A stretch of 64,000 nt of DNA. It comes from a virus. The stretch covers positions 1 to 64,000 of IMG/VR virus record IMGVR_UViG_3300010396_000010; one strand, 5' to 3'. Below are positions 1 through 64,000 of the stretch, piece by piece. Every line of letters begins with the position of its first letter. The first letter of the stretch is position 1. The notes beneath the pieces are model-generated. The model saw only the letters and a list, made by a program, of their open reading frames with translations, was not told the origin of the DNA and made no database searches. A program made the translations under genes and the position numbers.

Positions 1-1
1 G

Positions 2-388
2 AAAACACATTGGCTTGACGCGGCATGCGTGGGGGCGTCCACGCCCGCTACCTTGCATGTGGGACAGATCGTTCCTCTGGCGGTCACGGCGATGGGGCGG
101 CATAGTCGGCAGATGTGCCGAACTGATGCACATGGTTTCCCGAACAAGGCACCCAAAGCGACAAGCGTTGTTGGTGGATTCCGTACTGGCGATATGGTGC
201 GAGCGGTCGTGCCAGTCAGCAGCACCAAAGCGGGAGTCTATGTGGGGCGCATTGCCATTCGCGCGACAGGCTCCTGCAACATCAAGACCGCACAGGGAAC
301 CATTCAGCATATTCATGTGCGCTATTGCCATCCGCTCCATCGCGGCGACGGCTATTCCTACACGAACACGAAAGAGAGGTCCGCTTAA
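2..388 (+). CDS. iscB: IscB-type RNA-guided nuclease, C-terminal part (cut by window edge)
   Basis: This is the last ~128 residues of an IscB protein, the nuclease family encoded by IS200/IS605-like elements and related to Cas9. The visible reading begins with KTHWLDAACVGAS and later has HGFPNKAPK, GFRTGDMVRAVVP, GVYVGRIAIRATGS and YCHPLHRGDGYSY, the typical order of the IscB C-terminal (target-recognition/PLMP-like) part. The RuvC and HNH parts and the upstream omega RNA would lie left of the window. A GTG inside could start a shorter reading, but the frame is open to the first base, so the gene is truncated by the window and not necessarily broken. The family call is from remembered conserved residues. 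Confidence 0.82.
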   Translation, partial: KTHWLDAACVGASTPATLHVGQIVPLAVTAMGRHSRQMCRTDAHGFPNKAPKATSVVGGFRTGDMVRAVVPVSSTKAGVYVGRIAIRATGSCNIKTAQGTIQHIHVRYCHPLHRGDGYSYTNTKERSA

Positions 389-394
389 TGGCGG

Positions 395-440
395 GCGGCG
401 TTTCCACCCCATACCTATAAGGCACGGGTAGCCACGCCGC
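395..440. mobile_element. Right-end hairpin of the IscB element
   Basis: Seven bases after the iscB stop codon a bipartite hairpin can be drawn: GCGGCGT (395-401) pairs with ACGCCGC (434-440), and inside it CCC pairs with GGG and CCT with AGG. IS200/IS605-type ends carry such subterminal hairpins just after the last gene, so this is probably the right end of the element. The exact cleavage site cannot be fixed from one copy. Confidence 0.55.
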
Positions 441-448
441 GAATTTAG

Positions 449-706
449 ATGCTCAGTTATCACGACATCGCCAATGCATTTGCTGCTGATGCTGCTACTG
501 CTGCGCCGGTCGATGCAGTGCTGGCGGCGAACCACGTCACCCTCGAAGATCTCTCGAAAGCCGATTATCCCCTTGCCGCATTGCTCGGCACAGCAGGTGT
601 GGCGCATGCCAACGTGCAGTGGGCGGTAAAGGCGGAGCAGCGGAATATCTGGCGTGAGCGCCTACAGGATGTCCTCGATGACATCAAAGCGTATTTAACG
701 AAATAA
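449..706 (+). CDS. Hypothetical protein, 85 aa
   Basis: A small acidic, alanine-rich protein with no motif I recognise. It may be helical throughout and the C-terminal third (QRNIWRERLQDVLDDIKAYL) could form an amphipathic helix. It sits directly after the IscB right end and 16 bases before the KGG-repeat gene, so the two could be co-transcribed. No good ribosome site is visible before its ATG, which lowers confidence in the start. Confidence 0.55.
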   Translation: MLSYHDIANAFAADAATAAPVDAVLAANHVTLEDLSKADYPLAALLGTAGVAHANVQWAVKAEQRNIWRERLQDVLDDIKAYLTK

Positions 707-722
707 CGAAATGAGGATCAAC

Positions 723-1061
723 ATGGCGAAACTTCAACGCAAAGCCACCACCACCATGACGGTTGCGGAGGCCGGTCAGCGCGGCGGCGCAGCCACCAAG
801 GCGAAGTATGGCCCGGAGCATTACCCGAAGATCGGCAAGAAGGGCGGCGAACTGTTACGCGACAATCGCGGCTCGGAACATTTTGCCGCCATCGGCAAAA
901 TGGGCGGAAACGCCGTCAAAGAGAAATATGGCAGTGAGTTCTTCTCCGCCATCGGCAAGAAGGGCGGAGCTGCCGTCAAGACGAAGGGCAGGGAATATTA
1001 TCAGGAGATAGGCCGCAAGGGCGGCATGGCATCCCGCAAGAAGAAAGCGACAGAATCCTAA
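723..1061 (+). CDS. KGG-repeat (stress-induced motif) protein
   Basis: A 112-residue protein made of four to five copies of the KGG motif, each of the form IGKKGG preceded by a short aromatic segment (EHYPKIGKKGG, EHFAAIGKMGG, EFFSAIGKKGG, EYYQEIGRKGG). Such repeats occur in GsiB-like, very hydrophilic bacterial proteins induced by stress. I start at 723 because AGGA sits five bases upstream; an in-frame ATG at 711 lacks a site. The protein is strongly basic at its end (RKKKATES). A role in a phage is unknown; it may be a host gene carried with the IscB insertion. Confidence 0.8.
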   Translation: MAKLQRKATTTMTVAEAGQRGGAATKAKYGPEHYPKIGKKGGELLRDNRGSEHFAAIGKMGGNAVKEKYGSEFFSAIGKKGGAAVKTKGREYYQEIGRKGGMASRKKKATES

Positions 1062-1109
1062 CCGGAGCGGCGCTTGCCGCTCCATCACACCACAGAAAGA
1101 AGCAGCAGC

Positions 1110-1652
1110 ATGGCAACACCATTTGATCCCAATGATACCGCAGTGTATGACTCTATTTTACTTGAAGTCGTCACGCCAGAGAAAAGCGCAGCGCGGAAGA
1201 AGCGCGACAACAAAACGGTTCTCATCTTCGCCATTATCGTGATACTCATTGGCGTTGCCGTCACCTTTGGTGGAATCGCCATAGGCGACCACACGGAGGC
1301 AACCTTTGCCGCCAGTGAGACAAGGCCAGTCACGCGCTTGGTCTACGTCTCGCCCTCCGTCACCATTTGGGTGCAGCGCGTCAACCCGACGCATCCCGAA
1401 GTGGATTTCTCGATAATCGTCGCCAGCACCGACGCGCACCACATCACCCACACCTACACGTTCGTGATGAGCGACGATCCGCCGGCCGATGGGCGCACCT
1501 ATGTCCTCCACTGTACCTACAATGGTCGGTTCTTCCTGATCGCGGCAGATCTTTTCCTGGATCATCCCATGATCGGCACACAATTCAACGGCGCAGGGAC
1601 GCTCTATCTCACCCTCGGTCGGCAAGGGAAGTACCTTTTGCGCATGCCATGA
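1110..1652 (+). CDS. Single-pass membrane protein, unknown
   Basis: A 180-residue protein with one clear transmembrane helix at about residues 35-59, preceded by the basic stretch KSAARKKRDNK, so the N-terminus should stay inside and the ~120-residue C-terminal domain should face outward. That domain is rich in beta-type residues and resembles no family I can name. An earlier in-frame ATG at 1074 exists; 1110 is preferred because AAAGAAG lies upstream. It is followed at once by a strong terminator. Confidence 0.65.
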   Translation: MATPFDPNDTAVYDSILLEVVTPEKSAARKKRDNKTVLIFAIIVILIGVAVTFGGIAIGDHTEATFAASETRPVTRLVYVSPSVTIWVQRVNPTHPEVDFSIIVASTDAHHITHTYTFVMSDDPPADGRTYVLHCTYNGRFFLIAADLFLDHPMIGTQFNGAGTLYLTLGRQGKYLLRMP

Positions 1653-1669
1653 CGCACACACCCTTACCT

Positions 1670-1707
1670 CAAAAGGACACCAGCATTGCCCCGCTGGTGT
1701 CCTTTTG
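1670..1707 (+). terminator. Rho-independent terminator
   Basis: A perfect 15-bp stem (CAAAAGGACACCAGC pairing with GCTGGTGTCCTTTTG) around an 8-base loop, 17 bases after the stop of the membrane protein. The A-rich and T-rich arms make it able to work on both strands. Confidence 0.85.
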
Positions 1708-1736
1708 TTGACAAGGCGCAGAGGATGTGCCATACT
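1708..1736 (+). promoter_or_regulatory. Sigma-70 promoter
   Basis: TTGACA at 1708-1713, a 17-base spacer and CATACT at 1731-1736, 32 bases before the next start codon. It begins directly at the end of the terminator stem. Confidence 0.7.
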
Positions 1737-1767
1737 AAGACTGATATCAAGTATATGAGGAAATCCG

Positions 1768-2034
1768 ATGGCAAACAACGCTTACATCTCCACGCTCGAT
1801 AATACGATTCTATCCGTGCGCAGGAAGCCGGGACCGGCAGCCTACGCGCTACCGCAGTGCGCCTACACCTCACCGAGCGGGGAACGCTGCACGAAGCTGG
1901 TCAAACGACTCAAATCCGAGTATTGTTGCGCGAGTCATGCCCACATGAATCGCCCGCGTACCACCACCCCCAAGCCCGCACCGCTCCCACGCGCCTCCCG
2001 CGCCAGCGCCTTCATCACGTCTCTCGAAGATTAG
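1768..2034 (+). CDS. Small Cys/His-rich protein, probable zinc binder
   Basis: An 88-residue basic protein. The centre has the spacing Cys-x9-Cys followed by YCCASHAH, which would suit one structural zinc site. The tail is rich in Pro, Arg and Thr. It is the only gene between its own promoter and the next one, so it is a one-gene unit. No family is recognised. Confidence 0.6.
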   Translation: MANNAYISTLDNTILSVRRKPGPAAYALPQCAYTSPSGERCTKLVKRLKSEYCCASHAHMNRPRTTTPKPAPLPRASRASAFITSLED

Positions 2035-2100
2035 CCGCGCCCCTTGGAGGGGATGCGGCACATCCACACCCCAGCTTTACCCCATTCACCCTATCTACTT

Positions 2101-2137
2101 ACTAATAGTTGACATGATGTAATTGGCGTGGTATAGT
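2101..2137 (+). promoter_or_regulatory. Promoter with ACTAATA upstream box
   Basis: ACTAATAG (2101-2108) abuts TTGACA (2109-2114); after 17 bases comes TATAGT (2132-2137). The start of transcription should fall near the ATCAC at 2144. The same upstream box is found at 19760, 51267, 52970 and 60440. Confidence 0.75.
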
Positions 2138-2169
2138 GTAGGCATCACACGAATAAAGGAGATGCTTAC

Positions 2170-3045
2170 ATGAACGAGTCCAAACAATTTCCCGCCACCT
2201 GGGCCGCACTGCTGACGGACTACGATCCCAATGACCACTTGTTGCAACTGGAACGGTTCGACAAGCGCACACAAAAGAAGATCATCAACGATTATCTGAA
2301 CGTGCAAAATCGCCTGATGTGGTTCTTAAAGGACCAGCGTGCATTGATCCTGGCTGGCGTTGCCACCACCGCGTATGTCATTCAAACGGAAATGGTGGAG
2401 CATGACCAGCAAGAAAAATGGGCCAACTTCAAAACCTATGTGCGCGACGTGCTGGGCAATGAGGCGACCATGTACGGTTCGGAGTCGGTGCGGGACTTCG
2501 GGGACTATCTGGAAAAAGCCAGCACCAAATCGTTGGGACGCGCCCTCTTGCTGCTAGGCTATGGCACAGCGTTCGCTGACGAATTGGACGAGGGGGAGCG
2601 CGTCGTAGATGCGCCGACCGAGCGCAAAGAAGGCAGCGAGAAGAAGTCCGCACCTACTCGCCCGCAACAGCAACAGAACACCGCCCCTGCGCAACCACAG
2701 ACACGCACAGCACCAGCACCGCAACCGCAAGAGACACCGCAAACTACGATGTCCTCCGAGGAATATGTCAAATCGTTCATCGAGAGGTTCGGCATTGGCA
2801 AACTCGCTATGTCCTCGTTCGTGTCGCGGGAAAAGCTCACAAAAGAGTGGGATGTCCTAGCGGCAGCCCTGCGCAACCCGGAGAAAGCGGCACATTGCTG
2901 CGTCACGTCCTGGACGATGGCCCACAAGTTCACCATCGATCAGATCGTGGACCTGATGCGGCGTGAGAAGATGACAAACTACCAGCAGGTGTGGGCGGCG
3001 ATCCAGAAGGACGACCGTGATATCATGGCTGGCCTGACTGCCTAA
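2170..3045 (+). CDS. Probable Rad52/DdrA-like ssDNA-annealing protein
   Basis: A 291-residue protein. Residues ~85-145 hold the block YGSESVRDFGDYLEKASTKSLGRALLLLGYGTAFADEL, which resembles the conserved core (SE-x-DFxDFxEKAxTKAxGRALAALGxGT) of phage proteins related to the Rad52/DdrA single-strand annealing group. The middle (~150-190) is a Pro/Gln-rich linker, and the last ~90 residues form a separate helical domain. It heads an early operon that contains a VRR-NUC nuclease, in keeping with a recombination role. RBS AAAGGAG-like is eleven bases upstream of the ATG. The family call rests on the one block and could be wrong. Confidence 0.5.
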   Translation: MNESKQFPATWAALLTDYDPNDHLLQLERFDKRTQKKIINDYLNVQNRLMWFLKDQRALILAGVATTAYVIQTEMVEHDQQEKWANFKTYVRDVLGNEATMYGSESVRDFGDYLEKASTKSLGRALLLLGYGTAFADELDEGERVVDAPTERKEGSEKKSAPTRPQQQQNTAPAQPQTRTAPAPQPQETPQTTMSSEEYVKSFIERFGIGKLAMSSFVSREKLTKEWDVLAAALRNPEKAAHCCVTSWTMAHKFTIDQIVDLMRREKMTNYQQVWAAIQKDDRDIMAGLTA

Positions 3046-3069
3046 TAATAGACATTCCGTCCTAGTATA

Positions 3070-3099
3070 TTGACTACGATACCGCGAAAGGACGATACT
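3070..3099 (+). promoter_or_regulatory. Possible promoter
   Basis: TTGACT (3070-3075), an 18-base spacer and GATACT (3094-3099). Just upstream, CCTAATAATAGACA (3041-3054) is a weak relative of the ACTAATA box. The -10 lies only four bases before the next ATG, so the transcript would be nearly leaderless; this makes the call doubtful. Confidence 0.4.
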
Positions 3100-3103
3100 A
3101 CAG

Positions 3104-3556
3104 ATGAGTGAACCCTACATGGGGACGGGATCGGGACGGTTAATTTCCGTCCCGGTGTCCACTGCATTTCTCTTGCGCTGCTTCAACCGCTGGCGCAACG
3201 AGGATGTGATTCCATCGCTGCGCGAAGCAGCAAAAGGCATCAGTCTGATTGATAAGGGTGAGGCGGAGCGGCGGCGGATAGAGAACGGTGATGCCATTGA
3301 CCTCAGCGGCCTCCGCATCAGTTATCAAACGGTGGTCAACATCGACGTGCAGATGCGTGAAATCGTCGAGCGCCAGCAGCAGGGCGAACCTCCGCCCGCG
3401 ACGGTGCAAGTGGGACTGATCTCCTACCTGCTGATTAGCGCATGGATGGGCGAAGCCCCGGCACTGCCCAACGACGATCCACGCATCACGGCTGTAGCAA
3501 ACTTGTGGCGCATCATCTACAACGAAGAACGCAGAAGGCAAGGAAAAATCGAATGA
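3104..3556 (+). CDS. Hypothetical protein, 150 aa
   Basis: No family recognised. The protein is mostly helical in appearance with a central RISYQTVVNIDVQMREIVERQQQGE segment and a hydrophobic patch VGLISYLLISAWMG. It follows the annealing protein and overlaps the next gene by four bases (ATGA), so they are translationally coupled. Confidence 0.7.
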   Translation: MSEPYMGTGSGRLISVPVSTAFLLRCFNRWRNEDVIPSLREAAKGISLIDKGEAERRRIENGDAIDLSGLRISYQTVVNIDVQMREIVERQQQGEPPPATVQVGLISYLLISAWMGEAPALPNDDPRITAVANLWRIIYNEERRRQGKIE

Positions 3557-3891
3557 AAACCAAACTCCGCGACATGCCGGTGCCTGATCCCTATTGCGAC
3601 GTGGGCGATGAGTGGACGCGCGCCATGCGCTCAGAGATCCGTCACCTCGCCCGCGAAACGAAGACGGCCTATGAGGCTGGCGGCATCGAAGAACGCAACA
3701 TCCTCCTGGAACCCATGACGCCCTATGTGGTGGCGCTGATGAACCGCCATTGCCTCACGGTTGAGGATGCCTACGCCCAGGTGTGGGTGTATTGTGCGAC
3801 GACCATTGCCGAGGAAACCTACGACGAGATTCAAGCCATGCTGAGGAATAAACATCGTGCAAAAGAAAGCGAACTTGCTCACGCCTCCTGA
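3553..3891 (+). CDS. Hypothetical protein, 112 aa
   Basis: Starts in the ATGA overlap with the previous gene and overlaps the VRR-NUC gene by 35 bases. The centre ILLEPMTPYVVALMNRHCLTVEDAYAQVWVYC looks like a compact helical domain. Function unknown; the tight packing places it in the early recombination/replication operon. Confidence 0.7.
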   Translation: MKTKLRDMPVPDPYCDVGDEWTRAMRSEIRHLARETKTAYEAGGIEERNILLEPMTPYVVALMNRHCLTVEDAYAQVWVYCATTIAEETYDEIQAMLRNKHRAKESELAHAS

Positions 3892-4252
3892 GCGGTTGAG
3901 CGTTGAGGATGTGCGGATGCTGCTCTGGCGGCAGATGCCCGAAGACGATCTGGAAGAATTTATCCGCGAAATGGCAAAGGCGCACCATTGGATGCGGTAT
4001 CACACCCGGCGCTCCCAGCACTCGGAGTCGGGGTGGCCCGATGATGTGCTGGTCCGGGGCGGCGACATGATCATCGTGGAGAATAAGCGCGAGGGGACGC
4101 GCTACCGCCCGTCAGCGGCGCAGCAGCAATGGCTTGACGCGCTGCGGCAGGTGCAGCGTATCCATGTCGATTTCTGGCAACCCCACGACCAGGATCGGAT
4201 TGCACGCCTACTGGAACACGGCATAGCAAACGGCCAGCACATCACAAGATAG
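3857..4252 (+). CDS. VRR-NUC domain nuclease
   Basis: A 131-residue protein matching the stand-alone phage VRR-NUC type of the PD-(D/E)XK superfamily. The catalytic block is GWPDDVLVRGGDMIIVENKREG (Asp of PD, then E-x-K), followed by SAAQQQWLDALRQVQRIHVDFWQPHD, the usual Q-x-x-WL helix and the terminal W-x-P strand. Such nucleases cut branched DNA, for example Holliday junctions. The start is GTG with GAGGA nine bases upstream. It lies between the annealing-type protein and the replication initiator, as is common in phages. Confidence 0.86.
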   Translation: MQKKANLLTPPERLSVEDVRMLLWRQMPEDDLEEFIREMAKAHHWMRYHTRRSQHSESGWPDDVLVRGGDMIIVENKREGTRYRPSAAQQQWLDALRQVQRIHVDFWQPHDQDRIARLLEHGIANGQHITR

Positions 4253-4266
4253 AAAGAGACAAGGCG
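4241..4266 (+). promoter_or_regulatory. ATCACAAG-GAGAC leader (no hairpin copy)
   Basis: ATCACAAG at 4241-4248 and GAGAC at 4256-4260 precede the ATG at 4267. The same two boxes at the same distances stand before five other small genes. Here the leader overlaps the end of the VRR-NUC gene and no hairpin was seen before it. Confidence 0.55.
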
Positions 4267-4506
4267 ATGCAAAAACCAGACAGCGCATTCGTGCGGTGCA
4301 TCTGCTGTGTGCGCGGGTGCTACGGCGACCGCTCGTGCGGTGCAGGGGCATTCACCCGCGACGAAACCAGCGGATGCTTTAACGGCAGAGTGCGCCCAAC
4401 AGGCTATGCACAAAAGAAAAACGCTGCCATCAACCAGCGTGAGTTCAGCGATCTCATTTATCCCAAAGGTGTGACGTGGCAAGGTCGCACGAAGGATCAG
4501 GCATGA
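4267..4506 (+). CDS. Small cysteine-rich protein
   Basis: A 79-residue protein with CICCVRGC, SCGAG and SGCFNG segments, i.e. six cysteines, which could bind zinc. No family recognised. It has no AGGAG site but the ATCACAAG/GAGAC leader, and its stop overlaps the initiator start (ATGA), so it may couple translation of the initiator. Confidence 0.65.
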   Translation: MQKPDSAFVRCICCVRGCYGDRSCGAGAFTRDETSGCFNGRVRPTGYAQKKNAAINQREFSDLIYPKGVTWQGRTKDQA

Positions 4507-5708
4507 GCGCACTTCTCATGGGGCAGGTGTGGAGCCATCTATTTCAAAGTCGCGCAGAGATGGATATCGTTCTTGCTCTAGCGGATCACGGCCACGACGA
4601 TGGCACCCACATCCACCCAAGCGTGCTGTACTTGGCATGGAAGGCGGTCCTCTCAGAACGTCAGGTGCAGCGCATCCTGCGCGAACTGGAAGAACGCGGC
4701 ATTATCAAACCAGCAGCGAACGAACAGGGCGGGCGCGGCAAAACAACCGAGTGGGAAATGCACCTAGAAAATGCCCCACCCAAGCCTCCATTCCAGCGCG
4801 GAAACCCTGATTGCCTTATCGGTGTCACCTATCAGAAAAAGGGTGACATTTCGGCGGATGAGGTTATTTCAAAATCAGAAAAGGGTGACATTTCGACGCA
4901 AGAAAGGGTGACATTTTCAGGGGTAATACAGAAAAAGGGTGACATTTCCAGCGTAAAGGGTGACATTTCGGCGCACAAAACTGGCAACGACGCCAGCACC
5001 CATGAGGAATTGTGCAACCCTAACCATAGAACCATCATAGATCAACCATCAGATCATGAACCATCATCTTCTCAGGAAAAATCTGCTGACGCTCCCCAGG
5101 AGGGTGAGTGGCACCTTCCCGAACACCCACTCCAAGCAGATCCCGCAGATAACGGAACCCTGACGGGAGAGGAAACCCCTCCCCCTGTTGCGCCCGCCCC
5201 CTCCCCAGCGGCGAAGGGCAAGCGTGGGCGCAGCAAGAAGCCAGCAACGGAGAAACCCGTCATAGACCCGACTACTCCGAAGCACAAGGAAGATAGCGAT
5301 GCAATGAAGTTGGCGCTATACCTGCGTAAGCGCATCCTCGACAACTACCCCAACGCCGATGTCCCGAAGGGCGGATGGGATGATAAGAAGGTGCAAGCGT
5401 GGGCAACGGAACTGGATCAGATGCTGCGCCTCGACGGACAACAGGGGCGTGACAAAGTGGAGGCCGCGCACGTCATTGACGCGATGGCGACCGATACCTT
5501 CTGGCGTGGCCGCTGCTTCAATGCCAAGTATTTCCGCAGCCACTACGACACGTTCAACGGCATCCGCTTGGAGAAGCTGACTAATATTAGGCAAGATGGA
5601 GGGAAACATGGCTACACAGCGACGCGCCGATCTGGCATTGGTCAAGCACCACGCGGTCCTAACGCCTACGCGAATGACCGCAACGACATCATCCCGCCGT
5701 GCGACTGA
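4503..5708 (+). CDS. Phage replication initiator with N-terminal winged helix
   Basis: A 401-residue protein. The N-terminal ~85 residues (ALADHGHDDGTHIHPSV, LSERQVQRILRELEERGII, WEM) form a helix-turn-helix/winged-helix domain of the kind found in phage replication initiators. The middle (~105-260) is low-complexity, includes repeated KGDIS peptides encoded by DNA iterons and a Pro/Ala linker; the C-terminal ~130 residues look folded and basic. The next gene is a DnaC-type loader, giving the classic initiator-loader pair (lambda O-P, DnaD/DnaI systems). The start overlaps the previous stop (ATGA). Which end contacts the iterons is inference; the N-terminal domain is most likely. Confidence 0.75.
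   Translation: MSALLMGQVWSHLFQSRAEMDIVLALADHGHDDGTHIHPSVLYLAWKAVLSERQVQRILRELEERGIIKPAANEQGGRGKTTEWEMHLENAPPKPPFQRGNPDCLIGVTYQKKGDISADEVISKSEKGDISTQERVTFSGVIQKKGDISSVKGDISAHKTGNDASTHEELCNPNHRTIIDQPSDHEPSSSQEKSADAPQEGEWHLPEHPLQADPADNGTLTGEETPPPVAPAPSPAAKGKRGRSKKPATEKPVIDPTTPKHKEDSDAMKLALYLRKRILDNYPNADVPKGGWDDKKVQAWATELDQMLRLDGQQGRDKVEAAHVIDAMATDTFWRGRCFNAKYFRSHYDTFNGIRLEKLTNIRQDGGKHGYTATRRSGIGQAPRGPNAYANDRNDIIPPCD
4838..4969 (+). repeat. Five iterons: candidate replication origin
   Basis: AAAGGGTGACATTTC occurs at 4838, 4880, 4934 and 4955, and with one changed final base at 4903. The start-to-start spacings are 42, 23, 31 and 21 bases, close to 4, 2, 3 and 2 turns of DNA. The third copy is read in a different frame from the others, so selection acts on DNA and not only on the peptide. 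The stretch after it (about 5000-5075) is AT-richer with AACCATCAT repeats and could unwind. This mirrors the lambda origin inside gene O. Confidence 0.75.
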
Positions 5709-6591
5709 GGCGGAAGACGACGCCCTCGATATTGCGCTGGCGCTCTACGATGCGCAACCGCATATGCCCATTGTGCGCGAGGTCCGACACAAACCAGCGG
5801 GCAAGAGTCGCATGCAGATTGCCATCGAGAATGCGCGGGCGACGTATGCCGCTGAGGAAGCACAGCGATTTGAAGCGTATCCCTGCTGCGGAGGTGTGGG
5901 CTACGTGCATGCGGACGTGGACATCCACCATCCCAGGTTCGGGAAACTGGCCCCTTGCCAAGGCGGCAAGTGCAAAGCCTATCAGGCGATCATGGTCGCA
6001 CGCCTAGAAAAGCTGAGCATCGTTCCCCGCGATCTGGTGGCGATGAAAGCGACCTGGGCCACGTTCCCCACTACCATAGATCGCAAGGCACTCACCAACG
6101 TGCGCAACTACGCGACGGCGATCATCAAGGGCAAGCAGGATCGGCGCGGGCTGGTGATGCGCGGCATGAACCAGATCGGCAAAACCGGCATGGCATTCTG
6201 CGTCCATCGGGATTTGCGGGCGGCGACCGTGCCGAGTGTATTTATCCGCACGATTGATTTTCTGGACCGCATGCACGTGGCGCTGATGGACGACGACGAC
6301 AAGACCCGCCATCTGACACTCATGAGCAACTTCGCCAGCGTGACGCACCTCGTGCTGGACGACCTGGGCGCAGAGAAGCCCACAGAGAAGCGCGAGGAAT
6401 GGCTGTACAACCTGCTGGACCAGCGCATGAAAGATCCCGACTGCTGGACGACGATCACCACCAACCTCGAAGGCGACGCCCTGCGCGAGAAGTTGGGCGA
6501 CCGCATCTATTCGCGCATCGCGGGCAGCCGCAGCGACCTATTTCTGATCAAAGTCGAGGGCGAGATGAACGCGCTGAAAGGTGGCGCGTGA
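5608..6591 (+). CDS. DnaC/IstB-type helicase loader ATPase
   Basis: A 327-residue AAA+ protein. Walker A GMNQIGKT is at ~186-193, Walker B LVLDDLG at ~248-254, sensor-1 TTITTN at ~281-286 and an arginine-containing SRIAGSRSD at ~302-310. The N-terminal half has CC (93-94), C117 and C122, which could form a zinc knuckle, as in several DnaI/DnaC-like loaders. The start at 5608 is chosen because GGAGGG lies directly upstream; it overlaps the initiator gene by 101 bases. It should load the host replicative helicase at the phage origin. Confidence 0.87.
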   Translation: MATQRRADLALVKHHAVLTPTRMTATTSSRRATEAEDDALDIALALYDAQPHMPIVREVRHKPAGKSRMQIAIENARATYAAEEAQRFEAYPCCGGVGYVHADVDIHHPRFGKLAPCQGGKCKAYQAIMVARLEKLSIVPRDLVAMKATWATFPTTIDRKALTNVRNYATAIIKGKQDRRGLVMRGMNQIGKTGMAFCVHRDLRAATVPSVFIRTIDFLDRMHVALMDDDDKTRHLTLMSNFASVTHLVLDDLGAEKPTEKREEWLYNLLDQRMKDPDCWTTITTNLEGDALREKLGDRIYSRIAGSRSDLFLIKVEGEMNALKGGA

Positions 6592-7508
6592 TGGCCACTC
6601 TGCCGCGTCATGATAAACCCGCGCCGATCACCGGGCGGTCCAAAGCACCCTTCGCCTACTTCGGCGGGAAGTCTGCCATGATTCACAACCTGCTGCCCCT
6701 GCTGCCGCCGCACGAAGTCTACGTGGACGTGTGCGGTGGATCGGGTGCGTTGCTCTTTGCCAAAGACGCGGCGGAACTGGAAGTGTTCAATGACGCTGAT
6801 TCGGCGCTGGTGAATTTCTTTCGTGTGTTGCGCGACAGACAGCAATGCGCTGATCTGGTGCAACTGCTGGACCTGTCGCCCTTTTCCCGCGAAGACTACC
6901 TGTTTTGTCGCGTCCATTACAACGACAGCGACGACGAGGTTGAGCGGGCGCGGCGCTGGTACATCGCCGCGCAACAAGCGTTCTCCGGTCATTTCGGACG
7001 CAGTGGATGGAAGCAATCGAAGACGATTTCCGGCCACGCGGTGAAATCATTCCGCCACAACGTTGAGCGATTCAGCCAGTTCACGGAACGACTGCACTAT
7101 GTACAGATCGAAAACCTCAGTTTCGAGCGCATCATACGCGACTACGATGCCGAGGATGTGCTGTATTATTGCGACCCGCCCTACCTGCCGGAGACACGCC
7201 GTGACGGGGGCTATCGCCATGAGATGACGGTGGAGCAGCATCGGCAACTGCTCCAGCTCATCACCACCTGCAAGGGGATGGTCATCCTGAGTGGCTATGA
7301 CAATCCACTGTATCGCTCATTCCTTGGCGACTGGCAACTGCATCAGTTTGAAGTCACCGCCCACTCAGCGGCCAAGACCAAAGCCACCGGCCTACAGGGC
7401 AAGGGCGCGATGAAGAATCAGACGCGGGTAGAGTCGATCTGGATTAAACCAAACACGATTAAACCACCAAGCAAACAATTGAGCTTATGGGGGCAGTCAG
7501 ATGAATAG
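6591..7508 (+). CDS. dam: DNA adenine methyltransferase, D12 class
   Basis: A 305-residue N6-adenine methylase. FAYFGGK (21-27) and DVCGGSGALLF (46-56) form the AdoMet pocket, and YCDPPY (193-198) is the catalytic DPPY motif; the order is that of the Dam/DpnII alpha group, which usually methylates GATC. The start overlaps the loader stop by one base (TGATG). The last ~20 codons switch to AT-ending codons and then overlap the HNH gene; an older version of the same tail lies after the HNH gene at 8011-8076. The catalytic part is complete, so the enzyme is likely active. Confidence 0.9.
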   Translation: MATLPRHDKPAPITGRSKAPFAYFGGKSAMIHNLLPLLPPHEVYVDVCGGSGALLFAKDAAELEVFNDADSALVNFFRVLRDRQQCADLVQLLDLSPFSREDYLFCRVHYNDSDDEVERARRWYIAAQQAFSGHFGRSGWKQSKTISGHAVKSFRHNVERFSQFTERLHYVQIENLSFERIIRDYDAEDVLYYCDPPYLPETRRDGGYRHEMTVEQHRQLLQLITTCKGMVILSGYDNPLYRSFLGDWQLHQFEVTAHSAAKTKATGLQGKGAMKNQTRVESIWIKPNTIKPPSKQLSLWGQSDE

Positions 7509-8010
7509 TAACGGTTGTACCAGCCATAATAAGTGCCTTCGGGCCAACAAGCGATTTAAGTCCTATATCCAAGTCGATCCTGAAACAGGATGCTGGCTAT
7601 GGACAAAGGGAAAGTCGCGTGATGGCTACGGAGAATTCAATGCTGGAAGGAGGTGGAAAGCACATAGATTTGCGTTCCACATGGCAGGGAATGAACTCAT
7701 TCCAGGATTGACACTAGACCATTTATGTCGCGTTAGGCATTGCGTCAATCCAGATCATTTGGAGCAAGTCGATCTGAGAACGAATATTCTACGCGGAGAG
7801 AACCCAAGCGCGAAAGCAGCACGTGTTATTTGTTGCCCCAAAGGCCATCCTTACGATGAGCAAAATACGAACACCTATCAGGGATACCGTCGCTGCAAGG
7901 CATGTCGGCGGGAACTTGACAAGCGACGGTTGCAAGATCCAGTCTTTCGTAAACAAGTTTCGATTCGCCAAGCGAAATGGTATCAGGCGAAGAAAACAAG
8001 GGCATCATAA
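7501..8010 (+). CDS. HNH homing-type endonuclease
   Basis: A 169-residue protein with the phage HNH layout: CWLWTKGKSRDGYGEF (NUMOD4-like entry), HRFAFHMAGNELIPGLTLDHLCRVRHCVNPDHLEQV as the HNH core, and a second zinc-type part CCPKGHPYDEQN...YRRCKACRRELDKRR. It starts eight bases inside the end of dam. Its codons are clearly more AT-rich than those of the genes around it, which supports recent arrival. The flanks carry two versions of the dam 3' end, as expected for a gene that homed into dam. Confidence 0.87.
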   Translation: MNSNGCTSHNKCLRANKRFKSYIQVDPETGCWLWTKGKSRDGYGEFNAGRRWKAHRFAFHMAGNELIPGLTLDHLCRVRHCVNPDHLEQVDLRTNILRGENPSAKAARVICCPKGHPYDEQNTNTYQGYRRCKACRRELDKRRLQDPVFRKQVSIRQAKWYQAKKTRAS

Positions 8011-8076
8011 AGTGTTTGGATCAAGCCCAACACGATCAAGCAGCCCAAGGAAATCAAGAATCTCACCCTGTGGTGA
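8011..8076 (+). pseudogene. Displaced original 3' end of dam
   Basis: Read from 8011 this encodes SVWIKPNTIKQPKEIKNLTLW and a stop. The present dam ends ESIWIKPNTIKPPSKQLSLWGQSDE. Over the eight codons WIKPNTIK, 19 of 24 bases agree and all five differences are silent third-position changes. It has no start codon and is a leftover exon-like fragment. Confidence 0.85.
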
Positions 8077-8090
8077 AGAAAGGAACCATC

Positions 8091-8387
8091 ATGCGTAACC
8101 AGAAACCCAAGACGCTGCAAGAACGATTTGAGGAGTTTGACGCGGCGCACCCGGAGATTTATGCCACGTTCAAGCAATACGCGCTGCGAATCCGCATGCG
8201 CCGTATCCATTACTCGGCACGCCTCATTCTCAGTGGCATCAGCTTCAACACGATGCTCGACGGGCGCGACATTGACGAATACAAGATCAACAACGACTTT
8301 TCCAGCAGGTATGCGCGGAAACTGATCAAAGAAGATCCGTTGAACTTCGGGCAGTTCTTCGAGACACGCCGACTGAAAGCCGCATAG
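8091..8387 (+). CDS. Conserved phage protein of unknown function
   Basis: A 98-residue basic protein. FEEFDAAHPEIYATFKQYALRIRMRR, then DEYKINNDFSSRYARKLIKEDPLNFGQFFETRRLK matches my memory of a family often seen next to phage replication genes (FKINNNYTSRYAR...FFETRRLK), still without function. RBS AAAGGAACC lies before the ATG. It sits between the methylase region and the sigma factor. Confidence 0.75.
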   Translation: MRNQKPKTLQERFEEFDAAHPEIYATFKQYALRIRMRRIHYSARLILSGISFNTMLDGRDIDEYKINNDFSSRYARKLIKEDPLNFGQFFETRRLKAA

Positions 8388-8399
8388 GAGGGTACGCCA

Positions 8400-9290
8400 A
8401 TGGCCGCGCAACGCGACGACGATCTGTATGAGGATATGCCTGATGATGAGGCGATGCCTGATGCGCAGATGGGTGATGACGTACAAGCGTATCTCTTGGA
8501 AATCGGGCGTTATCCGCTGCTGACCGACGCAGAAGAATTGGCGCTGGCACAGCGCATCGCGCAAGGCGACGCCGATGCTAAGCGGATCTTCATCGAGTGC
8601 AACCTGCGATTGGTGGTCAGCATTGCCAAACGATTTGTGCGTTACACGCACTCGCTGCCGCTGCTCGATCTCATCCAAGAGGGGAACATTGGCCTGATAC
8701 GGGCCGTGGAGAAGTTCGACTGGCGGCGAGGGAATCGGTTCAGCACGCATGCGACGTGGTGGATTCGCCAGGACATTACACGTGGCATCATGAGTAAGGG
8801 GCGTGCCATTCGTCTGCCTGAGCATGTGGCGATAGCCCTGAATCGCCTCAAGCGTCTGCGCAACGCCCTCATGCGTGACACGGGCGTGTTGCCCACCTAC
8901 GAGGAGATCGCCGCCAAGGCGGAGATGCCGACCCGGCGCGTGAGGGAACTGTTCGGATTCGATGATGGCCCCCTGTCGCTCGATGCCGCAGAGTACGGCG
9001 ACGACCACGACACGCCGTTGGCTGACATCCTGCCGGACACCACCAGCGCCGCGCCAGATGCTATCGCCACCTTGGCGGATATTAGCGCATTGGATGATGC
9101 ATTGGAACGGCTCTCGCCCCGCGAACGTGAGGTGTTGCGACTGCGCAAGGGCGTGGTCGATGGGCATGAATGGACGCTGGCCGAGATCGGTCAGAAATTT
9201 GGGCGCACCCGCGAGTGCATCCGCCAGATCGAAACCAGGGCGCTGCGCAAACTCCGCGCACCCGCCATGATGCATGCCCTCGTTGACTAA
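8400..9290 (+). CDS. Phage-encoded sigma-70 family RNA polymerase sigma factor
   Basis: A 296-residue group 1/2-like sigma factor. Region 1.2 is at ~26-55 ([19 protein letters not shown]), region 2 at ~60-127 ([48 protein letters not shown]), region 3 at ~130-185 and region 4 at ~235-290 ([32 protein letters not shown]). The long region 1.1 is missing; the N-terminus is just acidic. Residues of 2.4 and 4.2 look canonical, so it should read TTGACA/TATAAT-type promoters, which is what the phage promoters here look like. It could redirect polymerase in the middle or late period. RBS GGAGGG is upstream. Confidence 0.92.
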
Positions 9291-9312
9291 TTTTAGGCAA
9301 CAGTGCTATACT
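9283..9312 (+). promoter_or_regulatory. Promoter at the end of the sigma gene
   Basis: TTGACT (9283-9288) overlaps the sigma stop codon; after 18 bases comes TATACT (9307-9312). The spacer carries GACTAATTTTAGGCAA, nearly identical to 5579-5594. Confidence 0.65.
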
Positions 9313-9342
9313 ACAGAGTGAAAAGCTGCTACGGAGGAAATC

Positions 9343-9714
9343 ATGATCACGCCCAGCGTCCCCTATCGCCTCCACGTCCGTACCCTGGACCGCGCCGGAT
9401 GCCCTGATCTGCATCCGGCCTTCGTGCGCCTGTTGGACCAGTCGCCGCGCCGATCCTTGGGCTGGTGGGAGTTCGCTCCGATTGCTGACGCGCTGCGCCA
9501 GCAGGGGTATGGCAAGGGGCTGGACGTGATCGCGCTGCTGCGTGGCACCCCCTCCGTGAGCATCGAGAGCATGTGCAAGATCCTGACCATCAGTGCTTCG
9601 ACCGCCAAGAAGCGATTCAAGGAAACGTGGAACGCGGCGTATGACCAATACCAGGAACACTACCCCGGCAAGATCCGGACGCCGTTCTACGCGGAATTGT
9701 GGGGCCAACAGTGA
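9343..9714 (+). CDS. Hypothetical protein with possible helix-turn-helix
   Basis: A 123-residue protein with a strong GGAGG site. SVSIESMCKILTISASTAKKRFKETW (about 67-92) has the layout of a helix-turn-helix. It could be a small transcription regulator made just after the sigma factor, but no family is recognised. Its stop overlaps the next start (GTGA). Confidence 0.65.
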   Translation: MITPSVPYRLHVRTLDRAGCPDLHPAFVRLLDQSPRRSLGWWEFAPIADALRQQGYGKGLDVIALLRGTPSVSIESMCKILTISASTAKKRFKETWNAAYDQYQEHYPGKIRTPFYAELWGQQ

Positions 9715-10106
9715 TCGTGGAGATATCCTCTGAGGTCGAAGACTATTTGCTCTATGACATCCGCGAAGTCAACGGCCATCCGTTTCACCACGCGAACGAA
9801 CATAGCCGTCTGTTCCATCAGCAGTTGTGGGAGTTGGACTGGCGCGACGAGGAGGGCAAGCCCCTCATCGACAAAATGACTGTCACCCGCGAGACACGCT
9901 GGGTGGGCGACCGCAACTATGACCTGTTGATCTTCACGATGCAGCGCCAGGGCTACCAGCCGAAAGAAATTTGTGTTCGTGCCAGCGATGTGCAGGATCG
10001 CCATCCACTGACCAATGATTTGCTGTTTCGCGGCCATCGTACCATCGAAGAATTGCTCTTGCCCGCTGCGCGGAGCGGCTGGGCGAAAGAGGCCCAAGGC
10101 CAATGA
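9711..10106 (+). CDS. Hypothetical protein, 131 aa
   Basis: Starts with GTG in a GTGA overlap with the gene before; an in-frame GTG at 9699 is an alternative. The sequence is acidic with a mixed alpha/beta look and no recognisable motif. Its end overlaps the next gene by four bases (ATGA), linking it to the fibre-like genes. Confidence 0.6.
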   Translation: MIVEISSEVEDYLLYDIREVNGHPFHHANEHSRLFHQQLWELDWRDEEGKPLIDKMTVTRETRWVGDRNYDLLIFTMQRQGYQPKEICVRASDVQDRHPLTNDLLFRGHRTIEELLLPAARSGWAKEAQGQ

Positions 10107-10756
10107 GTATTACCATCATCTCGTTCTCGCCGGGAACCACGATCAAGAGTGCGGATGTCACGAGCGATGTTACGGCGATCACCAATGCATTATCCGGTGT
10201 CGTGGCGAACCAGTTTACGTTTCTGGCGACAGCGACCACCAACCCCGCACTGATAACCCAACTTCCCTCTACGCCAGGTAGCGATCAAGATGCCGTCCGC
10301 GCTGGAGTCCCTGGCGACTCTTCGCCGCGCATCGGTTTCTATTTGCGCTCTGATGGGTCTGGCGGCATTCGTGGCGGGTTTGGCAGTGGCATCGGCGCAG
10401 TCCTCTATGCGCAAACCGGCTTGTGGCAGACGCCCGATCAATTCTGGATCACGCAAACCATCGGCACCGGCAACAAACTCTTTTACCGCATCGATACGAC
10501 GGATCGCAAGAGCTTTGGTATCGCCTACAATAAGTTCAGCGATGCGCCGTATTGGTTCAACTACACGGACAGCATCTACATGACCGAACTTGGTCATGAC
10601 GGCAGCATGTATGTCGGCACCGGGACCGCAACGCCTGGCAACTACTACCCGCAACTTGCCAGTGCTGGCGGTGGTGCGGCGGGCAAGAAGATTTGGGTTG
10701 GCACGACTGATCCGGGCGGCGCGGCTTCTGAGGGCGATTTTTGGCTCAACGGCTGA
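10103..10756 (+). CDS. Tail-fibre-like structural protein
   Basis: A 217-residue Gly/Ser/Thr-rich, beta-rich protein. The C-terminal KKIWVGTTDPGGAASEGDFWLNG resembles the xIWVxxxDPxxxxxEGDxWxx end common to phage fibre and receptor-binding proteins. The middle (GFGSGIGAVLYAQTG, FYRIDTTDRKSFG) also suits a fibre. It lies on the plus strand, apart from the main tail genes on the minus strand. Confidence 0.6.
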   Translation: MSITIISFSPGTTIKSADVTSDVTAITNALSGVVANQFTFLATATTNPALITQLPSTPGSDQDAVRAGVPGDSSPRIGFYLRSDGSGGIRGGFGSGIGAVLYAQTGLWQTPDQFWITQTIGTGNKLFYRIDTTDRKSFGIAYNKFSDAPYWFNYTDSIYMTELGHDGSMYVGTGTATPGNYYPQLASAGGGAAGKKIWVGTTDPGGAASEGDFWLNG

Positions 10757-10776
10757 GTGCTTTGTGAGGGAATGAG

Positions 10777-11280
10777 ATGCCATCGACAGGGATTTACACG
10801 GTTACAAGCCCAACTAGCGGCACGCAGTATAACGCGCCCGCTGCCTATTGGGTTGTCCCGACCAATGGCACCAGCATTAGTTGTGAGGTCAAGAGCTACA
10901 ATGCATCCAGTGTCCTCACAACGGTTGCTAACCTCACCGTGTATATTCGCAACGTCTCATCCGCAGTCAACTTGGCGAGCTTCAACGGCGGCACAGCGAA
11001 CACAACGGACATTGGGCCGGACAGCGACGCGACGATCAACGGAACCAATGTCTTCACCGTTGGCGCGAGCGTGGGCGGCACCATCGATCATATCGCCATG
11101 CAGGTGACGAACTACACCGGCAGTGCCTACAGTGGCGGCGGCGGTGGCACAGGCAATGATAAGGTCCGGCGCAGTGGTGCATGGGGCGCTGCGGTGACGA
11201 TCAAGGTCCGGCGCTCTGGCGCGTGGACCAGTGTATCCGGTTACGTGCGCCGGTCGAATGCATGGAGCCAAGTAGCATAA
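10777..11280 (+). CDS. Minor structural protein with VRRSGAW repeats
   Basis: A 167-residue protein. The N-terminal ~115 residues are beta-rich; after a glycine linker come three copies of a short repeat (KVRRSGAWG, KVRRSGAWT, YVRRSNAWS), a C-terminal pattern seen in phage and prophage virion proteins. Follows the fibre-like gene and is probably part of the same tip or fibre set. Confidence 0.6.
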   Translation: MPSTGIYTVTSPTSGTQYNAPAAYWVVPTNGTSISCEVKSYNASSVLTTVANLTVYIRNVSSAVNLASFNGGTANTTDIGPDSDATINGTNVFTVGASVGGTIDHIAMQVTNYTGSAYSGGGGGTGNDKVRRSGAWGAAVTIKVRRSGAWTSVSGYVRRSNAWSQVA

Positions 11281-11292
11281 AGGAGCAAAACA

Positions 11293-11793
11293 ATGCAAAT
11301 CCCTGTTCAAGCCCTGGTTGAAGCCCCGCACAGCATCACACTTACCCTTCAAGGCAACCAACTCATCGACGTGATGAGCCGCCTCTCGACTGAGGATCTG
11401 TGCGCGGCACTCAAAGCGGCTGTCGCCAACCTCGAAGCGCAGATCGCCGCGCAGCACGTGACGGATGAAGCGCAGCCGAAAGAGAATGCGTCACAAAACA
11501 AGACAATGCCCATCAATAGCATGCAACTCACACAAATACAAAAGTTGTGCGCGGCGGTTGGCACCCCCATGCCAGATACATCTCATATGACCCAAGACGA
11601 GGCACAGGAATTTTTGAATAATTTCCAATCCGTCGAACTGCCGCCACTGGACGTTGCCCCCGGCCAGAGCGCCACGCAGACGGTGACGCAGACCTTGCCC
11701 GATGGCACCACCCTCAACATCACGCACACGCACACCAACACGGGCGAGGCAGAAACGGAGGATGCAGCCCCCGAAGGGACAGATGGGGCATGA
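11293..11793 (+). CDS. Hypothetical protein, 166 aa
   Basis: Preceded by AAGGAG. A helical N-terminal half and a Thr/Glu-rich C-terminal half (QTVTQTLPDGTTLNITHTHTN) with no recognised family. The stop overlaps the next start (ATGA). It may be a virion or assembly protein, judged only by position. Confidence 0.6.
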   Translation: MQIPVQALVEAPHSITLTLQGNQLIDVMSRLSTEDLCAALKAAVANLEAQIAAQHVTDEAQPKENASQNKTMPINSMQLTQIQKLCAAVGTPMPDTSHMTQDEAQEFLNNFQSVELPPLDVAPGQSATQTVTQTLPDGTTLNITHTHTNTGEAETEDAAPEGTDGA

Positions 11794-12209
11794 GAAACAA
11801 TCCGTCCCTGACGCTCGCCGATATCCAAGCCGTCTTAACGAACACGATCAAAGCTGCCGTCGATCCACTTTCATCGCAGATGAGCAAACTCACTGAAAAG
11901 GTGGACACCCTCACCGCCGATCATGTTAAACAGATAGACATGCAAGATCTGCGACGCGAGATGCAACAAGGATTCGCGGGACTGGAAACCAAATACCTGA
12001 TCCGCGAAATGGCGGAACAGCAACGCAAAGAACTGGTGAACGGGCAAGAGGATATCCGAAAAGAATTGAAAGATATGAAGGATGCGGCAGCGAGTAGCGG
12101 ACTCAAGCAATGGCAAATGCTGAGTATTGTTGCAAGCATCATCTTTACGTTCTTGGGATTCCTCATCTCGCTCTACGCTAATGTCCTTGTCCACCTGAGC
12201 TATAAATAA
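11790..12209 (+). CDS. Coiled-coil protein with C-terminal membrane anchor
   Basis: A 139-residue protein. Residues ~25-105 are rich in Glu, Lys, Gln and Leu heptads (LSSQMSKLTEKVDTLTADHV, MAEQQRKELVNGQEDIRKELKDM), and ~110-135 form a single transmembrane helix (MLSIVASIIFTFLGFLISLYANVLVHL). Tail-anchored topology next to lysis genes suggests a spanin- or holin-associated role, or a membrane link for the virion; this is inference. Confidence 0.65.
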   Translation: MRNNPSLTLADIQAVLTNTIKAAVDPLSSQMSKLTEKVDTLTADHVKQIDMQDLRREMQQGFAGLETKYLIREMAEQQRKELVNGQEDIRKELKDMKDAAASSGLKQWQMLSIVASIIFTFLGFLISLYANVLVHLSYK

Positions 12210-12228
12210 TCCCTAGAAAGGAGGAACC

Positions 12229-12708
12229 ATGCTCAAATATATCGCGCCCTTACAAGAGCAATTGCGCCACCTGCCCACACCGCATCTCTTTCGCGCTCAT
12301 GATGCCAGCGACAAGACCAAAGGCCAGCGCGTCGCGGAGATCGCCGCGTCTCGCATCGGTTCCTGGCCGTTCCTCATCGGGCAGAGCGTCGTGCTAGCGG
12401 CGTGGATTATCTTCAATAGCGTTGCCGTGTTTCCCCACTTCGATAACCCGCCGTACATTTTGCTCAATCTCATGCTCAGCTTCCAGGCTGCTTTTACCGG
12501 GCCAGTCCTGTTGATTGCGGCGAACGTCGGGGCGATGCGCGACCATAAGCAATATGACCGCATGGAACAGATGGAAACACGCATCATTGATGAATTGACC
12601 GCGACACGCAATGAACTGGCTGAGGCCCGCGTCGAGAATGCAGAACTGCGGCAGATGATCGCCGTTGTCTGCGAGCATTTTGCATTGGAGTTGACTCATG
12701 CTTCCTAG
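12229..12708 (+). CDS. DUF1003 membrane protein
   Basis: A 159-residue protein with the DUF1003 pattern: RVAEIAASRIGSWPFLIGQSVVLAAWIIFNS, FDNPPYILLNLMLSFQAAFTGPVLLIAANVGAMRD, giving two transmembrane helices, then a coiled coil to the end. The family has no known biochemical role. A good AAAGGAGG site precedes it, and its end overlaps the lysin gene, so a function in lysis or in changing the membrane is possible. Confidence 0.8.
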   Translation: MLKYIAPLQEQLRHLPTPHLFRAHDASDKTKGQRVAEIAASRIGSWPFLIGQSVVLAAWIIFNSVAVFPHFDNPPYILLNLMLSFQAAFTGPVLLIAANVGAMRDHKQYDRMEQMETRIIDELTATRNELAEARVENAELRQMIAVVCEHFALELTHAS

Positions 12709-13849
12709 TGGATGGTCCGATAACGGCCTGGCGCTCATCCCGCCCAAAGCGCCGGATGGCAAGCAATATTTCTTTTCTGACGCCTCCGGCATGCGCGAAC
12801 TGGCGCTACACCTGCTGGCGGAAAACGTCATCAGTGGCGACGACACGGCTATCGAGAACGCCGCGCAGGTGTCGCCGGATCGCGTCGAGCAATGCACGCA
12901 ATATGGCTGTCTGGTCATTCAGCGTGACAGCAAGGATGATCCGTGGACCGGCTTCCGTAGCAACCTCGGCGCGGAACACCTGAAGAACAGCGGGCGCACG
13001 CCGAAGGCATCGCCCATCCCACAGCCACCCACACCAGCCGATCCCAACAAGGTCAAACTGGCACGCACGCAGAAGGCGCTTGGCACCGACACGTTAGGCG
13101 TCTACTTCGGCACGTGGACCTATGGCAAGCCAGCAGTGGCCTTCACACCCTTTGCAAAACAGGCAAAAGGCATGGGATTCGACTATGTGATGGTCAAGTT
13201 TGGCGAGGATGGCACGCGCTGGTATCCTGACTCGCCCGCACAGATTGCCAAAGTCTTTGCTGACAATGGTTTGAAGATGGTCCCCTTCTGGTATTGCCGC
13301 CCGAATTACTGGCAACAGGACGCCGATCATTGCGCCCAACTGGCGCAGGAGTTTGGGGTCATCGATCTCGACATCGAAGAAGTGTTCTTGAATATCCAGG
13401 GCAAGCAGATCGTCGGCAGCTATGGAACACAACTCGCAGCACTGGTAAACCGCATCCGCAACGCCGCACCAGAAGCCTTGATCATCGCTGACGGCTATGG
13501 CGACCCCATGACCGCTTTCGCTGGGACGTTCCCCTATTGGGCCATCACTGAGGCGGACTGCTATCAGCCGCAGTGGTACGAGTCGTTCTATGGGGCGCGC
13601 ACCTGGGATGAGTGGCGCAACGGACTGGCGCGGCACGACGCCGAATGCGGCGAAGTGTTCCAGCAAGCGAAACTTGGCTTGTCGTTCCCCATCCGCCCCT
13701 GTGTCTCATCGTTCGCCGTCACGCCAGATGTCGCCTACGATATCGGCCATTACCTCAGTAGCTTCCACACTGGCCTCATGCTGTGGGAGTTCACGCAATG
13801 TGCCGCTGATGTGGCCCGCGCCTTCAAGAGCGGGCTGCACGCGAAATAG
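12698..13849 (+). CDS. Putative endolysin, TIM-barrel glycosidase-like
   Basis: A 383-residue protein. After an N-terminal ~100-residue domain and a Pro-rich linker (~108-125), residues ~130-380 read like a glycosidase TIM barrel: LGVYFGTWTYGKP, GFDYVMVKFGEDG, GLKMVPFWYCRPNYW, GVIDLDIEEVF, ALIIADGYGDP, YWAITEADCYQPQWY, LGLSFPIRPCVSSF, GLMLWEFTQC. The DLDIEE stretch has the acidic residues expected of a catalytic centre. It lies between the DUF1003 gene and a holin-like gene, which supports a lysis role. The exact glycosidase family is not clear. Confidence 0.6.
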   Translation: MLPSGWSDNGLALIPPKAPDGKQYFFSDASGMRELALHLLAENVISGDDTAIENAAQVSPDRVEQCTQYGCLVIQRDSKDDPWTGFRSNLGAEHLKNSGRTPKASPIPQPPTPADPNKVKLARTQKALGTDTLGVYFGTWTYGKPAVAFTPFAKQAKGMGFDYVMVKFGEDGTRWYPDSPAQIAKVFADNGLKMVPFWYCRPNYWQQDADHCAQLAQEFGVIDLDIEEVFLNIQGKQIVGSYGTQLAALVNRIRNAAPEALIIADGYGDPMTAFAGTFPYWAITEADCYQPQWYESFYGARTWDEWRNGLARHDAECGEVFQQAKLGLSFPIRPCVSSFAVTPDVAYDIGHYLSSFHTGLMLWEFTQCAADVARAFKSGLHAK

Positions 13850-13862
13850 AAAGGAACCTTTG

Positions 13863-14315
13863 ATGAACCTCTTTGAACGCGCCCAGCAGGGCATGAACCT
13901 CACCGCCGCCGAGCGCGGCATCTACCAGTTCGCGCAACTGATGTTGAAATCCCTTGGTCCCTTGGGCGCGCTGCCCTTCGTGGCCGATCTGCTCAAAGCC
14001 GTCAACGTGTGGCTGTCCACCGGCACCTGGCACACCTTCGACTACCTGGGCGATCTGCGCGTGCTGCTGGCTGCTGTCGTTGCCTCCGCCATCGCCGCAT
14101 GGCAGCACTGGCAGAGTGCGCAGGGCGATGCACCGCTGCTGTCCTCTGCTAATGCCGAAAGCGATGCGGTCACGTTCACGCCCCGCGATCCCGCCGCGTC
14201 CAAGGCGGGCGAAACGCTCACCCTCGCTAAGCCTCCCGTCGTCGAGGATGCGCCAGTAGTGGCCTCTGCTGACAGCACGCCCGCACCAACGCCTGAGCCT
14301 GTAGTCACCGCGTAA
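13863..14315 (+). CDS. Holin-like small membrane protein
   Basis: A 150-residue protein. Two hydrophobic stretches (about 35-60 and 68-85, LRVLLAAVVASAIAAW) could cross the membrane, followed by a long polar Ala/Pro/Thr tail. Placement right after the lysin candidate and before a terminator makes a holin the likeliest role. AAAGGAACC precedes the ATG. Confidence 0.5.
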   Translation: MNLFERAQQGMNLTAAERGIYQFAQLMLKSLGPLGALPFVADLLKAVNVWLSTGTWHTFDYLGDLRVLLAAVVASAIAAWQHWQSAQGDAPLLSSANAESDAVTFTPRDPAASKAGETLTLAKPPVVEDAPVVASADSTPAPTPEPVVTA

Positions 14316-14336
14316 TTACCGATCCCTCACCTTATG

Positions 14337-14371
14337 CCCCTGTATCACACAAATACAGGGGTTTTTCTTTT
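14337..14371 (+). terminator. Rho-independent terminator
   Basis: CCCCTGTAT pairs with ATACAGGGG around a 7-base loop and is followed by TTTTTCTTTT. It ends the fibre/lysis operon. Confidence 0.92.
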
Positions 14372-14432
14372 CTTCACATCCGCCTATTTCCTGAGTAGAA
14401 TGGTTGTTTTTCTTCACCATCTTACCTACTGA

Positions 14433-14461
14433 TTGACAATCCGTAGAGGATAGCATATGGT
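14433..14461 (+). promoter_or_regulatory. Promoter for the kinase operon
   Basis: TTGACA (14433-14438), a 17-base spacer and TATGGT (14456-14461), about 100 bases before the kinase start. The leader between has no strong hairpin. Confidence 0.7.
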
Positions 14462-14563
14462 GGGTGCATCAACTACGCGCAAGTGTTGGATACGGGCCGC
14501 ACCGTGCCGCTCAGTCGCATTTTCGTGTTGACGGTAATCTTCCGAGGACGTGGAGGAAAAACA

Positions 14564-15469
14564 ATGCAGCAACCATCAGAGCCGATGGACGACGAAGTGA
14601 CACAGATTATTCGGCCCAAAGCGGGAATGCGTTTTGCGGAATTTGTGTTTGATCGCCAGATCGGTGAGGGCGCGGCAAGTGAAGTGTGGTTAGCCCATGA
14701 CTTCTTTGGCGAGCGAGCAGCCATTAAGATTGTGACGCGCAGCGAGGACCGGCAGTTCGAGGATCGTCATTATGCGCGGCGCTTGCTGATTGAGGGGGAA
14801 ACGATGCTGAACCTGCATCACCCCAACATCCTGCATGTAAAGCGTACCGGGATGGATATCCATTGGTACTACATGATCATGGCGTATGTCACAGGCGGGA
14901 CCGTCGCAAGCGCATTGGAGCGCAAGGGGCGCATGCCACTACATCAGGCGCTTGCCGTCACCAACAATGTGCTGCATGCTCTGGAATATGCCCATGCACG
15001 CGGCATCGTCCATCGGGACATCAAGCCGCAGAACATTCTGCTGGACCCGCCAGCAGGGCGCGTGCTGCTGGCGGACTTCGGCATCCTCTACCGCCAGCGT
15101 AAGGCTAGCGACCGCATGACGCTTCCCGGCAAGGTGCTAGGAACTGCCGCGTATATGGCCCCGGAACAGGTACGTGGCCGCGACCTCGATGCCCGCACTG
15201 ATCTCTATGCAGTCGGCTGCATGCTGTACGAAATGCTCTATGGGCAACCGCCATTTGGCAAGAAGTACGGCGACGATCTCGCCATTGCGCGACGCCAGGT
15301 GAGCGAGCCGGTGGTCTTCCCCGCGACGCCGGCCCTGTCGCATCAACTGCAAGCAGTGATCGGGCGCGTACTGGAAAAGGAACCCGCCAAACGCTATCAG
15401 CATGCCGCAGCGTTCCGTCGCGCCCTCGCGCCGTTCTACACGGTGTTCCCACAGAAAGGCGACCGCTGA
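14564..15469 (+). CDS. Hanks-type serine/threonine protein kinase
   Basis: A 301-residue complete kinase domain: glycine loop GEGAASEV (34-41), catalytic Lys55 in AIK, HRDIKPQN (150-157), DFG (171-173), GTAAYMAPEQ (193-202) and the conserved DLYAVGCMLYEML after it. There is no transmembrane helix and no PASTA or other sensor domain, so it acts in the cytoplasm. The start at 14564 follows GGAGGAAAA; a longer reading from 14483 has no site. It has its own promoter downstream of the lysis terminator, so it is controlled apart from lysis. It may act on host polymerase or defence proteins, as phage kinases do; that is inference. Confidence 0.93.
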   Translation: MQQPSEPMDDEVTQIIRPKAGMRFAEFVFDRQIGEGAASEVWLAHDFFGERAAIKIVTRSEDRQFEDRHYARRLLIEGETMLNLHHPNILHVKRTGMDIHWYYMIMAYVTGGTVASALERKGRMPLHQALAVTNNVLHALEYAHARGIVHRDIKPQNILLDPPAGRVLLADFGILYRQRKASDRMTLPGKVLGTAAYMAPEQVRGRDLDARTDLYAVGCMLYEMLYGQPPFGKKYGDDLAIARRQVSEPVVFPATPALSHQLQAVIGRVLEKEPAKRYQHAAAFRRALAPFYTVFPQKGDR

Positions 15470-15876
15470 TGGCTCTCTATCGCGGATATGGCGCACCGAC
15501 CCCGATGCCACGCCCCGTCATTCCAGAGCAACCACAGTTGCCAAGGATTCATCCCAAGACGGTTCCCTATCGTCAATTCGCGCAAGCTGCCAAACTTGCG
15601 CAGTCACGCACACGTCTCGGCGTCTGGCGACTGAACGCCTATATTGTGCAGGATGCCTATCTCGTGGGCGATAGACGCCGGGGCTATTACTATGGTGTGG
15701 TAGGAAAACAGATCTTCGAGGGGAAGCGACTGCGCGATGTGTACAACCACATGGTGCAATATTGCCTCGACACCCAGAGAGCCAAACTGAATCATGACTC
15801 GTGGGCGTTCGCCATCGCGCCACGCTGGGAACTGGCGGCGTTCCGTAAGACGATCATGATGGATGCGTTGGAGTAG
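15469..15876 (+). CDS. Hypothetical protein, 135 aa
   Basis: Starts one base inside the kinase stop (TGATG), so the two are coupled. A basic protein with aromatic-rich segments (YYYGVVGKQIFEGKRLRDVYNHMVQYC), family unknown. It could be a kinase partner or substrate, judged only by coupling. Its 3' end overlaps the convergent small regulator gene by 23 bases. Confidence 0.65.
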   Translation: MALYRGYGAPTPMPRPVIPEQPQLPRIHPKTVPYRQFAQAAKLAQSRTRLGVWRLNAYIVQDAYLVGDRRRGYYYGVVGKQIFEGKRLRDVYNHMVQYCLDTQRAKLNHDSWAFAIAPRWELAAFRKTIMMDALE

Positions 15877-16072
15877 CGTCACGTGGGGGCTTGCGCCACG
15901 TGACCTCAAGCCCCTGCGCCTCAGCCAGTAGGCCCACTTCGATGAGATGCACCCCCGCACTGGCTATTGATCGCCGCTGCGCCTGGATATAGGCGAAAAA
16001 GATCTCCGCGATATCCGGTGGCAGCGGCACCGTGATTTTATTCTGCGTCGTTCGTTTGCGTGGCACGCCCAT
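15854..16072 (-). CDS. Small regulator, possible ribbon-helix-helix
   Basis: A 72-residue protein with a basic N-terminus followed by NKITVPLPPDIAEIFFAYIQAQRRSIASAGVHLIEVGL: one short strand then two helices, like CopG/Arc-type proteins. AAAGGA lies before the ATG. It is divergent from the CI-like gene at 16229, so the pair could form the lysis/lysogeny switch. The RHH assignment is tentative. Confidence 0.6.
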   Translation of the reverse strand: MGVPRKRTTQNKITVPLPPDIAEIFFAYIQAQRRSIASAGVHLIEVGLLAEAQGLEVTWRKPPRDATPTHPS

Positions 16073-16148
16073 CAGTTTTTTCCTTTACGCATGGTTCTCT
16101 TTGTAGTATAGCGCCCTGCCTACGCAATAGGCAATTTGCGTGATTCTG

Positions 16149-16204
16149 TTGTTTTTTTCCTCATTGGTCGCGTATACTGGTGACAGAGGTACGACAGAAG
16201 TACC
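16149..16204 (+). promoter_or_regulatory. Promoter and operator-like palindrome of the CI-like gene
   Basis: TATACT (16173-16178) is preceded 18 bases upstream by TTGTTT. Just after it, GGTAC (16188-16192) and GTACC (16200-16204) form a 17-base inverted repeat centred near +12, a good place for autorepression by the repressor downstream. Confidence 0.55.
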
Positions 16205-16228
16205 AAAGCGGGACCAAGGGGAGCTATC

Positions 16229-16948
16229 ATGGATTCATCAATGCCTATTTATCGTCAATATGTCGAGGTTCCACCGCCACAGCGGTTTCTGCAAACCATC
16301 GACGCCTATTTGGATTTGCTACGAGAAACGGATGGCACGTGGTCAGGGCGTCGCCTGGCGCGGGAGTCCGGACTGTCGCATAATTATTTCTCCGCATTCA
16401 AAGCCAGATTGAAAGATTTGCCCGACTATAGCCCCGGCGTCAATACCATCGACCCCATCATTGCCGCGCTGAACCGGCACTTGCCCGGAGAGCAACGCTG
16501 GCCGCGTCTGGAAGCCCTGGAAGCCGCGAACGTCAAACCCGCCGACATCGAAGCCCAGCAAGTGCATATCCACGCCGAGCGCAGCAAGCCCGTAGCGCCA
16601 CCCACTAACATCGACGTGTTGCCACCGCTCCCCGCGCAGATCGCGCTTCCTGTGCTGTCAGGCAGCATCATGGAGGCCAAGGGCATGGCTGCTGCGGTGG
16701 ATACCCGCGCCGTGTTCCAGGTCAAGAGCAACATGGCGCTGGTGCAAGATCCCCTTCCAGGGTATACGCCGCAGCGCGAGGGGGATTGGGCGCTGATTCA
16801 GTCGCCCGACGCGCCGACCCCGCAAGGAGTTCAGCCTTGGGCGCTGGTCCGCGAGGGGCAACACCTGCGGGCCGTCCCCTATGGCACGGCGAAGAGGCAG
16901 CAGATCGTGGCGTGGATCTTGGGGACACTCTGCCTCGATCCCGACTGA
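16229..16948 (+). CDS. CI-like repressor with degenerate peptidase-like C-terminal domain
   Basis: A 239-residue protein. Residues ~25-75 (YLDLLRETDGTWSGRRLARESGLSHNYFSAFKARL) form a helix-turn-helix domain. The C-terminal ~95 residues have the order of an S24/LexA-type dimerisation domain (VLSGSIMEAKG, SNMALV, REGDWALI, WALVREGQHLRAV, IVAWILGTL), but the usual GDSM serine and the later lysine are not evident (Ser-Asn-Met instead). If so it may not self-cleave after DNA damage. It is divergent from the RHH-like gene. The S24 likeness is inference from spacing. Confidence 0.6.
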   Translation: MDSSMPIYRQYVEVPPPQRFLQTIDAYLDLLRETDGTWSGRRLARESGLSHNYFSAFKARLKDLPDYSPGVNTIDPIIAALNRHLPGEQRWPRLEALEAANVKPADIEAQQVHIHAERSKPVAPPTNIDVLPPLPAQIALPVLSGSIMEAKGMAAAVDTRAVFQVKSNMALVQDPLPGYTPQREGDWALIQSPDAPTPQGVQPWALVREGQHLRAVPYGTAKRQQIVAWILGTLCLDPD

Positions 16949-17193
16949 TCCTCTGCTGATCCAATTCTGATCCAACGCCGATCTTTTTGCTGCGTTTTCC
17001 TGCATGATCAGCGGTATTCCTTGCGACAAGAAACGTGGAAAAATGCGCTCTTGCACTATGCAGCAGGATGCGCTATGATAATCCTGAGTTATCTAACCAC
17101 TTTTGTGTATGCAGAAATTTTTCCCTGGATAGATGCGAAGTGCAGCCTGGCGAGGGCTGCACCGTTTGGGGGATTTGATCCAATTCTGATCCA
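16937..17193 (+). repeat. Phased GATC sites and 18-bp direct repeats
   Basis: GATC occurs at 16937, 16947, 16958, 16969 and 16980: steps of 10, 11, 11 and 11 bases, four of them as GATCC. The 18-base string TGATCCAATTCTGATCCA is found at 16957-16974 and again, unchanged, at 17176-17193. The array spans the last codons of the CI-like gene and the gap after it. A 73-residue plus-strand reading here (17021-17242) is not believed. Nothing else was seen in the gap. Confidence 0.7.
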
Positions 17194-17238
17194 GTTGGCC
17201 GTAGCTAACGGAAATTTCCGGGTTCAGCTACACCTTCC

Positions 17239-17481
17239 TTAGTTCTGCGATGGATCGCTATCTTCTGGTGGTGTGTCCAACTTTTCGTCAAGGGGCTGAA
17301 CGCCATCTAGAATGTTATCGAGGGCTTGTCCTGATTCCACCATCAACTGCGCCATTTGGTTTACAAAGACTGCGAACCCTTCTGTAAAAACCATACTGAA
17401 CGACTCAGCAAGGCTTTGTACCGCCCTTTCCAGTTCGTTGAACATTTCTTCTATTGCGTCCATTCCATCGTTTACGCTCAC
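17239..17481 (-). CDS. Small amphipathic/hydrophobic protein
   Basis: An 80-residue acidic protein starting with GTG; AAGGAGGT six bases before it is a near-perfect ribosome site, which rules out the longer ATG reading. The centre (IEEMFNELERAVQSLAESFSMVFTEGFAVFVNQMAQLMVESGQALDNIL) is an amphipathic helix. It is the last gene of the integrase operon; passenger genes in this place are often expressed in the lysogen. Confidence 0.7.
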   Translation of the reverse strand: MSVNDGMDAIEEMFNELERAVQSLAESFSMVFTEGFAVFVNQMAQLMVESGQALDNILDGVQPLDEKLDTPPEDSDPSQN

Positions 17482-17498
17482 GTATTTACCTCCTTCTA

Positions 17499-18143
17499 TC
17501 AACTCCAAGGACCGAGATTAACGATGTACTCCAGTGCTTCTGCGTTGCCGATCACCTTGTAAGCATGATCGCCGCAATCCCAGCAATCAAAGCGCGCTAG
17601 CCATTTCTTTGTTTTCCATCCTGTGTGCTGCTTGGCTTGATCTCCTGTGAGATCCAGTTTGGGATTGTAGTAAAACAACGTCACTGTGTTATCTGTTGTT
17701 TCTTTACAATCCCAGCAGAAATGCCCTGCCCTTTCTTTGGCAGTCCAAGCATCCCCGTTTTGCAGTAACTTCATGTGTTCTTTCGCACTTGCAAAAGTTT
17801 TTGGCCTTCTTTTCGTGTTTTGTTCCTGCCTATCCAGACGGCCATGCTCAGGAAATAGCAGCCCCAATGCATCTGCATTGGGGAGCATACCTAGATGATA
17901 ATCTTCACTTTCGTTGTAGCGTGCCGCTCCATCAAGTGCATCATCAAGGACGTAGAAAACGCCGTTCATGATACGACCAAGGACACGATCAAAAACGACA
18001 TAGCCGTTACTGATTGGCAATACGGCATGACGCGCCTTTAAGAAGTTTGGTGTACCAGCGTTCTCTTGTGCTGGTTTCCATCCGGTCATCCTTAGTACCG
18101 TCTCTGCTATCTGCAAGGATTTTGAATTGACTTGCTGTGTCAT
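17499..18143 (-). CDS. Unknown protein with two CWDC zinc-type motifs
   Basis: A 214-residue protein. Two CWDC motifs (in HFCWDCKETTDN and FDCWDCGDHAYKV), about 45 residues apart, suggest a zinc site near the C-terminus. The N-terminal part (FLKARHAVLPISNGYVVFDRVLGRIMNGVFYVLDDALDG) looks like a compact alpha/beta fold. The ATG overlaps the integrase stop (ATGA), so it is coupled to integrase. A lysogen function such as exclusion is possible but not shown. Confidence 0.7.
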   Translation of the reverse strand: MTQQVNSKSLQIAETVLRMTGWKPAQENAGTPNFLKARHAVLPISNGYVVFDRVLGRIMNGVFYVLDDALDGAARYNESEDYHLGMLPNADALGLLFPEHGRLDRQEQNTKRRPKTFASAKEHMKLLQNGDAWTAKERAGHFCWDCKETTDNTVTLFYYNPKLDLTGDQAKQHTGWKTKKWLARFDCWDCGDHAYKVIGNAEALEYIVNLGPWS

Positions 18144-19486
18144 GCTTCGTTCCCTTCTCTGAGATAAAGTGTTGCCTGGTTTTCGCCCTCTTGCGTCCAC
18201 CGCTGCCAGAAGGTGTGCCAATCCTGCTGCATCAGTGCCGCGACGATGGCGTGGCAGTCAGCCTCAGAATCAGCATAGATGGCGATGGCACGCCTCAGTA
18301 CTTCCCATTGCTTCTCGGTGAGCGAGGGGCAAGAAGCGGCAATGGCGAGGGGCGGCATCTCGCCACTAAGGATCTGCTGCATCACCACTGTTGCCGCCTG
18401 GTGCATGGCGGGCGTCGCGTGCGAGTAGAGGTCGAGCGTGACGGCGATACTACTGTGTCCTAACATCTCGCTCACCAGTTTGGGGTGCATCCCCGCTTCG
18501 AGCAAGAGCGTGGCGGCAGTGTGGCGCATGTCGTGAAAGCGAATCTCCGGTATGCCCGCCCGCTTAATAGCAGGCTTGAAGTACCGGGTGGTTGCGCTTT
18601 CCGGGCCAACGGGCGTTCCTAGCGTCGTCGTGAAGACTAAGCCATGCTCGTTATGCCAGCGGTCGCCCATCGCCTCGGCTTCCTCTTGCTGCCGCTCACA
18701 ATGGCGTTGTAAGGCGTCAATCGCCAACGAGGTCAGACAAACGGTATGCGTGGACGCATGCGTCTTGGGCTGCTTCATCGTGAGCTTGCCCTTGATGCGC
18801 TGCAAGTTGCCCCGCACTTGAATCCATCCCCGTTCCAAATCGACGGTTGACCAGCGTAGACCAAAAAGTTCCCCTTCGCGCATGCCGGTTGAGAGTGCGA
18901 GAACAAACAAGGCTTCGTAACGGTCGCCCTTGATGACATCAAGAAACCGCCGCGCCTCATTGACGCTCCACGTTGTATGTTCCTTGCGGTCCTTGCGGGG
19001 TGCCTCAATCATGTCGGCGGGATTGCGTAGGAGCACGCCCTGCTTTACCGCTGCTTCAAGGGCGATGTGCAGGATGCGGTGAATATGATTCACTGTTGTT
19101 CCTGACAGCCCCTCTTTGAATCGCTGTGCATAGAGCTTTTGCAGATGCGCAGCGGTGAGTTTGCTTGGGGCAATGTCCATCAGTTCTTGGAAGTAGAGGC
19201 GAACACATTTGCGGTAGTTTTCCGCTGTTTTTCCTGGTCGGCTCTGTTCCTTGTTCGCCAGCCATACCTCAAAGAACTGCCGCAACGTGGTGAAGTCGTT
19301 ACCGGGCATCATGCCCCGCTGGTGTTCCGCCTCAGCCAGCAGCGCCTTGATCTTGGCCTGGACGCCAGCGCGTGTGTCATCCCGAACGGTTCTGCGTTTG
19401 CCGTCTGGCATCGACACGCGCCCCATCCAACGCCCATCGGGTTGTTTCGTGTAGGTGCCTTCGTTGTTGCCTCTGCGACCGGCCAT
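18140..19486 (-). CDS. int: Phage integrase, tyrosine recombinase
   Basis: A 448-residue enzyme. The N-terminal arm-binding-like part (GTYTKQPDGRWMGRVSMPDGKRRTV, 10-35) is followed by a SAM-like core-binding domain (~65-155) and the catalytic domain with Arg203, Lys241, His318-x-x-Arg321, His344 and the nucleophile Tyr354 in LDLYSH. About 70 residues continue past the usual end (SLTEKQWEVLRRAIAIYADSE), an uncommon tail. It is preceded by an excisionase gene (overlap) and followed by two passenger genes. It should catalyse integration and excision at an att site that I could not identify. Confidence 0.95.
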   Translation of the reverse strand: MAGRRGNNEGTYTKQPDGRWMGRVSMPDGKRRTVRDDTRAGVQAKIKALLAEAEHQRGMMPGNDFTTLRQFFEVWLANKEQSRPGKTAENYRKCVRLYFQELMDIAPSKLTAAHLQKLYAQRFKEGLSGTTVNHIHRILHIALEAAVKQGVLLRNPADMIEAPRKDRKEHTTWSVNEARRFLDVIKGDRYEALFVLALSTGMREGELFGLRWSTVDLERGWIQVRGNLQRIKGKLTMKQPKTHASTHTVCLTSLAIDALQRHCERQQEEAEAMGDRWHNEHGLVFTTTLGTPVGPESATTRYFKPAIKRAGIPEIRFHDMRHTAATLLLEAGMHPKLVSEMLGHSSIAVTLDLYSHATPAMHQAATVVMQQILSGEMPPLAIAASCPSLTEKQWEVLRRAIAIYADSEADCHAIVAALMQQDWHTFWQRWTQEGENQATLYLREGNEA

Positions 19487-19698
19487 TAGAAGTCGCCCCC
19501 GGCGAGGCGGTCCAGTTCCTTTTGCGAGATGCGGCGCACACGCGGGCTGATTTGCTTGGCGCGAATGATGCCAATGGTGATCATGCGGCGCACCGTGTCT
19601 TGGCTGACTTTCAGGATAGTTGCCGCCTCTTTGACGGTGTAGAACTGCTCTTTACGTGCAGGTGGCAGCATAGCGATGCTTTGAAGTGCTGGTTGCAT
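19486..19698 (-). CDS. xis: Excisionase-like helix-turn-helix protein
   Basis: A 70-residue protein of the MerR/HTH_17 excisionase type: YTVKEAATILKVSQDTVRRMITIGIIRAKQISPRVRRISQKELDRL. It overlaps the integrase start, as in many int-xis pairs. AGAAAGGA precedes the ATG. It likely bends att DNA and may set the direction of recombination. Confidence 0.85.
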   Translation of the reverse strand: MQPALQSIAMLPPARKEQFYTVKEAATILKVSQDTVRRMITIGIIRAKQISPRVRRISQKELDRLAGGDF

Positions 19699-19745
19699 GG
19701 GTTTTTGTCCTTTCTGTTACGCTGTAATCACGTTGACCTGGCTAC

Positions 19746-19797
19746 AGTATGCCATAACGACTAATACTTGTCAATAGGACATGATATATGGTATGGT
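19746..19797. promoter_or_regulatory. Overlapping divergent promoters of xis-int and the J-domain operon
   Basis: Minus strand: TTGACA (plus bases 19769-19774), 17-base spacer, CATACT (19746-19751), reading into xis. Plus strand: the ACTAATAC box (19760-19767), TTGTCA (19768-19773), 18-base spacer and TATGGT (19792-19797), reading into the J-domain gene. The two -35 boxes share five bases, so both cannot be used at once. Confidence 0.75.
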
Positions 19798-19818
19798 GTA
19801 GGCAGAAAGGATCAGGAC

Positions 19819-20385
19819 ATGCTCTTAACAAGGCTTGAAGCGGCTGCGGGTAAGCAGGGCGGATGGATCATCGAATGTGACAACCCTATGTGGCTTGCGC
19901 GATTCCTGCGATCATTGCCGCCTACCGATGCACGCCCTTTTAGCTTCGGTGGCGTGTGGTGGGTATCTGATGAGACGCTGGAAATGTTTGAATTTCGCTG
20001 CGATAACTTTGCGACGATGTGCCGCAGTGTTGGGCGCGAACCATCAGTGCGCCAGAAAGAGCGAGAGCGCAACCGCCAGTATTGGCAGGAGCGTAGGCGT
20101 GATCAGCAAGAGCGTGAAGAACACGAACGCCAGCAGCGCGAAGCAGAAGAACGGATACGCCAGCAGAAGCGCGAACGCCAGCAGCGCAAGCCCGCGCCAC
20201 CTCCGCCACGCGGCGTGATGAATCCCTATAGACTGCTGGGCATCAAGTCAGGGGCGACGCTACCGGAAATCAAGAAAGCCTATCGCGCCCTCGCCCTAAA
20301 GCATCATCCCGATCATGGGGGCGACATTGAACTGATGAAGCGAATCAACCTGGCCTACGAGAAACTGACGAAAGGACGAAGATGA
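19819..20385 (+). CDS. J-domain (DnaJ-like) protein
   Basis: A 188-residue protein. Residues ~1-75 are a domain I do not know, ~76-125 a highly charged Arg/Glu/Gln coiled coil, and ~135-185 a J domain: NPYRLLGIKSGATLPEIKKAYRALALKHHPDHGGD with the HPD triplet at 163-165. It should stimulate the host Hsp70 (DnaK) ATPase, for instance during replication or assembly. AAAGGA precedes the ATG. The J domain at the C-terminus and the missing zinc domain are unusual; a zinc protein is encoded next. Confidence 0.85.
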   Translation: MLLTRLEAAAGKQGGWIIECDNPMWLARFLRSLPPTDARPFSFGGVWWVSDETLEMFEFRCDNFATMCRSVGREPSVRQKERERNRQYWQERRRDQQEREEHERQQREAEERIRQQKRERQQRKPAPPPPRGVMNPYRLLGIKSGATLPEIKKAYRALALKHHPDHGGDIELMKRINLAYEKLTKGRR

Positions 20386-20630
20386 AAGACAACCAATTTG
20401 CCCATGCGAATGTAGGGTGGGCGCTCTGCCCCAAGTGCGGCGGTCGTAAACGGTTTATCCACCACAAGGACTGTCGTTGCCCTACGTGCCAGCGAGAGTA
20501 TACGTGGCAAGAAGTGATGCGAGATGGCCCACAGGGCAAACTTGCCTGTGGGCATGATTGGGGGGCGCTGCACCTCGAAAGCGAAGTGGTGTTTTGTCCT
20601 GAGTGTGGCGGAACGGGGTTACGAGGATGA
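20382..20630 (+). CDS. DnaJ-type zinc-finger protein
   Basis: An 82-residue protein overlapping the J-domain gene by four bases (ATGA). It has CPKCGG (about 16-21), CRCPTC (~32-37), CGH, and CPECGGTG near the end, which fits the CxxCxGxG unit of the DnaJ cysteine-rich domain. Together with the gene before it, this looks like a DnaJ split in two polypeptides. An ordinary zinc ribbon is the alternative. Confidence 0.7.
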   Translation: MKDNQFAHANVGWALCPKCGGRKRFIHHKDCRCPTCQREYTWQEVMRDGPQGKLACGHDWGALHLESEVVFCPECGGTGLRG

Positions 20631-20645
20631 AGGAGAACAATAGTC

Positions 20646-20909
20646 ATGACGCCTGATCCTCGACAAACTCTTATTGAGCAAATCGCCCATTCCCGCGCCA
20701 TCGACAACGACGCAGGATGGTGGGAATGCATGCACTGCGAAATGGACGGACCGCGCATCGAAGTCTTGGTCCAGTTCACGCCTTTGTCCCCTGCGAGGTT
20801 TCGTGGACGCCCCACCCATAACCTCAACTGCCCTGTCATACAATGCCGCTTGCTTCTAGGGTGGGATCTGGAAAAGGCGATGCGGTATGATTGGGAACAC
20901 GACGACTAA
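20646..20909 (+). CDS. Hypothetical protein, 87 aa
   Basis: AGGAGAA lies before the ATG. WWECMHCEMDG and LNCPVIQC give four cysteines in two pairs, which might bind zinc. Third gene of the J-domain operon; family unknown. About 150 bases after it show nothing until the next promoter. Confidence 0.6.
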   Translation: MTPDPRQTLIEQIAHSRAIDNDAGWWECMHCEMDGPRIEVLVQFTPLSPARFRGRPTHNLNCPVIQCRLLLGWDLEKAMRYDWEHDD

Positions 20910-21064
20910 CCCCCAACCGTCGCGCCCTAGTGAGGCAAGGACGCCTTCGCCATGTCGAGTAGACTCATTGTCCATCGTGATCCAGAATCGTGCCTACAGC
21001 GCGTTACACGACTGCCCGTCCGTGTGCTGTGTAGGCAATATGCAGGAATTACCCCAAAACGCTG

Positions 21065-21094
21065 TTGACAGTAGCCAACGAAAAGTGGTAAGAT
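21065..21094 (+). promoter_or_regulatory. Promoter for the second recombinase
   Basis: TTGACA (21065-21070), 18-base spacer, TAAGAT (21089-21094), 54 bases before the GTG start. Confidence 0.65.
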
Positions 21095-21148
21095 GTGTCT
21101 AAGAAACATTAGTAATCTTTGCATAAACGGCGCGAAAGGAGGCTAGTG

Positions 21149-22123
21149 GTGGATAGTGAACTGACAACTCATTCGCTTGATGACATGATCGAGCAATGGG
21201 TTAGGGCAAAGTTCCAAATAACCAAAAGCGAAAGAACGGCAAAGGCATATATCGAAACACTGATACGGTTTCGCTCTTGGCTGCAACGCCATGATCTTGA
21301 TTTGGATAGTCCAGCACAAGTTATTGTGCCAAAGGCTCTTGAATGGCTAGCGCAGTCACGGCATCCAAGTAAGAAGGAAGTTACCGCAGGTACATTCAAT
21401 CAGCGTCGAGCCATTCTTTCCAGTTTCTACACCTACGCCATTCGTCAAGGCTACGCCATTGAAGTGAATCCAATGCTGCGCATCGATCCCATGCGTGGTG
21501 CTGCCCGTCGAGGAACGCAAGGTGTTTCAATTGAAACCGTCAGGCAAAATCTTCTTGCCATCAATCAGTCAACATTGGTGGGTTTGCGTGACTTTGCCCT
21601 TATAGAATTTGCAGCTATGACGGGCAAACGCGCACATGAGTTGATCGCACTCAACTTGGGCGATCTTCACGTTCAAAATGACGGCGTTCTCATTGCATGG
21701 GAAACACTGAAAGGTGGAGATAAGCAGGAGCGGTTATATGAGTACCCGCACGCGGCTAACCTCCTGCGCTATCTCATGGTACAGTATGGCCCCGAATGGC
21801 CCTCGCTCCCGAAGGGTACTCCGGTTTGGTCGTCACAATCCTTCAATACAGGAAAAGACGGCAAGCGCCTAACTCGCAATGGGTTGGCGTATATCTACGA
21901 ACGCCGCATTGGAACGACGAAGGTTCATGACACGCGCCGCATATTCGCACAAACAGCGTTTCGTGTGGGCGCATCAGCACCACAGGTTCAGCAGCTTATG
22001 GGGCATCGCACTCTTGCGGCAACACAACGCTATGCAGAGGCAGAACAAACAGCCATCAACCCATTTGCTAACAAAATGGGAAAATTGCTCGGCTTAACTG
22101 CCGACGAACAGAAAGAGGATTAG
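21149..22123 (+). CDS. Second tyrosine recombinase, XerD-like
   Basis: A 324-residue recombinase with SAM-like N-domain (~8-105) and catalytic residues Arg161 (TGKRAHEL), Lys188, His260-x-x-Arg263 (HDTRR), His286 and Tyr295 (TQRYAE). The start is taken at GTG 21149 because AAAGGAGG lies six bases before; 21146 is possible. It is unlike the integrase at 18140: no arm domain and shorter. It might resolve phage dimers, move the following cargo gene, or come from a separate element. Confidence 0.9.
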   Translation: MDSELTTHSLDDMIEQWVRAKFQITKSERTAKAYIETLIRFRSWLQRHDLDLDSPAQVIVPKALEWLAQSRHPSKKEVTAGTFNQRRAILSSFYTYAIRQGYAIEVNPMLRIDPMRGAARRGTQGVSIETVRQNLLAINQSTLVGLRDFALIEFAAMTGKRAHELIALNLGDLHVQNDGVLIAWETLKGGDKQERLYEYPHAANLLRYLMVQYGPEWPSLPKGTPVWSSQSFNTGKDGKRLTRNGLAYIYERRIGTTKVHDTRRIFAQTAFRVGASAPQVQQLMGHRTLAATQRYAEAEQTAINPFANKMGKLLGLTADEQKED

Positions 22124-22126
22124 GAC

Positions 22127-22972
22127 ATGAAAGTTATCAAATCGGGACTCATCGACTCTGAGGACACGCTTGTTCGACTTGGCATTATTGACTTCGGGCG
22201 TAACAATGATAAGTTATTTGATGGACCCCACAATGCGATTCGCTTGGTCAGCCTGTTTTGTGTGCAAACTATGTCATATACCGTGCTTGAACAAGACCTC
22301 GAACAATATGAAGCGCAACCGGGAATGCCAGATTGGCATCATGTAGGCGTTCATGAGGGTATCGGTCGCAGGTATTGGAATATGTTCAAGACTCATTTCC
22401 CTTCCAGCATTCTCAAATTTCATGATTCACCTGACTTCTCAGGAGAGTTGCGCGAACCTCATATGGATGTCGATTTTGCGGGAGATATAGGTACTGTTTC
22501 AGCAAGCGCATTTTTGGATAGTATCAGGCGAATGCTGCCCGGCGATCTATGGATTTCCGTAGGCGACAAGACGCAAGTGATCTTGGAGGCGCATTTATCT
22601 CACCCACTGCTATCTCGAAGGTATTCAACCAATTTTCTTGCTGAAAATGATCCCTTTCCTAATATGGCTAAGTCATGGAAGGATTTTGTCAATGACTATG
22701 GATACGATGTGAATTGGGGTGAGGAGGAATACGGGAAGATAAAGGATGCTTATCTTTCCCAAAGAGCGGATTTACGCAAGCGCATGAGAGCAGAAAACAC
22801 CGATCCGTTTGCCATTCAAGCGGCAGATTTTGGGTTTTACTGGACGTTTATGCGCCGACTAAAAGAAAACAGTGTGCAAGCTGCCGCCCCGAATAATCCG
22901 CTGCGTAGCGAACTCCAACAACTTCGCGCACGTATGGCAGAAATTGAACGCCAACTAGCAGAGAAGGGCTAG
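22127..22972 (+). CDS. Unknown cargo protein, 281 aa
   Basis: Starts three bases after the recombinase and ends at a terminator, so the two form one unit. The N-terminal part has segments such as RLGIIDFGRNNDK and IRLVSLFCVQTM; later FVNDYGYDVNWGEEEYG and DPFAIQAADFGFYWTFMRRL, and a C-terminal coiled coil (LRSELQQLRARMAEIERQLAEKG). No family recognised. Its codons are more AT-rich than the phage average. A defence or exclusion role is an open guess from its position. Confidence 0.75.
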   Translation: MKVIKSGLIDSEDTLVRLGIIDFGRNNDKLFDGPHNAIRLVSLFCVQTMSYTVLEQDLEQYEAQPGMPDWHHVGVHEGIGRRYWNMFKTHFPSSILKFHDSPDFSGELREPHMDVDFAGDIGTVSASAFLDSIRRMLPGDLWISVGDKTQVILEAHLSHPLLSRRYSTNFLAENDPFPNMAKSWKDFVNDYGYDVNWGEEEYGKIKDAYLSQRADLRKRMRAENTDPFAIQAADFGFYWTFMRRLKENSVQAAAPNNPLRSELQQLRARMAEIERQLAEKG

Positions 22973-22999
22973 GGCATTTTTCCAAGATTAGGGAATAGT

Positions 23000-23040
23000 G
23001 GGTGCTATGTCGGATACTTGACATAGCACCCTTTCCTTTG
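23000..23040 (+). terminator. Rho-independent terminator
   Basis: GGGTGCTATGTC pairs with GACATAGCACCC (12 bp, 8-base loop), followed by TTTCCTTTG. Confidence 0.8.
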
Positions 23041-23076
23041 GCGGTGCGCGAAAAAGATAACGTGAAGGAGATGTAC

Positions 23077-23292
23077 ATGCAAAAGTGGGAATACCTCGTT
23101 ATGACCGTTGGCCCGAACGATAAGTTGAATGTTCGGGCTATGGGTGAAATGGGGGCTGATGGATGGGAACTCGCAGGGATAATGCCTAACGTGAAACCAT
23201 TTCAACAATCAGCCGGAACGATCAGTATCGGATCTCAACTTGGCACTGAAAACAAACTGATCTTTAAGCGTCCGGTTCAAGAAGGGGAATAA
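23077..23292 (+). CDS. DUF4177-like small protein
   Basis: A 71-residue protein: MQKWEYLVMTVG at the start, LNVRAMGEMGADGWELAGIM in the middle and NKLIFKRP near the end, the pattern of the DUF4177 family (kWEY...LNxxGxxGWEL...FKRP), which has no known function. The ATG at 23077 has AAGGAG six bases before it. Confidence 0.75.
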   Translation: MQKWEYLVMTVGPNDKLNVRAMGEMGADGWELAGIMPNVKPFQQSAGTISIGSQLGTENKLIFKRPVQEGE

Positions 23293-23297
23293 ACACA

Positions 23298-23337
23298 AAA
23301 GCGGAGGGCGGGATCAGGTGATCCCGCCCTCCGCTTT
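23298..23337. terminator. Strong bidirectional terminator
   Basis: A perfect 19-bp inverted repeat (AAAGCGGAGGGCGGGATCA and its complement) around two bases. The A- and T-ended arms suit termination from either side. Confidence 0.85.
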
Positions 23338-23454
23338 GCCGAGGCTCCAACACACCCCACCTGCGCATGGTGGTTGCCTCTGCCGTGTGTCGGCGGCGCT
23401 GGCGCACCACACCTAGCTTATGCGATGCTCAACCGATGGGTGAATGGTACCGGC

Positions 23455-23527
23455 GGGGCCAGTCGGACTTGCACCTACTCTATCACTCGTGGAAAAGCGA
23501 CGTGCTACTCTTACACTATCTAGCCCC
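23455..23527 (-). tRNA. tRNA-like cloverleaf, degenerate
   Basis: Read on the minus strand, GGGGCTA and TGGCCCC can form a 7-bp acceptor (one G-U) exactly 73 bases apart. The T arm GTAGG-TGCAAGT-CCGAC joins it directly (4 of 5 pairs). A D stem GTGT/GCAC and an anticodon stem TCGCT/AGTGA can also be drawn. Faults: the anticodon loop has eight bases, T55 is G, the D loop lacks GG. It may be a decayed or unusual tRNA, or chance. Confidence 0.3.
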
Positions 23528-23723
23528 ATGTATGCCCCAGGCGCTATGTACTCCCCTTCGCTGGCTTGTCACTATTCGCTAGTGCAACAACCGGTAGTCG
23601 CGTTCGGACTGCATGCCGGTCCTCGGAGAGCCGTTCGTCATCACCAGAAGGGCATACGTTCCAGTGATGCAGTAGGCACTTCCATCATAGCATATCGCCT
23701 ACATGTTGTCAACAACCTACACG

Positions 23724-23770
23724 AAAACGCCCACCCGCTCAACGTCTGCGCAGACCGGAGCGGATGGGCG
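23724..23770 (-). terminator. Terminator of the late operon
   Basis: On the minus strand GAGCGG/CCGCTC and TGGGCG/CGCCCA arms (one mismatch) enclose an inner GTCTGCGCAGAC hairpin and are followed by TTTTCG. It lies about 90 bases after the last tail gene. Confidence 0.65.
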
Positions 23771-23795
23771 TCTATCACAAGATGCAGCGGGAGAC
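23728..23795 (+). other. Hairpin plus ATCACAAG-GAGAC module without a gene
   Basis: On the plus strand the hairpin 23728-23770 is followed three bases later by ATCACAAG (23774-23781) and GAGAC (23791-23795), as in the 49-50 kb cassette. No ATG follows at the usual distance, so this may be a leftover copy. Confidence 0.5.
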
Positions 23796-23862
23796 AAAAC
23801 CTACTGCACGTGTTCAGTGTCGCATAGACCAGCGCGTGCGTCAAGCGCCATAGACAGAATGC

Positions 23863-25167
23863 CTAGTTAAATTGGCTGGCGGCATATTGCAGCGCGAGGT
23901 CCAGCAGGAACCGATCCTGTGAAGGCTGCAAGATAGCGAGCTCCAGTTGCACGCTATCGAACTGGTAGGTGAGTCCGGCGATAGTGACGGTCTGATTGAT
24001 CTGCGCCCCCGGCGAGGCGTCCCACACGTCCACATCCCATACCGCCTGATCCCAAAGCGTATTTCCGGCATTGTGGTTGGGGTTCTCGATGCGGCAGGTT
24101 TGCCCCACCTGGATCGTTTCGATGTCGTAGCCCAGCCCGGAGGTGTCGCCCCGATTATCGACAATGGTGATCGTGCTGCGATATTGCACCACATCTTGCT
24201 CGGCCAGGGTGGCTTGCGCGTAGCGTGTGGCCGTCGCGGCGTCGATCAGGCGTGGCTCCACGATGACCAGCGTGCGCCGACCATAGATGCTCACATCCGC
24301 CGAGGTTGCCCGCGCCGTCACGCCCGTTCCCACCACATAGATATCATTCTTTAAGGTGGTGTAATCCTTCTCATATTGGGGCTGGTTGATGTGCTTGCCG
24401 ACGATGAAGGTGTGCGTCGGTGTCGTCGCGGCCTGGGCGAAGGTGACGGTCTTGGTGGCGTGGTTGGTGCGCCAGAACCAATTTTGTGGCGCGATGGTGC
24501 GTACTGCCTCGAAGAACTCCGCGAGGCTTTGGTTGTGAAACTGCAACTGATAGGTTGCGCCACTGCTGGACGGGTTGGCGGGATCGAGGGTAAGCGGATT
24601 GGGATACGGGTTTCCTGTCACGGGATCGTTATTGCCGAAGGGCCAGTTAAACATGGTCACTGGATCAACATAGGTGCCAGGGCTGCCCGCCGTGCCGAAG
24701 TTCTGCGTGCCGATGAATTTGACATCGCCCAACACGGTATCGAAGGGCGTGAGGGTGATCTGGATCGTCTCGGTGTTGGATTCATCAATGGAGGGCATGT
24801 ATTTGTCGATATAGCCCTGGTAGACCAGCCGCCCCGCCGTGAGGGTGGCGTTGTCATAGATCCAGAACTGCACCACGTTCCCGGCTTGCACGGTGCCGCG
24901 CCCTCGGTCGTCCCCAGCCTCATCGAAGTTATCAAAGGCGCGGGGCAGGGTGACGGTGATCTGATTGGTGACGGCATTGACGGCGAACTTGGGGGCGGAG
25001 GTGCCGCTACTATTGCTCTGATCGCCCAAGAGCGATGCGTCGCGCCACACATCGAGAAATTGCCCCGCCGCGTTATAGACCTTCACCACCTGCTGCTTGA
25101 CGATCAAGCGTGGCGCAGGTGGCGTGGGAATCGTGACGAGGGGATAGACCCCTAAGAGAATCGACAT
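23863..25167 (-). CDS. Siphovirus tail tip / baseplate hub-like protein
   Basis: A 434-residue protein, last of the tail genes. The N-terminal part is beta-rich with VVQFWIYDNATLTAGRLVYQGYIDKYMPSID, then LTPFDTVLGDVKF, and a region FHNQSLAEFFEAVRTIAPQNWFWRTNHATKTVTF that recalls hub proteins (gp27/gp44-like, ReqiPepy6 gp37-like). Its position after tape measure and Dit-like genes supports a hub that closes the tail and holds fibres. Confidence 0.7.
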   Translation of the reverse strand: MSILLGVYPLVTIPTPPAPRLIVKQQVVKVYNAAGQFLDVWRDASLLGDQSNSSGTSAPKFAVNAVTNQITVTLPRAFDNFDEAGDDRGRGTVQAGNVVQFWIYDNATLTAGRLVYQGYIDKYMPSIDESNTETIQITLTPFDTVLGDVKFIGTQNFGTAGSPGTYVDPVTMFNWPFGNNDPVTGNPYPNPLTLDPANPSSSGATYQLQFHNQSLAEFFEAVRTIAPQNWFWRTNHATKTVTFAQAATTPTHTFIVGKHINQPQYEKDYTTLKNDIYVVGTGVTARATSADVSIYGRRTLVIVEPRLIDAATATRYAQATLAEQDVVQYRSTITIVDNRGDTSGLGYDIETIQVGQTCRIENPNHNAGNTLWDQAVWDVDVWDASPGAQINQTVTIAGLTYQFDSVQLELAILQPSQDRFLLDLALQYAASQFN

Positions 25168-25171
25168 CAGC

Positions 25172-25981
25172 TCACCCTAAATACCGATTGGTCCAGGACC
25201 AGTTCATCGTGACCAGTGGCGCGGATGCGGCGTTGCCCTGCAACTGCCAGGTCGAGGTTCCCGTATCTAGCACCGGAAAGACGCCGGAGAAATCATAGAG
25301 GGTCGCCGTCGAGCCATTCTTGTAGATCAGATAGCCGTTATTGGTGGAGAGCAGCGGATCGCAGACAATGGTCACGTAGTCCCCAGCGTTGAGCGTCAGG
25401 GCTGTAATCGACAGCACGGTATTATCCGTCTGATTGGTCAGCACGAGATTGGAGATCGCAGGAGTGCCAACATTGGTAATGGTGATGGTCGGGCGACTAA
25501 AGACCGTGCCGCCCCCGGTCACGGCAGTGGTGAAGGTGTACGGGTTGCTGCCCAAGCCAAAGAGCGTGGCGCTAGAACTGCTCGGCGCGGGCGCATACGC
25601 AAACGGCTGCTGACACTCGAAGTCGAGTTCCATTGCAACATACGACGGGTGGTTAATCACGCGCTTGCTGCTGACGCAATCGGCCACGAAATAGCGCCCA
25701 TCGCCATGCAGCACCAGCGGTTGTTGTCGCTGGTAGAGGGCGAGGTCCAGCGTATCCAGCGCGGCTTCCAGCGCGGCGCGTGTCCCCGCCAGCGGCATCA
25801 CGGCAACGGTGAGCTTGACCTTGCGATCATCCTGACTCTCGCCCGATTTCTTCATGCCTTCCATGCGGGCGATCTTGGTCATCACCTGCGTGATGTCCAC
25901 CCAGGACAGATCCACCGCCTCCATGAAGAAGGTGAGGTTATCATGTAGCAGGAAGCCGCCATAGCTATAGGGGATCGTCAT
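25172..25981 (-). CDS. Distal tail protein (Dit-like)
   Basis: A 269-residue protein following the tape measure gene with a one-base overlap. The N-terminal ~135 residues (SWVDITQVMTKIARMEGMKKSGESQDDRKVKLTV, LDTLDLALYQRQQPLVLHGDGRYFVADC, YVAMELDFECQQPF) have the Dit layout; the rest is a beta-sandwich of the kind that decorates siphovirus tail tips. It should form the ring between tube and hub. Confidence 0.78.
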   Translation of the reverse strand: MTIPYSYGGFLLHDNLTFFMEAVDLSWVDITQVMTKIARMEGMKKSGESQDDRKVKLTVAVMPLAGTRAALEAALDTLDLALYQRQQPLVLHGDGRYFVADCVSSKRVINHPSYVAMELDFECQQPFAYAPAPSSSSATLFGLGSNPYTFTTAVTGGGTVFSRPTITITNVGTPAISNLVLTNQTDNTVLSITALTLNAGDYVTIVCDPLLSTNNGYLIYKNGSTATLYDFSGVFPVLDTGTSTWQLQGNAASAPLVTMNWSWTNRYLG

Positions 25982-28900
25982 TAGTACGCCTTCCCTCCGC
26001 GTGCGCCATGCTCTTGGATGCGCCCCGCTGTCTTATTCAGTTCGCGGTAGATCCCGGCGACATTTTGCACCCCATGCACATGCACCGGCCCGGTGATGAT
26101 GATGGGGCGCATCGCGCCGCTCCGTTCACGGCCCGCGCCAGCACCAACGCCTCCCATCAACGCTTCTCGAATCTGGCGGTTACTCACCACTGCGCCGGGA
26201 TGGGACGAGAAGAACAACTCCGGCCCCTGCTCACCCACGATGCTGATCGCATTGCCAGGGTAGTGACCGCCTTGGGCGAAACCGAGTGCGCCATGCACCG
26301 GTCCTTGGAGTGGTCCGGGCAAGACCGTATTGACCAAGTTATCAATGATATTCTTGATCGTGACGAGGATCGCCCCCCACAAGCCTTTCAGTTTATCGGG
26401 AACGGTTTTCGTGAAAAAGTTGCCGACGCCATCGCCAAAGTCCGTCAGCTTCTTCATCATTTCCATGAGGGCGTTGACGATCCAAGCGACCAGCCGGGTA
26501 CGCAGATCATTCAATTTGCCGCTGATGTTGCCCCATATGCCGCCCACATACTTGCCGAAGTCCTCGGCCATCTCAATGACGTGGCCGATCACGCCCATTT
26601 TCATCAAGTCGGCGTGGTGCTTCGCCTCCGCCGCCAGTTCCTTCATGTGGGCAATGACTTTGAGCTTTTGCTCTTGCGCCTTTTTGATGGTCTGTTCCGC
26701 AGTGGCCTCAGCAGCGGTGATTTGCGCGATCTGCATTTCCAGCGCATGCCGTTTGACGGGATCTTTGGTTTCCGCCAACTCGCGGATCAGTCCCTCTTTC
26801 TGCATCCGCATATGCAGGATCACGCCCTCTGCCGACTTCTGCGCCGCGTTGATCTGATGCAGTTTCATTTCGTCGGCATGCATGCCCGCAGCAAGCGCGG
26901 CCTTCTTCGTGTCACCGGAGATGATGCCCAACAGCGCATGAAAGCCCTTGCCCACCGATTGCACCAGATGCACCACTGCCATAATCATGGCGAACTCTAA
27001 GGACAGGATGGCATGCAAAATGCTCGTGGGCAGTGTCCACAGAAAGAACTTTGCCACGTTGCCTAACAGGCTGAGTAGTGGCCCGGTGATGAGATTCCAC
27101 AGACCAGCAAAAAAGCCGAGCAGGATGCCGCCCAGCATTTGCAGCAGTCCCTTCAAAATTTGCAGAATGCCGTCCCACACGCCGTGCAGCAGTTTACCGA
27201 GATCCTTCCATGCCAGCCCCCACTTGCCCCCCAAGAGATCCAGGCCGATCAGGATGATGCCAGAGACAATTGACCAGGCAACCTTAATGACGCCAGCGAT
27301 CACATTCCAGACGCCCTTAAAGACCAACTCGATCCCAGGCCACATTGCCGCCCACAGATGGGCGAACAACATGATGCCGTTGTAGACCAGTGATCCCGGA
27401 CCAAATGCCGGACCCAGGCGGGATTCGACCTGATGCACAAAATCATTGATCGCTTTTTCGGCTTGCTTCAACTGCCCCCCGAAAAAGTTCATCAGCATAT
27501 GGATGAAGGGCATGATCTTGTCTTTGTTCATCACCAGGACGGCGATCAGTCCTGCGATGGCCCCCACCAGCAAGAGGATGGGGCCAGCCGCAGCCGCGAT
27601 GCCCAGGAGGGCCGGGCCCATACCCGCCAGCATTGGGCCGATGCCTGCCACCAGCATGCCCATGATGCCGCCGCCACCACCCGCTGCTCCTGCTGCGCCA
27701 CCGGCAGCGGCACCACCACCACCCAAGAGTTGTGTAAGCATGGTGCTGATGCCACCACCACCTGCCCCGCCGCCGCCGCCGAATAGTCCCCCCAACATGC
27801 CTGTGCTGCCACTACCCGCCGCTGATCCGCCCCCCAATACACTGGATGGGAACCAGTTAAAGACACTGCTATAGGGGTTGTTGCCGCGCAACATAGTCGG
27901 GCTTGTTCCTGATCCACCACCAAGGAGTGTTTGTGGAAGGAGCGTTCGCAAGAGGGTCGGATATTGCAGTGTCCGCAAGAGGGTTCCCGATCCGCGTATC
28001 GCGGTAAGATCCTCTAATCCCGCGCCCGCATTGCCCCCATTTAAGAGCGTGTTTGGTAACAGCGTGCGCAACCATGTTGCCGGTTGAAAGGTTCGTAAGA
28101 GTGTATTCGGCAACAGCGATTGTGCTTCGTCCTCCACACCACCCGCTGCGCCACGTAACATCGTTCCCGGCAAGAGGGTACGGAGCCATGTAGGCGTAAG
28201 AAGGGTGCGTAGTGCAGTGGGTGTACCGCCTAACGTTGTGGGTGTCCCAAAGGCCGCGAAGGGACTGGTCCCAAAAGGATACGCTACGCCTGTTGGGGGA
28301 CGGGGATAGAATGCCGTGTTCGGGAGATAGGGCGTGCCACCTGCTGCGCCACCACCCAGGATTTGCGTAAGCATGGTGCTGATGCCACCGCCACCAGCGC
28401 CACCACCAAAGAATCCCCCACCACCTGCGCCTCCGAAGGGGGGCGGGGGTGCGCCAGCGGGACCACCGCCGTAAGGACTACCACCACCCGCCCAAGGAAA
28501 TGGCGGCATCCAGGGGCCACCCGCGCCACCTGCGCCGGGTGCGCCATGCCCTAGCGGGCCAAACAGATTCCATAAATTGCCAAGCAGCCCCATCCCGCCG
28601 CGTCCCGCCGCACCTAATCCCCCCGCATAGGCGTTATATGCACCGCCGAGCAATGGCCCCGCCAACGCGCCGGGGGTCAGTGCGCCGTGATGCTGTAGCG
28701 CCCAATTCCAGAAGGCGTTTTGTCCCGCTTGTGCCGGGCCTTGCAGCATGCCGCCAATCATGCCCAGCGGACCACCGGACAGGAATCCCCGACCAACGCC
28801 CATCACGCCGCCTGCGAGGCCACCCAGCAGTTTGCCACCGACCTGTGCGCCAATCACGGCCAGCAGGATATGCAAGATGTCTTTGTGCTGGCCCAGCCAA

Positions 28901-30717
28901 TGCAGCGCGTCGCCGATCTCGTGGAAGCCCTTGCCGATGTCATGGAGAATCGCCCTCGCCTGTGACCCTTGCAGCCACGTGATGAAGCCGTTGAACTTGC
29001 CCAGCAGCCATTCCGCAACGGTTTTCCCAAAGGCAATGATCTGATCGCGGTGTGATTCGATATAGCCGATCAGGCGATTCAGCGCGTCCATGAACTTGCT
29101 GATCATCGACGTGGGATCAGCGGCATTGCCGACAATGGCGGTAACAACACTGGTCCAGAAATCATGCATGCGTGTGGCGGCACCCTGCGGCGTGAGCATG
29201 GATTGCTTCTCGCCCTGCCCTGCGAAGGCGGGAGATAGGCCGATTTGCTCCAAGGCATTGAGGACCGCGCCGGGGTTCTCAATGGTTTTGCCGCCGCGCC
29301 CGCCAAACTTGACACCGTACTTTTGGAGCAGTTGCGGGCTGATGCCCAGCGCCGCCAACTGCCGTTCCAGGCCAACGGTGTTGCCCGATTCGGCTTTCTC
29401 GAAGATGCTGAGGATGCTGTTATACGCAGCGGTGGGATCTTTGCCATTGATCAACTGCGCATTGACCATGAGGTTGCTGATCACATCGAGTAGGTTGCCG
29501 CCGCCGAGGTTCTTCGTGGGGTCTTGCCCATAGGCCATGCCCTGCGTGATCACGCCCCACAACTGCTGAATGGTCATCTGGCTATTGGGCGCGTAGCCCT
29601 GGCCGAAGTTCACGCCGTCATAGGTGCCGCCGGTCAACCACGCCTGTAGCGCGTTCTCGCCTTCAATCGCGCCTTTCGCCGTGTTCGGATCGATGCCAAG
29701 TTTCTTGAAGAGCGCAATGATCTGATCAGTTGGTGGTGAGCCATACGGCGCTGCTCCACCCGATCCGCCGCCCGTCGAGATGAGATGTGACCGCTCCTCG
29801 TTGATGCGCTGCACCTGCTCGGCGTATTGCTGATCCTCTTTGGCAAGATGCGCTTTGAGCTTGGCTTCTTCTTCTTTGTAGTGGCGTTCGAGGTTCGATT
29901 CTTCTTCGTCATAATGCTTTTTGAGATAGGCGAGTTGCTCTTTATATTGCGCTTGCTCTTTGGTCAACCGATCTTGGAGGCGCTGCAAGGCGAGTTGATG
30001 ACTGTCGTACCCCTTCTTGTCGAGGTACTGATACATCGGTTCAATGGTGTTCTGGATATATTTCTGATAGGACGCATTCTCTGCCGTCAGTTGATTTTCC
30101 AGGGACTTGGCTTGATCGGCATGCCCGGTGGAAACCAGTGCGTCGATCTGTTGTTCCAGCGCCGTTGTTAACTGCTGATGCTGCATAGCGCGAGGATCGC
30201 CCAGCGCGACCAGGCGCTTATCAATCTGATCCTCATACGATGCGGTCAGTTGTTGCTCTTGGTCCTGGATCTGCTGCATCGCATACTGATGGCTCTCCAC
30301 CAGCTTTTGCAGCGATTCATCATAACTCTCGGTGCGCTGCGCGATGGACTCTTTGGTGTTCTCGGTCAGATCGGCTTCCTGTTGCTTGATCTGCGCCACC
30401 ATGTCCGCGTGCGCCCGCGCCGCGTCCTGCGCCCGTTCCCCTAACTGCTGCAACTGATAGGCAAGGTTACTGGCCGATGAACCCGCCGCGCCCATTGATG
30501 AACTGCTATCGTCCATCGTGCCGGAGAGTGCGCCGAAGTTCTGGATGAGCGATCCGAGTCCTGCTGTCATGGTGGCCCATTGCGACGCGATGCTGGCGAA
30601 GCTGGAAACCACGCTGGATGCCGCGCTTTCCAGTTCCCCGAACGCCGCCATCATGGCATCGACGCCCGCGACGACACCAGCCACCTGGGCATCAAAGGAA
30701 AAGACCACATTGGACAT
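25981..30717 (-). CDS. Tape measure protein
   Basis: A 1578-residue protein, the longest here, which sets tail length. The N-terminal ~330 residues are helical and coiled coil (many EEE/KKH heptads around residues 80-310). The middle (~650-1010) is extremely Gly/Pro/Ala-rich and holds a twice-present block ISTMLTQ(I/L)LGGG and a run of LRTLLP-type repeats. A hydrophobic part (~1015-1190) follows, then helices. The start at 30717 (MSNVVFSFDAQ) is taken since GAGGCG precedes it. Near the end, GPVHVHGVQNVAGIYRELNK is a Mu-like tape measure terminal feature. Confidence 0.92.
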   Translation of the reverse strand: MSNVVFSFDAQVAGVVAGVDAMMAAFGELESAASSVVSSFASIASQWATMTAGLGSLIQNFGALSGTMDDSSSSMGAAGSSASNLAYQLQQLGERAQDAARAHADMVAQIKQQEADLTENTKESIAQRTESYDESLQKLVESHQYAMQQIQDQEQQLTASYEDQIDKRLVALGDPRAMQHQQLTTALEQQIDALVSTGHADQAKSLENQLTAENASYQKYIQNTIEPMYQYLDKKGYDSHQLALQRLQDRLTKEQAQYKEQLAYLKKHYDEEESNLERHYKEEEAKLKAHLAKEDQQYAEQVQRINEERSHLISTGGGSGGAAPYGSPPTDQIIALFKKLGIDPNTAKGAIEGENALQAWLTGGTYDGVNFGQGYAPNSQMTIQQLWGVITQGMAYGQDPTKNLGGGNLLDVISNLMVNAQLINGKDPTAAYNSILSIFEKAESGNTVGLERQLAALGISPQLLQKYGVKFGGRGGKTIENPGAVLNALEQIGLSPAFAGQGEKQSMLTPQGAATRMHDFWTSVVTAIVGNAADPTSMISKFMDALNRLIGYIESHRDQIIAFGKTVAEWLLGKFNGFITWLQGSQARAILHDIGKGFHEIGDALHWLGQHKDILHILLAVIGAQVGGKLLGGLAGGVMGVGRGFLSGGPLGMIGGMLQGPAQAGQNAFWNWALQHHGALTPGALAGPLLGGAYNAYAGGLGAAGRGGMGLLGNLWNLFGPLGHGAPGAGGAGGPWMPPFPWAGGGSPYGGGPAGAPPPPFGGAGGGGFFGGGAGGGGISTMLTQILGGGAAGGTPYLPNTAFYPRPPTGVAYPFGTSPFAAFGTPTTLGGTPTALRTLLTPTWLRTLLPGTMLRGAAGGVEDEAQSLLPNTLLRTFQPATWLRTLLPNTLLNGGNAGAGLEDLTAIRGSGTLLRTLQYPTLLRTLLPQTLLGGGSGTSPTMLRGNNPYSSVFNWFPSSVLGGGSAAGSGSTGMLGGLFGGGGGAGGGGISTMLTQLLGGGGAAAGGAAGAAGGGGGIMGMLVAGIGPMLAGMGPALLGIAAAAGPILLLVGAIAGLIAVLVMNKDKIMPFIHMLMNFFGGQLKQAEKAINDFVHQVESRLGPAFGPGSLVYNGIMLFAHLWAAMWPGIELVFKGVWNVIAGVIKVAWSIVSGIILIGLDLLGGKWGLAWKDLGKLLHGVWDGILQILKGLLQMLGGILLGFFAGLWNLITGPLLSLLGNVAKFFLWTLPTSILHAILSLEFAMIMAVVHLVQSVGKGFHALLGIISGDTKKAALAAGMHADEMKLHQINAAQKSAEGVILHMRMQKEGLIRELAETKDPVKRHALEMQIAQITAAEATAEQTIKKAQEQKLKVIAHMKELAAEAKHHADLMKMGVIGHVIEMAEDFGKYVGGIWGNISGKLNDLRTRLVAWIVNALMEMMKKLTDFGDGVGNFFTKTVPDKLKGLWGAILVTIKNIIDNLVNTVLPGPLQGPVHGALGFAQGGHYPGNAISIVGEQGPELFFSSHPGAVVSNRQIREALMGGVGAGAGRERSGAMRPIIITGPVHVHGVQNVAGIYRELNKTAGRIQEHGARGGKAY

Positions 30718-30786
30718 AGGACGCCTCATAGCAGAAAACGCCCGCACCCCCTGAACAGAGATGCGGGCGTGAGCGTGAAGTGGGGG

Positions 30787-31131
30787 CTACTCTTCGTGGG
30801 TGAAGATGTGGCCGCTGGCAATTAGCGAATCAATGATGGGGTCCAGTTCCCGCGTCACCAGGAACCGTTCGCCCCGTTTAATGCGCAGCAGGAGTGTATC
30901 GCTTGGTCCGTCATACGTCACCACCGTATGCTTCGTGCAAGCAACAGGAGGTTCGGCGGTAACAGGTTCCGCAGCCGCAGTAGGTTCCGCCTCCGGTGTG
31001 ATGGCGGGCGCAGGGACCGGGACCGGGGGCGGTTCATCCATCGGTGCCGATAACGGGTTCATCGGAGCCGTTTCCGCCTCCGCCCCCTCCGGCGTCGCTT
31101 CCGGCTGCGTTAGCAGTTCTTCGTCGTTCAT
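30787..31131 (-). CDS. Hypothetical protein before the tape measure
   Basis: A 114-residue protein overlapping the end of the chaperone fusion by 98 bases. The first ~65 residues are a Pro/Glu/Ala linker (PPPVPVPAPAITPEAEP), the last ~45 a small folded domain (CTKHTVVTYDGPSDTLLLRIKRGERFLVTRELDPIIDSLIASGHIF) that looks like a structural protein piece. Family unknown. Confidence 0.6.
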   Translation of the reverse strand: MNDEELLTQPEATPEGAEAETAPMNPLSAPMDEPPPVPVPAPAITPEAEPTAAAEPVTAEPPVACTKHTVVTYDGPSDTLLLRIKRGERFLVTRELDPIIDSLIASGHIFTHEE

Positions 31132-32091
31132 GGAATCTTCTTTCAAGGGACCGTTTGAGTTCGTGGAGATCGCGCTTGGGGAGGACGCTGGTGAGTCCGG
31201 CAACATCGGTGACGGCGTTGGGGTTTCTGATCCACGCGGCGTCGCTATCGTCGTCTTCTTGGGCATCGCTGAGTTCCCCCACCATCTGATCGTAGAGTTC
31301 CATCCCCTTTTCGGGATCGTTGAACAACACCCCGGAGAGCATCGCCGCTTGCAGTTGCAGCCGCGCATTGAGGCGCGTCCGCGTGAGCTCATCGCGGGCA
31401 TGCACTTCCAGGGCGTAGTTCATCCAATACGGGGAATGGTTGAGGCATTCATGCTCTGCGTAGCCATAGGTGCGCAGATCCGCCATCTGGCGCTCTAGTT
31501 GCTCGTAGAATCCAAGGTCGTGGAGGTTTCGGCTGGCGCTGGTTCTTGCATACGGTAGATAGTCGCCAGCCGTTGCAAGTTTTTTGCGAGGCTTGGCAAG
31601 TGATTGGATTGCAGGAAATAGGTCAACGCTTCAATCAGCCAGTCCAGGGCGAAATGCTTGCGCACGAAATCGAGGGTGATGCGGGTATCCGTGTCCCGAT
31701 CCAGGATCAGACGCGCCACATCTTCAATCTGGCGCTCGGAAAGGGTGCTGAGGACATCCAGCACGATCCCCATTTGATCGGTGCCATAGCCTGATTCATC
31801 GGCAAGTTGCGTCATGCGGATCTGCATGACCTGCGCTTCTTCGAGATCGGCGGCACTGATGCCCAACTGCTGCGCTAACCCCTCGCGGAACGTCAGATCC
31901 TCGGCGTCGCGTTTGGCGTGCATCGTGATCTCGGCGTTGCGCTGCGCAGCCCGCACGCGCCACCCCAGCAGGATATCTACCACGAGGTTCTTGGCGCAAA
32001 ACAACTGATGCACGGTGACGGGGCCAATGGGGAACTCTTTGCCGCCCACAACCACGCGGGGCAGGGCGGCAGTTTCGGCAGTCTTTGCCAT
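31034..32091 (-). CDS. Tail assembly chaperone fusion made by -1 frameshift (G-T type)
   Basis: Reading 171 codons from 32091 to AAC at 31579, slipping back one base on AAAAAAC, and continuing in the -1 frame gives an open reading to the stop at 31034, about 352 residues. The -1 part is open from the slippery site through LATAGDYLPYAR into MADLRTYGYAEHE, RLQLQAAMLSGVLF and on. This is the lambda gpG/gpGT design: the T part links the chaperone to the tube protein while it coats the tape measure. The order tube, chaperones, tape measure also fits. Confidence 0.82.
31495..32091 (-). CDS. Tail assembly chaperone, unshifted form (G type)
   Basis: A 198-residue helical protein, the product when no frameshift occurs. 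VVVGGKEFPIGPVTVHQLFCAKNLVVDILLGWR and DRDTDTRITLDFVRKHFALDWLIEALTYFL look like the tail chaperone family placed between tube and tape measure genes. It should be made in excess over the fusion form. Confidence 0.8.
   Translation of the reverse strand: MAKTAETAALPRVVVGGKEFPIGPVTVHQLFCAKNLVVDILLGWRVRAAQRNAEITMHAKRDAEDLTFREGLAQQLGISAADLEEAQVMQIRMTQLADESGYGTDQMGIVLDVLSTLSERQIEDVARLILDRDTDTRITLDFVRKHFALDWLIEALTYFLQSNHLPSLAKNLQRLATIYRMQEPAPAETSTTLDSTSN
31579..31585 (-). other. Slippery heptamer A AAA AAC for -1 frameshift
   Basis: AAAAAAC on the minus strand, in the zero frame (gcA AAA AAC ttg of the G gene), 27 codons before its stop. It is a classical X XXY YYZ slippery site. The -1 frame beyond is open for 181 codons. 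Confidence 0.85.
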
Positions 32092-32112
32092 GACGACTCT
32101 TTCTAGCAGCCT

Positions 32113-32637
32113 CTAATACTGCTCGTACACATAACCCAACTGCTGACCGGCAGCCTGGGAGGGATCAGCGAGACAATCAAACTCGACCTTGTATTCAGTG
32201 TCCTTGTCGCGGGCGAAGTTCAGCGACGCGCCCTTGGACGAGTAGACCTTGTTGAGATGCACCACAACATTGTTGGTGGTATTGTCGTTTTTCGGCACCG
32301 TCGCGTCGAAGGTGAAGATCGGCGTGTAGACACGGCCACCGAAGGTGAACTGGTCTTTGTTGGGGGAACCGCCTGTGGTGGTCACGTCGCCCAGCCCAAA
32401 GACGCCATACGCCGCTGAAACGAGTGCCATCTGCACCTGATAGATGGTGGTTTCGATGCTGCATTCTTCCTCAGATTTGAATGCCGCAACGGGCGCAAGC
32501 GCCTGGTCGCATTTGAGCGCCATGTACTTCGGGTTGTATTTGAGGATCATGCCGCCTTTCGATGCCCCCAGGTCTTGCGACCCCAAGAGCATTTGCGACG
32601 CGGCCCCCATGCGGAGTTTCGCGGGTGCAATAGCCAT
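32113..32637 (-). CDS. Major tail tube protein
   Basis: A 174-residue beta-rich protein with KYNPKYMALKCDQALAPVAAFKSEEECSIETTIYQVQMALVSAAYG and a C-terminal half that ends in DTEYKVEFDCLADPSQAAGQQLGYV, the kind of layout seen in siphovirus tube proteins. It directly precedes the chaperone pair. AAGGAG lies before its ATG, apt for a highly made protein. Confidence 0.75.
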   Translation of the reverse strand: MAIAPAKLRMGAASQMLLGSQDLGASKGGMILKYNPKYMALKCDQALAPVAAFKSEEECSIETTIYQVQMALVSAAYGVFGLGDVTTTGGSPNKDQFTFGGRVYTPIFTFDATVPKNDNTTNNVVVHLNKVYSSKGASLNFARDKDTEYKVEFDCLADPSQAAGQQLGYVYEQY

Positions 32638-32649
32638 GAGTGTTTCTCC

Positions 32650-33081
32650 TTACCTTGGCCCGTTGCGGAGCCATTCTTCATCAGACATGTTCGCCAGAGA
32701 CGGATCGTGCGCTTCGGGCAAGTCACTTTCGCGCAGCCCCAAGGTATTGAGGCGGTCGCCGCGTATGCCCTTGATCCAGTCATGGTAGGGCAGATCGGTT
32801 CTCGTGGGGCTGTAGGCATCGTAGGCCGTTGCTAGCCACTGGCCCTGGTCGATGCCCCCTTGCAGAAATTCCGTCGCCTCTTGCGCCTCCAAGAGTGTGT
32901 GGCAGCGCACGACACACCCATTGCTGGTCACGCGCTCCCAATGCTGCGGAATCTCCCGCGCAATGAGGCCAGCGGGGGTACGCAGTGCGCGAGTGGGGAG
33001 CAGCACCAAGAGGCAATAGGCGTTGGTCTTGGTGATTGGCGCGGCTTGCACCCGCGCCGGGAGGATGAGCAGCGATCCCAT
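32650..33081 (-). CDS. Hypothetical protein, 143 aa
   Basis: Unknown. HTLLEAQEATEFLQGGIDQGQWLATAYDAYSPTRTDLPYHDWIKGIRGDRLNTLGL in the centre. It lies between the glycosidase-bearing gene and the tube gene and could be a minor tail protein. Confidence 0.65.
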   Translation of the reverse strand: MGSLLILPARVQAAPITKTNAYCLLVLLPTRALRTPAGLIAREIPQHWERVTSNGCVVRCHTLLEAQEATEFLQGGIDQGQWLATAYDAYSPTRTDLPYHDWIKGIRGDRLNTLGLRESDLPEAHDPSLANMSDEEWLRNGPR

Positions 33082-33094
33082 CAGTGGTCCCCTT

Positions 33095-35221
33095 CTAGGC
33101 CGCGATCACCCGGACGGGTTTCAGGCGGAATTTCACGATGTCGGCGTTGGTCGCGCTGCCGGTGGTGACGGCGATGCTTTGGATGGAGGCGACATTCGGC
33201 CCCGGATTGGGTGTGGGAGTCAGCACCGTGTTGACGGTTGTCCCGCTGGGAACCGCGACGGTGAAGGTCTGCCCGGCCACGCCCAGGTTATTGGTGTAGG
33301 TGACGGTGATGGTATAGGTCGATGCGCCGATAGTGCCACCGGCATACGCTTCGACCGTGCCGCCCCCCGGTGCGGTAATGCCACCAGACTTGACGGCGAG
33401 GGACGCCGTTCCTGCCGTCAGGTTGCCGGTGCTGGCTCCGGTCGCTGTCCACACGTTGAGTGTGTCCACATTCGCGTGGGTGAAGATTTGGGCGCTGGGG
33501 ATCGGCGCGGGAACGGATGTGCCGTAGCGCCGTGCGAACGCGCCGGATGCGACGTTGAGGCAGAACTGATTGAAGGCATCCGCAAAATACTGATCAACCA
33601 CCAGCGTATTGTTCAATAGGTAGTTCGCCAGTCCAGTGTTTGCGGAAACCTGACTGCATACGAAGTCCAGCGCATCCAGAATAAAGCCGGGCCCCTTTTG
33701 CAGCAACGTAGTATAGGTGATGGTCGAAAGCCAGGTAATGAGATTGCCACTCGCCAAATTGGCTAAGGCGCTGGTACGCTGTTCAATCGTGTAGGCGGAT
33801 TCCAGCACACTTTGCGCCAGGGAATCGGTGAATGACTGGATGCGCGTGACTTCGGTGGCATAGTCGGTGTTGATGCCGGTAATGTTCGCTGGCAGCAGCG
33901 CCAGGGCATCGGTGATGGTCTGGGCAATGTTGTCACACATCGTGTTGCATTGCGTGGTGGTAAATGTCGCCATGCTTGCTACTCCTGCGAGGTACTGATT
34001 TTTCGCCGCAACGACGGCCAGCAGCGCCGTGTCGGTGGTGTTGAGTGCGCCAACGGTGGGGTCCGTCTGCGTAATACCGGCGTCGATGCCGAAATTCACA
34101 TCGGGAAATCCGGGGTTGTCATAGTTCCACAGCAATGCGCCGCCATAATGCTGCAAACTATTGGTGGGGAAGATCTGCGTGAATAGGTCGCTAAAGAAGG
34201 CGCTACGCGGGTAGAATGGCACACCCTGGTTGGTGAGGGTGTTGCGTTTATCGATGCCGATTTCCCCGACTACCAATGGCTTGCCCATCGTTTGCGCCCA
34301 TCCCAGGTATTGCTTCAATTGCGCCTGATAGGCGGCAGCGGAGGGCCAGATGAGCGTGCAATCCGCTACGCCATGTCCAGAACTGTTATAGCCGTTGGCG
34401 GCGTACAGGTGGAAGTCGGCGTAGTCGATGGTGGCGATGCTGTGCTGTGTCAGGAAATCCTCGCCATAGTACGTGCCATTGTGGACCGGATCAGTGTTGA
34501 TATAGTCATACGCCTGATTGATGCTGCCGGTACCAAGGAGGTGGTTGCTATCAATCCCCTTGATGAAGGCGCTGATCGTGGTCCACCAGCTCGTCATGGT
34601 CGCCAGGCGCGTAGAACTCAGCGTATTGGGGTTCGTATCGGTGCCCGCATTGTTGTTCTGTGTGTAGCGGAACTCGTTACCAACCTCCCAGGCAAAGATC
34701 GTGGGATCGTTCTTGTAGGCGATGCCCGACACCGTGTTCGTGCGATTGAGGATCTTGGTCAGGAACGCCTCGAACAAGGTGATGATGCCCGCCGTGTCGT
34801 GGAAATTGTCGCCAAAGGTGGTGTCTAAGCTGGTCGAGTTGGCATGGTTCCAGTATTTGACATAGGTAGGCTTGCCGCCGAAATCGTCATAGTTGTTGCA
34901 CAGCGTCAGGATCAGCTTCATGCCGATGCTGGCGGCGTTGGCAATCGCATTGTCCAGAAAGACAAAGGCCGACTCGTTCCACGATCCGCCATTCAAGCCA
35001 TATTGCATCAGCCCTGCTTGTGGGCTGGCGTTGAAAGCGTTGCCATAGGCCCAGGTGCGAACGACGGTTGCGCCATATCGCTGCATCTCTTGGAGGCGCG
35101 AGAGTTGCAGCGAGGAACTATTGGTTCCGGTCACGCCCAGATCATAGGCGTTGAAGCCGATAAACGGGAAACGCTGACTATTCAGCCAAAATTGGCCGTT
35201 GATGGCGCGAACGAATGCCAT
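33095..35221 (-). CDS. Virion-associated GH5-like glycoside hydrolase
   Basis: A 708-residue protein. Residues ~1-400 form a GH5-type TIM barrel as in endo-beta-1,4-mannanases: GFNAYDLG (22-29), ATVVRTWAYG (51-60), LILTLCNNYDDFGG (103-116), IFAWEVGNEFR with acid/base Glu183, DFHLYAANGY (269-278), and GKPLVVGEIGID with nucleophile Glu320. About residues 430-600 are helical and the last ~110 are a beta-sandwich. The gene lies among connector and tail genes, so the enzyme is probably carried on the particle and cuts host surface glycan. Start at 35221 has GAGG upstream. Confidence 0.8.
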   Translation of the reverse strand: MAFVRAINGQFWLNSQRFPFIGFNAYDLGVTGTNSSSLQLSRLQEMQRYGATVVRTWAYGNAFNASPQAGLMQYGLNGGSWNESAFVFLDNAIANAASIGMKLILTLCNNYDDFGGKPTYVKYWNHANSTSLDTTFGDNFHDTAGIITLFEAFLTKILNRTNTVSGIAYKNDPTIFAWEVGNEFRYTQNNNAGTDTNPNTLSSTRLATMTSWWTTISAFIKGIDSNHLLGTGSINQAYDYINTDPVHNGTYYGEDFLTQHSIATIDYADFHLYAANGYNSSGHGVADCTLIWPSAAAYQAQLKQYLGWAQTMGKPLVVGEIGIDKRNTLTNQGVPFYPRSAFFSDLFTQIFPTNSLQHYGGALLWNYDNPGFPDVNFGIDAGITQTDPTVGALNTTDTALLAVVAAKNQYLAGVASMATFTTTQCNTMCDNIAQTITDALALLPANITGINTDYATEVTRIQSFTDSLAQSVLESAYTIEQRTSALANLASGNLITWLSTITYTTLLQKGPGFILDALDFVCSQVSANTGLANYLLNNTLVVDQYFADAFNQFCLNVASGAFARRYGTSVPAPIPSAQIFTHANVDTLNVWTATGASTGNLTAGTASLAVKSGGITAPGGGTVEAYAGGTIGASTYTITVTYTNNLGVAGQTFTVAVPSGTTVNTVLTPTPNPGPNVASIQSIAVTTGSATNADIVKFRLKPVRVIAA

Positions 35222-35228
35222 AGGAACC

Positions 35229-35777
35229 TCACGAACGCAATTCTTTGGTGTACACCACAAAGATCGCGTGATAGGGAATGACGACGCTCGGCAACTGCAT
35301 CCCTGGCATGAGCGTTTTGGCGAAGGCGACGGTGGACGCGCCGACTGCGCGCGGGATGCCGCCGAAGATATACTGGTTGCGCTCGATGAGTTTCTTGGCT
35401 GCCGCCATTAGTCGCCCGGTGGTCATTTCCGCATCTTCGGGCAACTTGGCATTGCCAAAGATGCTGAGGCCGATCTGATGCTGGCCGCTCACGAAATCGA
35501 ACTCCTGGTCCTTTTCGGGATACTCCGAGGTCAGATGATAGACATACGCGACCGGGTAGGTGCCACCCGGTTTGCGCGGTGGTTCGCTCATCTCCACCCG
35601 TTTGAACGGTTCCAGCACCAGGGGATGATCGAGTTTGAGTGGCGTCACCACGCCGTTGAGATCCTTGGCATTGACCATGACGCCAGAGCGAAAATCTTGC
35701 TCATAGGCGTCCAGTTCCGCCTTCATGGCGGGGGACAGCAGCAGGTTCTTGGTGATTTCGATGATTTGCGTATACAT
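35229..35777 (-). CDS. Tail terminator / tail-completion-like protein
   Basis: A 182-residue protein after the HK97 gp10-like gene. EITKNLLLSPAMKAELDAYEQDF, then DFVSGQHQIGLSIFGNAKLPEDAEMTTGRLMAAAKKLIERN. Position between gp10-like and tube proteins, and the general alpha/beta look, point to the tail terminator, but sequence alone does not prove it. Confidence 0.5.
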   Translation of the reverse strand: MYTQIIEITKNLLLSPAMKAELDAYEQDFRSGVMVNAKDLNGVVTPLKLDHPLVLEPFKRVEMSEPPRKPGGTYPVAYVYHLTSEYPEKDQEFDFVSGQHQIGLSIFGNAKLPEDAEMTTGRLMAAAKKLIERNQYIFGGIPRAVGASTVAFAKTLMPGMQLPSVVIPYHAIFVVYTKELRS

Positions 35778-36301
35778 TAGGACACCGTTCCTACGCCGAC
35801 TGCGGCAGTCATGCCATAGGCGGCGGAATTGATGAGCGGAGCCACCTGCGCCAAGATCTCATCCAGGGCTTCTTGTTCCCAAGGATTCGCCACCTGCCCG
35901 CGCACCGAGGTAAAAGCGTAGCGTCCGCCTGGGCCTTGGGGGAGTGGTCCCTTGCGCCAGCGATCCGCGCCAAAGACCAGGGCGCGGGCGTTGATGGGAT
36001 AGATGCGCCCGGTGCCATTGCTGGCCGTGCCTTCGCGCAAGAAGATCAGCACGGCCTCATCTTCGGGGCGCGTGACGACAGCAAAGCCAACCTCGGAACC
36101 AAATTCTTCCAGGTGCAGCCCCGCCGCGAAGTCCCCGCTATCTTTGGGCGCATGTTCCTGAGCGATCAGTACAGCGGTATGCCCCGCCTGGAGCATAATA
36201 CCGGCAGCACGCAGTAGTGCAATGGGATCATCCCAGCGGGCGAACTGCCCTAGGAAGTTGCGCAACTGTGAGACATCAACGGTAAACGATATGCCACTCA
36301 T
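35777..36301 (-). CDS. HK97 gp10-like neck protein
   Basis: A 174-residue protein with the gp10 signature: an N-terminal helix, then AQEHAPKDSGDFAAGLHLEEFGSEVGFAVV, followed by FLREGTASNGTGRIYPI and a C-terminal helix NPWEQEALDEILAQVAPLINSA. gp10-type proteins join head and tail. It overlaps its neighbours by one base on both sides. Confidence 0.75.
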   Translation of the reverse strand: MSGISFTVDVSQLRNFLGQFARWDDPIALLRAAGIMLQAGHTAVLIAQEHAPKDSGDFAAGLHLEEFGSEVGFAVVTRPEDEAVLIFLREGTASNGTGRIYPINARALVFGADRWRKGPLPQGPGGRYAFTSVRGQVANPWEQEALDEILAQVAPLINSAAYGMTAAVGVGTVS

Positions 36302-36489
36302 TAGCCGTTCACCCAGCCGCGCACGCCGACACCGGAAATGCTGCCGATAGACGTGCCGCCCTTCTTGGTTTCCGTCTTGACACCCTTGGACATCTTGATT
36401 TTCTTGCGATGGGCATTGTGTGCCGCCGTCTTGTTCTTATTGCCATAGGCAGACTTGCCCCATCCCGTCTCGCCGGGTTTACGCCGCAT
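36301..36489 (-). CDS. Small very basic protein
   Basis: A 62-residue Lys/Gly-rich protein (KNKTAAHNAHRKKIKMSKGVKTETKKGG). AGGAGG lies before the ATG at 36489, which decides the start. Its charge suggests contact with DNA or RNA. It sits between the tailspike-like and neck genes; role unknown. Confidence 0.6.
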   Translation of the reverse strand: MRRKPGETGWGKSAYGNKNKTAAHNAHRKKIKMSKGVKTETKKGGTSIGSISGVGVRGWVNG

Positions 36490-36499
36490 GTGTCGCCTC

Positions 36500-38086
36500 C
36501 TAGTCAATCACGATGTACGTGAATCCATAGACGGTGTTGCCCTGACTCGCCGTAGGCGCGGTCTGGCAGGACACGGTAAAGTCGGTAGTGGTGGTGAGCG
36601 AGGGGTTCAGGTAGATCCCCAAGGCAATCGTTGCGCCGGTTGCCTCGTGGATCACGACTTTGGGCGCAGCGGTGAAGGCGTGGGCAAAGGTGATCTTGAT
36701 CAGTGCTGCCGCTGATGGGCTGGTGCCAGTGCCAAAGGTGACGAATCCCCGCATGGATGATCCGGTCAGCACCGCAGCGGGCGGGCTGGTCCCCGCGCCC
36801 GTTTGCATCGCCGCCGAGCAGTTCGCGGTTTCCTGATGCCGCACACGCCCCCATGCATCCACAATGAAACCGGGATTATCACTGCTATCATGGGCTTCAA
36901 TGAGGTTATTGGTTTGCCCGCCGAAGTAGCCCCTGGTGGTCAGCGGCACTTGATCCGCTGGCGGCACGACATTGACCTTGCCGACGAACTGATAGCGCGA
37001 GTTCGCACTTGGCCCCGCGTCGGCATGCTCGAAGTAGGCCAAGCGATTGAATCCGCTCGGCGTGCCGCCGATGCCGGTAGGCGACGTGGAGCGATAATTA
37101 TGAATCTCCACATCGTTGTTGTCGCCCGCGTTCGTATAGTCGATGGCGAATCCACTAAAGCCATCGCACCGAGCGCGGATGCGACAGGAGGTGGTGCCGT
37201 CACTGGCAAGACCCAGGACGATGCCACTGGATGCCACGCCCGCGCCGAAAAACCAGCAATCATCAATCTGGACGAAGCCCGCACGAATCAGGCATTGCGC
37301 GATGGTCGCGCCCTCGCCGAGGCAGCCGACCATCTTTACGGTGGTGTTGCAGTAATACTGGTAGCCTACCGCTCCGCCCCAACAGTGTGTGCCGACGATG
37401 ATAAGCCCCGTTGCCGCAGCGCCAGCGGCATAGATGCCATAGTTCGCGTTGGTCGTGCCATTGAGGAAGACCTGGCCGTTGACCATGACGCTATCATGGG
37501 GGCCATTCCAGTTGATCCCATGCCCGCCGCAGTCATGTATTTTAAAATTATTGACATGCGCTTCCATCGAGTCAACGCCAGGACTGCTGCTCGACGTGGA
37601 CCACTCCGAATAGATGCCATGTGAGGCCATATTGCGAATGCGCAGGTTTTCCAACAAGAAGCCATAGCCATAGATGCTCATGCCGCGCCCGCTGGTATTG
37701 CCCGCTTTATTGCCGTCCAGCGTCAGATCGCGGATGGCGAAGTTCGACACGCCACCAGTGGTGTTGCCCCCAACCAACGTGTCAAAGTTATTGCTTTTAA
37801 TCATGTCGCAATTGCTGCCAGATTTCAGTTTGATGACCGTATTGCCATAGCCTGTCCCCGCCAGTTCCACATTGTTATATTTGGGCAGGGAGGCGCTAGT
37901 GATATAGGGGGTGGTTTGCCCGCGCCCTGGCACCAGCACACGCCCGCCCCCTGCGGCATTGGCCGCACTGAGTGCATTGAGAAACGGCGTCGTATCATCA
38001 TGGCTGCCATCGCCCTGCGCCTGGAAGTCGCGCACATTGTAATCGCGCTGGGAGACTTGTTGTACCAGCAGTCCGGTGTTGGGCAT
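36500..38086 (-). CDS. Tailspike-like beta-helix protein (pectate lyase fold)
   Basis: A 528-residue protein. It starts with YNVRDFQAQGDGSHDDTTPFLNALSAANAAGGGRVLVPGRG, the hallmark of pectate-lyase-like phage tailspikes, then repeated beta-helix rungs (FAIRDLTLDG, FLLENLRIRNMASHGIYSE, NNFKIHDCGGHGINW) to ~residue 350. The C-terminal ~120 residues (FTAAPKVVIHEATGA, TVYGFTYIVID) look like a trimer end domain. It likely binds or cuts host polysaccharide. Confidence 0.85.
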   Translation of the reverse strand: MPNTGLLVQQVSQRDYNVRDFQAQGDGSHDDTTPFLNALSAANAAGGGRVLVPGRGQTTPYITSASLPKYNNVELAGTGYGNTVIKLKSGSNCDMIKSNNFDTLVGGNTTGGVSNFAIRDLTLDGNKAGNTSGRGMSIYGYGFLLENLRIRNMASHGIYSEWSTSSSSPGVDSMEAHVNNFKIHDCGGHGINWNGPHDSVMVNGQVFLNGTTNANYGIYAAGAAATGLIIVGTHCWGGAVGYQYYCNTTVKMVGCLGEGATIAQCLIRAGFVQIDDCWFFGAGVASSGIVLGLASDGTTSCRIRARCDGFSGFAIDYTNAGDNNDVEIHNYRSTSPTGIGGTPSGFNRLAYFEHADAGPSANSRYQFVGKVNVVPPADQVPLTTRGYFGGQTNNLIEAHDSSDNPGFIVDAWGRVRHQETANCSAAMQTGAGTSPPAAVLTGSSMRGFVTFGTGTSPSAAALIKITFAHAFTAAPKVVIHEATGATIALGIYLNPSLTTTTDFTVSCQTAPTASQGNTVYGFTYIVID

Positions 38087-38087
38087 C

Positions 38088-38552
38088 TTACACTCTCCCG
38101 ATCAAGACAATCGGCGTCGCGCCAGTATTGACATTCTGTGCGGCAACCGTAAAGAGATGCACCACTGTCACCGGCCAGTCCCACCACACCTGAGCGCCGG
38201 GGACCAGCAGAAAGGTGCTGGCGCTGGCGGCAGCATCAAGGTTGTAAAAGACATTCGCGCCGGTGTTGTTCTGGATCGTCCAATGGTTGACGGTCGCGCC
38301 AAAGGTTGCCGAGGTGTCGGTGTTTGCCACCGTCACATTGCTTGGCACCGTGACGGTGGTATTCGCCCCAGCGGTGATGTTCGTCTGTTGCACCAGCATT
38401 GGCGCGACGGGTTGCCCCGCGTTGCTGACCACCGTTCCGGCCTGGAACGCCACGAACTGCTGCCCCGCCACGTCGAACAGCCCTTGAAAGGCAACTGTCT
38501 GCCCATTACCATTACCCAGCGGCAGCGGCGCGGTATACGTGTTTGTTGTCAT
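38088..38552 (-). CDS. Hypothetical structural protein, 154 aa
   Basis: A beta-rich, Thr/Val/Ala-rich protein (AGANTTVTVPSNVTVANTDTSATFGATVNHWTIQNNTGANVFYNLDAAASAS), one base away from the tailspike-like gene. It may be a short fibre, spike adaptor or head-decoration protein; family unknown. Confidence 0.6.
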   Translation of the reverse strand: MTTNTYTAPLPLGNGNGQTVAFQGLFDVAGQQFVAFQAGTVVSNAGQPVAPMLVQQTNITAGANTTVTVPSNVTVANTDTSATFGATVNHWTIQNNTGANVFYNLDAAASASTFLLVPGAQVWWDWPVTVVHLFTVAAQNVNTGATPIVLIGRV

Positions 38553-38562
38553 ACGTCCATCC

Positions 38563-39087
38563 TTACCACTGCTGCTTGTTCATCTGAAACTGCGCCTGTT
38601 TCGGTTTGCCATCACTATTGGGGAGCAAGTTACCGGATGCATAATAAGCAACGCGATTGACGGTGGTAGCCCATCCCGCCGAGATACACCCCATTGCCAC
38701 GAGGTTAATGTCCCCGCGTTCGAGCATGCCCATCATCGCATCGTAGCTGTTTTGCAATGCCGCCGAGCGTTTGCCCAGATCTTCTTCACCCGACTCGAAC
38801 CGCGTGTGTTCCACGAACGCTGCCGCGCCGAGGGCGCACGTCTCTTGCAGGAGCGGCATGATCGCCGCCCCGGCTGGCGGAGGCACTATCACACCCGCTT
38901 TGAGCAACACGGCGTCAATTTCCCGGCTGATATAGACGAGGAATTGATGCACCTGGCGCATGTTCACCGCGTCATCGGCTTCAATCCGCATCGACACGAA
39001 GTGGGATTGCACCGCCTGGATGTCCGCGTAGACACCGTTGTTGGGCGACGTAAAGATCGTGTCGCTCACGCTATAGGGATAGGACAT
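38563..39087 (-). CDS. Head-tail connector-like protein
   Basis: A 174-residue, mostly helical protein: DIQAVQSHFVSMRIEADDAVNMRQVHQFLVYISREIDAVLLKAG, PLLQETCALGAAAFVEHTRF. It resembles adaptor proteins that join the portal (gp6/gp15-like) in its helical layout and its position after the capsid genes. Confidence is moderate. Confidence 0.5.
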   Translation of the reverse strand: MSYPYSVSDTIFTSPNNGVYADIQAVQSHFVSMRIEADDAVNMRQVHQFLVYISREIDAVLLKAGVIVPPPAGAAIMPLLQETCALGAAAFVEHTRFESGEEDLGKRSAALQNSYDAMMGMLERGDINLVAMGCISAGWATTVNRVAYYASGNLLPNSDGKPKQAQFQMNKQQW

Positions 39088-39096
39088 GGGTGCCTC

Positions 39097-39444
39097 CTAG
39101 TAGACGCAGCGCACGATGAAGAAGCGCGAGAGGGTTTGGAATGGGGCTGAGGGGGCGCTATTCCAGGTGATGGTGACGCGATAGCCATAGCCCACCGTGA
39201 AGGCATGTAAGGTGATGGTCAGGATGTTGCCCGCAAGGGACGGCGTTCCACTGACGGTTGTGCTGGTGAGGTCCGTCCACAGATCCTCGCAGTCCAGCGG
39301 CCCGCCCATGACCTTGATCACCTGGCCGTTGATGCTGCCCCCGGCAAGATAACTGGTCAGATCGACGGTCTGGATCACCTGCATGGCGCTATTGGCCTCG
39401 ATGGCCGAGAAGGGCAGTTCGAGCAGTGAACGAGTCCAAGGCAT
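39097..39444 (-). CDS. Hypothetical structural protein, 115 aa
   Basis: A beta-rich protein with VKVMGGPLDCEDLWTDLTS and FTVGYGYRVTITWNSAPSAPFQTLSRFFIVRC. One-base overlap with the gene upstream. Probably a small virion protein of the same group as the two next genes; not recognised. Confidence 0.6.
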   Translation of the reverse strand: MPWTRSLLELPFSAIEANSAMQVIQTVDLTSYLAGGSINGQVIKVMGGPLDCEDLWTDLTSTTVSGTPSLAGNILTITLHAFTVGYGYRVTITWNSAPSAPFQTLSRFFIVRCVY

Positions 39445-39893
39445 TACTGACTCCTCAGCACGACACCAACCGTGATCAGACCACTTGTCGGCTGAACCGT
39501 GAATGCCACGCGGAAACTGACGTAGGGATAGGCGTGCTGGAGATTGGCAAGAGTGCTAAACGTTGTCCAGTTCTTCGTGAGCGTATTGACCGACTGCCCC
39601 GCGCCCTGTGACTGCATATCGGAGGTGAGTCCCGTAAAACTTGCCAGCATCGTGACCGTTGCGGTCTGATCGGTTTGGTTATTGACATAGAGCAGCTTGG
39701 GACCGGAGAATTGCCGACAGTCCACCAGAATAAAGTTCGCTGCATCCGTTGACGGATCGTGGTTGGCTGTGTCTCGAATTGCCACGCCCGCTGGAGGGGT
39801 GATGTAGAATGGAGCGGCCAGTGTTGATGCAATGGCGGCTAAATCGTTCGGTGGCGCGTATCGCGTGTCCAGTGGGTTTGCGAGGGTAATCAT
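39444..39893 (-). CDS. Structural protein, paralogue of the neighbouring gene
   Basis: A 149-residue beta-rich protein. VAIRDTANHDPSTDAANFILVDC and FSGPKLLYVNNQTDQ, with a C-terminal YPYVSFRVAFTVQPTSGLITVGVVLRS. The gene at 39903-40325 has the same blocks in the same order, so they arose by duplication. A head fibre or decoration role is likely but not proven. Confidence 0.65.
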   Translation of the reverse strand: MITLANPLDTRYAPPNDLAAIASTLAAPFYITPPAGVAIRDTANHDPSTDAANFILVDCRQFSGPKLLYVNNQTDQTATVTMLASFTGLTSDMQSQGAGQSVNTLTKNWTTFSTLANLQHAYPYVSFRVAFTVQPTSGLITVGVVLRSQ

Positions 39894-39902
39894 GATGAAC
39901 TC

Positions 39903-40325
39903 CTAGCAGCTTCGCGCCGTAATATAGGTGGTGACGCTGCCGCTGGATGGGGTACTCTGTGCGATCACCCGCACACTGAGGTAGCCCAACGGGTCCATCA
40001 ACTGCGGCCACGTCTGCGGATCGATGATCTGCGTGGTGGCAGCCTTGACGAGCATCGGTGGGCCAAAGGCTACCGGATCAATCGTGGTGAGTGGCGTTCC
40101 CATCAACTGTATGCTGATGTCGGCATTCAAGCCATTGACGACAAAGACGAGGCGATAGCCACCTAGCAGCGTGCAGTTCGCAACCGCGACGCCCGCATTG
40201 GAGGTGGGGTCATAGGTGGCGGTGTCGCGGATCGCCAGTGCAGCGATCACCTGCTGCACCACCACTTTGGCCTGAGAGACATCGCCGGGATCGGTGCCGA
40301 CGAGGATGGTTCCAAGGATGGACAT
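39903..40325 (-). CDS. Structural protein, paralogue of the neighbouring gene
   Basis: A 140-residue protein. AIRDTATYDPTSNAGVAVANC, GGYRLVFVVNGLNADISI and LGYLSVRVIAQSTPSSGSVTTYITARS align with the gene at 39444-39893. Family unknown. Confidence 0.65.
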   Translation of the reverse strand: MSILGTILVGTDPGDVSQAKVVVQQVIAALAIRDTATYDPTSNAGVAVANCTLLGGYRLVFVVNGLNADISIQLMGTPLTTIDPVAFGPPMLVKAATTQIIDPQTWPQLMDPLGYLSVRVIAQSTPSSGSVTTYITARSC

Positions 40326-40346
40326 AGCGACCTCCTAGCGACGCGG

Positions 40347-40757
40347 CTAGGCGTCGTCCCCTTCTTCGTCCGTAGGCTGGGGATCATCCACTGGACCTGT
40401 GTGTTCCTCGGCCTCAGCGATGTTCGCCAGGCGTGCCGCTTCGGCGGTATCCTGGGTGCGGGCCTCGTGCGCTTCCAGGCGTGCGCGTTGCTCTGGCGTC
40501 AGGTTCAGGAACCGCTTCCAGATGTCCGACATTTCGGTTTTTGTGAGGCCGCGCATGCCCAACTGGCGTTGCGCATATGCCTGTTGTTCGAGGATTTCCT
40601 GCGCATCCGGGCCTTCGAGCCAACCGCCCTTGCGCAGTTCTTTGATTTGTTCGTCGCTGACTTCTGGGCCAAAGGTGATGCTATCGCCCTTCTGGTAGAG
40701 TTGATGATTGAGGTTGATGGGCTGCACCACCAGATGTGTGCGCTTGATACGAGCCAT
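40347..40757 (-). CDS. Hypothetical protein, 136 aa
   Basis: An acidic protein with an N-terminal strand-rich part (HLVVQPINLNHQLYQKGDSITFGPEVSDEQIKELRKGGWLEG) resembling small domains near capsid genes, followed by long helices. It may be an adaptor or regulator; not recognised. Confidence 0.6.
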   Translation of the reverse strand: MARIKRTHLVVQPINLNHQLYQKGDSITFGPEVSDEQIKELRKGGWLEGPDAQEILEQQAYAQRQLGMRGLTKTEMSDIWKRFLNLTPEQRARLEAHEARTQDTAEAARLANIAEAEEHTGPVDDPQPTDEEGDDA

Positions 40758-40771
40758 AGCGGAGTTCCTTT

Positions 40772-41092
40772 CTAGTGGCCGAGGGTGATATTGGCCGTGC
40801 GGCTCGCCGCGTCGGCTTTGAGATAGATATTCGTCGCATCCGGCGCAGCCGATTGCTGAATATTCCCTGCCGAGGTCATGACAATGCCATAGATGACGGG
40901 GGTATAGGTCAGTCCGTGCGCCACTGCGACCTGAACGGTGCCGATTGCCCCGCTGGCAAGCAGTGTGTGCAATGGCGCTGGGGTCGGCACCGCGCCGCCA
41001 AAGGTGGGCGCGGTTTGCCCTGTCGCCGCTTCCAGGGCTTCAAAGCGGCGTTCCAGGTAGGATGGCTCACTATTCGCCTGAGTATTCGGCAT
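40772..41092 (-). CDS. Hypothetical structural protein, 106 aa
   Basis: Beta-rich after a helical start (YLERRFEALEAATGQ); the end is VAVAHGLTYTPVIYGIVMTSAGNIQQSAAPDATNIYLKADAASRTANITLGH, which resembles the small H-type domain of virion proteins (HGLxxxPxxxxxxxT). It follows the capsid gene by 13 bases. Confidence 0.6.
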   Translation of the reverse strand: MPNTQANSEPSYLERRFEALEAATGQTAPTFGGAVPTPAPLHTLLASGAIGTVQVAVAHGLTYTPVIYGIVMTSAGNIQQSAAPDATNIYLKADAASRTANITLGH

Positions 41093-41104
41093 GGGGTGTT
41101 CCTC

Positions 41105-42049
41105 CTACGCGATACAGGTGCCAAAGAGGTAGCCGCTCAGGGGGGCAACCGTCTTAATGACGTAGGTGATGCTGACCTCAACGTAGGTGCCTTTGCGTTC
41201 TTCGCTGCGATAGGTGCGCGTCGCAAAGCCCGTCGCGCCCGTTGTGCTATCGGGTGCCGCGAACATATAGGCCAGCGAAACACTTTTGAGGGTGGGCGTC
41301 GGGTTCAGGTACATCACAATCGCGTTCTTGCCCCAAATGGAGGCACCAGAGAAGGCGCGACCTTCGACGGCGCTATCGTAGACGGAACTCGGTTCAATGA
41401 CGCGCAAGCCCCGCACGATACCCGGCAAGCCGCTCTCATTCAAGCTCTTCGGGTCGGTGTACTTGATGAGATCCTTGATCTGCGGATGGTCCGCCAGCAC
41501 CAGGGACACATCGTAGGGCGAGACAAAGGTGTTGGCGCGTTTCATCACGCCGAAGCGCACGCCGACCTTGGCGGCTTTCAGGTTGGTGAGCGGCGTCGAG
41601 TTGGCGTAGTCACTCCACTGCGCCGTTCCCGCCAGCGCCGTGTTCTGCGTCAGGTTGGCGGTGTTGGTGACGTAGGTGGCGATCTCATATTCAATCGCGG
41701 CTTGGATGTTATCGGTGATCATCTGCGTGGCGTCGATCTGCTCGTTGAGGGGCGCGTCCTGCTCCATCTCGTTATCATCGAGGATCAGGTGGCGCTCGGT
41801 GCGCTCTTGGGCCATGAACGAGCTCGTGGTCAGCGTATAGTTGAAATCGTTCGCAAGGCCACTCGGCATGCGGCGCAGATCGCGGTAGCGGAAGTTTTCT
41901 TTCCCGTACACGAACCACACGTCGCTGCGCTTTTTGACGGGGACCATCGGCACGACCTGATTTCCCACGTACTCCTCGTTCAGGAACGCTTGGGAGAAAT
42001 TGGTCAATGCCTGGTCGATATGGATCTGTGTTGCCTGGGGTGACGGCAT
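41105..42049 (-). CDS. Major capsid protein
   Basis: A 314-residue protein. ALTNFSQAFLNEEYVGNQVVPMVPVKKRSDVWFVYGKENFR, then RMPSGLANDFNYTLTTSSFMAQERTERHLILDDNE, IEYEIATYVTN and a C-terminal YRSEERKGTYVEVSITYVIKTVAPLSGYLF match the layout of HK97-fold coat proteins. The order protease, decoration protein, coat supports it. AAAGGAGCG precedes the ATG, fitting strong translation. Confidence 0.85.
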   Translation of the reverse strand: MPSPQATQIHIDQALTNFSQAFLNEEYVGNQVVPMVPVKKRSDVWFVYGKENFRYRDLRRMPSGLANDFNYTLTTSSFMAQERTERHLILDDNEMEQDAPLNEQIDATQMITDNIQAAIEYEIATYVTNTANLTQNTALAGTAQWSDYANSTPLTNLKAAKVGVRFGVMKRANTFVSPYDVSLVLADHPQIKDLIKYTDPKSLNESGLPGIVRGLRVIEPSSVYDSAVEGRAFSGASIWGKNAIVMYLNPTPTLKSVSLAYMFAAPDSTTGATGFATRTYRSEERKGTYVEVSITYVIKTVAPLSGYLFGTCIA

Positions 42050-42067
42050 GGGTCACGCTCCTTTCCG

Positions 42068-42547
42068 TTAGTAGGACACGCCAGGGGTGAGGCGCACATA
42101 GACGATATCGCCATCCGCCGACGACTCGGTGACGGCAAAGCCCACGATGGGGAAGGGCTGCGATCCCGCCGCCGTTTGCGTGGAGGCTTGCACCGTATAG
42201 ACGGTAATAGCTGCGGAATAGCCCGCTGGGGTGATGCTGATGGTGGGACCGCACTTGACGGCGTTCCCGGCGTGGATCGTGCCTTTGGCGTAGCAGCGTG
42301 CAACGCCATATTCCTGCACGCCCATGACGGTGATGTTCGCCGCTTCGGCCTCACTGCTGGGTACCGAGGGGCCAGCATCCACCTCAGCGATGCCGACAAT
42401 GACATCCGCCGCTGTGCCAGCGGGATTGGTCACCATGTAGGGGTTGCCCGATCCTTTGAGGACCACCGGAGCGCCCTGGTAGGCGGTGACAGTAGTATCC
42501 CAATAGTAGCTATTGGGCGGCAGAGGGGTATAGTTGGATGCAGCCAT
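42068..42547 (-). CDS. Capsid decoration protein (DUF2190-like)
   Basis: A 159-residue beta-rich protein, VVLKGSGNPYMVTNPAGTAADVIVGIAEVDA, VQEYGVARCYAKGTIHAGNAVKCGPT, PIVGFAVTESSADGDIVYVRLTPG, similar to the DUF2190 / decoration proteins beside many phage coat genes. It overlaps the protease stop by one base. Confidence 0.7.
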   Translation of the reverse strand: MAASNYTPLPPNSYYWDTTVTAYQGAPVVLKGSGNPYMVTNPAGTAADVIVGIAEVDAGPSVPSSEAEAANITVMGVQEYGVARCYAKGTIHAGNAVKCGPTISITPAGYSAAITVYTVQASTQTAAGSQPFPIVGFAVTESSADGDIVYVRLTPGVSY

Positions 42548-43962
42548 TAGGCGCGTCCTCCTTTGAGTTCTTTTTCCGCCATCAACAGGGCGTCACGATG
42601 CGGCACTTTTTTTTCGCCCTTGATTTTCTCCGCCAGTTCCACCAACTGGACATCGTAGCGCACGCCATTGACGCTGCCCTGTTCGCCCGAAGTTGCGCCC
42701 GATCCGACTTCGCCCAGCGACACCGACTTGGGGCGGCTCGGAATCTCGCTCAACAGATATTCGCGGACAGGCTGTGCCATCGTTGGCACCTTTTTCTCGT
42801 AGTCTTCGCGCTGCGCCGGGGTAATGCGCCCGTCGCGGGTCGCCTTTTCCAGCATGTCGCTGAATTGCAACAGCAACCGTGTTTCGCGCTCGATGCCGAT
42901 CTGCTTCGTCGCCTCAGATAGTTGTGTTTCGAGGGCGGCACTCTTGGTTTCTGCGGCAGTCAATTTTTCACTCAGCTCGGTTTTTGCCACTTCCGCCGCC
43001 TCTGCCTTTTTGACGAGTTCGCTCAGTTGGGTTTGCATGGCTTCTTGTTTTGCCGCCATTTCGGCCAACTGCACTTCGGGGGTCTTGTCCGGCACGTTCG
43101 TACTCCTTGGGTCAGAATGGGGTTCGCTCATTGAGGATTTGCCGAGGTCACGCCAGGATTTCTCTTGAATATGGATGCCAAAGCGCCGCGCCGCGCTCTT
43201 GAGTCGCGCCCATGCCGCGTCGCGTTCGGTGTCCGAGACACCTTGCACCTGCATGAAGCGTCCCAACGCCGCTTTGACGTTGCCGGGGCGCGAGAGGATG
43301 ATTTTGCGCTGCGCGGTAAAGGCAAACGCCGAGGTCGGCATGCGATCCCGCACGCTTTGCGGGGTCGTATGCTCGTGTTCCGCCATCAGCAGCGCGGCGA
43401 TCTCGGCATCGGTGAAGGTTTGCCAGTCATCCATCCCCACAAAGTCGCTGAGCGCGGCTGGCAGGGCGTTGGGCTGGCTGTCGAGGGGTTCCACTTGCGG
43501 TTCCGCGCAGGAAATCGCTTGCATATCCTTGATGCGGGGGAAATTGGTCAAGGTGATGCCGCTCAGCACATTCTTATGGACCTGGCCGCTCTCCGGGTCT
43601 TCCCATTCGCGGTAGAGTTCCGCCGAAATGTACTTCCACGCGCCCTCATTGACTTCCCGTTCGCCGGAATCGGTGTATTTCGGTGTCGCGTAGATCGCTT
43701 CACCATCATCGGAGAGGGCAAGGTCTGTTGCCCATCCCGCAGCGCCATACTGCGGCAGGTGTTCGCGGGTAATAGGGGTGTCCTGACGCCGCACACGCGC
43801 CTTGTGGTTGGCGACGAACTCTTTCAAGTCGTCTTTGGTGACGACCAGTCGGCCAATGTCCTTGAAATTCCACGTGCCGGTGCGCAACACCTGCACTGGC
43901 TTTCCTGCTTCGCCCAGCGCAAAGGGCGCGACTAGCCCCCACCGCCCTTTGATATCGGGCAT
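42547..43962 (-). CDS. Mu-I-like prohead protease with scaffold domain
   Basis: A 471-residue protein. Residues ~1-160 are a Mu gpI-type protease: TWNFKDIGRLVVTKDDLKEFVANHKARVRRQDTPITREHLPQYGAAGWATDLAL, then YISAELYREWEDPESGQVHKNVLSGITLTNFPRI. About 190-270 hold an inserted helical piece (FTAQRKIILSRPGNVKAALGRFMQVQGV). Residues ~290-380 are a long coiled coil, as expected of a scaffold, with a C-terminal tail. It would shape the prohead and then cut the scaffold. Confidence 0.8.
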   Translation of the reverse strand: MPDIKGRWGLVAPFALGEAGKPVQVLRTGTWNFKDIGRLVVTKDDLKEFVANHKARVRRQDTPITREHLPQYGAAGWATDLALSDDGEAIYATPKYTDSGEREVNEGAWKYISAELYREWEDPESGQVHKNVLSGITLTNFPRIKDMQAISCAEPQVEPLDSQPNALPAALSDFVGMDDWQTFTDAEIAALLMAEHEHTTPQSVRDRMPTSAFAFTAQRKIILSRPGNVKAALGRFMQVQGVSDTERDAAWARLKSAARRFGIHIQEKSWRDLGKSSMSEPHSDPRSTNVPDKTPEVQLAEMAAKQEAMQTQLSELVKKAEAAEVAKTELSEKLTAAETKSAALETQLSEATKQIGIERETRLLLQFSDMLEKATRDGRITPAQREDYEKKVPTMAQPVREYLLSEIPSRPKSVSLGEVGSGATSGEQGSVNGVRYDVQLVELAEKIKGEKKVPHRDALLMAEKELKGGRA

Positions 43963-43971
43963 GGCATGCTC

Positions 43972-44289
43972 CTAAGATGAATAGTCAACCGGGGGATATG
44001 AAGCGTTCCACGTGGTCAATTGCTCAATACTCGTTTCATCGAGTTGATGCATGTGCCAGTCTTCATAGCGACGGTGATCGTCTTTATTGCAGTAGAGATG
44101 TGGCACCATGACGCCCGGATTGCGTTGACCAGGCCAGACAATCATGGCAGGGTGCATGGTTTCTTGGTCGCCATCGACAAAAACCGATGCTATTTGATGT
44201 CCGGTTCGGTCAATGCGATCAACCACGACCGTCATGTTTCCCACGTGTAGGGTAAACATTTCTTTTGTCAAGCGTTCAAAAAGAGTCAT
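43972..44289 (-). CDS. Hypothetical protein, 105 aa
   Basis: A His/Asp-rich protein (HLYCNKDDHRRYEDWHMHQLDETS) overlapping the portal gene by four bases (ATGA). Family unknown. The cluster of His and Cys might bind metal. Confidence 0.6.
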   Translation of the reverse strand: MTLFERLTKEMFTLHVGNMTVVVDRIDRTGHQIASVFVDGDQETMHPAMIVWPGQRNPGVMVPHLYCNKDDHRRYEDWHMHQLDETSIEQLTTWNASYPPVDYSS

Positions 44290-46001
44290 GATGCGCTCCG
44301 AATCTCATAGGGGCGTCGTTGACGCGCCGCTTTGTCCGATGGCCGCTCTGGGTGCCAGTTGAGAGCCGTGTTCTTCATGGCCTCAATTTCGCTCATGAAG
44401 GTCACATACGCCCGTTCGCGGTCCTTCTCACTCATATTGGCAACCGAATTGGCCCCCACTGCCGCGCCCCCCACGCTCTTGTTGCGCATCTTGGGACGGG
44501 GAGCGACCGCCCGTTGCACCTGACTGCCCTTGCCGCCACTGGCAGCACCCTTGGCCTTGGCGGATTGTGGCTGTTGGCTGTCATCCGGTGTGCTATTCGG
44601 CTTCGTGGTATTCAACAAGGTATCGTTAGCAGCCTGGGCGGTCGCTTCCAGGGCGTCCATTGCGACTTGCTGGTGATAGTCCTCGTCGCGCTCTGGTAGG
44701 TCCATGATGGCGCGTAGCACGTTCTCCGTGCGGGGGTCGGGACTGAGGAACCCGTACTGCGCGAAGGCGTTGAGCGCCATCGCCATGTTGTTCAATGCCC
44801 GTTGGCCGATGTCACCGTGCGCCAGGCGCGGCATCTTCGAGCGGTCCACGTTGGGGAAGTTATGTTCAAGCAACTGCATAGTCGCCTGTAAGTGAAACTC
44901 CGACGCCACGTAGTTTGCTTCGCCATTCAGGGCATCGAGGAACATTTGCGATTGCGCCTCGGATAACGCATACGAGCCGGTGGTGCCGCTACTGCGCGTC
45001 CCCAGGTTCACGAACTGCGCTAGGCCGCTCTTGATGATCTGTTCGTCGTGGTGTTCAATCGCCAACTGCAAGGCTTCCGCGTTAAACTTGCCGTCCAGAA
45101 AACCGATCTCGACCTCGTTGCCATCGAACGCCACATATGCCTGATCATCAATGCGCAGGTTGGTGAGCATGCTTTTCACGTACTCGATGGTCGCGGGAGC
45201 GACATCCATCAAATACCGTGCATACGGCACACCCACTGCTGCTCGTTCCAGACCGATCCCCTGAATTTTATAGAGGATATCCTTGATCAACCAATGCTTA
45301 TAGGTGGGACGTAAGAGGCTGATGCCGTCGAGGTTATCGCCCTCTTTGTTGTGACTGAACACTACCAACTTCGCAGCGGGGATATCCGTCATGTGGTAAT
45401 CGGGCGGAGCGAGCTGGGTCATGCTCGTAAAGCGGCGATGAATCACGCCACCGGGGCCACGCACCGGATCGAAGTTCCAGCGCCAGCGCGTGTTTTGGTA
45501 GCGATAGGCGAACTTGAACCAGCCCAGTTTGCCCTCCCACTCGCCCTCCATCCAGTCGAAGACCTTCTCAAACACCGAGAACCCAAAGGGCAGATAGTTG
45601 AATGCCTCTCGCGCAAAGCCATCAAATGTCTGATCGCCATAACTCCATAGGTTGTCATGCAGAAAGTCTGCCATGCGGATGCTAGCGGGTGAATCATCGA
45701 ATGGCTGGATATACCACTTACTCGACCGGAGCGGCATGCAGTACGAAGCAATGAGTGCTGCCACCGTCGCATCGGATCGGCGCATCTGGTCATAGACAAT
45801 CGGGGCTTGATAGGCGCTTAGTGCGGGAAGATACTCATCACTGATGATGCCAGAAAAGTTCTTGGTGCCAGAAACGCCACTCTCGGACAGCATTTGCGAG
45901 ATGGGTTTGCCGCCCACATCCTGGCGCGGCTTCGGCGTGGATGCCCGACTGGCTCGGCGCTTCGGCTTGGCCGGTGCCGCGTCGTCTATCGCTATTGCCA
46001 T
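44286..46001 (-). CDS. Portal protein (Mu gp29 / DUF935-like)
   Basis: A 571-residue protein. RSDATVAALIASYCMPLRSSKWYIQPFDDSP, FLHDNLWSYGDQTFDGFAREAFNYLPFGFSVFEKVFDW, and the FIRST-type block KLVVFSHNKEGDNLDGISLLRPTYKHWLIKDILYKIQGIGLERAAVGVPY are hallmarks of the DUF935 portal group. The C-terminal ~110 residues are disordered and basic. Its place between terminase and protease agrees. It forms the DNA gate of the head. Confidence 0.88.
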   Translation of the reverse strand: MAIAIDDAAPAKPKRRASRASTPKPRQDVGGKPISQMLSESGVSGTKNFSGIISDEYLPALSAYQAPIVYDQMRRSDATVAALIASYCMPLRSSKWYIQPFDDSPASIRMADFLHDNLWSYGDQTFDGFAREAFNYLPFGFSVFEKVFDWMEGEWEGKLGWFKFAYRYQNTRWRWNFDPVRGPGGVIHRRFTSMTQLAPPDYHMTDIPAAKLVVFSHNKEGDNLDGISLLRPTYKHWLIKDILYKIQGIGLERAAVGVPYARYLMDVAPATIEYVKSMLTNLRIDDQAYVAFDGNEVEIGFLDGKFNAEALQLAIEHHDEQIIKSGLAQFVNLGTRSSGTTGSYALSEAQSQMFLDALNGEANYVASEFHLQATMQLLEHNFPNVDRSKMPRLAHGDIGQRALNNMAMALNAFAQYGFLSPDPRTENVLRAIMDLPERDEDYHQQVAMDALEATAQAANDTLLNTTKPNSTPDDSQQPQSAKAKGAASGGKGSQVQRAVAPRPKMRNKSVGGAAVGANSVANMSEKDRERAYVTFMSEIEAMKNTALNWHPERPSDKAARQRRPYEIRSAS

Positions 46002-46003
46002 GC

Positions 46004-46240
46004 CTACACCTCATCCAGTTCGACCACGTGATGCTTGAAGGCGTAGACCATCAGCCCCACGCGGTTGCGCACGCCTACTTTGCTCAGCAGCACACCAATA
46101 TAATTCTTGACGGTTTTTCCGGCTAATCCCATATCTTTGCCGATCTCATCCTGGTTCTTCCCTTGCGCTAACCCCAGGATGATATGGATGTCCGTCGCGT
46201 TCAGCGCCTTTAATCGCTCACGACACTGCGCACAATGCAT
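46004..46240 (-). CDS. Stand-alone LuxR/GerE-type DNA-binding protein
   Basis: A 78-residue protein consisting of one GerE helix-turn-helix: LNATDIHIILGLAQGKNQDEIGKDMGLAGKTVKNYIGVLLSKVGVRNRVGLMVYAFKHH. An N-terminal CAQC might bind metal. There is no receiver or sensor domain. It lies between terminase and portal genes inside the late operon, so it would be made with the structural genes and could control them. The start is ATG at 46240 with an AGTGG-type site only. Confidence 0.85.
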   Translation of the reverse strand: MHCAQCRERLKALNATDIHIILGLAQGKNQDEIGKDMGLAGKTVKNYIGVLLSKVGVRNRVGLMVYAFKHHVVELDEV

Positions 46241-46253
46241 AGCGATCCACTTT

Positions 46254-47759
46254 CTACCAGTTCGCGGTGTGGAATACGCGGGTATCCTGATGGTCTTTCA
46301 CCAACGCTAGCCGTTTTTCCAGACTGAGGAACGCCGCGCGTCCCGCCATCGCCGTGATCGCGTCACCCACGCCGTCAGCCTGATCATCATGCCGACCATT
46401 GGGAATTTGAATCAGTTCGGTTTCATAGTCATAGATCCAGGGAGCGCCACGCCGATGGTAGACGGACTTTGCCCGATAGTGCGCCGCCGTTGTTGCCTGG
46501 CGACTCTCTTTATCCCCATGCCGCTCTAGTTCGATGATGGGCAGTCCTAACCGCCGCGCATACTGGATGAGGGTAAGCTGGTAGGCGACCTTCTCAATGC
46601 CCACCGCGTAAGGATGCCATCGCGTATATGCTGTGTTGATCTCGTCCGGTTGTTCAGGACCAGGGAGTTTCTTGCGAACGATATCCACCACGAAGAAGCG
46701 GCCTTGGTGTGAGGCCACCGTCGCAATGACGAAATAGTCCGCCTTGGTCTTGACACTTGCCGCAGGGTCCACCGCCTGAAACCAGCGACAGGCACGGAAA
46801 CTGACCGTCTCCTCAACGCCACTACTGTTCGTGAAGGTGATGCATTCGCGCTGCTCATCGACTTCGGCATACTGGAACCACTCCCGCTTGAAGGTGTTGC
46901 CTTCTTCGCTGCCGGGGTTGCCCTGGTAGAGACAGAGGAAATCAATGGGGTCCAGATCCTTCCGAATCTCGCGCAGCGCGTCAATGCCCCACACATCCGG
47001 CCAGTAGGATTCTTCGTTATCCGCCTCGCCCGTAATGGCGGGGAACGTCACGAGGTCAAATCCCATCTTTGCTAGTCGCGGCACCGCATCATCATAGTGC
47101 CAGCGGTTGCAGACAAAGATGATGCGCCCACCGGGTTTGAGGCGACTCTTGATCACGGTCATAAAACGCCGGATAAACCGCGCCCGCCACGTCGGACTCT
47201 CAATCTCGTTCGGGTCAAACGGGTCGTCCAGAATAATCAGGTCGGCGCGACGCCCAAGAGCGCCACCCATGAAGCCCATGCTGGAATACTGCGGGTCTTT
47301 CGCGCCCTGGTGACTCCACCCATCCTTGTCAACTATCGGCCATTTGCCGCTATGATCCCGCCACTTGAAGTACAAGCCCCGACTGGACCAGCCACGTTCT
47401 TTGTCCGGCATCACATCAGGAAAGATTTCCTCATGCCGCCCGTTTTGCTCATACACCTGCTGCAACGCCGTCAAGTAGGCGACAGCTTTATCATCGTTGG
47501 CGTGCAGGTGTAGCACAATCCAGTCAGGGTGATTGCCAATAATCCACGCTGGGGCGATCTCCGAGATCCACGTGCTTTTGCCGCTGCCGGGTGGACATAC
47601 CACCACCGATCCCTTATTCCACTCCCTTGGCGCGACGGCATTGATAATGCCCTGATGGTGTGGCGCTGGTCGCAGCCCACGTGTCAGGACGCCATAGATG
47701 GCAAGAGATTCCCTCCCCCGGAGGATTTCGAGGGGTTTGAGTGCAGTGGGATCATCCAT
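46254..47759 (-). CDS. terL: Terminase large subunit
   Basis: A 501-residue enzyme. Walker A CPPGSGKST (55-63), Walker B LIILDDP (174-180), the coupling motif CNRWHYDD (216-223), and a RuvC/RNase-H nuclease with AVDPAAS (Asp330), GIEKV (Glu388) and GRHDDQADG (454-462). It packages DNA and cuts it. I start at ATG 47759 because AGGTG precedes it; a GTG at 47768 is the alternative. The small subunit gene is three kilobases away, beyond an oppositely read cassette. Confidence 0.93.
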   Translation of the reverse strand: MDDPTALKPLEILRGRESLAIYGVLTRGLRPAPHHQGIINAVAPREWNKGSVVVCPPGSGKSTWISEIAPAWIIGNHPDWIVLHLHANDDKAVAYLTALQQVYEQNGRHEEIFPDVMPDKERGWSSRGLYFKWRDHSGKWPIVDKDGWSHQGAKDPQYSSMGFMGGALGRRADLIILDDPFDPNEIESPTWRARFIRRFMTVIKSRLKPGGRIIFVCNRWHYDDAVPRLAKMGFDLVTFPAITGEADNEESYWPDVWGIDALREIRKDLDPIDFLCLYQGNPGSEEGNTFKREWFQYAEVDEQRECITFTNSSGVEETVSFRACRWFQAVDPAASVKTKADYFVIATVASHQGRFFVVDIVRKKLPGPEQPDEINTAYTRWHPYAVGIEKVAYQLTLIQYARRLGLPIIELERHGDKESRQATTAAHYRAKSVYHRRGAPWIYDYETELIQIPNGRHDDQADGVGDAITAMAGRAAFLSLEKRLALVKDHQDTRVFHTANW

Positions 47760-47781
47760 GTATTTCACCTAATACTTGTCA

Positions 47782-47991
47782 TTAATCCCACATAGGCTTC
47801 GTCGCCACTTTCCCGCATTCCCAATCCGCAGTTCCCCAATCCAGATACGACATACCATGCACACCACTCTGTTGCAGCGTGTGCTTCACGGCATGCCGGA
47901 ACTGCTTATGAGCATGCCGCTTATGCCGTTTCCTGCTGCCGTTATGGCAGTGCTGACACGAACAGGACTTGTACTCCCGGAACTTGTTCAT
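47782..47991 (-). CDS. Small Cys/His-rich basic protein
   Basis: A 69-residue protein: CSCQHCHNGSRKRHKRHAHKQFRHAVKHTLQQSG, likely a zinc knuckle with a basic patch. Near the terminase gene it may touch DNA or RNA. Family unknown. Confidence 0.6.
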   Translation of the reverse strand: MNKFREYKSCSCQHCHNGSRKRHKRHAHKQFRHAVKHTLQQSGVHGMSYLDWGTADWECGKVATKPMWD

Positions 47992-47994
47992 TGC

Positions 47995-48213
47995 TTACGC
48001 CTCTTTCGGCGCTTCCCGCTTATTTGCTCGGATAATCAAGGTCTTTGGTAGTCCTCTCGCTGTCAATAGTTCGCGCAATTCATCATACGAAAACACTCTC
48101 GCCCCTTCGGGAATGGTGCATATCTCGCAGAGTGGCGATGGCATCATAAAACCACCACGGATATCATGTGCAACCATATCCGCAATCGCCTCTTGATATT
48201 CATCATTCGTCAT
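47995..48213 (-). CDS. Hypothetical protein, 72 aa
   Basis: YQEAIADMVAHDIRGGFMMPSPLCEICTIPEGARVFSYDELRELLTARGLPKTLIIR. One CEIC motif. Its start overlaps the stop of the Acb2-like gene (ATGA), with AGGAATGAG as ribosome site. Function unknown. Confidence 0.65.
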   Translation of the reverse strand: MTNDEYQEAIADMVAHDIRGGFMMPSPLCEICTIPEGARVFSYDELRELLTARGLPKTLIIRANKREAPKEA

Positions 48214-48512
48214 GGCTTCTCATTCCTGGCTATAGCCGCATTCGCCCACATGACCGCTTCTTCCAATGCTGTCAACGCCAAACTCCGCTCTCGTGACTCC
48301 GGGGCCAGTTCGAGAAAGAGTAGCGCCAACGCTTTCCCCGCATCCCGTAGTTGCCCATACCGCACCACCTGCGTTCCCTGTGGTGCATGATAGGTGAAGT
48401 TATGGATCACCCGATCCCGATTAACGGGCGTCACCTTTGACTTCTTGGCTGCCACTGGCTTTCCCTTTAGTTGTGTTGCAGGGATGAATAACTCTTTGTC
48501 GTCACTAGCCAT
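48210..48512 (-). CDS. Acb2/Tad1-like hairpin protein, candidate anti-CBASS sponge
   Basis: A 100-residue protein. HNFTYHAPQGTQVVRYGQLRDAGKALALLFLELAPESRERSLALTALEEAVMWANAAIARNE matches, as I recall it, the Acb2/Tad1 hairpin family: a conserved F-x-YH-x-P start, a first helix, and the SREKSLALTxLEEAxMWANAAIAR helix. Characterised members bind cyclic nucleotide signals and so stop CBASS or Thoeris defence. It has GAGGAA upstream and overlaps the next gene. Binding of any nucleotide here is inference; many relatives are untested. Confidence 0.68.
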   Translation of the reverse strand: MASDDKELFIPATQLKGKPVAAKKSKVTPVNRDRVIHNFTYHAPQGTQVVRYGQLRDAGKALALLFLELAPESRERSLALTALEEAVMWANAAIARNEKP

Positions 48513-48515
48513 TGC

Positions 48516-48851
48516 TTATTCCTCACCCATCATGGCACGAAACACGATCTCATATTGGCGCGTGAACTCTCGGTCCGCCTCGCGCATCACGTTATAGATC
48601 CGTCCTGCTTCTTCCCGCCAGTGCTGCTGCATCTGCCGCTCGGCCTCATCACCGAAATCATCATGCAATCCTGCTACGATGCGCTCTATTTCCCGTAGCG
48701 TCTCTTCACTTATCACTGCCTGCCCCTTCGTCTGCTCCAATGAAATTTCTTTGTAGAATTTAGCGCGGTGCTTAGCCTTATCCACCGCGCCCCTTGTGCA
48801 ATCATCGGCCCCTATGCAGTTACACAGCCGCCCCTCGGTGACACGTGACAC
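48516..48851 (-). CDS. Hypothetical protein at the start of the late operon
   Basis: A 111-residue protein starting with GTG. CNCIGADDC near the N-terminus, then charged helices (TLREIERIVAGLHDDFGDEAERQMQQHWREEAGRIYNVMREADREF). It is the first gene of the minus-strand run into terminase. Unknown function. Confidence 0.6.
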   Translation of the reverse strand: MSRVTEGRLCNCIGADDCTRGAVDKAKHRAKFYKEISLEQTKGQAVISEETLREIERIVAGLHDDFGDEAERQMQQHWREEAGRIYNVMREADREFTRQYEIVFRAMMGEE

Positions 48852-49026
48852 GGCGCATGCTGCGGCGAAGACATCTTATCAGCGATGGGCGACGGCACCA
48901 CATGACGGCGCTCACAGCGCGTCACGGCATGCACCTCGCAGGTATGGCGTCTATACGCGCATGCGCCTACGCACACACGGATATCGAACGGTAGGCGCAT
49001 AATGGATATGACTATTGGCAGTATAT

Positions 49027-49055
49027 TTGACATGGATACTCAGATGTGTGATACT
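49027..49055 (+). promoter_or_regulatory. Promoter of the small-gene cassette
   Basis: TTGACA (49027-49032), 17-base spacer, GATACT (49050-49055). The transcript would have a leader of about 340 bases. Confidence 0.65.
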
Positions 49056-49280
49056 GAATCAACAACTGAATACCACCTGATGAGCGAAGGGGACACGCGG
49101 GACCACGAACACCGTTACCAAGACTGGTCCATCTTGGTTACTTGAACAATTGAATCAGCAGAGACGTATTAGAGCGGACCTATCCGATCTTATGAGTAGC
49201 GTGCAGTGTGAATGCATGCCGAGATCTCAGAGTAGGGGGACGATCCTCAACCTGTGAGAGCCGGGACTCTGATATGCATA

Positions 49281-49352
49281 GCGGCAAGCAAAACCAGTGT
49301 TTGGTAGGACTCATAATCCTGCCTGTGCAGATGCGACTTCTGCGCTTGTCGC
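49281..49352 (+). tRNA. tRNA-like fold with CAT anticodon
   Basis: GCGGCAA pairs with TTGTCGC (one G-U) 72 bases apart. The anticodon arm TAGGA-CTCATAA-TCCTG has a canonical seven-base loop with CAT (Met). The T arm GCAGA-TGCGACT-TCTGC is fully paired. A D stem CAAA/TTTG can be drawn. Faults: one base instead of two before the D arm, two extra bases between T arm and acceptor, G at position 55 and no GG in the D loop. The acceptor can extend to nine pairs. It may be an odd tRNA or a tRNA-mimic leader. Confidence 0.42.
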
Positions 49353-49354
49353 CC

Positions 49355-49398
49355 GGCTCAGATGAGCCTATCACAAGAAAAGAAACGAGACAACGACC
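49355..49398 (+). promoter_or_regulatory. Hairpin-ATCACAAG-GAGAC module 1
   Basis: Hairpin GGCTC-AGAT-GAGCC (49355-49368), ATCACAAG at 49370-49377, GAGAC at 49387-49391, ATG at 49399. There is no AGGAG-type site. Confidence 0.75.
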
Positions 49399-49569
49399 AT
49401 GTCAAAGGAACAACTGCTCAAGATCATTGCTCATGCACAAGCACAAATCGATGAGATGGAAGCAGAGGAATCACTGTACGAGTATGAGTACCGCGAAGAG
49501 CGCGCTTTGGATATGCGTATGGAAGCATACGCCTATTATAGCGGACTCAATGACGACTACGATTATTAG
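49399..49569 (+). CDS. Small acidic protein, 56 aa
   Basis: Translation from ATG gives MSKEQLLKIIAHAQAQIDEM, then a Glu/Tyr-rich stretch (ESLYEYEYREERALDMRMEAYAYYSGL) and ends NDDYDY. It is a single acidic helix rich in tyrosine. Support comes from the leader module and the ordered codon use. Unknown function; acidity might mimic DNA or bind a basic partner, which is only a guess. Confidence 0.6.
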   Translation: MSKEQLLKIIAHAQAQIDEMEAEESLYEYEYREERALDMRMEAYAYYSGLNDDYDY

Positions 49570-49633
49570 GCCGAAACCTAGGGGACTATACATCCCTGAT
49601 GGTCTGCTGGTTATGCCAGCACTGAGGATGGCC

Positions 49634-49679
49634 GCTCTCACTGAGAGCTAGTATCGCAAGAAAAAAAAAGAGACAAACC
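49634..49679 (+). promoter_or_regulatory. Hairpin-ATCGCAAG-GAGAC module 2
   Basis: Hairpin GCTCTC-ACT-GAGAGC (49634-49648), ATCGCAAG at 49653-49660 (one base differs), GAGAC at 49670-49674, ATG at 49680. Confidence 0.72.
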
Positions 49680-49943
49680 ATGAACGTCTATCAGCAGACC
49701 TTGTACGACCGTGCAGCAGATGGCACTTTCCAACCCAGCGTAACGGAATCCGGTGTCGCCTGTCAGTCGTGCGTACAAGACTGGATCAATGGCAGCAGTC
49801 AACAGCGTCGGCAAGATGATGGATCGCTCGTCTTGGTTGAGTGGCATCATTACAATCTGATCTCCATCATCATCATCAACCAGCCAAACCAATACCTTGA
49901 CGCATGCGAGACGTTGCACACTGCATCATGCGTGTGCTGCTAA
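49680..49943 (+). CDS. Small cysteine-containing protein, 87 aa
   Basis: GVACQSCVQDWINGSSQQRRQDDGSLVLVEWHHYNLISIIIINQPNQYLDACETLHTASCVCC. Six cysteines, the last ones at the very end. A hydrophobic IIIIN patch lies in the middle. Family unknown. Its stop codon lies in the loop of the next hairpin. Confidence 0.6.
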   Translation: MNVYQQTLYDRAADGTFQPSVTESGVACQSCVQDWINGSSQQRRQDDGSLVLVEWHHYNLISIIIINQPNQYLDACETLHTASCVCC

Positions 49944-49982
49944 GACAGCACACATCACAAGAAAGAAAAGAGACAAACCACC
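49932..49982 (+). promoter_or_regulatory. Hairpin-ATCACAAG-GAGAC module 3
   Basis: Hairpin GTGTGCTG-CTAAGA-CAGCACAC (49932-49953) with the upstream stop codon in its loop, ATCACAAG at 49954-49961, GAGAC at 49970-49974, ATG at 49983. Confidence 0.78.
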
Positions 49983-50192
49983 ATGAAAACCATCATGCTG
50001 CTGATCGTATCCATCATCCTGTTGTGCGCCATTGGCACCGCACACATGCACACAGCAACCTACCCCAGCAACGTGTGTGCCAGCAATCAGCACATTGCCT
50101 CGTATGCACAGCCAACCACCGTGCGGGTACTGGTGCCAGGCAGCACCGATCCCCAAGTGGTCGATATCCAGCAGTGCGTAGCCAACCACTAG
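49983..50192 (+). CDS. Small exported protein, 69 aa
   Basis: MKTIMLLIVSIILLCAIGTAHMH is a clear signal peptide or membrane anchor, with a Cys at position 15 that could suit a lipoprotein only poorly. The ~45-residue mature part has two cysteines (NVCASNQ and QQCVANH) that may form a disulfide. A role at the envelope, such as superinfection exclusion, is possible but unproven. Confidence 0.65.
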   Translation: MKTIMLLIVSIILLCAIGTAHMHTATYPSNVCASNQHIASYAQPTTVRVLVPGSTDPQVVDIQQCVANH

Positions 50193-50242
50193 CCATAGCG
50201 CATGCCGGTACAGCCGTAGCCTTCGATGGCAGCATGCGTACC

Positions 50243-50289
50243 GATCCTCAGAGCGAGGATCTATCACAAGAGAAACGAGACAAGAAACA
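50243..50289 (+). promoter_or_regulatory. Hairpin-ATCACAAG-GAGAC module 4
   Basis: Hairpin GATCCTC-AGAGC-GAGGATC (50243-50261), ATCACAAG at 50263-50270, GAGAC at 50277-50281, ATG at 50290. Confidence 0.78.
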
Positions 50290-50580
50290 ATGATGCAAGC
50301 AAACAAGGCGTACCACTTCATCACGAGCGCGGGCGAAATGGGCATATACAGTACCCGCAATCGTAACACGGCCATCATCCATGCCATCGTGCGCGATACT
50401 ACCGCATATGACGATCTGGCTCGGTATGCATCGAGCGATTATCCAGTTTTCGCTCGCTGCGTGCGGGGGTACATCAACGATTTCCACGAGTCGCTATCCC
50501 CGATCTTGTATCAGCTTGCAACGATCCCCAATCTCTGCTGGCTGTATGACATGCTCCGGCAGATGGCCGATATCGGATAG
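50290..50580 (+). CDS. Hypothetical protein, 96 aa
   Basis: AYHFITSAGEMGIYSTRNRNTAIIHAIVRDTTAYDDLARYASSDYPVFARCVRGYINDFHESLSPILYQLATIPNLCWLYDMLRQMADIG: a compact, mostly helical protein. Last gene of the cassette, ending nine bases before the giant palindrome. Not recognised. Confidence 0.6.
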   Translation: MMQANKAYHFITSAGEMGIYSTRNRNTAIIHAIVRDTTAYDDLARYASSDYPVFARCVRGYINDFHESLSPILYQLATIPNLCWLYDMLRQMADIG

Positions 50581-50588
50581 GGTGAGGA

Positions 50589-50648
50589 TGGGGGATATAC
50601 TTCTCTAGAGAGGATATATATATCCTCTCTAGAGAAGTATATCCCCCA
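50589..50648. repeat. Perfect 58-bp palindrome (60 with flanking pair)
   Basis: GGGGGATATACTTCTCTAGA and so on: bases 50590-50618 are the exact reverse complement of 50619-50647, with no central spacer; T50589 and A50648 extend it by one pair. It lies between convergent genes. In RNA it would be a very stable hairpin, but no T-tract follows on either side. It could stop RNA polymerase, block RNase decay, or form a cruciform. Confidence 0.9.
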
Positions 50649-50741
50649 GATCTGCCGCATTGCAAGGCAATGCGAAAGTTTCACCACGAACTGCATAACA
50701 TTGCATGAGAGTACCGCAAAAACACCGCACAATGCGGAACA

Positions 50742-51251
50742 TTATGCCTCATCATCGGATGGCGTGATCTGGCGTGGTGCTTCACTGCGAGACTGGATGA
50801 TCTGCGCGTCGATCATGGCGATCTGATCGTCACTGATGATCCCGGCGCGTTGTGCTTCGGCGAGGATGTGGACGTGCAGGTGTTGCTGTGGCTGTGGTGG
50901 TGTCTGGTCCTGGGGACGTTGCTTGGCATAGGACTCAGGATGGCGGCGCTCTAAGAGCCACGCTGCGGCTTTCCAATCGGTGTCGGCTGCGGCTGTGACT
51001 TTGACCAGTAGGGCATGAGCGCCAAGGGCTTGCGCACGTTGGAGAGACGCAACTAATGCAACATATGGTTGCTCTCCTGACTCACCTTTCCGTAGCCATT
51101 GCCGTAGCGTCTCATGCGAGATACCGCAAGCCTCAGCAGCAAGGTGGTACGTCATGCCGTCAGCAATGAGCGCGACCAGTTGCACCATGAGGCTATCGGT
51201 GAGTTTGGTAGGTCGCCCTCCAGCGTAGCGCGTGATATCGCTCTCACTCAT
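50742..51251 (-). CDS. terS: Terminase small subunit
   Basis: A 169-residue protein: GGRPTKLTDSLMVQLVALIADGMTYHLAAEACGISHETLRQWLRKGESGEQPY is the DNA-binding helix-turn-helix of small terminases, followed by SLQRAQALGAHALLVKVTAAADTDWKAAAWLLERRHPESYAKQ, a very typical second block. The C-terminal part is linker and helix. The start at 51251 follows AAAGGATAG. It should recognise the packaging site, yet it is not beside the large subunit. Confidence 0.85.
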   Translation of the reverse strand: MSESDITRYAGGRPTKLTDSLMVQLVALIADGMTYHLAAEACGISHETLRQWLRKGESGEQPYVALVASLQRAQALGAHALLVKVTAAADTDWKAAAWLLERRHPESYAKQRPQDQTPPQPQQHLHVHILAEAQRAGIISDDQIAMIDAQIIQSRSEAPRQITPSDDEA

Positions 51252-51266
51252 GGTACTATCCTTTTG

Positions 51267-51335
51267 ACTAATACTTGACATGAGTAGCAGGATATGCGAG
51301 AATGAAGTATCACAAGTGAATCGAGACAAGAGACA
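51267..51335 (+). promoter_or_regulatory. ACTAATA-box promoter with ATCACAAG-GAGAC leader
   Basis: ACTAATAC (51267-51274), TTGACA (51275-51280), 17-base spacer, GAGAAT (51298-51303). The expected transcript start (~51310) falls on ATCACAAG (51309-51316); GAGAC is at 51323-51327 and ATG at 51336. It links the promoter class to the leader modules. Confidence 0.78.
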
Positions 51336-51977
51336 ATGCAAGTTACTGTTACCGTGCAAGTGCCTGACAAGCACCGCACACGTGTTCGTCTGTTGCGCAT
51401 GCAGGTGCGACCCGGCGCAGTGGCGCTAGGGAAGGCGCACAGCCGGGCATTGCCAGCAACGCAAGAGATGCCGGTTATCGCGTCACCACTGGACGATCCT
51501 AATTTCATGGGCGGAGTGATGGCGTTACTGTATACGCCAGATCCCACACCCGGTCCCAAGCCACGTAAGGCATCGTGTGATATTGATGCGAAGCTCCTGG
51601 TTGAACTGTGCGATTTCCGTGAGACAGCGCAACGCAACGCCGATCAAGAGCAACAATTTGCCCAGGATCGCGCCGATGAACGCAGCACAGAAAACAAACT
51701 TCGGCAACGTCACGGCAAGGAATTGATTCCCGCTGATCCGGAAATGGAGCAAGAATCGGCTGGTAAGATTGCCGGATACTTGCTCGTTGCGGATGCGATG
51801 CAAGAAGTTATCACGGCATGTAAACGCGGTTTCGATGATTATCTCGCATGCTTACCAGCGCAAGTGGAATATCTAGAAAGCAACATGACCAATCAGAACG
51901 ACCCTTTTAGCAGCATGCGCGACAAAATTATTGCCGCCGAAGTCTCTGAAATCACGCGCCGATGGATGGGGGAATAA
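51336..51977 (+). CDS. Hypothetical protein, 213 aa
   Basis: A beta-like N-terminal part (VTVTVQVPDKHRTRVRLLRMQVRPGAVALG), then charged helices (ETAQRNADQEQQFAQDRADERSTENKLRQRHGKEL) and a C-terminal helical segment. Co-transcribed with the ParB-like gene, whose start lies five bases beyond its stop. Family unknown. Confidence 0.65.
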   Translation: MQVTVTVQVPDKHRTRVRLLRMQVRPGAVALGKAHSRALPATQEMPVIASPLDDPNFMGGVMALLYTPDPTPGPKPRKASCDIDAKLLVELCDFRETAQRNADQEQQFAQDRADERSTENKLRQRHGKELIPADPEMEQESAGKIAGYLLVADAMQEVITACKRGFDDYLACLPAQVEYLESNMTNQNDPFSSMRDKIIAAEVSEITRRWMGE

Positions 51978-51981
51978 GACG

Positions 51982-52968
51982 ATGGCAACGCCAGTTACCT
52001 ACGATCTCCGTGTTGTCGATATCGCCCTTGTGGATGACAACCCGTTTCAGCCGCGCAAGAGTTACGACGAAAAGTATATCTCTGAATTAGGTGCTTCATT
52101 CCGAGAAGAAGCAGCAGCACAAGGGCAAGACGATCCCGGCTATGGCGTGAAACAACCGCCTCCGGCCCGCGAAGTCGATGGTCGTTACCAGTTGGCAGCG
52201 GGCCACTGCCGGAAGCGCGGTGTGCTGAAAGCAGATGGTAAAGTGTTCCGGCTGATTGTTGAGGATCTCTCCGATGCCGATATGCGCCGTATCGCTATGA
52301 TTGAAAACATGCAGCGTCAGGACATGAGCCATTCCGATACCGCAACCGGCATTATGGATTATCTCAGAAGTCAAGGCTGGAAAAAGGGTGGTATTGAACC
52401 AACAAATGAACGCGCCATCAAAAAGACGGCTAAGGATCTTGGCAAGCCATGCAGTGAGATTCGCGATTATATCGCGTTCTCTGCCTTGCCAGGCATGGTG
52501 CAAGGCATGGTCGATGCCGGACATCTCTCATTCCGACTGGTGGGCGATCTGGCAAAACTGCCGTTCGCTCAGAGAATGAAAACCTTGCGCATGATCACCA
52601 CTGGCGGTAAAACAGTGGCAGAAGCAGAAGTTTTGATTAAAGCGGCGATCAAGGAAATGGACCGGCAAGAGCAGATGCAACGCTTGGGCATGGCGGGCGA
52701 TCAAGGCGCACTATTCGATGTGCCTGAGACGACGCCAGAGACGCGCCAGGCACAGGCAAAGTATGCCGCCGATATGCAGATGGTCGCAACCATCCTTGCC
52801 AAGTATGGCGATGCTGAGGGGGATGCGCTCACAGCCGCCATGCCGCTCTTAAACTTAGACATCGAACGGGAACGCATCAGGATTATCATTGCCACCGCGA
52901 AGCGGATGGACAGCACGCTCATGGCCGCGCAGTCACAACGCGATATCGCAACCATCATGGGAAAGTGA
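51982..52968 (+). CDS. ParB-like nuclease-domain protein
   Basis: A 328-residue protein. ALVDDNPFQPRKSYDEKYISELGASF (15-40), RYQLAAGHCRKRGVLKADG (68-86) and LSDADMRRIAMIENMQRQDMSHSDTATGI (96-124) form a ParB/Srx domain; a helix-turn-helix-like region follows (~140-200, RAIKKTAKDLGKPCSEIRDYIAFSALP). The GHRR-type nucleotide motif reads GHCRK. No ParA gene is nearby, so plasmid-style partition is less likely than a role in gene control or DNA spreading. Confidence 0.85.
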   Translation: MATPVTYDLRVVDIALVDDNPFQPRKSYDEKYISELGASFREEAAAQGQDDPGYGVKQPPPAREVDGRYQLAAGHCRKRGVLKADGKVFRLIVEDLSDADMRRIAMIENMQRQDMSHSDTATGIMDYLRSQGWKKGGIEPTNERAIKKTAKDLGKPCSEIRDYIAFSALPGMVQGMVDAGHLSFRLVGDLAKLPFAQRMKTLRMITTGGKTVAEAEVLIKAAIKEMDRQEQMQRLGMAGDQGALFDVPETTPETRQAQAKYAADMQMVATILAKYGDAEGDALTAAMPLLNLDIERERIRIIIATAKRMDSTLMAAQSQRDIATIMGK

Positions 52969-52969
52969 T

Positions 52970-53006
52970 ACTAATAGTTGACAGTGATGGCAGGATGTGA
53001 CACGCT
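52970..53006 (+). promoter_or_regulatory. Promoter with ACTAATA upstream box
   Basis: ACTAATAG (52970-52977), TTGACA (52978-52983), 17-base spacer and a poor -10 CACGCT (53001-53006); TAGCAT five bases further is an alternative. It overlaps the end of the ParB gap and drives the next small genes. Confidence 0.6.
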
Positions 53007-53043
53007 AGCATTGTCAAGAGCGAACGAGAAAGGAAATGACATC

Positions 53044-53355
53044 GTGTTATCTTTACATCAAATCATTAGGCTGCGCTGGATGCGCTCACTCGGCTATCAG
53101 ATCCCGCCATTCGATTCGATGACACCGTTTGCTGCTGATCTGTGGATCGACAAGGGCGAACGGGAAACGGGTGGACTGGAAAAGGCGTATCGCCAACAGA
53201 TCATTAATCGGGTATTCAACACCAGCGTATATGCTCTGCATATCGCGCGGAATGCTGAGAGTATCGACATTTCACAGGAGTTGATTGAAAGGATTCGGTA
53301 TATTGCAGAAACGCGCGAGATGCGATATTACACGCTAATTCGTGCGTGGTCATGA
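53044..53355 (+). CDS. Hypothetical protein, 103 aa
   Basis: GTG start with AAAGGA upstream and directly after the promoter; the longer ATG reading would overlap the -10 box. Sequence LRWMRSLGYQIPPFDSMTPFAADLWIDKGERETGGLEKAYRQQIINRVFN with no recognised family. Confidence 0.6.
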   Translation: MLSLHQIIRLRWMRSLGYQIPPFDSMTPFAADLWIDKGERETGGLEKAYRQQIINRVFNTSVYALHIARNAESIDISQELIERIRYIAETREMRYYTLIRAWS

Positions 53356-53404
53356 AAGTCAGGAAGTCGCCAGGATTGTAGGAAAGTAGAAAGGAAACGA
53401 GACG

Positions 53405-53614
53405 ATGAGCCTTGCATGGCAAAAGGCAAAAGCCATCATTGGGTATTACACCACGAAGTTGACCATGCGCCACACTGATCCCGACTTCCAAGAAACCGTA
53501 GTCAAAGACATTGCGGCTATTGAGAAGTTGGCAGAACTGGATCCAGGGGAATTACAAAACTTGCTCCGCACCTACGCGGAGCAACTACGCCAGAACTATT
53601 TGAAAGTCAGGTGA
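53405..53614 (+). CDS. Hypothetical protein, 69 aa
   Basis: A helical small protein (AWQKAKAIIGYYTTKLTMRHTD, DIAAIEKLAELDPGELQNLLRTYAEQLRQNY). Its leader has AAAGGA and then ACGAGAC right before the ATG, a possible hybrid of the ordinary site and the GAGAC box. Function unknown. Confidence 0.6.
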   Translation: MSLAWQKAKAIIGYYTTKLTMRHTDPDFQETVVKDIAAIEKLAELDPGELQNLLRTYAEQLRQNYLKVR

Positions 53615-53619
53615 ACACC

Positions 53620-53721
53620 ATGCGCGTGAAATTCTTTCGCAATCCGGTTGTGCGCCTGACGATGAAAGCGATCATCCTCAGCGCCATTGCCAAGAAGAAG
53701 AAAACCACGAAGCGCAAGTAA
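53620..53721 (+). CDS. Possible 33-aa basic peptide
   Basis: MRVKFFRNPVVRLTMKAIIL then SAIAKKKKTTKRK, five bases after the preceding stop. A hydrophobic centre and a strongly basic end are protein-like, but the size gives little support. Confidence 0.35.
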   Translation: MRVKFFRNPVVRLTMKAIILSAIAKKKKTTKRK

Positions 53722-53865
53722 CAACGTCAGGCAGGGACGCCACTCACAGCCCATTGTGTCAAATATTGACACAATCCGTCTGGTACACTATCAGCAGCAA
53801 GAAATATCCCGACTGAGGGATTGGTCACAGCGGCCAATATATTCAACAACAAGGAGAATAGAACT

Positions 53866-54114
53866 ATGACACTCCAAGAAGCGTATCAAATCATCAACGA
53901 CGTTGACGAGGGAACCCGAACAGATCGCTACTATCGGCAACTCGCCCAAACATCGCCCATTCCGTTTCACTCTGCTGAGGAGTTGGAAGAGGCATGGCGG
54001 ATCGTCAACGAAGACACGGAAAAACGGATACAGGCAGAACAGGACGCCATGCGGGAGCGGGGATTTGTTGAGGTTGATGGTCAATGGATGAAAATAGAGG
54101 GCGAAGGGAAGTAA
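53866..54114 (+). CDS. Hypothetical protein, 82 aa
   Basis: AAGGAGAAT precedes the ATG. An acidic helical protein (TLQEAYQIINDVDEGTRTDRYYRQLAQTSPIPFHSAEELEEAWRIVNED). Not recognised. About 140 bases before it hold nothing clear. Confidence 0.6.
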   Translation: MTLQEAYQIINDVDEGTRTDRYYRQLAQTSPIPFHSAEELEEAWRIVNEDTEKRIQAEQDAMRERGFVEVDGQWMKIEGEGK

Positions 54115-54131
54115 CAGAAAGGAACACAACC

Positions 54132-54365
54132 ATGATCGACCAGGAAAAGCTCTTTCAGGAGATCGTGCGAGAGATCGAGGGACTCATTGCAGAGCAAACA
54201 AGATTGCTTGGATCTCCATTACCAACCGCCGTCATCATCCATGACAAGGTTCAGCAAAACTGGTATTCGATTAATAATCGACCTGAATTTGTAGCGCGAC
54301 TACGCGAGCATTTCGGGGTAACTGGCGCGGATATCAGCGGATATATCAATCTACCGCGCCTGTGA
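54132..54365 (+). CDS. Hypothetical protein, 77 aa
   Basis: AGAAAGGAA precedes the ATG at 54132. Acidic helical first half (EIVREIEGLIAEQTRLLG) and a small folded end. Last gene before a terminator; the ~140 bases between its stop and that terminator (54366-54506) show no gene. Confidence 0.6.
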   Translation: MIDQEKLFQEIVREIEGLIAEQTRLLGSPLPTAVIIHDKVQQNWYSINNRPEFVARLREHFGVTGADISGYINLPRL

Positions 54366-54506
54366 AAGAACATGTGCGCTGCTCCCGAACAGATCAGCGC
54401 ACATCAGCAGAAACGACACAGCAGACAACGACGACAGCCACAGACAGAGAACCTTGCCACCAGCAGTATACCCAAGCCTAGTACAGAAAAGCAAGACTCC
54501 CCCAAG

Positions 54507-54551
54507 AAACCACCGCGAACTGCTGAGAATTGCAGCGATTCGCGGTGGTTT
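54507..54551. terminator. Bidirectional terminator between convergent genes
   Basis: AAACCACCGCGAA (54507-54519) pairs with TTCGCGGTGGTTT (54539-54551), with a smaller CTGC/GCAG hairpin in the loop. TTTTCC follows on the plus strand and the minus side carries A-rich/T-rich ends too. Confidence 0.82.
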
Positions 54552-54554
54552 TCC

Positions 54555-54821
54555 TTATGCAAACGCATACTGAGGCCACGCGGGAAGATACCGCTGCTGC
54601 TGCTCGAAGTAATAGCGGTCGGCGCGATGCAGCAACGCCACCTGCGCGTCAATCAGCGCGGCGAGTTGGTCTCCTGATAATCCCTGCCAGCGGTTCACCA
54701 CCAGCACCACATGACGGCCCAGCTTCACATCGACCAACGGCGCTTTCCTCGATGCCACAAACCGGACCCTGACCCCGCGCATCCGCGCATCATCCACTGC
54801 TGTTGCAAGCCCTGTAGCCAT
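54555..54821 (-). CDS. Hypothetical protein, 88 aa, possible regulator
   Basis: ATG at 54821 has GGGGGAG eight bases before. MATGLATAVDDARMRGVRVRFVASRKAPLVDVKLGRHVVLVVNRW looks like a small alpha/beta domain; the end is aromatic-rich. It is divergent from the XRE gene at 55041, so it could be the counter-player of a second genetic switch. Not recognised. Confidence 0.55.
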   Translation of the reverse strand: MATGLATAVDDARMRGVRVRFVASRKAPLVDVKLGRHVVLVVNRWQGLSGDQLAALIDAQVALLHRADRYYFEQQQRYLPAWPQYAFA

Positions 54822-54900
54822 ATGGACTACTCCCCCTTCATCGGAATCCCGAATCAATTTTGCTACTAATGCCAATCAAACTCGCAATCGTTCTGCTCCT

Positions 54901-54991
54901 ATTATGCCAGCAACATTATCATTTGTCAAGTATATGATACCAAAGACGCTACTAACTCACTGTAAAGGCAGGTCTTGAATTGTGGTATACT
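54901..54991. promoter_or_regulatory. Divergent promoters of the second switch
   Basis: Minus strand: TTGACA (plus bases 54924-54929), 17-base spacer, CATAAT (54901-54906), near consensus. Plus strand: extended -10 TGGTATACT (54983-54991) without a clear -35, so it may need an activator. Confidence 0.7.
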
Positions 54992-55040
54992 ATGAGCGGA
55001 ACACACAAACGACACGGCAGCAGCAACGAAAGAGGACCAT

Positions 55041-55289
55041 ATGACGCTCAAAGAACTGCGCGAGATCCGAGGGTACGCCCAGCGCGAAGTAGCAGATCGT
55101 CTGGGGATTAAGACGCCGAACACGATTAGTAATTGGGAGCGTGGGGCCACTCAGCCCGTCCTACCGATGCGTCGCCTATTAGCGGAGTTGTACGGCGTGA
55201 GCATCGTGGAAATTAACCAGGCGATTGATGAGACAGCGGCATCGCGCACCGGCACGACTACGCAGATAGACGCCATACAGGATCAATGA
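55041..55289 (+). CDS. XRE/Cro-type helix-turn-helix regulator
   Basis: An 82-residue protein: TLKELREIRGYAQREVADRLGIKTPNTISNWERGATQPVLPMRRLLAELYGVSIVEINQAI is a complete HTH_3 domain with a short tail. No dimerisation domain beyond it, so it is Cro-like. AAAGAGGA precedes the ATG. Confidence 0.9.
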   Translation: MTLKELREIRGYAQREVADRLGIKTPNTISNWERGATQPVLPMRRLLAELYGVSIVEINQAIDETAASRTGTTTQIDAIQDQ

Positions 55290-55291
55290 AC

Positions 55292-55326
55292 GCAGGGGCG
55301 ATCTCCCCGAACGAGATCGCCCCTGC
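55292..55326. terminator. Hairpin terminator between convergent genes
   Basis: GCAGGGGCGATCTC pairs with GAGATCGCCCCTGC (14 bp, 7-base loop), three bases after the XRE stop. No long T-tract follows. Confidence 0.65.
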
Positions 55327-55338
55327 TGGTATTCACTC

Positions 55339-55731
55339 TTATTCGCGGGGCATCGTGACCTCATGCTGATGCCCGTTGGCGCACTCCCACACCTCAATGC
55401 CGGGATACGTCTCAATGGTATGGATAATGCGCTCCATCGCACCGCAGCGGGCGCAGGTGGACACGTCAATGATCGTTCCACGCTGGAGGTTGGGCGCGAG
55501 TGTCTCCACACTGGCACGCTCAATGAGCGCAGCTTGCACCTGCGCGATGTGGTGCTGGCACGCGAAATTGCCCAACAGTGACCCGCCCACTTGAATCAAC
55601 ACCGTAGCCAGTTGAAAGCATCGCACCGATCCAGCGAGTTCACAGCGAAAATCGTGCGTTCCTGTGATCGGCGTGCGAACAATTTGATAGATGCGTCCGT
55701 TGTGTTCCACCGACTGTTCTTGCTCTTGCAT
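55339..55731 (-). CDS. Zinc-ribbon-ended hypothetical protein
   Basis: A 130-residue protein with CARCGAMERIIHTIETYPGIEVWECANGHQ near the end, a probable zinc ribbon, and a possible second Cys pair earlier. The start at 55731 has AGGAG eight bases before; GTG 55740 would be too close. Last gene of a minus-strand operon that begins at 60009. Unknown role. Confidence 0.65.
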   Translation of the reverse strand: MQEQEQSVEHNGRIYQIVRTPITGTHDFRCELAGSVRCFQLATVLIQVGGSLLGNFACQHHIAQVQAALIERASVETLAPNLQRGTIIDVSTCARCGAMERIIHTIETYPGIEVWECANGHQHEVTMPRE

Positions 55732-55743
55732 CTGCTTCACTCC

Positions 55744-56043
55744 TTATGCCCTTGCCAGAATGGCCTGTGTTTGTTGTTGCACCTGATCGAGGAAGGACTT
55801 GTAGCGCACCATGAATGAGACGATACACTGAAACGTTTCTGCTGATTCCGACAGCGCCAACAGTCCCTCTGCCTCATTCCTGAAATGGCACACTTCCCGC
55901 AGCACGCTTTCGGCGTATGCGCGAAACGCGCTGAACTGTGGACCTGCTGACCCATTGACTATCGCCCGCTGCTGCATCTCCATCTGGTCCATGCTCTGAA
56001 CCATTATTCGCAGTTGCGCCTGTACCATTGCATAGGGTGGCAT
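55744..56043 (-). CDS. Hypothetical helical protein, 99 aa
   Basis: Starts at MPPYAMVQAQLRIMVQSMDQMEMQQ with AGGAGAA before it. Alpha-helical throughout (FRAYAESVLREVCHFRNEAEGLLALSESAETFQCIVSFMVRYKSFLDQVQQQ), like a small helical bundle. Unknown. Confidence 0.65.
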   Translation of the reverse strand: MPPYAMVQAQLRIMVQSMDQMEMQQRAIVNGSAGPQFSAFRAYAESVLREVCHFRNEAEGLLALSESAETFQCIVSFMVRYKSFLDQVQQQTQAILARA

Positions 56044-56054
56044 CGTTTGTTCTC

Positions 56055-56285
56055 CTATCCTTGTGGTTCCACTAAGCGTCGTTCGCCGTTCTCCGACACC
56101 AATTCCACATGCGTCTTGTCGCCAAACTTCGCCCACCAGTTGACGGCCAGCGCCATCGCGTAATGCTCGTCACCGTCATAGGTTGACCAGTCCAAGAGGT
56201 TCCCCTTCTCATCCAGCACGCGCAACGTTTTCGTGTTGGTAGGGGGATCAGGAATGGGATCGTTAGCTACCGTTACACTTGCCAT
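56055..56285 (-). CDS. Hypothetical protein, 76 aa
   Basis: AAGGAGAAA precedes the ATG. KTLRVLDEKGNLLDWSTYDGDEHYAMALAVNWWAKFGDKTHVELVSENGERRLVEP: short alpha/beta protein. Unknown. The 73 bases after it up to the next stop hold nothing seen. Confidence 0.6.
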   Translation of the reverse strand: MASVTVANDPIPDPPTNTKTLRVLDEKGNLLDWSTYDGDEHYAMALAVNWWAKFGDKTHVELVSENGERRLVEPQG

Positions 56286-56358
56286 GTCGTTTCTCCTTAG
56301 AAATACCGTGTGCTTGCTCTAGGTTGCGATTTGTCAACCTCTAGAAGTGCGGTTTGCT

Positions 56359-57816
56359 TTAGGCTTCCTGTCGGTTATCTTCGCCCTTGTCGTCGCCTTG
56401 GCCTTTGCTTTGCTGGCGCGAGAACCAGTCTAAGAGCGACGGATGCAGTTTGCCCAGCGAACCTAGGGACTGGATAACGGCGCGGGCTGGCGCGGCGTAC
56501 ATCGTGCCAAACTTGTACCCCTGGCCTTGGCTAGATATAGTGGAGGACACGTAATCATCCGGCAATGTCCCGTCACTGAGCTTGGCTACGTCCTCTGTCG
56601 TCACCCAGATACCCCGCGCCTTGGTGGTGAGTTTTTCGCCGCTAGGCGCTTTCTTCCACAGATCCTTGACACGCTCAGGATCAACACTTAACGCAGCCAA
56701 GAGTGCGCCAAGTTCGTCTCTAGGCTTTCTCTGGACCCCTGGCAAACCCTGGCTAGCACTAGGTTTGCGCGATCCCTTGAACATTTTAGCCATATCCATT
56801 CCTGCGAGTTCAGGAAACTCTAGCGTCACCCATTCCGGCCACTCGCCGGTTCCTAGCACCGCTAAAATGGCAGCAGGAACTTTCCTTGCCGACTCCGCTT
56901 GCTGTTGCTGGATCTGGCGTTGGATGCGCTCTATCTCGTCTCTAGCTTCTCGCTTGGCGTTCTCTACCTCTTGCCGTGCCATGCTCTCAACGGCTCCTGG
57001 CATCACGGCATTGATACGCTGCATCAGAATATCGTCTGATTGCTTGTCTTTGTCGGTATAGCCGCCTAAGAGATGTCCAAAGAGCGGGTAAAGGACGGGC
57101 AAGTCTTTCAAGCCAAGTTGTCCAAGGCGGATATTTTGAAAAATGGTTTTCATTGCCCCGCCGACTTCTACCGCCAAGGATGTTTTCATTTCATCCTTGG
57201 TTGGCACCCGTTCGCCCGTCATGGACAGGTCAATCGCTACAACGGGCGCAGCAGCAGCGCGAAAGATCACCATGAGCCATGCGCCAAGATCGTGCGGATG
57301 TTCCTGGTTTGCCAACATCATCCCAAACGTGATACCCTCGATGGCTCCGATAAAGAGGACATAGAACGCATCGCCCACGCACTCGCCAAATGGTTTGTTG
57401 AGGCTACTCTTGTCGCGCCACGAGAAGGCATGCTTGATCATGACGATATCCATACCGAAGATCAAGGCTAGGATGATAAAGGTTTGAAACACCGAGACGG
57501 GATCGAGTGCGCCGATGCCATGCAGTTGATACGTGCGAACATCAGCCCTGATCGCGTTCCCGGCAAGCTGCATCAATGCGCCGAAGCTGAACAGAAACAT
57601 GAGTGGCAACGAAAGAGCGCGGGCAACCTTGCGCACCCACGCACCATGATCGGTGACGCCTAATTCCTCTTGCTTCTCGCCAAAGAGAAACACGCGCAAA
57701 CCGCCGATGAGGCCATGTCGCAGTTTTGGTGGTGGCGTGCGATTCTGTTGTCCCTCCCCCTGACCGTGTTGATCAGGGGGAGAAACGGTGCGAACGATTG
57801 TCGGTTGCGCGGCCAT
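56359..57816 (-). CDS. Large membrane protein with four helices, unknown
   Basis: A 485-residue protein. Four transmembrane helices lie at about 65-90 (SLPLMFLFSFGALMQLAGNAI), 107-128, 147-167 and 176-198 (WLMVIFRAAAAPVVAIDL), then a charged coiled coil (~275-310, EVENAKREARDEIERIQRQIQQQQAESARK) and a C-terminal cytoplasmic domain. No family recognised. It is the largest gene of the minus operon and the only integral membrane protein in it. A role at the cell membrane during infection or lysogeny is likely, but its nature is unknown. Confidence 0.75.
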   Translation of the reverse strand: MAAQPTIVRTVSPPDQHGQGEGQQNRTPPPKLRHGLIGGLRVFLFGEKQEELGVTDHGAWVRKVARALSLPLMFLFSFGALMQLAGNAIRADVRTYQLHGIGALDPVSVFQTFIILALIFGMDIVMIKHAFSWRDKSSLNKPFGECVGDAFYVLFIGAIEGITFGMMLANQEHPHDLGAWLMVIFRAAAAPVVAIDLSMTGERVPTKDEMKTSLAVEVGGAMKTIFQNIRLGQLGLKDLPVLYPLFGHLLGGYTDKDKQSDDILMQRINAVMPGAVESMARQEVENAKREARDEIERIQRQIQQQQAESARKVPAAILAVLGTGEWPEWVTLEFPELAGMDMAKMFKGSRKPSASQGLPGVQRKPRDELGALLAALSVDPERVKDLWKKAPSGEKLTTKARGIWVTTEDVAKLSDGTLPDDYVSSTISSQGQGYKFGTMYAAPARAVIQSLGSLGKLHPSLLDWFSRQQSKGQGDDKGEDNRQEA

Positions 57817-57818
57817 TG

Positions 57819-58280
57819 CTATACCTCCGTCGCCACGCGACCACGAATCCGCTGCAACAGTTCCTCCCTTGTCGGTGCAGGGGGAATGTCTCGATACAGT
57901 GCCAGTTGCGATTGCGCCGAAACCATTTCACGCTGCACCACCGCAAGGTCGTCCTGAATCTGCTGCATCTGCGCATCGGTGAGCGGTTCACCATTAAACC
58001 TATTCAGCATCCAGTTACCACCAGCGCCGCTCAGTGCCTCTATGCCGCTTAGTCCTGAATGCATCAACGCATGAACGGCATCACTGAGTGGCCTGGCATA
58101 GTCAGCGGCTTCTTTTGCCCATGCGGCAAGGGCGGACTCCTGATGACCGCCCTGCGCCAACAGATCCAACGTCTGCTGTTCAATGCGTGCAAAAGCAGCG
58201 GTGATCTGCGTGGCATCGGCCAGCAGAGGAAAGACGTTTTGGCAGATGAAATCTGCCTGGGTTTCTTGGAGTGTTGGCAT
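57819..58280 (-). CDS. Hypothetical helical protein, 153 aa
   Basis: A helical protein just before the membrane protein gene (two bases apart), LPLLADATQITAAFARIEQQTLDLLAQGGHQESALAAWAKEAADYARPLSDAVHALMHSGLSG, with a coiled coil near the end. It may partner the membrane protein. Unknown. Confidence 0.65.
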   Translation of the reverse strand: MPTLQETQADFICQNVFPLLADATQITAAFARIEQQTLDLLAQGGHQESALAAWAKEAADYARPLSDAVHALMHSGLSGIEALSGAGGNWMLNRFNGEPLTDAQMQQIQDDLAVVQREMVSAQSQLALYRDIPPAPTREELLQRIRGRVATEV

Positions 58281-58282
58281 CG

Positions 58283-58492
58283 TTATTTTCCTGCGCCTTG
58301 CGCTTCAACGCTGGTGGCGAGTGCTACGATCTTTTGCCGCGCACTCTCTGCACGTTGCGCAGCGGTTTCCAGCGTAGTTGCATCGACTTGCCCAGCCTGA
58401 TAGGCTTGCGCGGCGCGGCCATAGGCTTCACAGGCGTCGGCGTGTTCATCGAGCAGCGTTTGCAATGCCGCTTCAAATGGTTGTTGGGGCAT
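58283..58492 (-). CDS. Hypothetical helical protein, 69 aa
   Basis: The ATG at 58492 overlaps the preceding stop (TAATG). Ala/Gln-rich helix pair (FEAALQTLLDEHADACEAYGRAAQAYQAGQVDATTLETAAQRAESARQKIVAL). Unknown. Confidence 0.6.
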   Translation of the reverse strand: MPQQPFEAALQTLLDEHADACEAYGRAAQAYQAGQVDATTLETAAQRAESARQKIVALATSVEAQGAGK

Positions 58493-58947
58493 TAGAAATG
58501 CCCTCCTTCCAACTCGGCAGGATCTTTGTCGCAATAGGCGCAGTGGTTGACCACGTCATGAATGCGGCGATGGGCGCGTGCCTGGTAGCCTGGGCCGTAT
58601 GTGGTGGCATCATCACGGTCATACTGCGCATGAAGTTCAATATGAAATCGGATGTCGCGCTCTTGATCGCCGCGCCGGACAATCACATGCCATTCGCCGT
58701 CACCCATGAAGTAGCAACTGGCTATGCTCCATCGCTTCTCAATCAACGCCTGCACGATCCGAGTATCGGTGTCCCAAATGTTCCACGTGCCGCGCGGCCC
58801 GGCTGACTGATAGGCGTACACGTCCTCACCAACGAGCGCACGCTGGCGATAGAGGGCGCGTTCATAGTTGCTAATAAACTGCGCCGGGATGAGGTCGATG
58901 GATTCCGCATTCGTGGGCTTGTGGTAACGCTGGAATAATCTATTCAT
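58492..58947 (-). CDS. Hypothetical protein with C-terminal zinc motif
   Basis: A 151-residue protein ending in VVNHCAYCDKDPAELEGGHF, a likely zinc site. DTRIVQALIEKRWSIASCYFMGDGEWHVIVRRGDQERDIRFHIELHAQYDRDD in the middle is an alpha/beta core. Unknown. Confidence 0.65.
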   Translation of the reverse strand: MNRLFQRYHKPTNAESIDLIPAQFISNYERALYRQRALVGEDVYAYQSAGPRGTWNIWDTDTRIVQALIEKRWSIASCYFMGDGEWHVIVRRGDQERDIRFHIELHAQYDRDDATTYGPGYQARAHRRIHDVVNHCAYCDKDPAELEGGHF

Positions 58948-58953
58948 GGTGCA

Positions 58954-59430
58954 TCACTTCCTCAGCACGTAATCCGTTGCAGTGCTGACACACGACGCAA
59001 GGACGGTGATCTGTTCATCGGAGATGACGCCTTGCAGCACATGGGGCAGCATAGTAACCAGATTATCAACAATGGTCACGCTTCCATTGCCATAAGCGTT
59101 GAAGGCGTTGATCTCGAACCCATCTTCATCGACATACTGCGCGTCAACACCCCACATGGCAGCAGCTTCATTGACACGTAACGGCGATTGATAATCACGC
59201 CGACCAAAACGGAACAACAGATCGACGTGCGTGATGATACTGTGCGTTTCCTTCACGGACAGGCGTGGCGTGCTATCGGGCCAGCGCACGCGCCCCAACA
59301 CACACACATAGGGATACTCAGGGGTAATGCGATGCAAAGTCATAAGGCGACGCACCGCGCCGATGATAGCTTGGCGCACGACCTCCGAGCGATCTTGCTG
59401 ATCAACAACGATAGGTGGTAAACTGGACAT
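58954..59430 (-). CDS. Hypothetical protein, 158 aa
   Basis: VVRQAIIGAVRRLMTLHRITPEYPYVCVLGRVRWPDSTPRLSVKETHSIITHVDLLFRFG; later VTIVDNLVTMLPHVLQGVISDEQITVLASCVS. AAAGGAG lies before the ATG. No family recognised. The 84-base gap upstream (59431-59514) holds a weak AGCGCCC/GGGCGCT hairpin. Confidence 0.65.
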   Translation of the reverse strand: MSSLPPIVVDQQDRSEVVRQAIIGAVRRLMTLHRITPEYPYVCVLGRVRWPDSTPRLSVKETHSIITHVDLLFRFGRRDYQSPLRVNEAAAMWGVDAQYVDEDGFEINAFNAYGNGSVTIVDNLVTMLPHVLQGVISDEQITVLASCVSTATDYVLRK

Positions 59431-59514
59431 GACAACTCCTTTCCAGAGTGAATCACTGGATGGGATGAGTGGAGAGCGCCCAGACTCTTGACGGGGGACG
59501 GGGCGCTTCTTTCA

Positions 59515-60009
59515 TTACGCTGCGGTTTTCATCATCCGCAAGGCTTTTTCGATGGCCTTCACGCCTTTTTCGAGCGAGGTCTTCTTGCCTTTGAGCGCCT
59601 TCGCTTGCGCGGAAAGACCAGCTTCCGCGAGTTTGGCACGCATACCGGCGACGAGCTGGATCGCATCATCGACGTTCAGCGCCTTGGTGTTGATGATCAG
59701 TGGCGCATCTTTGATGTTCGCGCCACTGATCTCATTGTTCACTGCTTTGTTGAACGTCGTTTTGCTTTGCTTCAATTCGCGTTCGCACTCCACCAGCGCA
59801 TCCACCAGCGCGTTATAGGCGTCGAGCGGGCCTTCCAGTGCGCGAAAGACGCCGTTGGCGGCGATGTCCAACGTCACTGGGAGATTGATCGCCTGACCAC
59901 GTTTCCCTTTCTTCGCCTCGGGTGCTGCGGGCGCACTCTGTACAGCAGACTTTGCCGCTTCTTCCGCTTCCATTTCCCGCAAGATCTCGTCGTCGGTTTT
60001 CTCTGCCAT
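59515..60009 (-). CDS. Hypothetical protein, first gene of the minus operon
   Basis: A 164-residue protein. Acidic N-terminus, an Ala/Lys linker, then a helical domain (AYNALVDALVECERELKQSKTTFNKAVNNEISG, DDAIQLVAGMRAKLAEAGLSAQAKALKGKKTSLEKGVKAIEKALRMM). AAGGAGCAA precedes the ATG. Unknown. Confidence 0.65.
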   Translation of the reverse strand: MAEKTDDEILREMEAEEAAKSAVQSAPAAPEAKKGKRGQAINLPVTLDIAANGVFRALEGPLDAYNALVDALVECERELKQSKTTFNKAVNNEISGANIKDAPLIINTKALNVDDAIQLVAGMRAKLAEAGLSAQAKALKGKKTSLEKGVKAIEKALRMMKTAA

Positions 60010-60044
60010 TGTCGTTGCTCCTTATCATGTTCCTGTTGGCAATC

Positions 60045-60121
60045 TTGCCGTTCTCGCAAATCTGTGGCATACTCAAAGAGTAGCTTAGTAGCATTGTACC
60101 GAACAATGCCTACGTTGTCAA
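60045..60121. promoter_or_regulatory. Divergent promoters at 60 kb
   Basis: Minus strand: TTGACA (plus bases 60116-60121), 17-base spacer, TACAAT (60093-60098), near perfect. Plus strand: TTGCCG (60045-60050), 17-base spacer, CATACT (60068-60073). The plus transcript would cross the minus promoter. Confidence 0.7.
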
Positions 60122-60160
60122 GGGGTAACTTCTACAAATTGACTACAGGAGGACAGACGC

Positions 60161-60391
60161 ATGGGAGATGAGCAAATGGAAGTCATACGCAAGGGCAGTG
60201 AGATCAAGGTCGATGGCAACGTTTTCATCTCGGTCAACCAAGTGGCACGCAATCCCCTCTACACCACAGACGGCCTCGATGACCTGGTGAAGTCCGGAAA
60301 AGTGCGGGCATTCCAGGCGCACGGCAAGGTGTACTACAGCAAAGACGACCTCGACAAAGCGTTCCCTATCGGTTTCGTGCAACCCGAATAA
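60161..60391 (+). CDS. Small helix-turn-helix (MerR/excisionase-like) protein
   Basis: A 76-residue protein: FISVNQVARNPLYTTDGLDDLVKSGKVRAFQAHGKVYYSKDDLDKAF has the HTH_17 order of excisionase-type proteins. AGGAGGAC precedes the ATG. It could control the divergent minus operon. The first ~20 residues may form a short beta part. Confidence 0.65.
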   Translation: MGDEQMEVIRKGSEIKVDGNVFISVNQVARNPLYTTDGLDDLVKSGKVRAFQAHGKVYYSKDDLDKAFPIGFVQPE

Positions 60392-60395
60392 CCCC

Positions 60396-60431
60396 ATAGC
60401 CCGACAAGCGCATGTCGGGCTATTCCTTTAG
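60396..60431 (+). terminator. Rho-independent terminator
   Basis: ATAGCCCGACA pairs with TGTCGGGCTAT (11 bp, 6-base loop) followed by TCCTTTAG, four bases after the small regulator gene. Confidence 0.82.
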
Positions 60432-60439
60432 CCCATATT

Positions 60440-60476
60440 ACTAATAGTTGACATGAAGATGCTGATATGCTAGAAT
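60440..60476 (+). promoter_or_regulatory. Promoter with ACTAATA upstream box
   Basis: ACTAATAG (60440-60447), TTGACA (60448-60453), 17-base spacer, TAGAAT (60471-60476). The transcript start should fall near TATCAC (60482). Confidence 0.8.
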
Positions 60477-60527
60477 GCCTATATCACCTGTAGGCACAGG
60501 GATTTTACAAATTGGTTGGAGGACGAC

Positions 60528-60701
60528 ATGGACACCATTCAGGAAAAGTACAGCAAGAACAAGGCTTTTCGCCTGGCGAAACAGGACTTGTACGGCGACT
60601 GCGCGAAGTGTCGCAAAGAGTTCGCGCAAGGCGAAATGGCTTACAAGGATGTCATGACGGGCAAGGCTTCACACGTCACGTGCAGGGCGAAGGGGAAATA
60701 G
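60528..60701 (+). CDS. Small zinc-type protein, 57 aa
   Basis: ATG at 60528 follows GGAGGACG. YGDCAKCRKEFAQGEMAYKDVMTGKASHVTC: Cys-x2-Cys and a late His/Cys pair, as in tiny zinc fingers. Unknown function. It heads a run of plus-strand small genes to the window end. Confidence 0.7.
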   Translation: MDTIQEKYSKNKAFRLAKQDLYGDCAKCRKEFAQGEMAYKDVMTGKASHVTCRAKGK

Positions 60702-60702
60702 C

Positions 60703-60912
60703 ATGACGGAACAAACACCAGAGGAACAAATACGTATCCTCACGAGCAACCTCAATCGGGAAATAGCCGAGAATAATAGGTTACGCCGCAGGAAGAACGC
60801 ATTGATCATAGAAAACTGCGAACTGCACTTGCGGCTCATCGCACTGTCACCAATAGCAGGGATACGCCGCGTGGCAGCGCGGATCAAGTCCCAACGCGCT
60901 AAGAAAGACTAG
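60703..60912 (+). CDS. Small coiled-coil protein, 69 aa
   Basis: EQIRILTSNLNREIAENNRLRRRKNALIIENCELHLRLIAL is a leucine-zipper-like coiled coil with a basic end (ARIKSQRAKKD). It begins one base after the preceding stop. Unknown. Confidence 0.6.
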   Translation: MTEQTPEEQIRILTSNLNREIAENNRLRRRKNALIIENCELHLRLIALSPIAGIRRVAARIKSQRAKKD

Positions 60913-60931
60913 CAGAAAGCAGGAACCAGTA

Positions 60932-61582
60932 ATGTACGTAGGGTGGGATAACCAGGAACACGAAGATCTGGAAATGGAAAACATGCTGCGCGATGTCGCT
61001 GAGGAACGGCGCGAACGACTGCGCGGCCCACAAAGCCTTGATGACATCTACGCCTACGCGCTCATCGTGTTTGACTTAGATGGGGTGTTAGTGAAACCCA
61101 TCGTCGGCGACAAGCGCACCGGACACTTCCGCGCCCATGCCCATGACTGGAAGCTACTCCCTGGACACTATGACGCCATCCGCGCACTGCATGAGCAGGT
61201 CCAGATCGCCATCGCCACAAACCAGGGCAGCGCGGCATTCAACATCATGCACCCCAACGACATCAAGCGCGCCGTCGATGATGCGGCGTACCTCTTGGGC
61301 ATCTACCTCGTCTACATCTGCTTCGACCACCCGAAAGGCACCAATCCCAAATGGGCGCATGAAACCTACATGCGCAAGCCTGGTCCGGGTATGTTGCAGC
61401 GGGCGATGTTCGATGCAAACACCGAACCAGAGCGCACATTGTTTGTCGGCGACCGCGAGGAAGATGCTCAGGCAGCGCACAACGCCGGTTGCGCCTTCAT
61501 GCGGGCTGACCAGTTCTTCGCACTGCTAACGGGCGCGTCACCAGCAGTGGCAGCAGTACCAGCAGAAGATTATCCATTCTGA
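60932..61582 (+). CDS. HAD-family phosphatase
   Basis: A 216-residue protein. IVFDLDGVLV gives Asp48/Asp50, IATNQGS gives Thr96, RKPGPGML gives Lys149 and FVGDREEDAQAA gives Asp174/Asp178: the four HAD motifs, of the HisB/PNKP-phosphatase (IIIA) type. An N-terminal ~40 residues form a charged helix. It could act as a polynucleotide 3'-phosphatase or a small-molecule phosphatase; no kinase domain is fused. The substrate cannot be told. Confidence 0.85.
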   Translation: MYVGWDNQEHEDLEMENMLRDVAEERRERLRGPQSLDDIYAYALIVFDLDGVLVKPIVGDKRTGHFRAHAHDWKLLPGHYDAIRALHEQVQIAIATNQGSAAFNIMHPNDIKRAVDDAAYLLGIYLVYICFDHPKGTNPKWAHETYMRKPGPGMLQRAMFDANTEPERTLFVGDREEDAQAAHNAGCAFMRADQFFALLTGASPAVAAVPAEDYPF

Positions 61583-61598
61583 GAAAGGCACCGACACG

Positions 61599-61868
61599 AT
61601 GGCAAACACCAACCTAGAATCAGTCATTGCTGAGACGGAACGAGATTTACATGGCGTGCGTTCCCGCCTGAAAGTGGCGATGAGTCACCTGGCCGAAGAA
61701 CTGGAATATTATGCCAGAGCTTTAGGTGAGGGAGGCTACGAAGTTAGCAAACAAGGCATCATACGAGACAAAGGCACTGAGATTGATACACTCTGCGCCC
61801 GCTATTTCACACTGAAAGAAACGGTGGAGCGGTTGCAGTGGCTAAAGAGCAAGGAAGAAGGGAAGTAG
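61599..61868 (+). CDS. Hypothetical helical protein, 89 aa
   Basis: AAAGGCA lies upstream. VIAETERDLHGVRSRLKVAMSHLAEELEYYARALGEGGYEVSK and a second helix. Unknown. Confidence 0.65.
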   Translation: MANTNLESVIAETERDLHGVRSRLKVAMSHLAEELEYYARALGEGGYEVSKQGIIRDKGTEIDTLCARYFTLKETVERLQWLKSKEEGK

Positions 61869-61873
61869 CGGCG

Positions 61874-62335
61874 ATGCGACCACCTTGCGAATGCTGCGGC
61901 GAAACGATGGATGATGATTATTGCCGCACCTGCGAACCACACATTGAATCGCGCCCGCATCCCCAAAGCCAATCGGGGGCGCACCTACCCTACTGCACCA
62001 AGCACAATCGCTGGCTGGCAGAGCCAACACTCAGCGACATGAAAGATTGGAAGACAACGACAATGGCGAAACCCAAGCAGTACAAAGCCTGTGGGCAGAA
62101 CGTGGACCGTGCGACATTCCGCAGCCTCTTGATTCAGTCACAGGCGAAACGTCTCTTGGAGGAATTTGAGGAAGATAATCCCAAGTCTCGCAAGGGATCG
62201 ACGTACAAAGAAGATGCGATGTGGAACAGCATCTTAGAAATGCGCAAGGTGGTGAAGGAGATGGCTGAACGCCTTCGCGCCTGGGCCAAACAGGAAAAGG
62301 ACGTAGATCTCGCAGATTATTGGAAAGAGGACTAG
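61874..62335 (+). CDS. Zinc-binding hypothetical protein, 153 aa
   Basis: The first 45 residues (CECCGETMDDDYCRTCEPH, LPYCTKHNRWLAE) hold two Cys-x2-Cys pairs plus Cys/His, so zinc binding is likely. The rest is helical and charged (LIQSQAKRLLEEFEEDN, NSILEMRKVVKEMAERLRAW). AAGGGAAG precedes the ATG at 61874; GTG 61838 is an alternative. Unknown. Confidence 0.65.
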   Translation: MRPPCECCGETMDDDYCRTCEPHIESRPHPQSQSGAHLPYCTKHNRWLAEPTLSDMKDWKTTTMAKPKQYKACGQNVDRATFRSLLIQSQAKRLLEEFEEDNPKSRKGSTYKEDAMWNSILEMRKVVKEMAERLRAWAKQEKDVDLADYWKED

Positions 62336-62337
62336 CC

Positions 62338-62604
62338 ATGACACAGCCGACGAAACCAACAGACATCATCGTGCCTGAACTGATCCGCGACGCCAGTAGC
62401 TACTTCGAGACGACCGGCGAGATGCCCGTCATCACCGCTGAGCAAGATCCCCTCCTCAACGATGTGGTCGCGCACATCGAGGGATGCGCGACTTGTCGGA
62501 GTGGCGTGGCGTGTCCGACATACGATGCCTTCTTTTATAAAGTCACCTTCATGGAGATTGGGGGGAACAATGACACGCAAGACACAACTAGCCAAGAACA
62601 TTGA
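62338..62604 (+). CDS. Hypothetical protein, 88 aa
   Basis: IIVPELIRDASSYFETTGEMPVITAEQDPLLNDVVAHIEGCATCRSGVACPTY; one Cys-x2-Cys and a further Cys. It starts two bases after the gene before and overlaps the next by 35 bases. Unknown. Confidence 0.6.
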   Translation: MTQPTKPTDIIVPELIRDASSYFETTGEMPVITAEQDPLLNDVVAHIEGCATCRSGVACPTYDAFFYKVTFMEIGGNNDTQDTTSQEH

Positions 62605-62815
62605 AGAGGCGGGATGGGGTAAGTCGCCAGCATCGCAGAAGTGGCACTACTTCCCTGCCCAAGAAACAACATCTCTGTGCAGTCGCATCGGCTTCTTCTT
62701 CGGGGAGCGCGAGACGGGGAACGATGAATCATCCAGCAATTGCGCGGCATGCAAGAAGAAACTGGCAGCACAGCAGAAACGCGAAGCGAAGAAAGTGAAG
62801 GCAACTCATGAATAA
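62570..62815 (+). CDS. Hypothetical protein, 81 aa
   Basis: GGGGGGAAC precedes the ATG. TQLAKNIEEAGWGKSPASQKWHYFPAQETTSLCSRIGFFFG, then NCAACKKKLAAQQKREAKKVK: a conserved-looking aromatic part and a Cys pair with a basic end. Possibly a tiny zinc protein that binds nucleic acid; unknown. Confidence 0.6.
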   Translation: MTRKTQLAKNIEEAGWGKSPASQKWHYFPAQETTSLCSRIGFFFGERETGNDESSSNCAACKKKLAAQQKREAKKVKATHE

Positions 62816-63428
62816 GGAACACCGCAAGCGCAAGATGGCTAAGGTCCGCCTGTATATCCAAGAGCGGTCGCACAAACTTGGAGAGAACATCGGCGTGTTT
62901 CTGGTAATCATGGTCATTTTCGCAGTGGCCTACACCATTTGCTATGCCGCCATCGGGGCGTTCACACACTGGCTGCACTTTGGCAGTGATGATGGGAATC
63001 AGATTGTCAGCTTCATCGCTGGCATCATCTTGGGTGTCTGGCTGATAGCCAACCTAAAGTACCTGATAACCTTCATCGAGTGGTGGCAGGAACCAGAAGA
63101 AGATGATGTGCCACGCACACCTGTCACCACGCCGCGCCCTGTCACGGCTACGTTTACCGGCGACGTGATGACGGGCGAAGGTCACACATGGCTGGAAGTG
63201 CCAATCTCCACGATGGACGGCGGGGATCGCATCTATTACGTGCGCCTCCACACGGACAGCGACCTTTGCGCAATGGTGCTGCGCAAAAGCGAGGGCAAGG
63301 AACTGAGAGTCGGCGGTTCGGTGTTCATGCCGGACGACGACGAGCGCGACGAATACGATCTGCTCATGGTGGTAACGGATGTCAGTACCGTGAGCGAACA
63401 GAACGCGAAAGAGGAAGTAAAGGCATGA
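62808..63428 (+). CDS. Two-helix membrane protein
   Basis: A 206-residue protein. Transmembrane helices lie at about 29-52 (VFLVIMVIFAVAYTICYAAIGAF) and 66-88 (IVSFIAGIILGVWLIANLKYLI), then a cytoplasmic soluble domain (~110-200) with a strand-rich look (HTWLEVPISTMDGGDRIYYVRLHTDSD). Its end overlaps the next gene (ATGA), also a membrane protein. Unknown. Confidence 0.65.
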   Translation: MNKEHRKRKMAKVRLYIQERSHKLGENIGVFLVIMVIFAVAYTICYAAIGAFTHWLHFGSDDGNQIVSFIAGIILGVWLIANLKYLITFIEWWQEPEEDDVPRTPVTTPRPVTATFTGDVMTGEGHTWLEVPISTMDGGDRIYYVRLHTDSDLCAMVLRKSEGKELRVGGSVFMPDDDERDEYDLLMVVTDVSTVSEQNAKEEVKA

Positions 63429-63778
63429 GCTGGGGAAAAGCCAGGCGCGTAGACACGCCAGATGGGTTTATGTTCCTCACACCGCCCCGATGGTTCAATG
63501 CACTGCATCTATTGGGCAAGAAGAAACAACGAGGCTACGCTGGTTTGGCATATATCGCCTACTGGATGCAGCACGAGCCATCACGTCTATCCTTCGGGAA
63601 GAAACCTCTGACCTGGTTGCTGGTGAACTATTATCCGATTTACTGGCTGATCGTCAGCCTCCGAACGCTGGGCAAGCGCCTGTTGGGAGTGGCGATCCTC
63701 CTTGCCGTCCTGGGCGTGCCGTTCATGCTTGGCTACCTTGTCGGAGCCATCCACCACATCAGCATCACTATCAAGTAG
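63425..63778 (+). CDS. Membrane protein, 117 aa
   Basis: Hydrophobic helices near residues 58-75 (WLLVNYYPIYWLIVSL) and 82-108 (LLGVAILLAVLGVPFMLGYLVGAI). It starts in an ATGA overlap. Probably a partner of the membrane protein before it. Unknown. Confidence 0.6.
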   Translation: MSWGKARRVDTPDGFMFLTPPRWFNALHLLGKKKQRGYAGLAYIAYWMQHEPSRLSFGKKPLTWLLVNYYPIYWLIVSLRTLGKRLLGVAILLAVLGVPFMLGYLVGAIHHISITIK

Positions 63779-63825
63779 TTACACAAGTACGATTTCCCGC
63801 TGTGGCGGGCGAGAGGAAAAACGAC

Positions 63826-64000
63826 GATGGCAGAACAAGAACAGCCAAAAGAAAACTTCGGTCCCTGGGAGTTTCAGCAGTACATCAACAACGCCATCAA
63901 CGAGGCGATTATGATGTATGAGCGCGACTGTCCCCATAGTGTCGCAAAAGTGAATTGGAATTTTACGTTCACCGACCGCGAATACTTGGAACGCAAGAAA
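63826..64000 (+). CDS. Hypothetical protein, N-terminal part (cut by window edge)
   Basis: GAGAGGAAAA precedes the ATG. MAEQEQPKENFGPWEFQQYI and on, open to the last base. WNFTFTDREYLERKK is at the cut. Too little for a family call. Confidence 0.6.

What the first reader, a model, noticed from the sequence alone, without database searches (positions are those of the whole stretch)
49355..50289. Repeated hairpin plus ATCACAAG plus GAGAC leader before tiny genes
Four consecutive small genes are each preceded by a different-sequence but same-shape hairpin, then at once by ATCACAAG (ATCGCAAG once) and GAGAC, then ATG. ATCACAAG-to-ATG is 29, 27, 29 and 27 bases; GAGAC-to-ATG is 12, 10, 13 and 13. 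Two more genes (4267, 51336) have the two boxes at 26-27 bases without the hairpin, and 23728-23795 has hairpin plus boxes but no gene. None of these leaders has a clear AGGAG site, unlike most other genes here. At 51336 the box sits where transcription should start, so hairpins in the cassette may be cut to give each gene the same 5' end. The stems vary but stay paired, so structure is kept. I know of no described system like this.
Basis: partly seen in the sequence, partly recalled or inferred. Interest (0 to 1): 0.88.

Follow-up and report, generated by a model that had tools for sequence, protein, structure and literature searches.

The report
Repeated hairpin-fronted leader in a phage
An uncultivated temperate phage places the same short, unfolded leader sequence before several of its genes, fronted by a promoter in one or two cases and by a small RNA hairpin of unconserved sequence in five, which resembles the poorly understood 'start-associated sequences' of actinobacterial phages.

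Summary
Exactly seven copies of ATC(A/G)CAAG-N6-9-GAGACAA occur in the 72,349-bp phage record (about 0.001 expected). All are on the + strand, and six lie 26-29 nt before the ATG of a plausible gene. Four consecutive tiny genes, plus one copy without a gene, have a hairpin ending 0-4 nt before the box. The hairpin arms are unrelated in sequence and exceed genome background. The leaders before genes are A-rich (50-63%) and almost the least paired of the phage's gene starts. GAGACAA lies where a Shine-Dalgarno would lie. At 51309 the box sits at the predicted +1 of a sigma-70-type promoter.

Best reading: a standard translation leader that starts at +1 where a promoter precedes it and is fenced off by a hairpin inside an operon. 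The claim that nothing similar is described is wrong: SAS/ESAS (cluster K and EF phages) and the cluster EC motif share the layout. No copy array was found in 2.9 million viral contigs or 50 distant relatives. New variant of a known kind.

The parts
49027..49055 (+). sigma-70-type promoter candidate (TTGACA-17-GATACT, TG before -10) upstream of the tiny-gene cluster
49355..49368 (+). hairpin 1, GGCTC-AGAT-GAGCC, ends 1 nt before the box
49370..49398 (+). leader 1: ATCACAAG (49370-49377), spacer, GAGACAA (49387-49393), CGACC
49399..49569 (+). tiny gene 1, 56 aa, no family match
   Evidence: best coding score of six frames
49634..49648 (+). hairpin 2, GCTCTC-ACT-GAGAGC, ends 4 nt before the box
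49653..49679 (+). leader 2: ATCGCAAG, A9, GAGACAA (49670-49676), ACC
49680..49943 (+). tiny gene 2, 87 aa, no family match
49932..49953 (+). hairpin 3, GTGTGCTG-CTAAGA-CAGCACAC, abuts the box; holds the stop codon of gene 2
49954..49982 (+). leader 3: ATCACAAG, spacer, GAGACAA (49970-49976), ACCACC
49983..50192 (+). tiny gene 3, 69 aa, hydrophobic N-terminus, no family match
50243..50261 (+). hairpin 4, GATCCTC-AGAGC-GAGGATC, ends 1 nt before the box
50263..50289 (+). leader 4: ATCACAAG, AGAAAC, GAGACAA (50277-50283), GAAACA
50290..50580 (+). tiny gene 4, 96 aa, no family match
51275..51303 (+). sigma-70-type promoter candidate TTGACA-17-GAGAAT (TG before -10); predicted +1 at or next to A51309
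51309..51335 (+). leader 5 without hairpin: ATCACAAG, TGAATC, GAGACAA (51323-51329), overlapping second GAGACAA; before a 213-aa gene (51336-51977)
4241..4266 (+). leader 6 without hairpin or evident promoter: ATCACAAG, ATAGAAA, GAGACAA, GGCG; overlaps the end of the upstream ORF; before a 79-aa ORF (4267-4506)
23727..23771 (+). long imperfect hairpin 2 nt before the orphan box; read on the - strand it is followed by TTTT and sits just past the end of the late genes
23774..23797 (+). orphan leader: ATCACAAG, ATGCAGCGG, GAGACAA, no gene after it
2109..2137 (+). sigma-70-type promoter candidate TTGACA-17-TATAGT (TG before -10)
2144..2169 (+). variant leader ATCACACG-AATAAAGGAGATGCTTAC (26 nt to ATG, true SD AAGGAG where GAGACAA lies in the others), starts at predicted +1; gene 2170-3045
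56044..56067 (-). possible variant leader ACCACAAGGATAGGAGAACAAACG (24 nt to ATG, SD AGGAG); within the background of the one-mismatch scan

Best explanation
The repeat is the phage's standard 5' leader for a subset of its genes: 26-29 nt, A-rich and single-stranded, beginning AUCACAAG and carrying GAGACAA at the Shine-Dalgarno position. Behind a sigma-70 promoter the leader is the first sequence transcribed (51309; variant at 2144). Inside the operon of four tiny genes, where a leader would otherwise follow coding sequence, a hairpin takes the place of the promoter. It walls the leader off from upstream RNA, so that the ribosome meets the same unpaired landing site each time. Shown from sequence: the repeat, its position, the hairpins and the predicted openness. 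Inferred: the promoters, the +1 positions, the hairpin as insulator and the effect on translation. Not known: what reads AUCACAAG (ribosomal protein S1 or the 30S subunit, or a dedicated RNA-binding protein).
For: Seven near-identical two-box copies against 0.0009 expected, fixed distance to ATG, one orientation. The five hairpin-fronted copies have arms with no shared sequence while the boxes are 96% identical, so box sequence and hairpin shape look separately maintained. Leaders 1-4 are 74-85% unpaired against 45 +/- 11% for 27 other gene starts, with paired sequence just upstream. The box coincides with predicted +1 at 51309, and a near-match (ATCACACG) at 2144, where a true SD (AAGGAG) stands in the GAGACAA position at the same 26-nt spacing. 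4 of 12 strong promoters have at least 6/8 of the box at +1 against 3% of random positions (one of the four is the reported site). The downstream ORFs score best in the annotated frame.
Against: Copy 4241 has neither hairpin nor promoter and 23774 has no gene. The exact 8-base box is more conserved than mere openness needs. GAGACAA gives only three bases of SD pairing, and box 1 has no exact complement in E. coli 16S or 23S rRNA. No expression data exist. No relative carrying the leader was found, so conservation cannot be tested across genomes. The 'promoter or hairpin' pattern was noticed after looking.
Confidence: 0.5

Rival explanations
1. RNA processing: an endonuclease cuts at the hairpin/box junction, so each tiny gene gets its own mRNA starting with AUCACAAG, the same 5' end that promoter-driven copies have. 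The hairpin would remain as the 3' end of the upstream piece.
For: Hairpins end 0-4 nt before the box, and the box lies at predicted +1 at 51309 and, as a variant, at 2144. Hairpin 3 contains the stop codon of the preceding gene, as a 3' end would.
Against: Stems of 5-8 bp are short for RNase III (general knowledge). The gap between hairpin and box varies, copy 4241 has no hairpin, and no nuclease candidate was identified.
Confidence: 0.15
2. DNA-level sites: the boxes are binding sites of a phage regulator (repressor, stoperator-like or anti-elongation site) placed at gene starts and oriented with transcription.
For: Asymmetric, all in one orientation, one copy just downstream of a -10 element (51309), one orphan copy at the end of the late genes (23774). 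Stoperators are asymmetric, oriented repeats (PMC4351075, PMC9283540).
Against: Fixed 26-29 nt distance to ATG, GAGACAA in the SD position, A-rich open leader, and hairpins conserved in shape but not sequence all point to RNA. The L5 stoperator consensus (from memory) has no match with fewer than 2 mismatches.
Confidence: 0.18
3. Gene-capture cassettes: the leader is simply a shared module by which small foreign genes were acquired or shuffled (moron-like), and its sequence identity reflects recombination more than current function.
For: The four orphan genes sit as a + strand block between terS (50742-51254, -) and terL (46254-47768, -), with a promoter candidate before (49027) and a perfect palindrome after (50590-50648). 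The orphan copy at 23774 looks like a leader that lost its gene.
Against: Hairpins and spacers differ completely while the boxes do not. Recent copying would carry the hairpin along, so the boxes must be held by selection or by recombination limited to under 30 bp.
Confidence: 0.12
4. The hairpins are weak terminators or 3'-end protectors of the upstream gene and have nothing to do with the leader. The leader alone is the functional unit.
For: The 23774 hairpin read on - has a T-run and lies past the last late gene. Hairpin 3 overlaps a stop codon. Two leaders do without hairpin.
Against: None of the + strand hairpins is followed by a T-run. Hairpin 1 does not follow an evident gene. The hairpin-to-box distance (0-4 nt) is tighter than a terminator unrelated to the leader would need.
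Confidence: 0.05

Closest known systems
[quoted passage not shown]
   Same: Short, highly conserved asymmetric repeat 3-9 bp before ATG of a subset of small non-structural genes. About half have an upstream inverted-repeat element. Conservation goes beyond the ribosome binding site. In Adephagia the ESAS contains a SigA-like promoter, comparable to the promoter-or-hairpin slot here.
   Different: Different sequence. SAS is 13 bp with an SD-like AGGAG; here there are two boxes over 26-29 nt and mostly no AGGAG. ESAS repeats are conserved in sequence and their authors argue against an mRNA hairpin; here the arms are unrelated in sequence but always pair.
SAS/ESAS-like motifs of Microbacterium cluster EF phages (PMC7302621)
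   Same: A conserved 13-bp motif at the RBS position plus a second element immediately upstream.
   Different: Consensus GGGAAAGGACCCC and an upstream GTAGAG-centred motif, not a hairpin of free sequence.
18-bp motif of Microbacterium cluster EC phages (PMC7302621)
   Same: Asymmetric, all in one orientation, 21-30 bp upstream of start codons, several before small orphan genes between terminase and portal, in a phage that also encodes a sigma factor and a ParB-like protein.
   Different: Motif TAGACTATAGGTGTAAGC with a conserved upstream CTAAC...GATTAGAC half in most copies and a normal RBS after it. I saw no consistent hairpin directly before it in Quhwah.
Stoperators of cluster A mycobacteriophages (PMC9283540, PMC4351075)
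   Same: Asymmetric repeats oriented with transcription.
   Different: Bound by the repressor as DNA and not tied to start codons at a fixed distance. No matching consensus here.
Early-promoter stem-loop cassettes of T4-type phages (named from memory; the primary paper is not in the held library)
   Same: Stem-loops linked to small variable genes in modular regions.
   Different: Those carry promoters; the hairpins here do not. Not compared by sequence.

Membership tests
SAS (cluster K) | 13-bp consensus GGGATAGGAGCCC, at most 2 mismatches, before start codons | tested here: not met
   Only one site with 2 mismatches, at 42167 (-), none at the leaders
SAS (cluster K) | conserved repeat 3-9 bp upstream of start codons of a subset of genes, conserved beyond the SD | tested here: met
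   GAGACAA ends 3-6 nt before ATG in six of seven copies; only seven copies in the genome
ESAS | 17-bp inverted repeats of conserved sequence upstream of the SAS | tested here: not met
   Hairpin arms 32% identical to each other, stems 5-8 bp
ESAS | SigA-like promoter within the upstream element | tested here: inconclusive
   Promoter-like at 51309 and at variant 2144, none recognised at the hairpin copies
Cluster EC start-proximal motif | 18-bp consensus TAGACTNTAGGTGTAAGC | tested here: not met
   No site within 3 mismatches
Stoperator | 13-bp repressor-binding consensus | tested here: not met
   No site with fewer than 2 mismatches to the L5 consensus (consensus from memory)
Stoperator | binding by the phage repressor and transcription arrest | not testable with these tools
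   needs protein-DNA and transcription assays
Known structured RNA families | match above gathering score in Rfam 15 | tested here: not met
   0 matches in the window; the region search at E<=1 gave only matches below the gathering scores, five of six on the palindrome
Intrinsic terminators | G+C-rich stem followed by a T-run on the transcribed strand | tested here: not met
   None of the four cassette hairpins listed by the scan

The most novel reading that the evidence does not exclude
A 'portable 5' end': within a polycistronic phage mRNA, hairpins of arbitrary sequence stand in for a promoter and give an internal leader the same properties (by cleavage or by insulation) as a true transcript start, with AUCACAAG recognised by the ribosome or by an unknown RNA-binding factor as the leader's first bases.
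Probability: 0.3. Interest if true: 0.65.

Novelty: new variant of a known kind. Interest (0 to 1): 0.47.

Why it matters
Start-associated repeats have been seen in actinobacterial phages since 2011 and their role is still described as unclear. This case offers a cleaner anatomy. The leader is split into two short boxes, the upstream element is conserved in shape only, and promoter-borne and hairpin-borne copies of the same leader occur in one genome. That lets the ideas of promoter, translation leader and processing site be tested against each other in simple reporters. If the hairpin works as an insulator or a 5'-end generator, it would also be a compact natural way to express several small genes evenly from one mRNA.

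Tried and rejected
Close relatives: no DNA match in 50,697 phage records. Terminase and portal relatives are only 25-37% identical, and capsid-protease-region, sigma and 51336-gene searches of viral contigs gave none. The one hit for tiny gene 4 (L132) covers 28 residues and shows no leader. Relatives of the 2170 gene (36-46%) lack the leader. Motif scan of 2.9 million viral contigs: 72 single hits, about what chance gives, no contig with an array. L026 looked alike at first, but no gene follows it. 50 relative records: no copies. A general search for start-proximal repeats in relatives gave noise. rRNA complementarity of the boxes: none exact in E. coli rRNA. Antisense RNA pairing with the leader: no complementary copy in the genome within 2 mismatches. 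Telomere palindrome/protelomerase idea for 50590-50648: no protelomerase family match. The N4-type hairpin-promoter idea was dropped because the distance from hairpin centre to box varies (about 8 to 11.5 nt) and no RNA polymerase was seen in the proteins scanned (inference). A sequence-only covariance model was built on an alignment that misplaced the GAGACAA box and was not used. Host not identified.

Full report
WHAT WAS CHECKED. The window is bases 1-64000 of a 72,349-bp virus record. It has a Mu/P23-45-type portal, terminase, Mu-like protease-family protein, two tyrosine recombinases, an RpoD-like sigma factor, a ParB-like protein and a Ser/Thr kinase, so it is a tailed and probably temperate phage. 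The host could not be identified; portal relatives are about 30% identical, in Gordonia, Arthrobacter and many other phages.

THE REPEAT IS REAL. ATC(A/G)CAAG, 6-9 nt, GAGACAA occurs at 4241, 23774, 49370, 49653, 49954, 50263 and 51309, always on the + strand. Within two mismatches there is no other place in the window and one poor site in the remaining 8 kb. The expected number is 0.0009 and the reversed control pattern gives none. Over 105 compared positions there is one substitution. Six copies lie 26-29 nt before an ATG whose frame has the best codon score of the six possible frames.

THE HAIRPINS ARE REAL, AND CONSERVED IN SHAPE ONLY. In front of the four tiny genes a perfect stem of 5-8 bp ends 0-4 nt before the box. 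Stems this good occur at 4.2, 1.9, 0.4 and 0.9% of positions, and four of seven by chance has P about 1e-4. The orphan copy at 23774 has a longer imperfect stem ending 2 nt before its box. Arms share 32% identity, boxes 96%. Copies 4241 and 51309 have none.

WHAT KIND OF ELEMENT. The leaders before genes are 50-63% A. Leaders 1-4 are 74-85% unpaired on prediction, against 45 +/- 11% for 27 other starts of the same phage; only one other start reaches that range. GAGACAA ends 3-6 nt before ATG in the genes with a leader, which is the Shine-Dalgarno position, although only GAG could pair.

NEW EVIDENCE: THE LEADER AND TRANSCRIPTION STARTS. The phage has a clear set of TTGACA-16..18-NANNNT promoters, 15 in the window against 4.8 expected, many with TG before the -10. 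At 51309 the box begins at the predicted +1. At 2144 a variant, ATCACACGAATAAAGGAGATGCTTAC-ATG, also begins at +1, with the same 26-nt length and a real AAGGAG where GAGACAA would be. Among 12 strong promoters, four have at least 6/8 of the box at +1 against 3% of positions. One of these is the reported site and the test was made after looking, so it is suggestive only. In the tiny-gene operon no promoter is recognised at the hairpins; a promoter candidate precedes the whole cluster at 49027. The hairpin thus occupies the place that a promoter occupies in the other copies.

INTERPRETATION. The simplest account is a standard leader that is open for ribosomes and, inside an operon, fenced off by a hairpin. 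It is not excluded, but short stems, a variable gap and the hairpin-less copy 4241 speak against a strict requirement. A DNA-binding role is possible, but the fixed spacing to ATG, the open leader and the sequence-free hairpins favour RNA. The tiny-gene block sits in reverse orientation between terS (50742-51254) and terL (46254-47768), with its own promoter candidate and a palindrome behind it, so it looks like an acquired (moron-like) block.

COMPARISON WITH WHAT IS KNOWN. Cluster K mycobacteriophages have 13-bp start-associated sequences 3-9 bp before the start codons of 11-19 genes, half of them with upstream 17-bp inverted repeats (PMC3203893). Later work found SigA-like promoters inside these upstream elements, the role still being unclear (PMC11373665, PMC12699233). 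Microbacterium cluster EF has a similar pair, and cluster EC has an 18-bp oriented motif 21-30 bp upstream of starts, partly before small genes between terminase and portal (PMC7302621). I fetched the EC phage Quhwah: its motif has conserved upstream sequence in most copies and no consistent adjacent hairpin. None of those consensus sequences occurs at the leaders here. So this works like a start-associated sequence but is not a member of any described one. What is new is the two-box leader, the structure-only hairpin, and the promoter/hairpin alternation.

LIMITS. No relative with the leader was found: one scan of 2.9 million viral contigs gave 72 single chance-like hits, and 50 relative records gave none. 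Near-identical records may have been withheld from the search. There is therefore no cross-genome covariation test. No expression data exist. Promoters and +1 positions are consensus predictions, and folding is predicted.

Noticed in passing
window 50590-50648: Perfect palindrome (28-bp stem, 4-nt loop, folding z = -10) between the convergent tiny genes (+) and terS (-); no T-run; could be a bidirectional terminator, an RNase III site or another inverted-repeat element.
   Followed up: partly
window, e.g. 1708, 2109, 9283, 21065, 49027, 51275, 60448 (+) and 19774, 23712, 54929, 60121 (-): A recognisable family of TTGACA-17 promoters, most with an extended -10 (TG), three times more than expected, which could give a first transcription map of the phage.
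   Followed up: partly
window 8400-9290: Full sigma-70-family factor (regions 1.2, 2, 3, 4), up to 49% identical to sigma factors in phage records; unusual for a phage of this size.
   Followed up: partly
window 14483-15469: Ser/Thr protein kinase gene within the early region, with a TTGACA promoter-like site just before it (14433).
   Followed up: no
window 18140-19486 (-) and 21119-22123 (+): Two different tyrosine recombinases close together in one phage.
   Followed up: no
window 23684-23771: A strong promoter-like site on the - strand (23712-23684) directly beyond the late-operon terminator-like hairpin that also fronts the orphan leader box; it reads towards a stretch without an assigned gene.
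   Followed up: no
window 46254-51254: terS (50742-51254, -) is split from terL (46254-47768, -) by a block of opposite-strand tiny genes, so late transcription starting at terS would have to cross the palindrome and the antisense of the tiny genes.
   Followed up: partly
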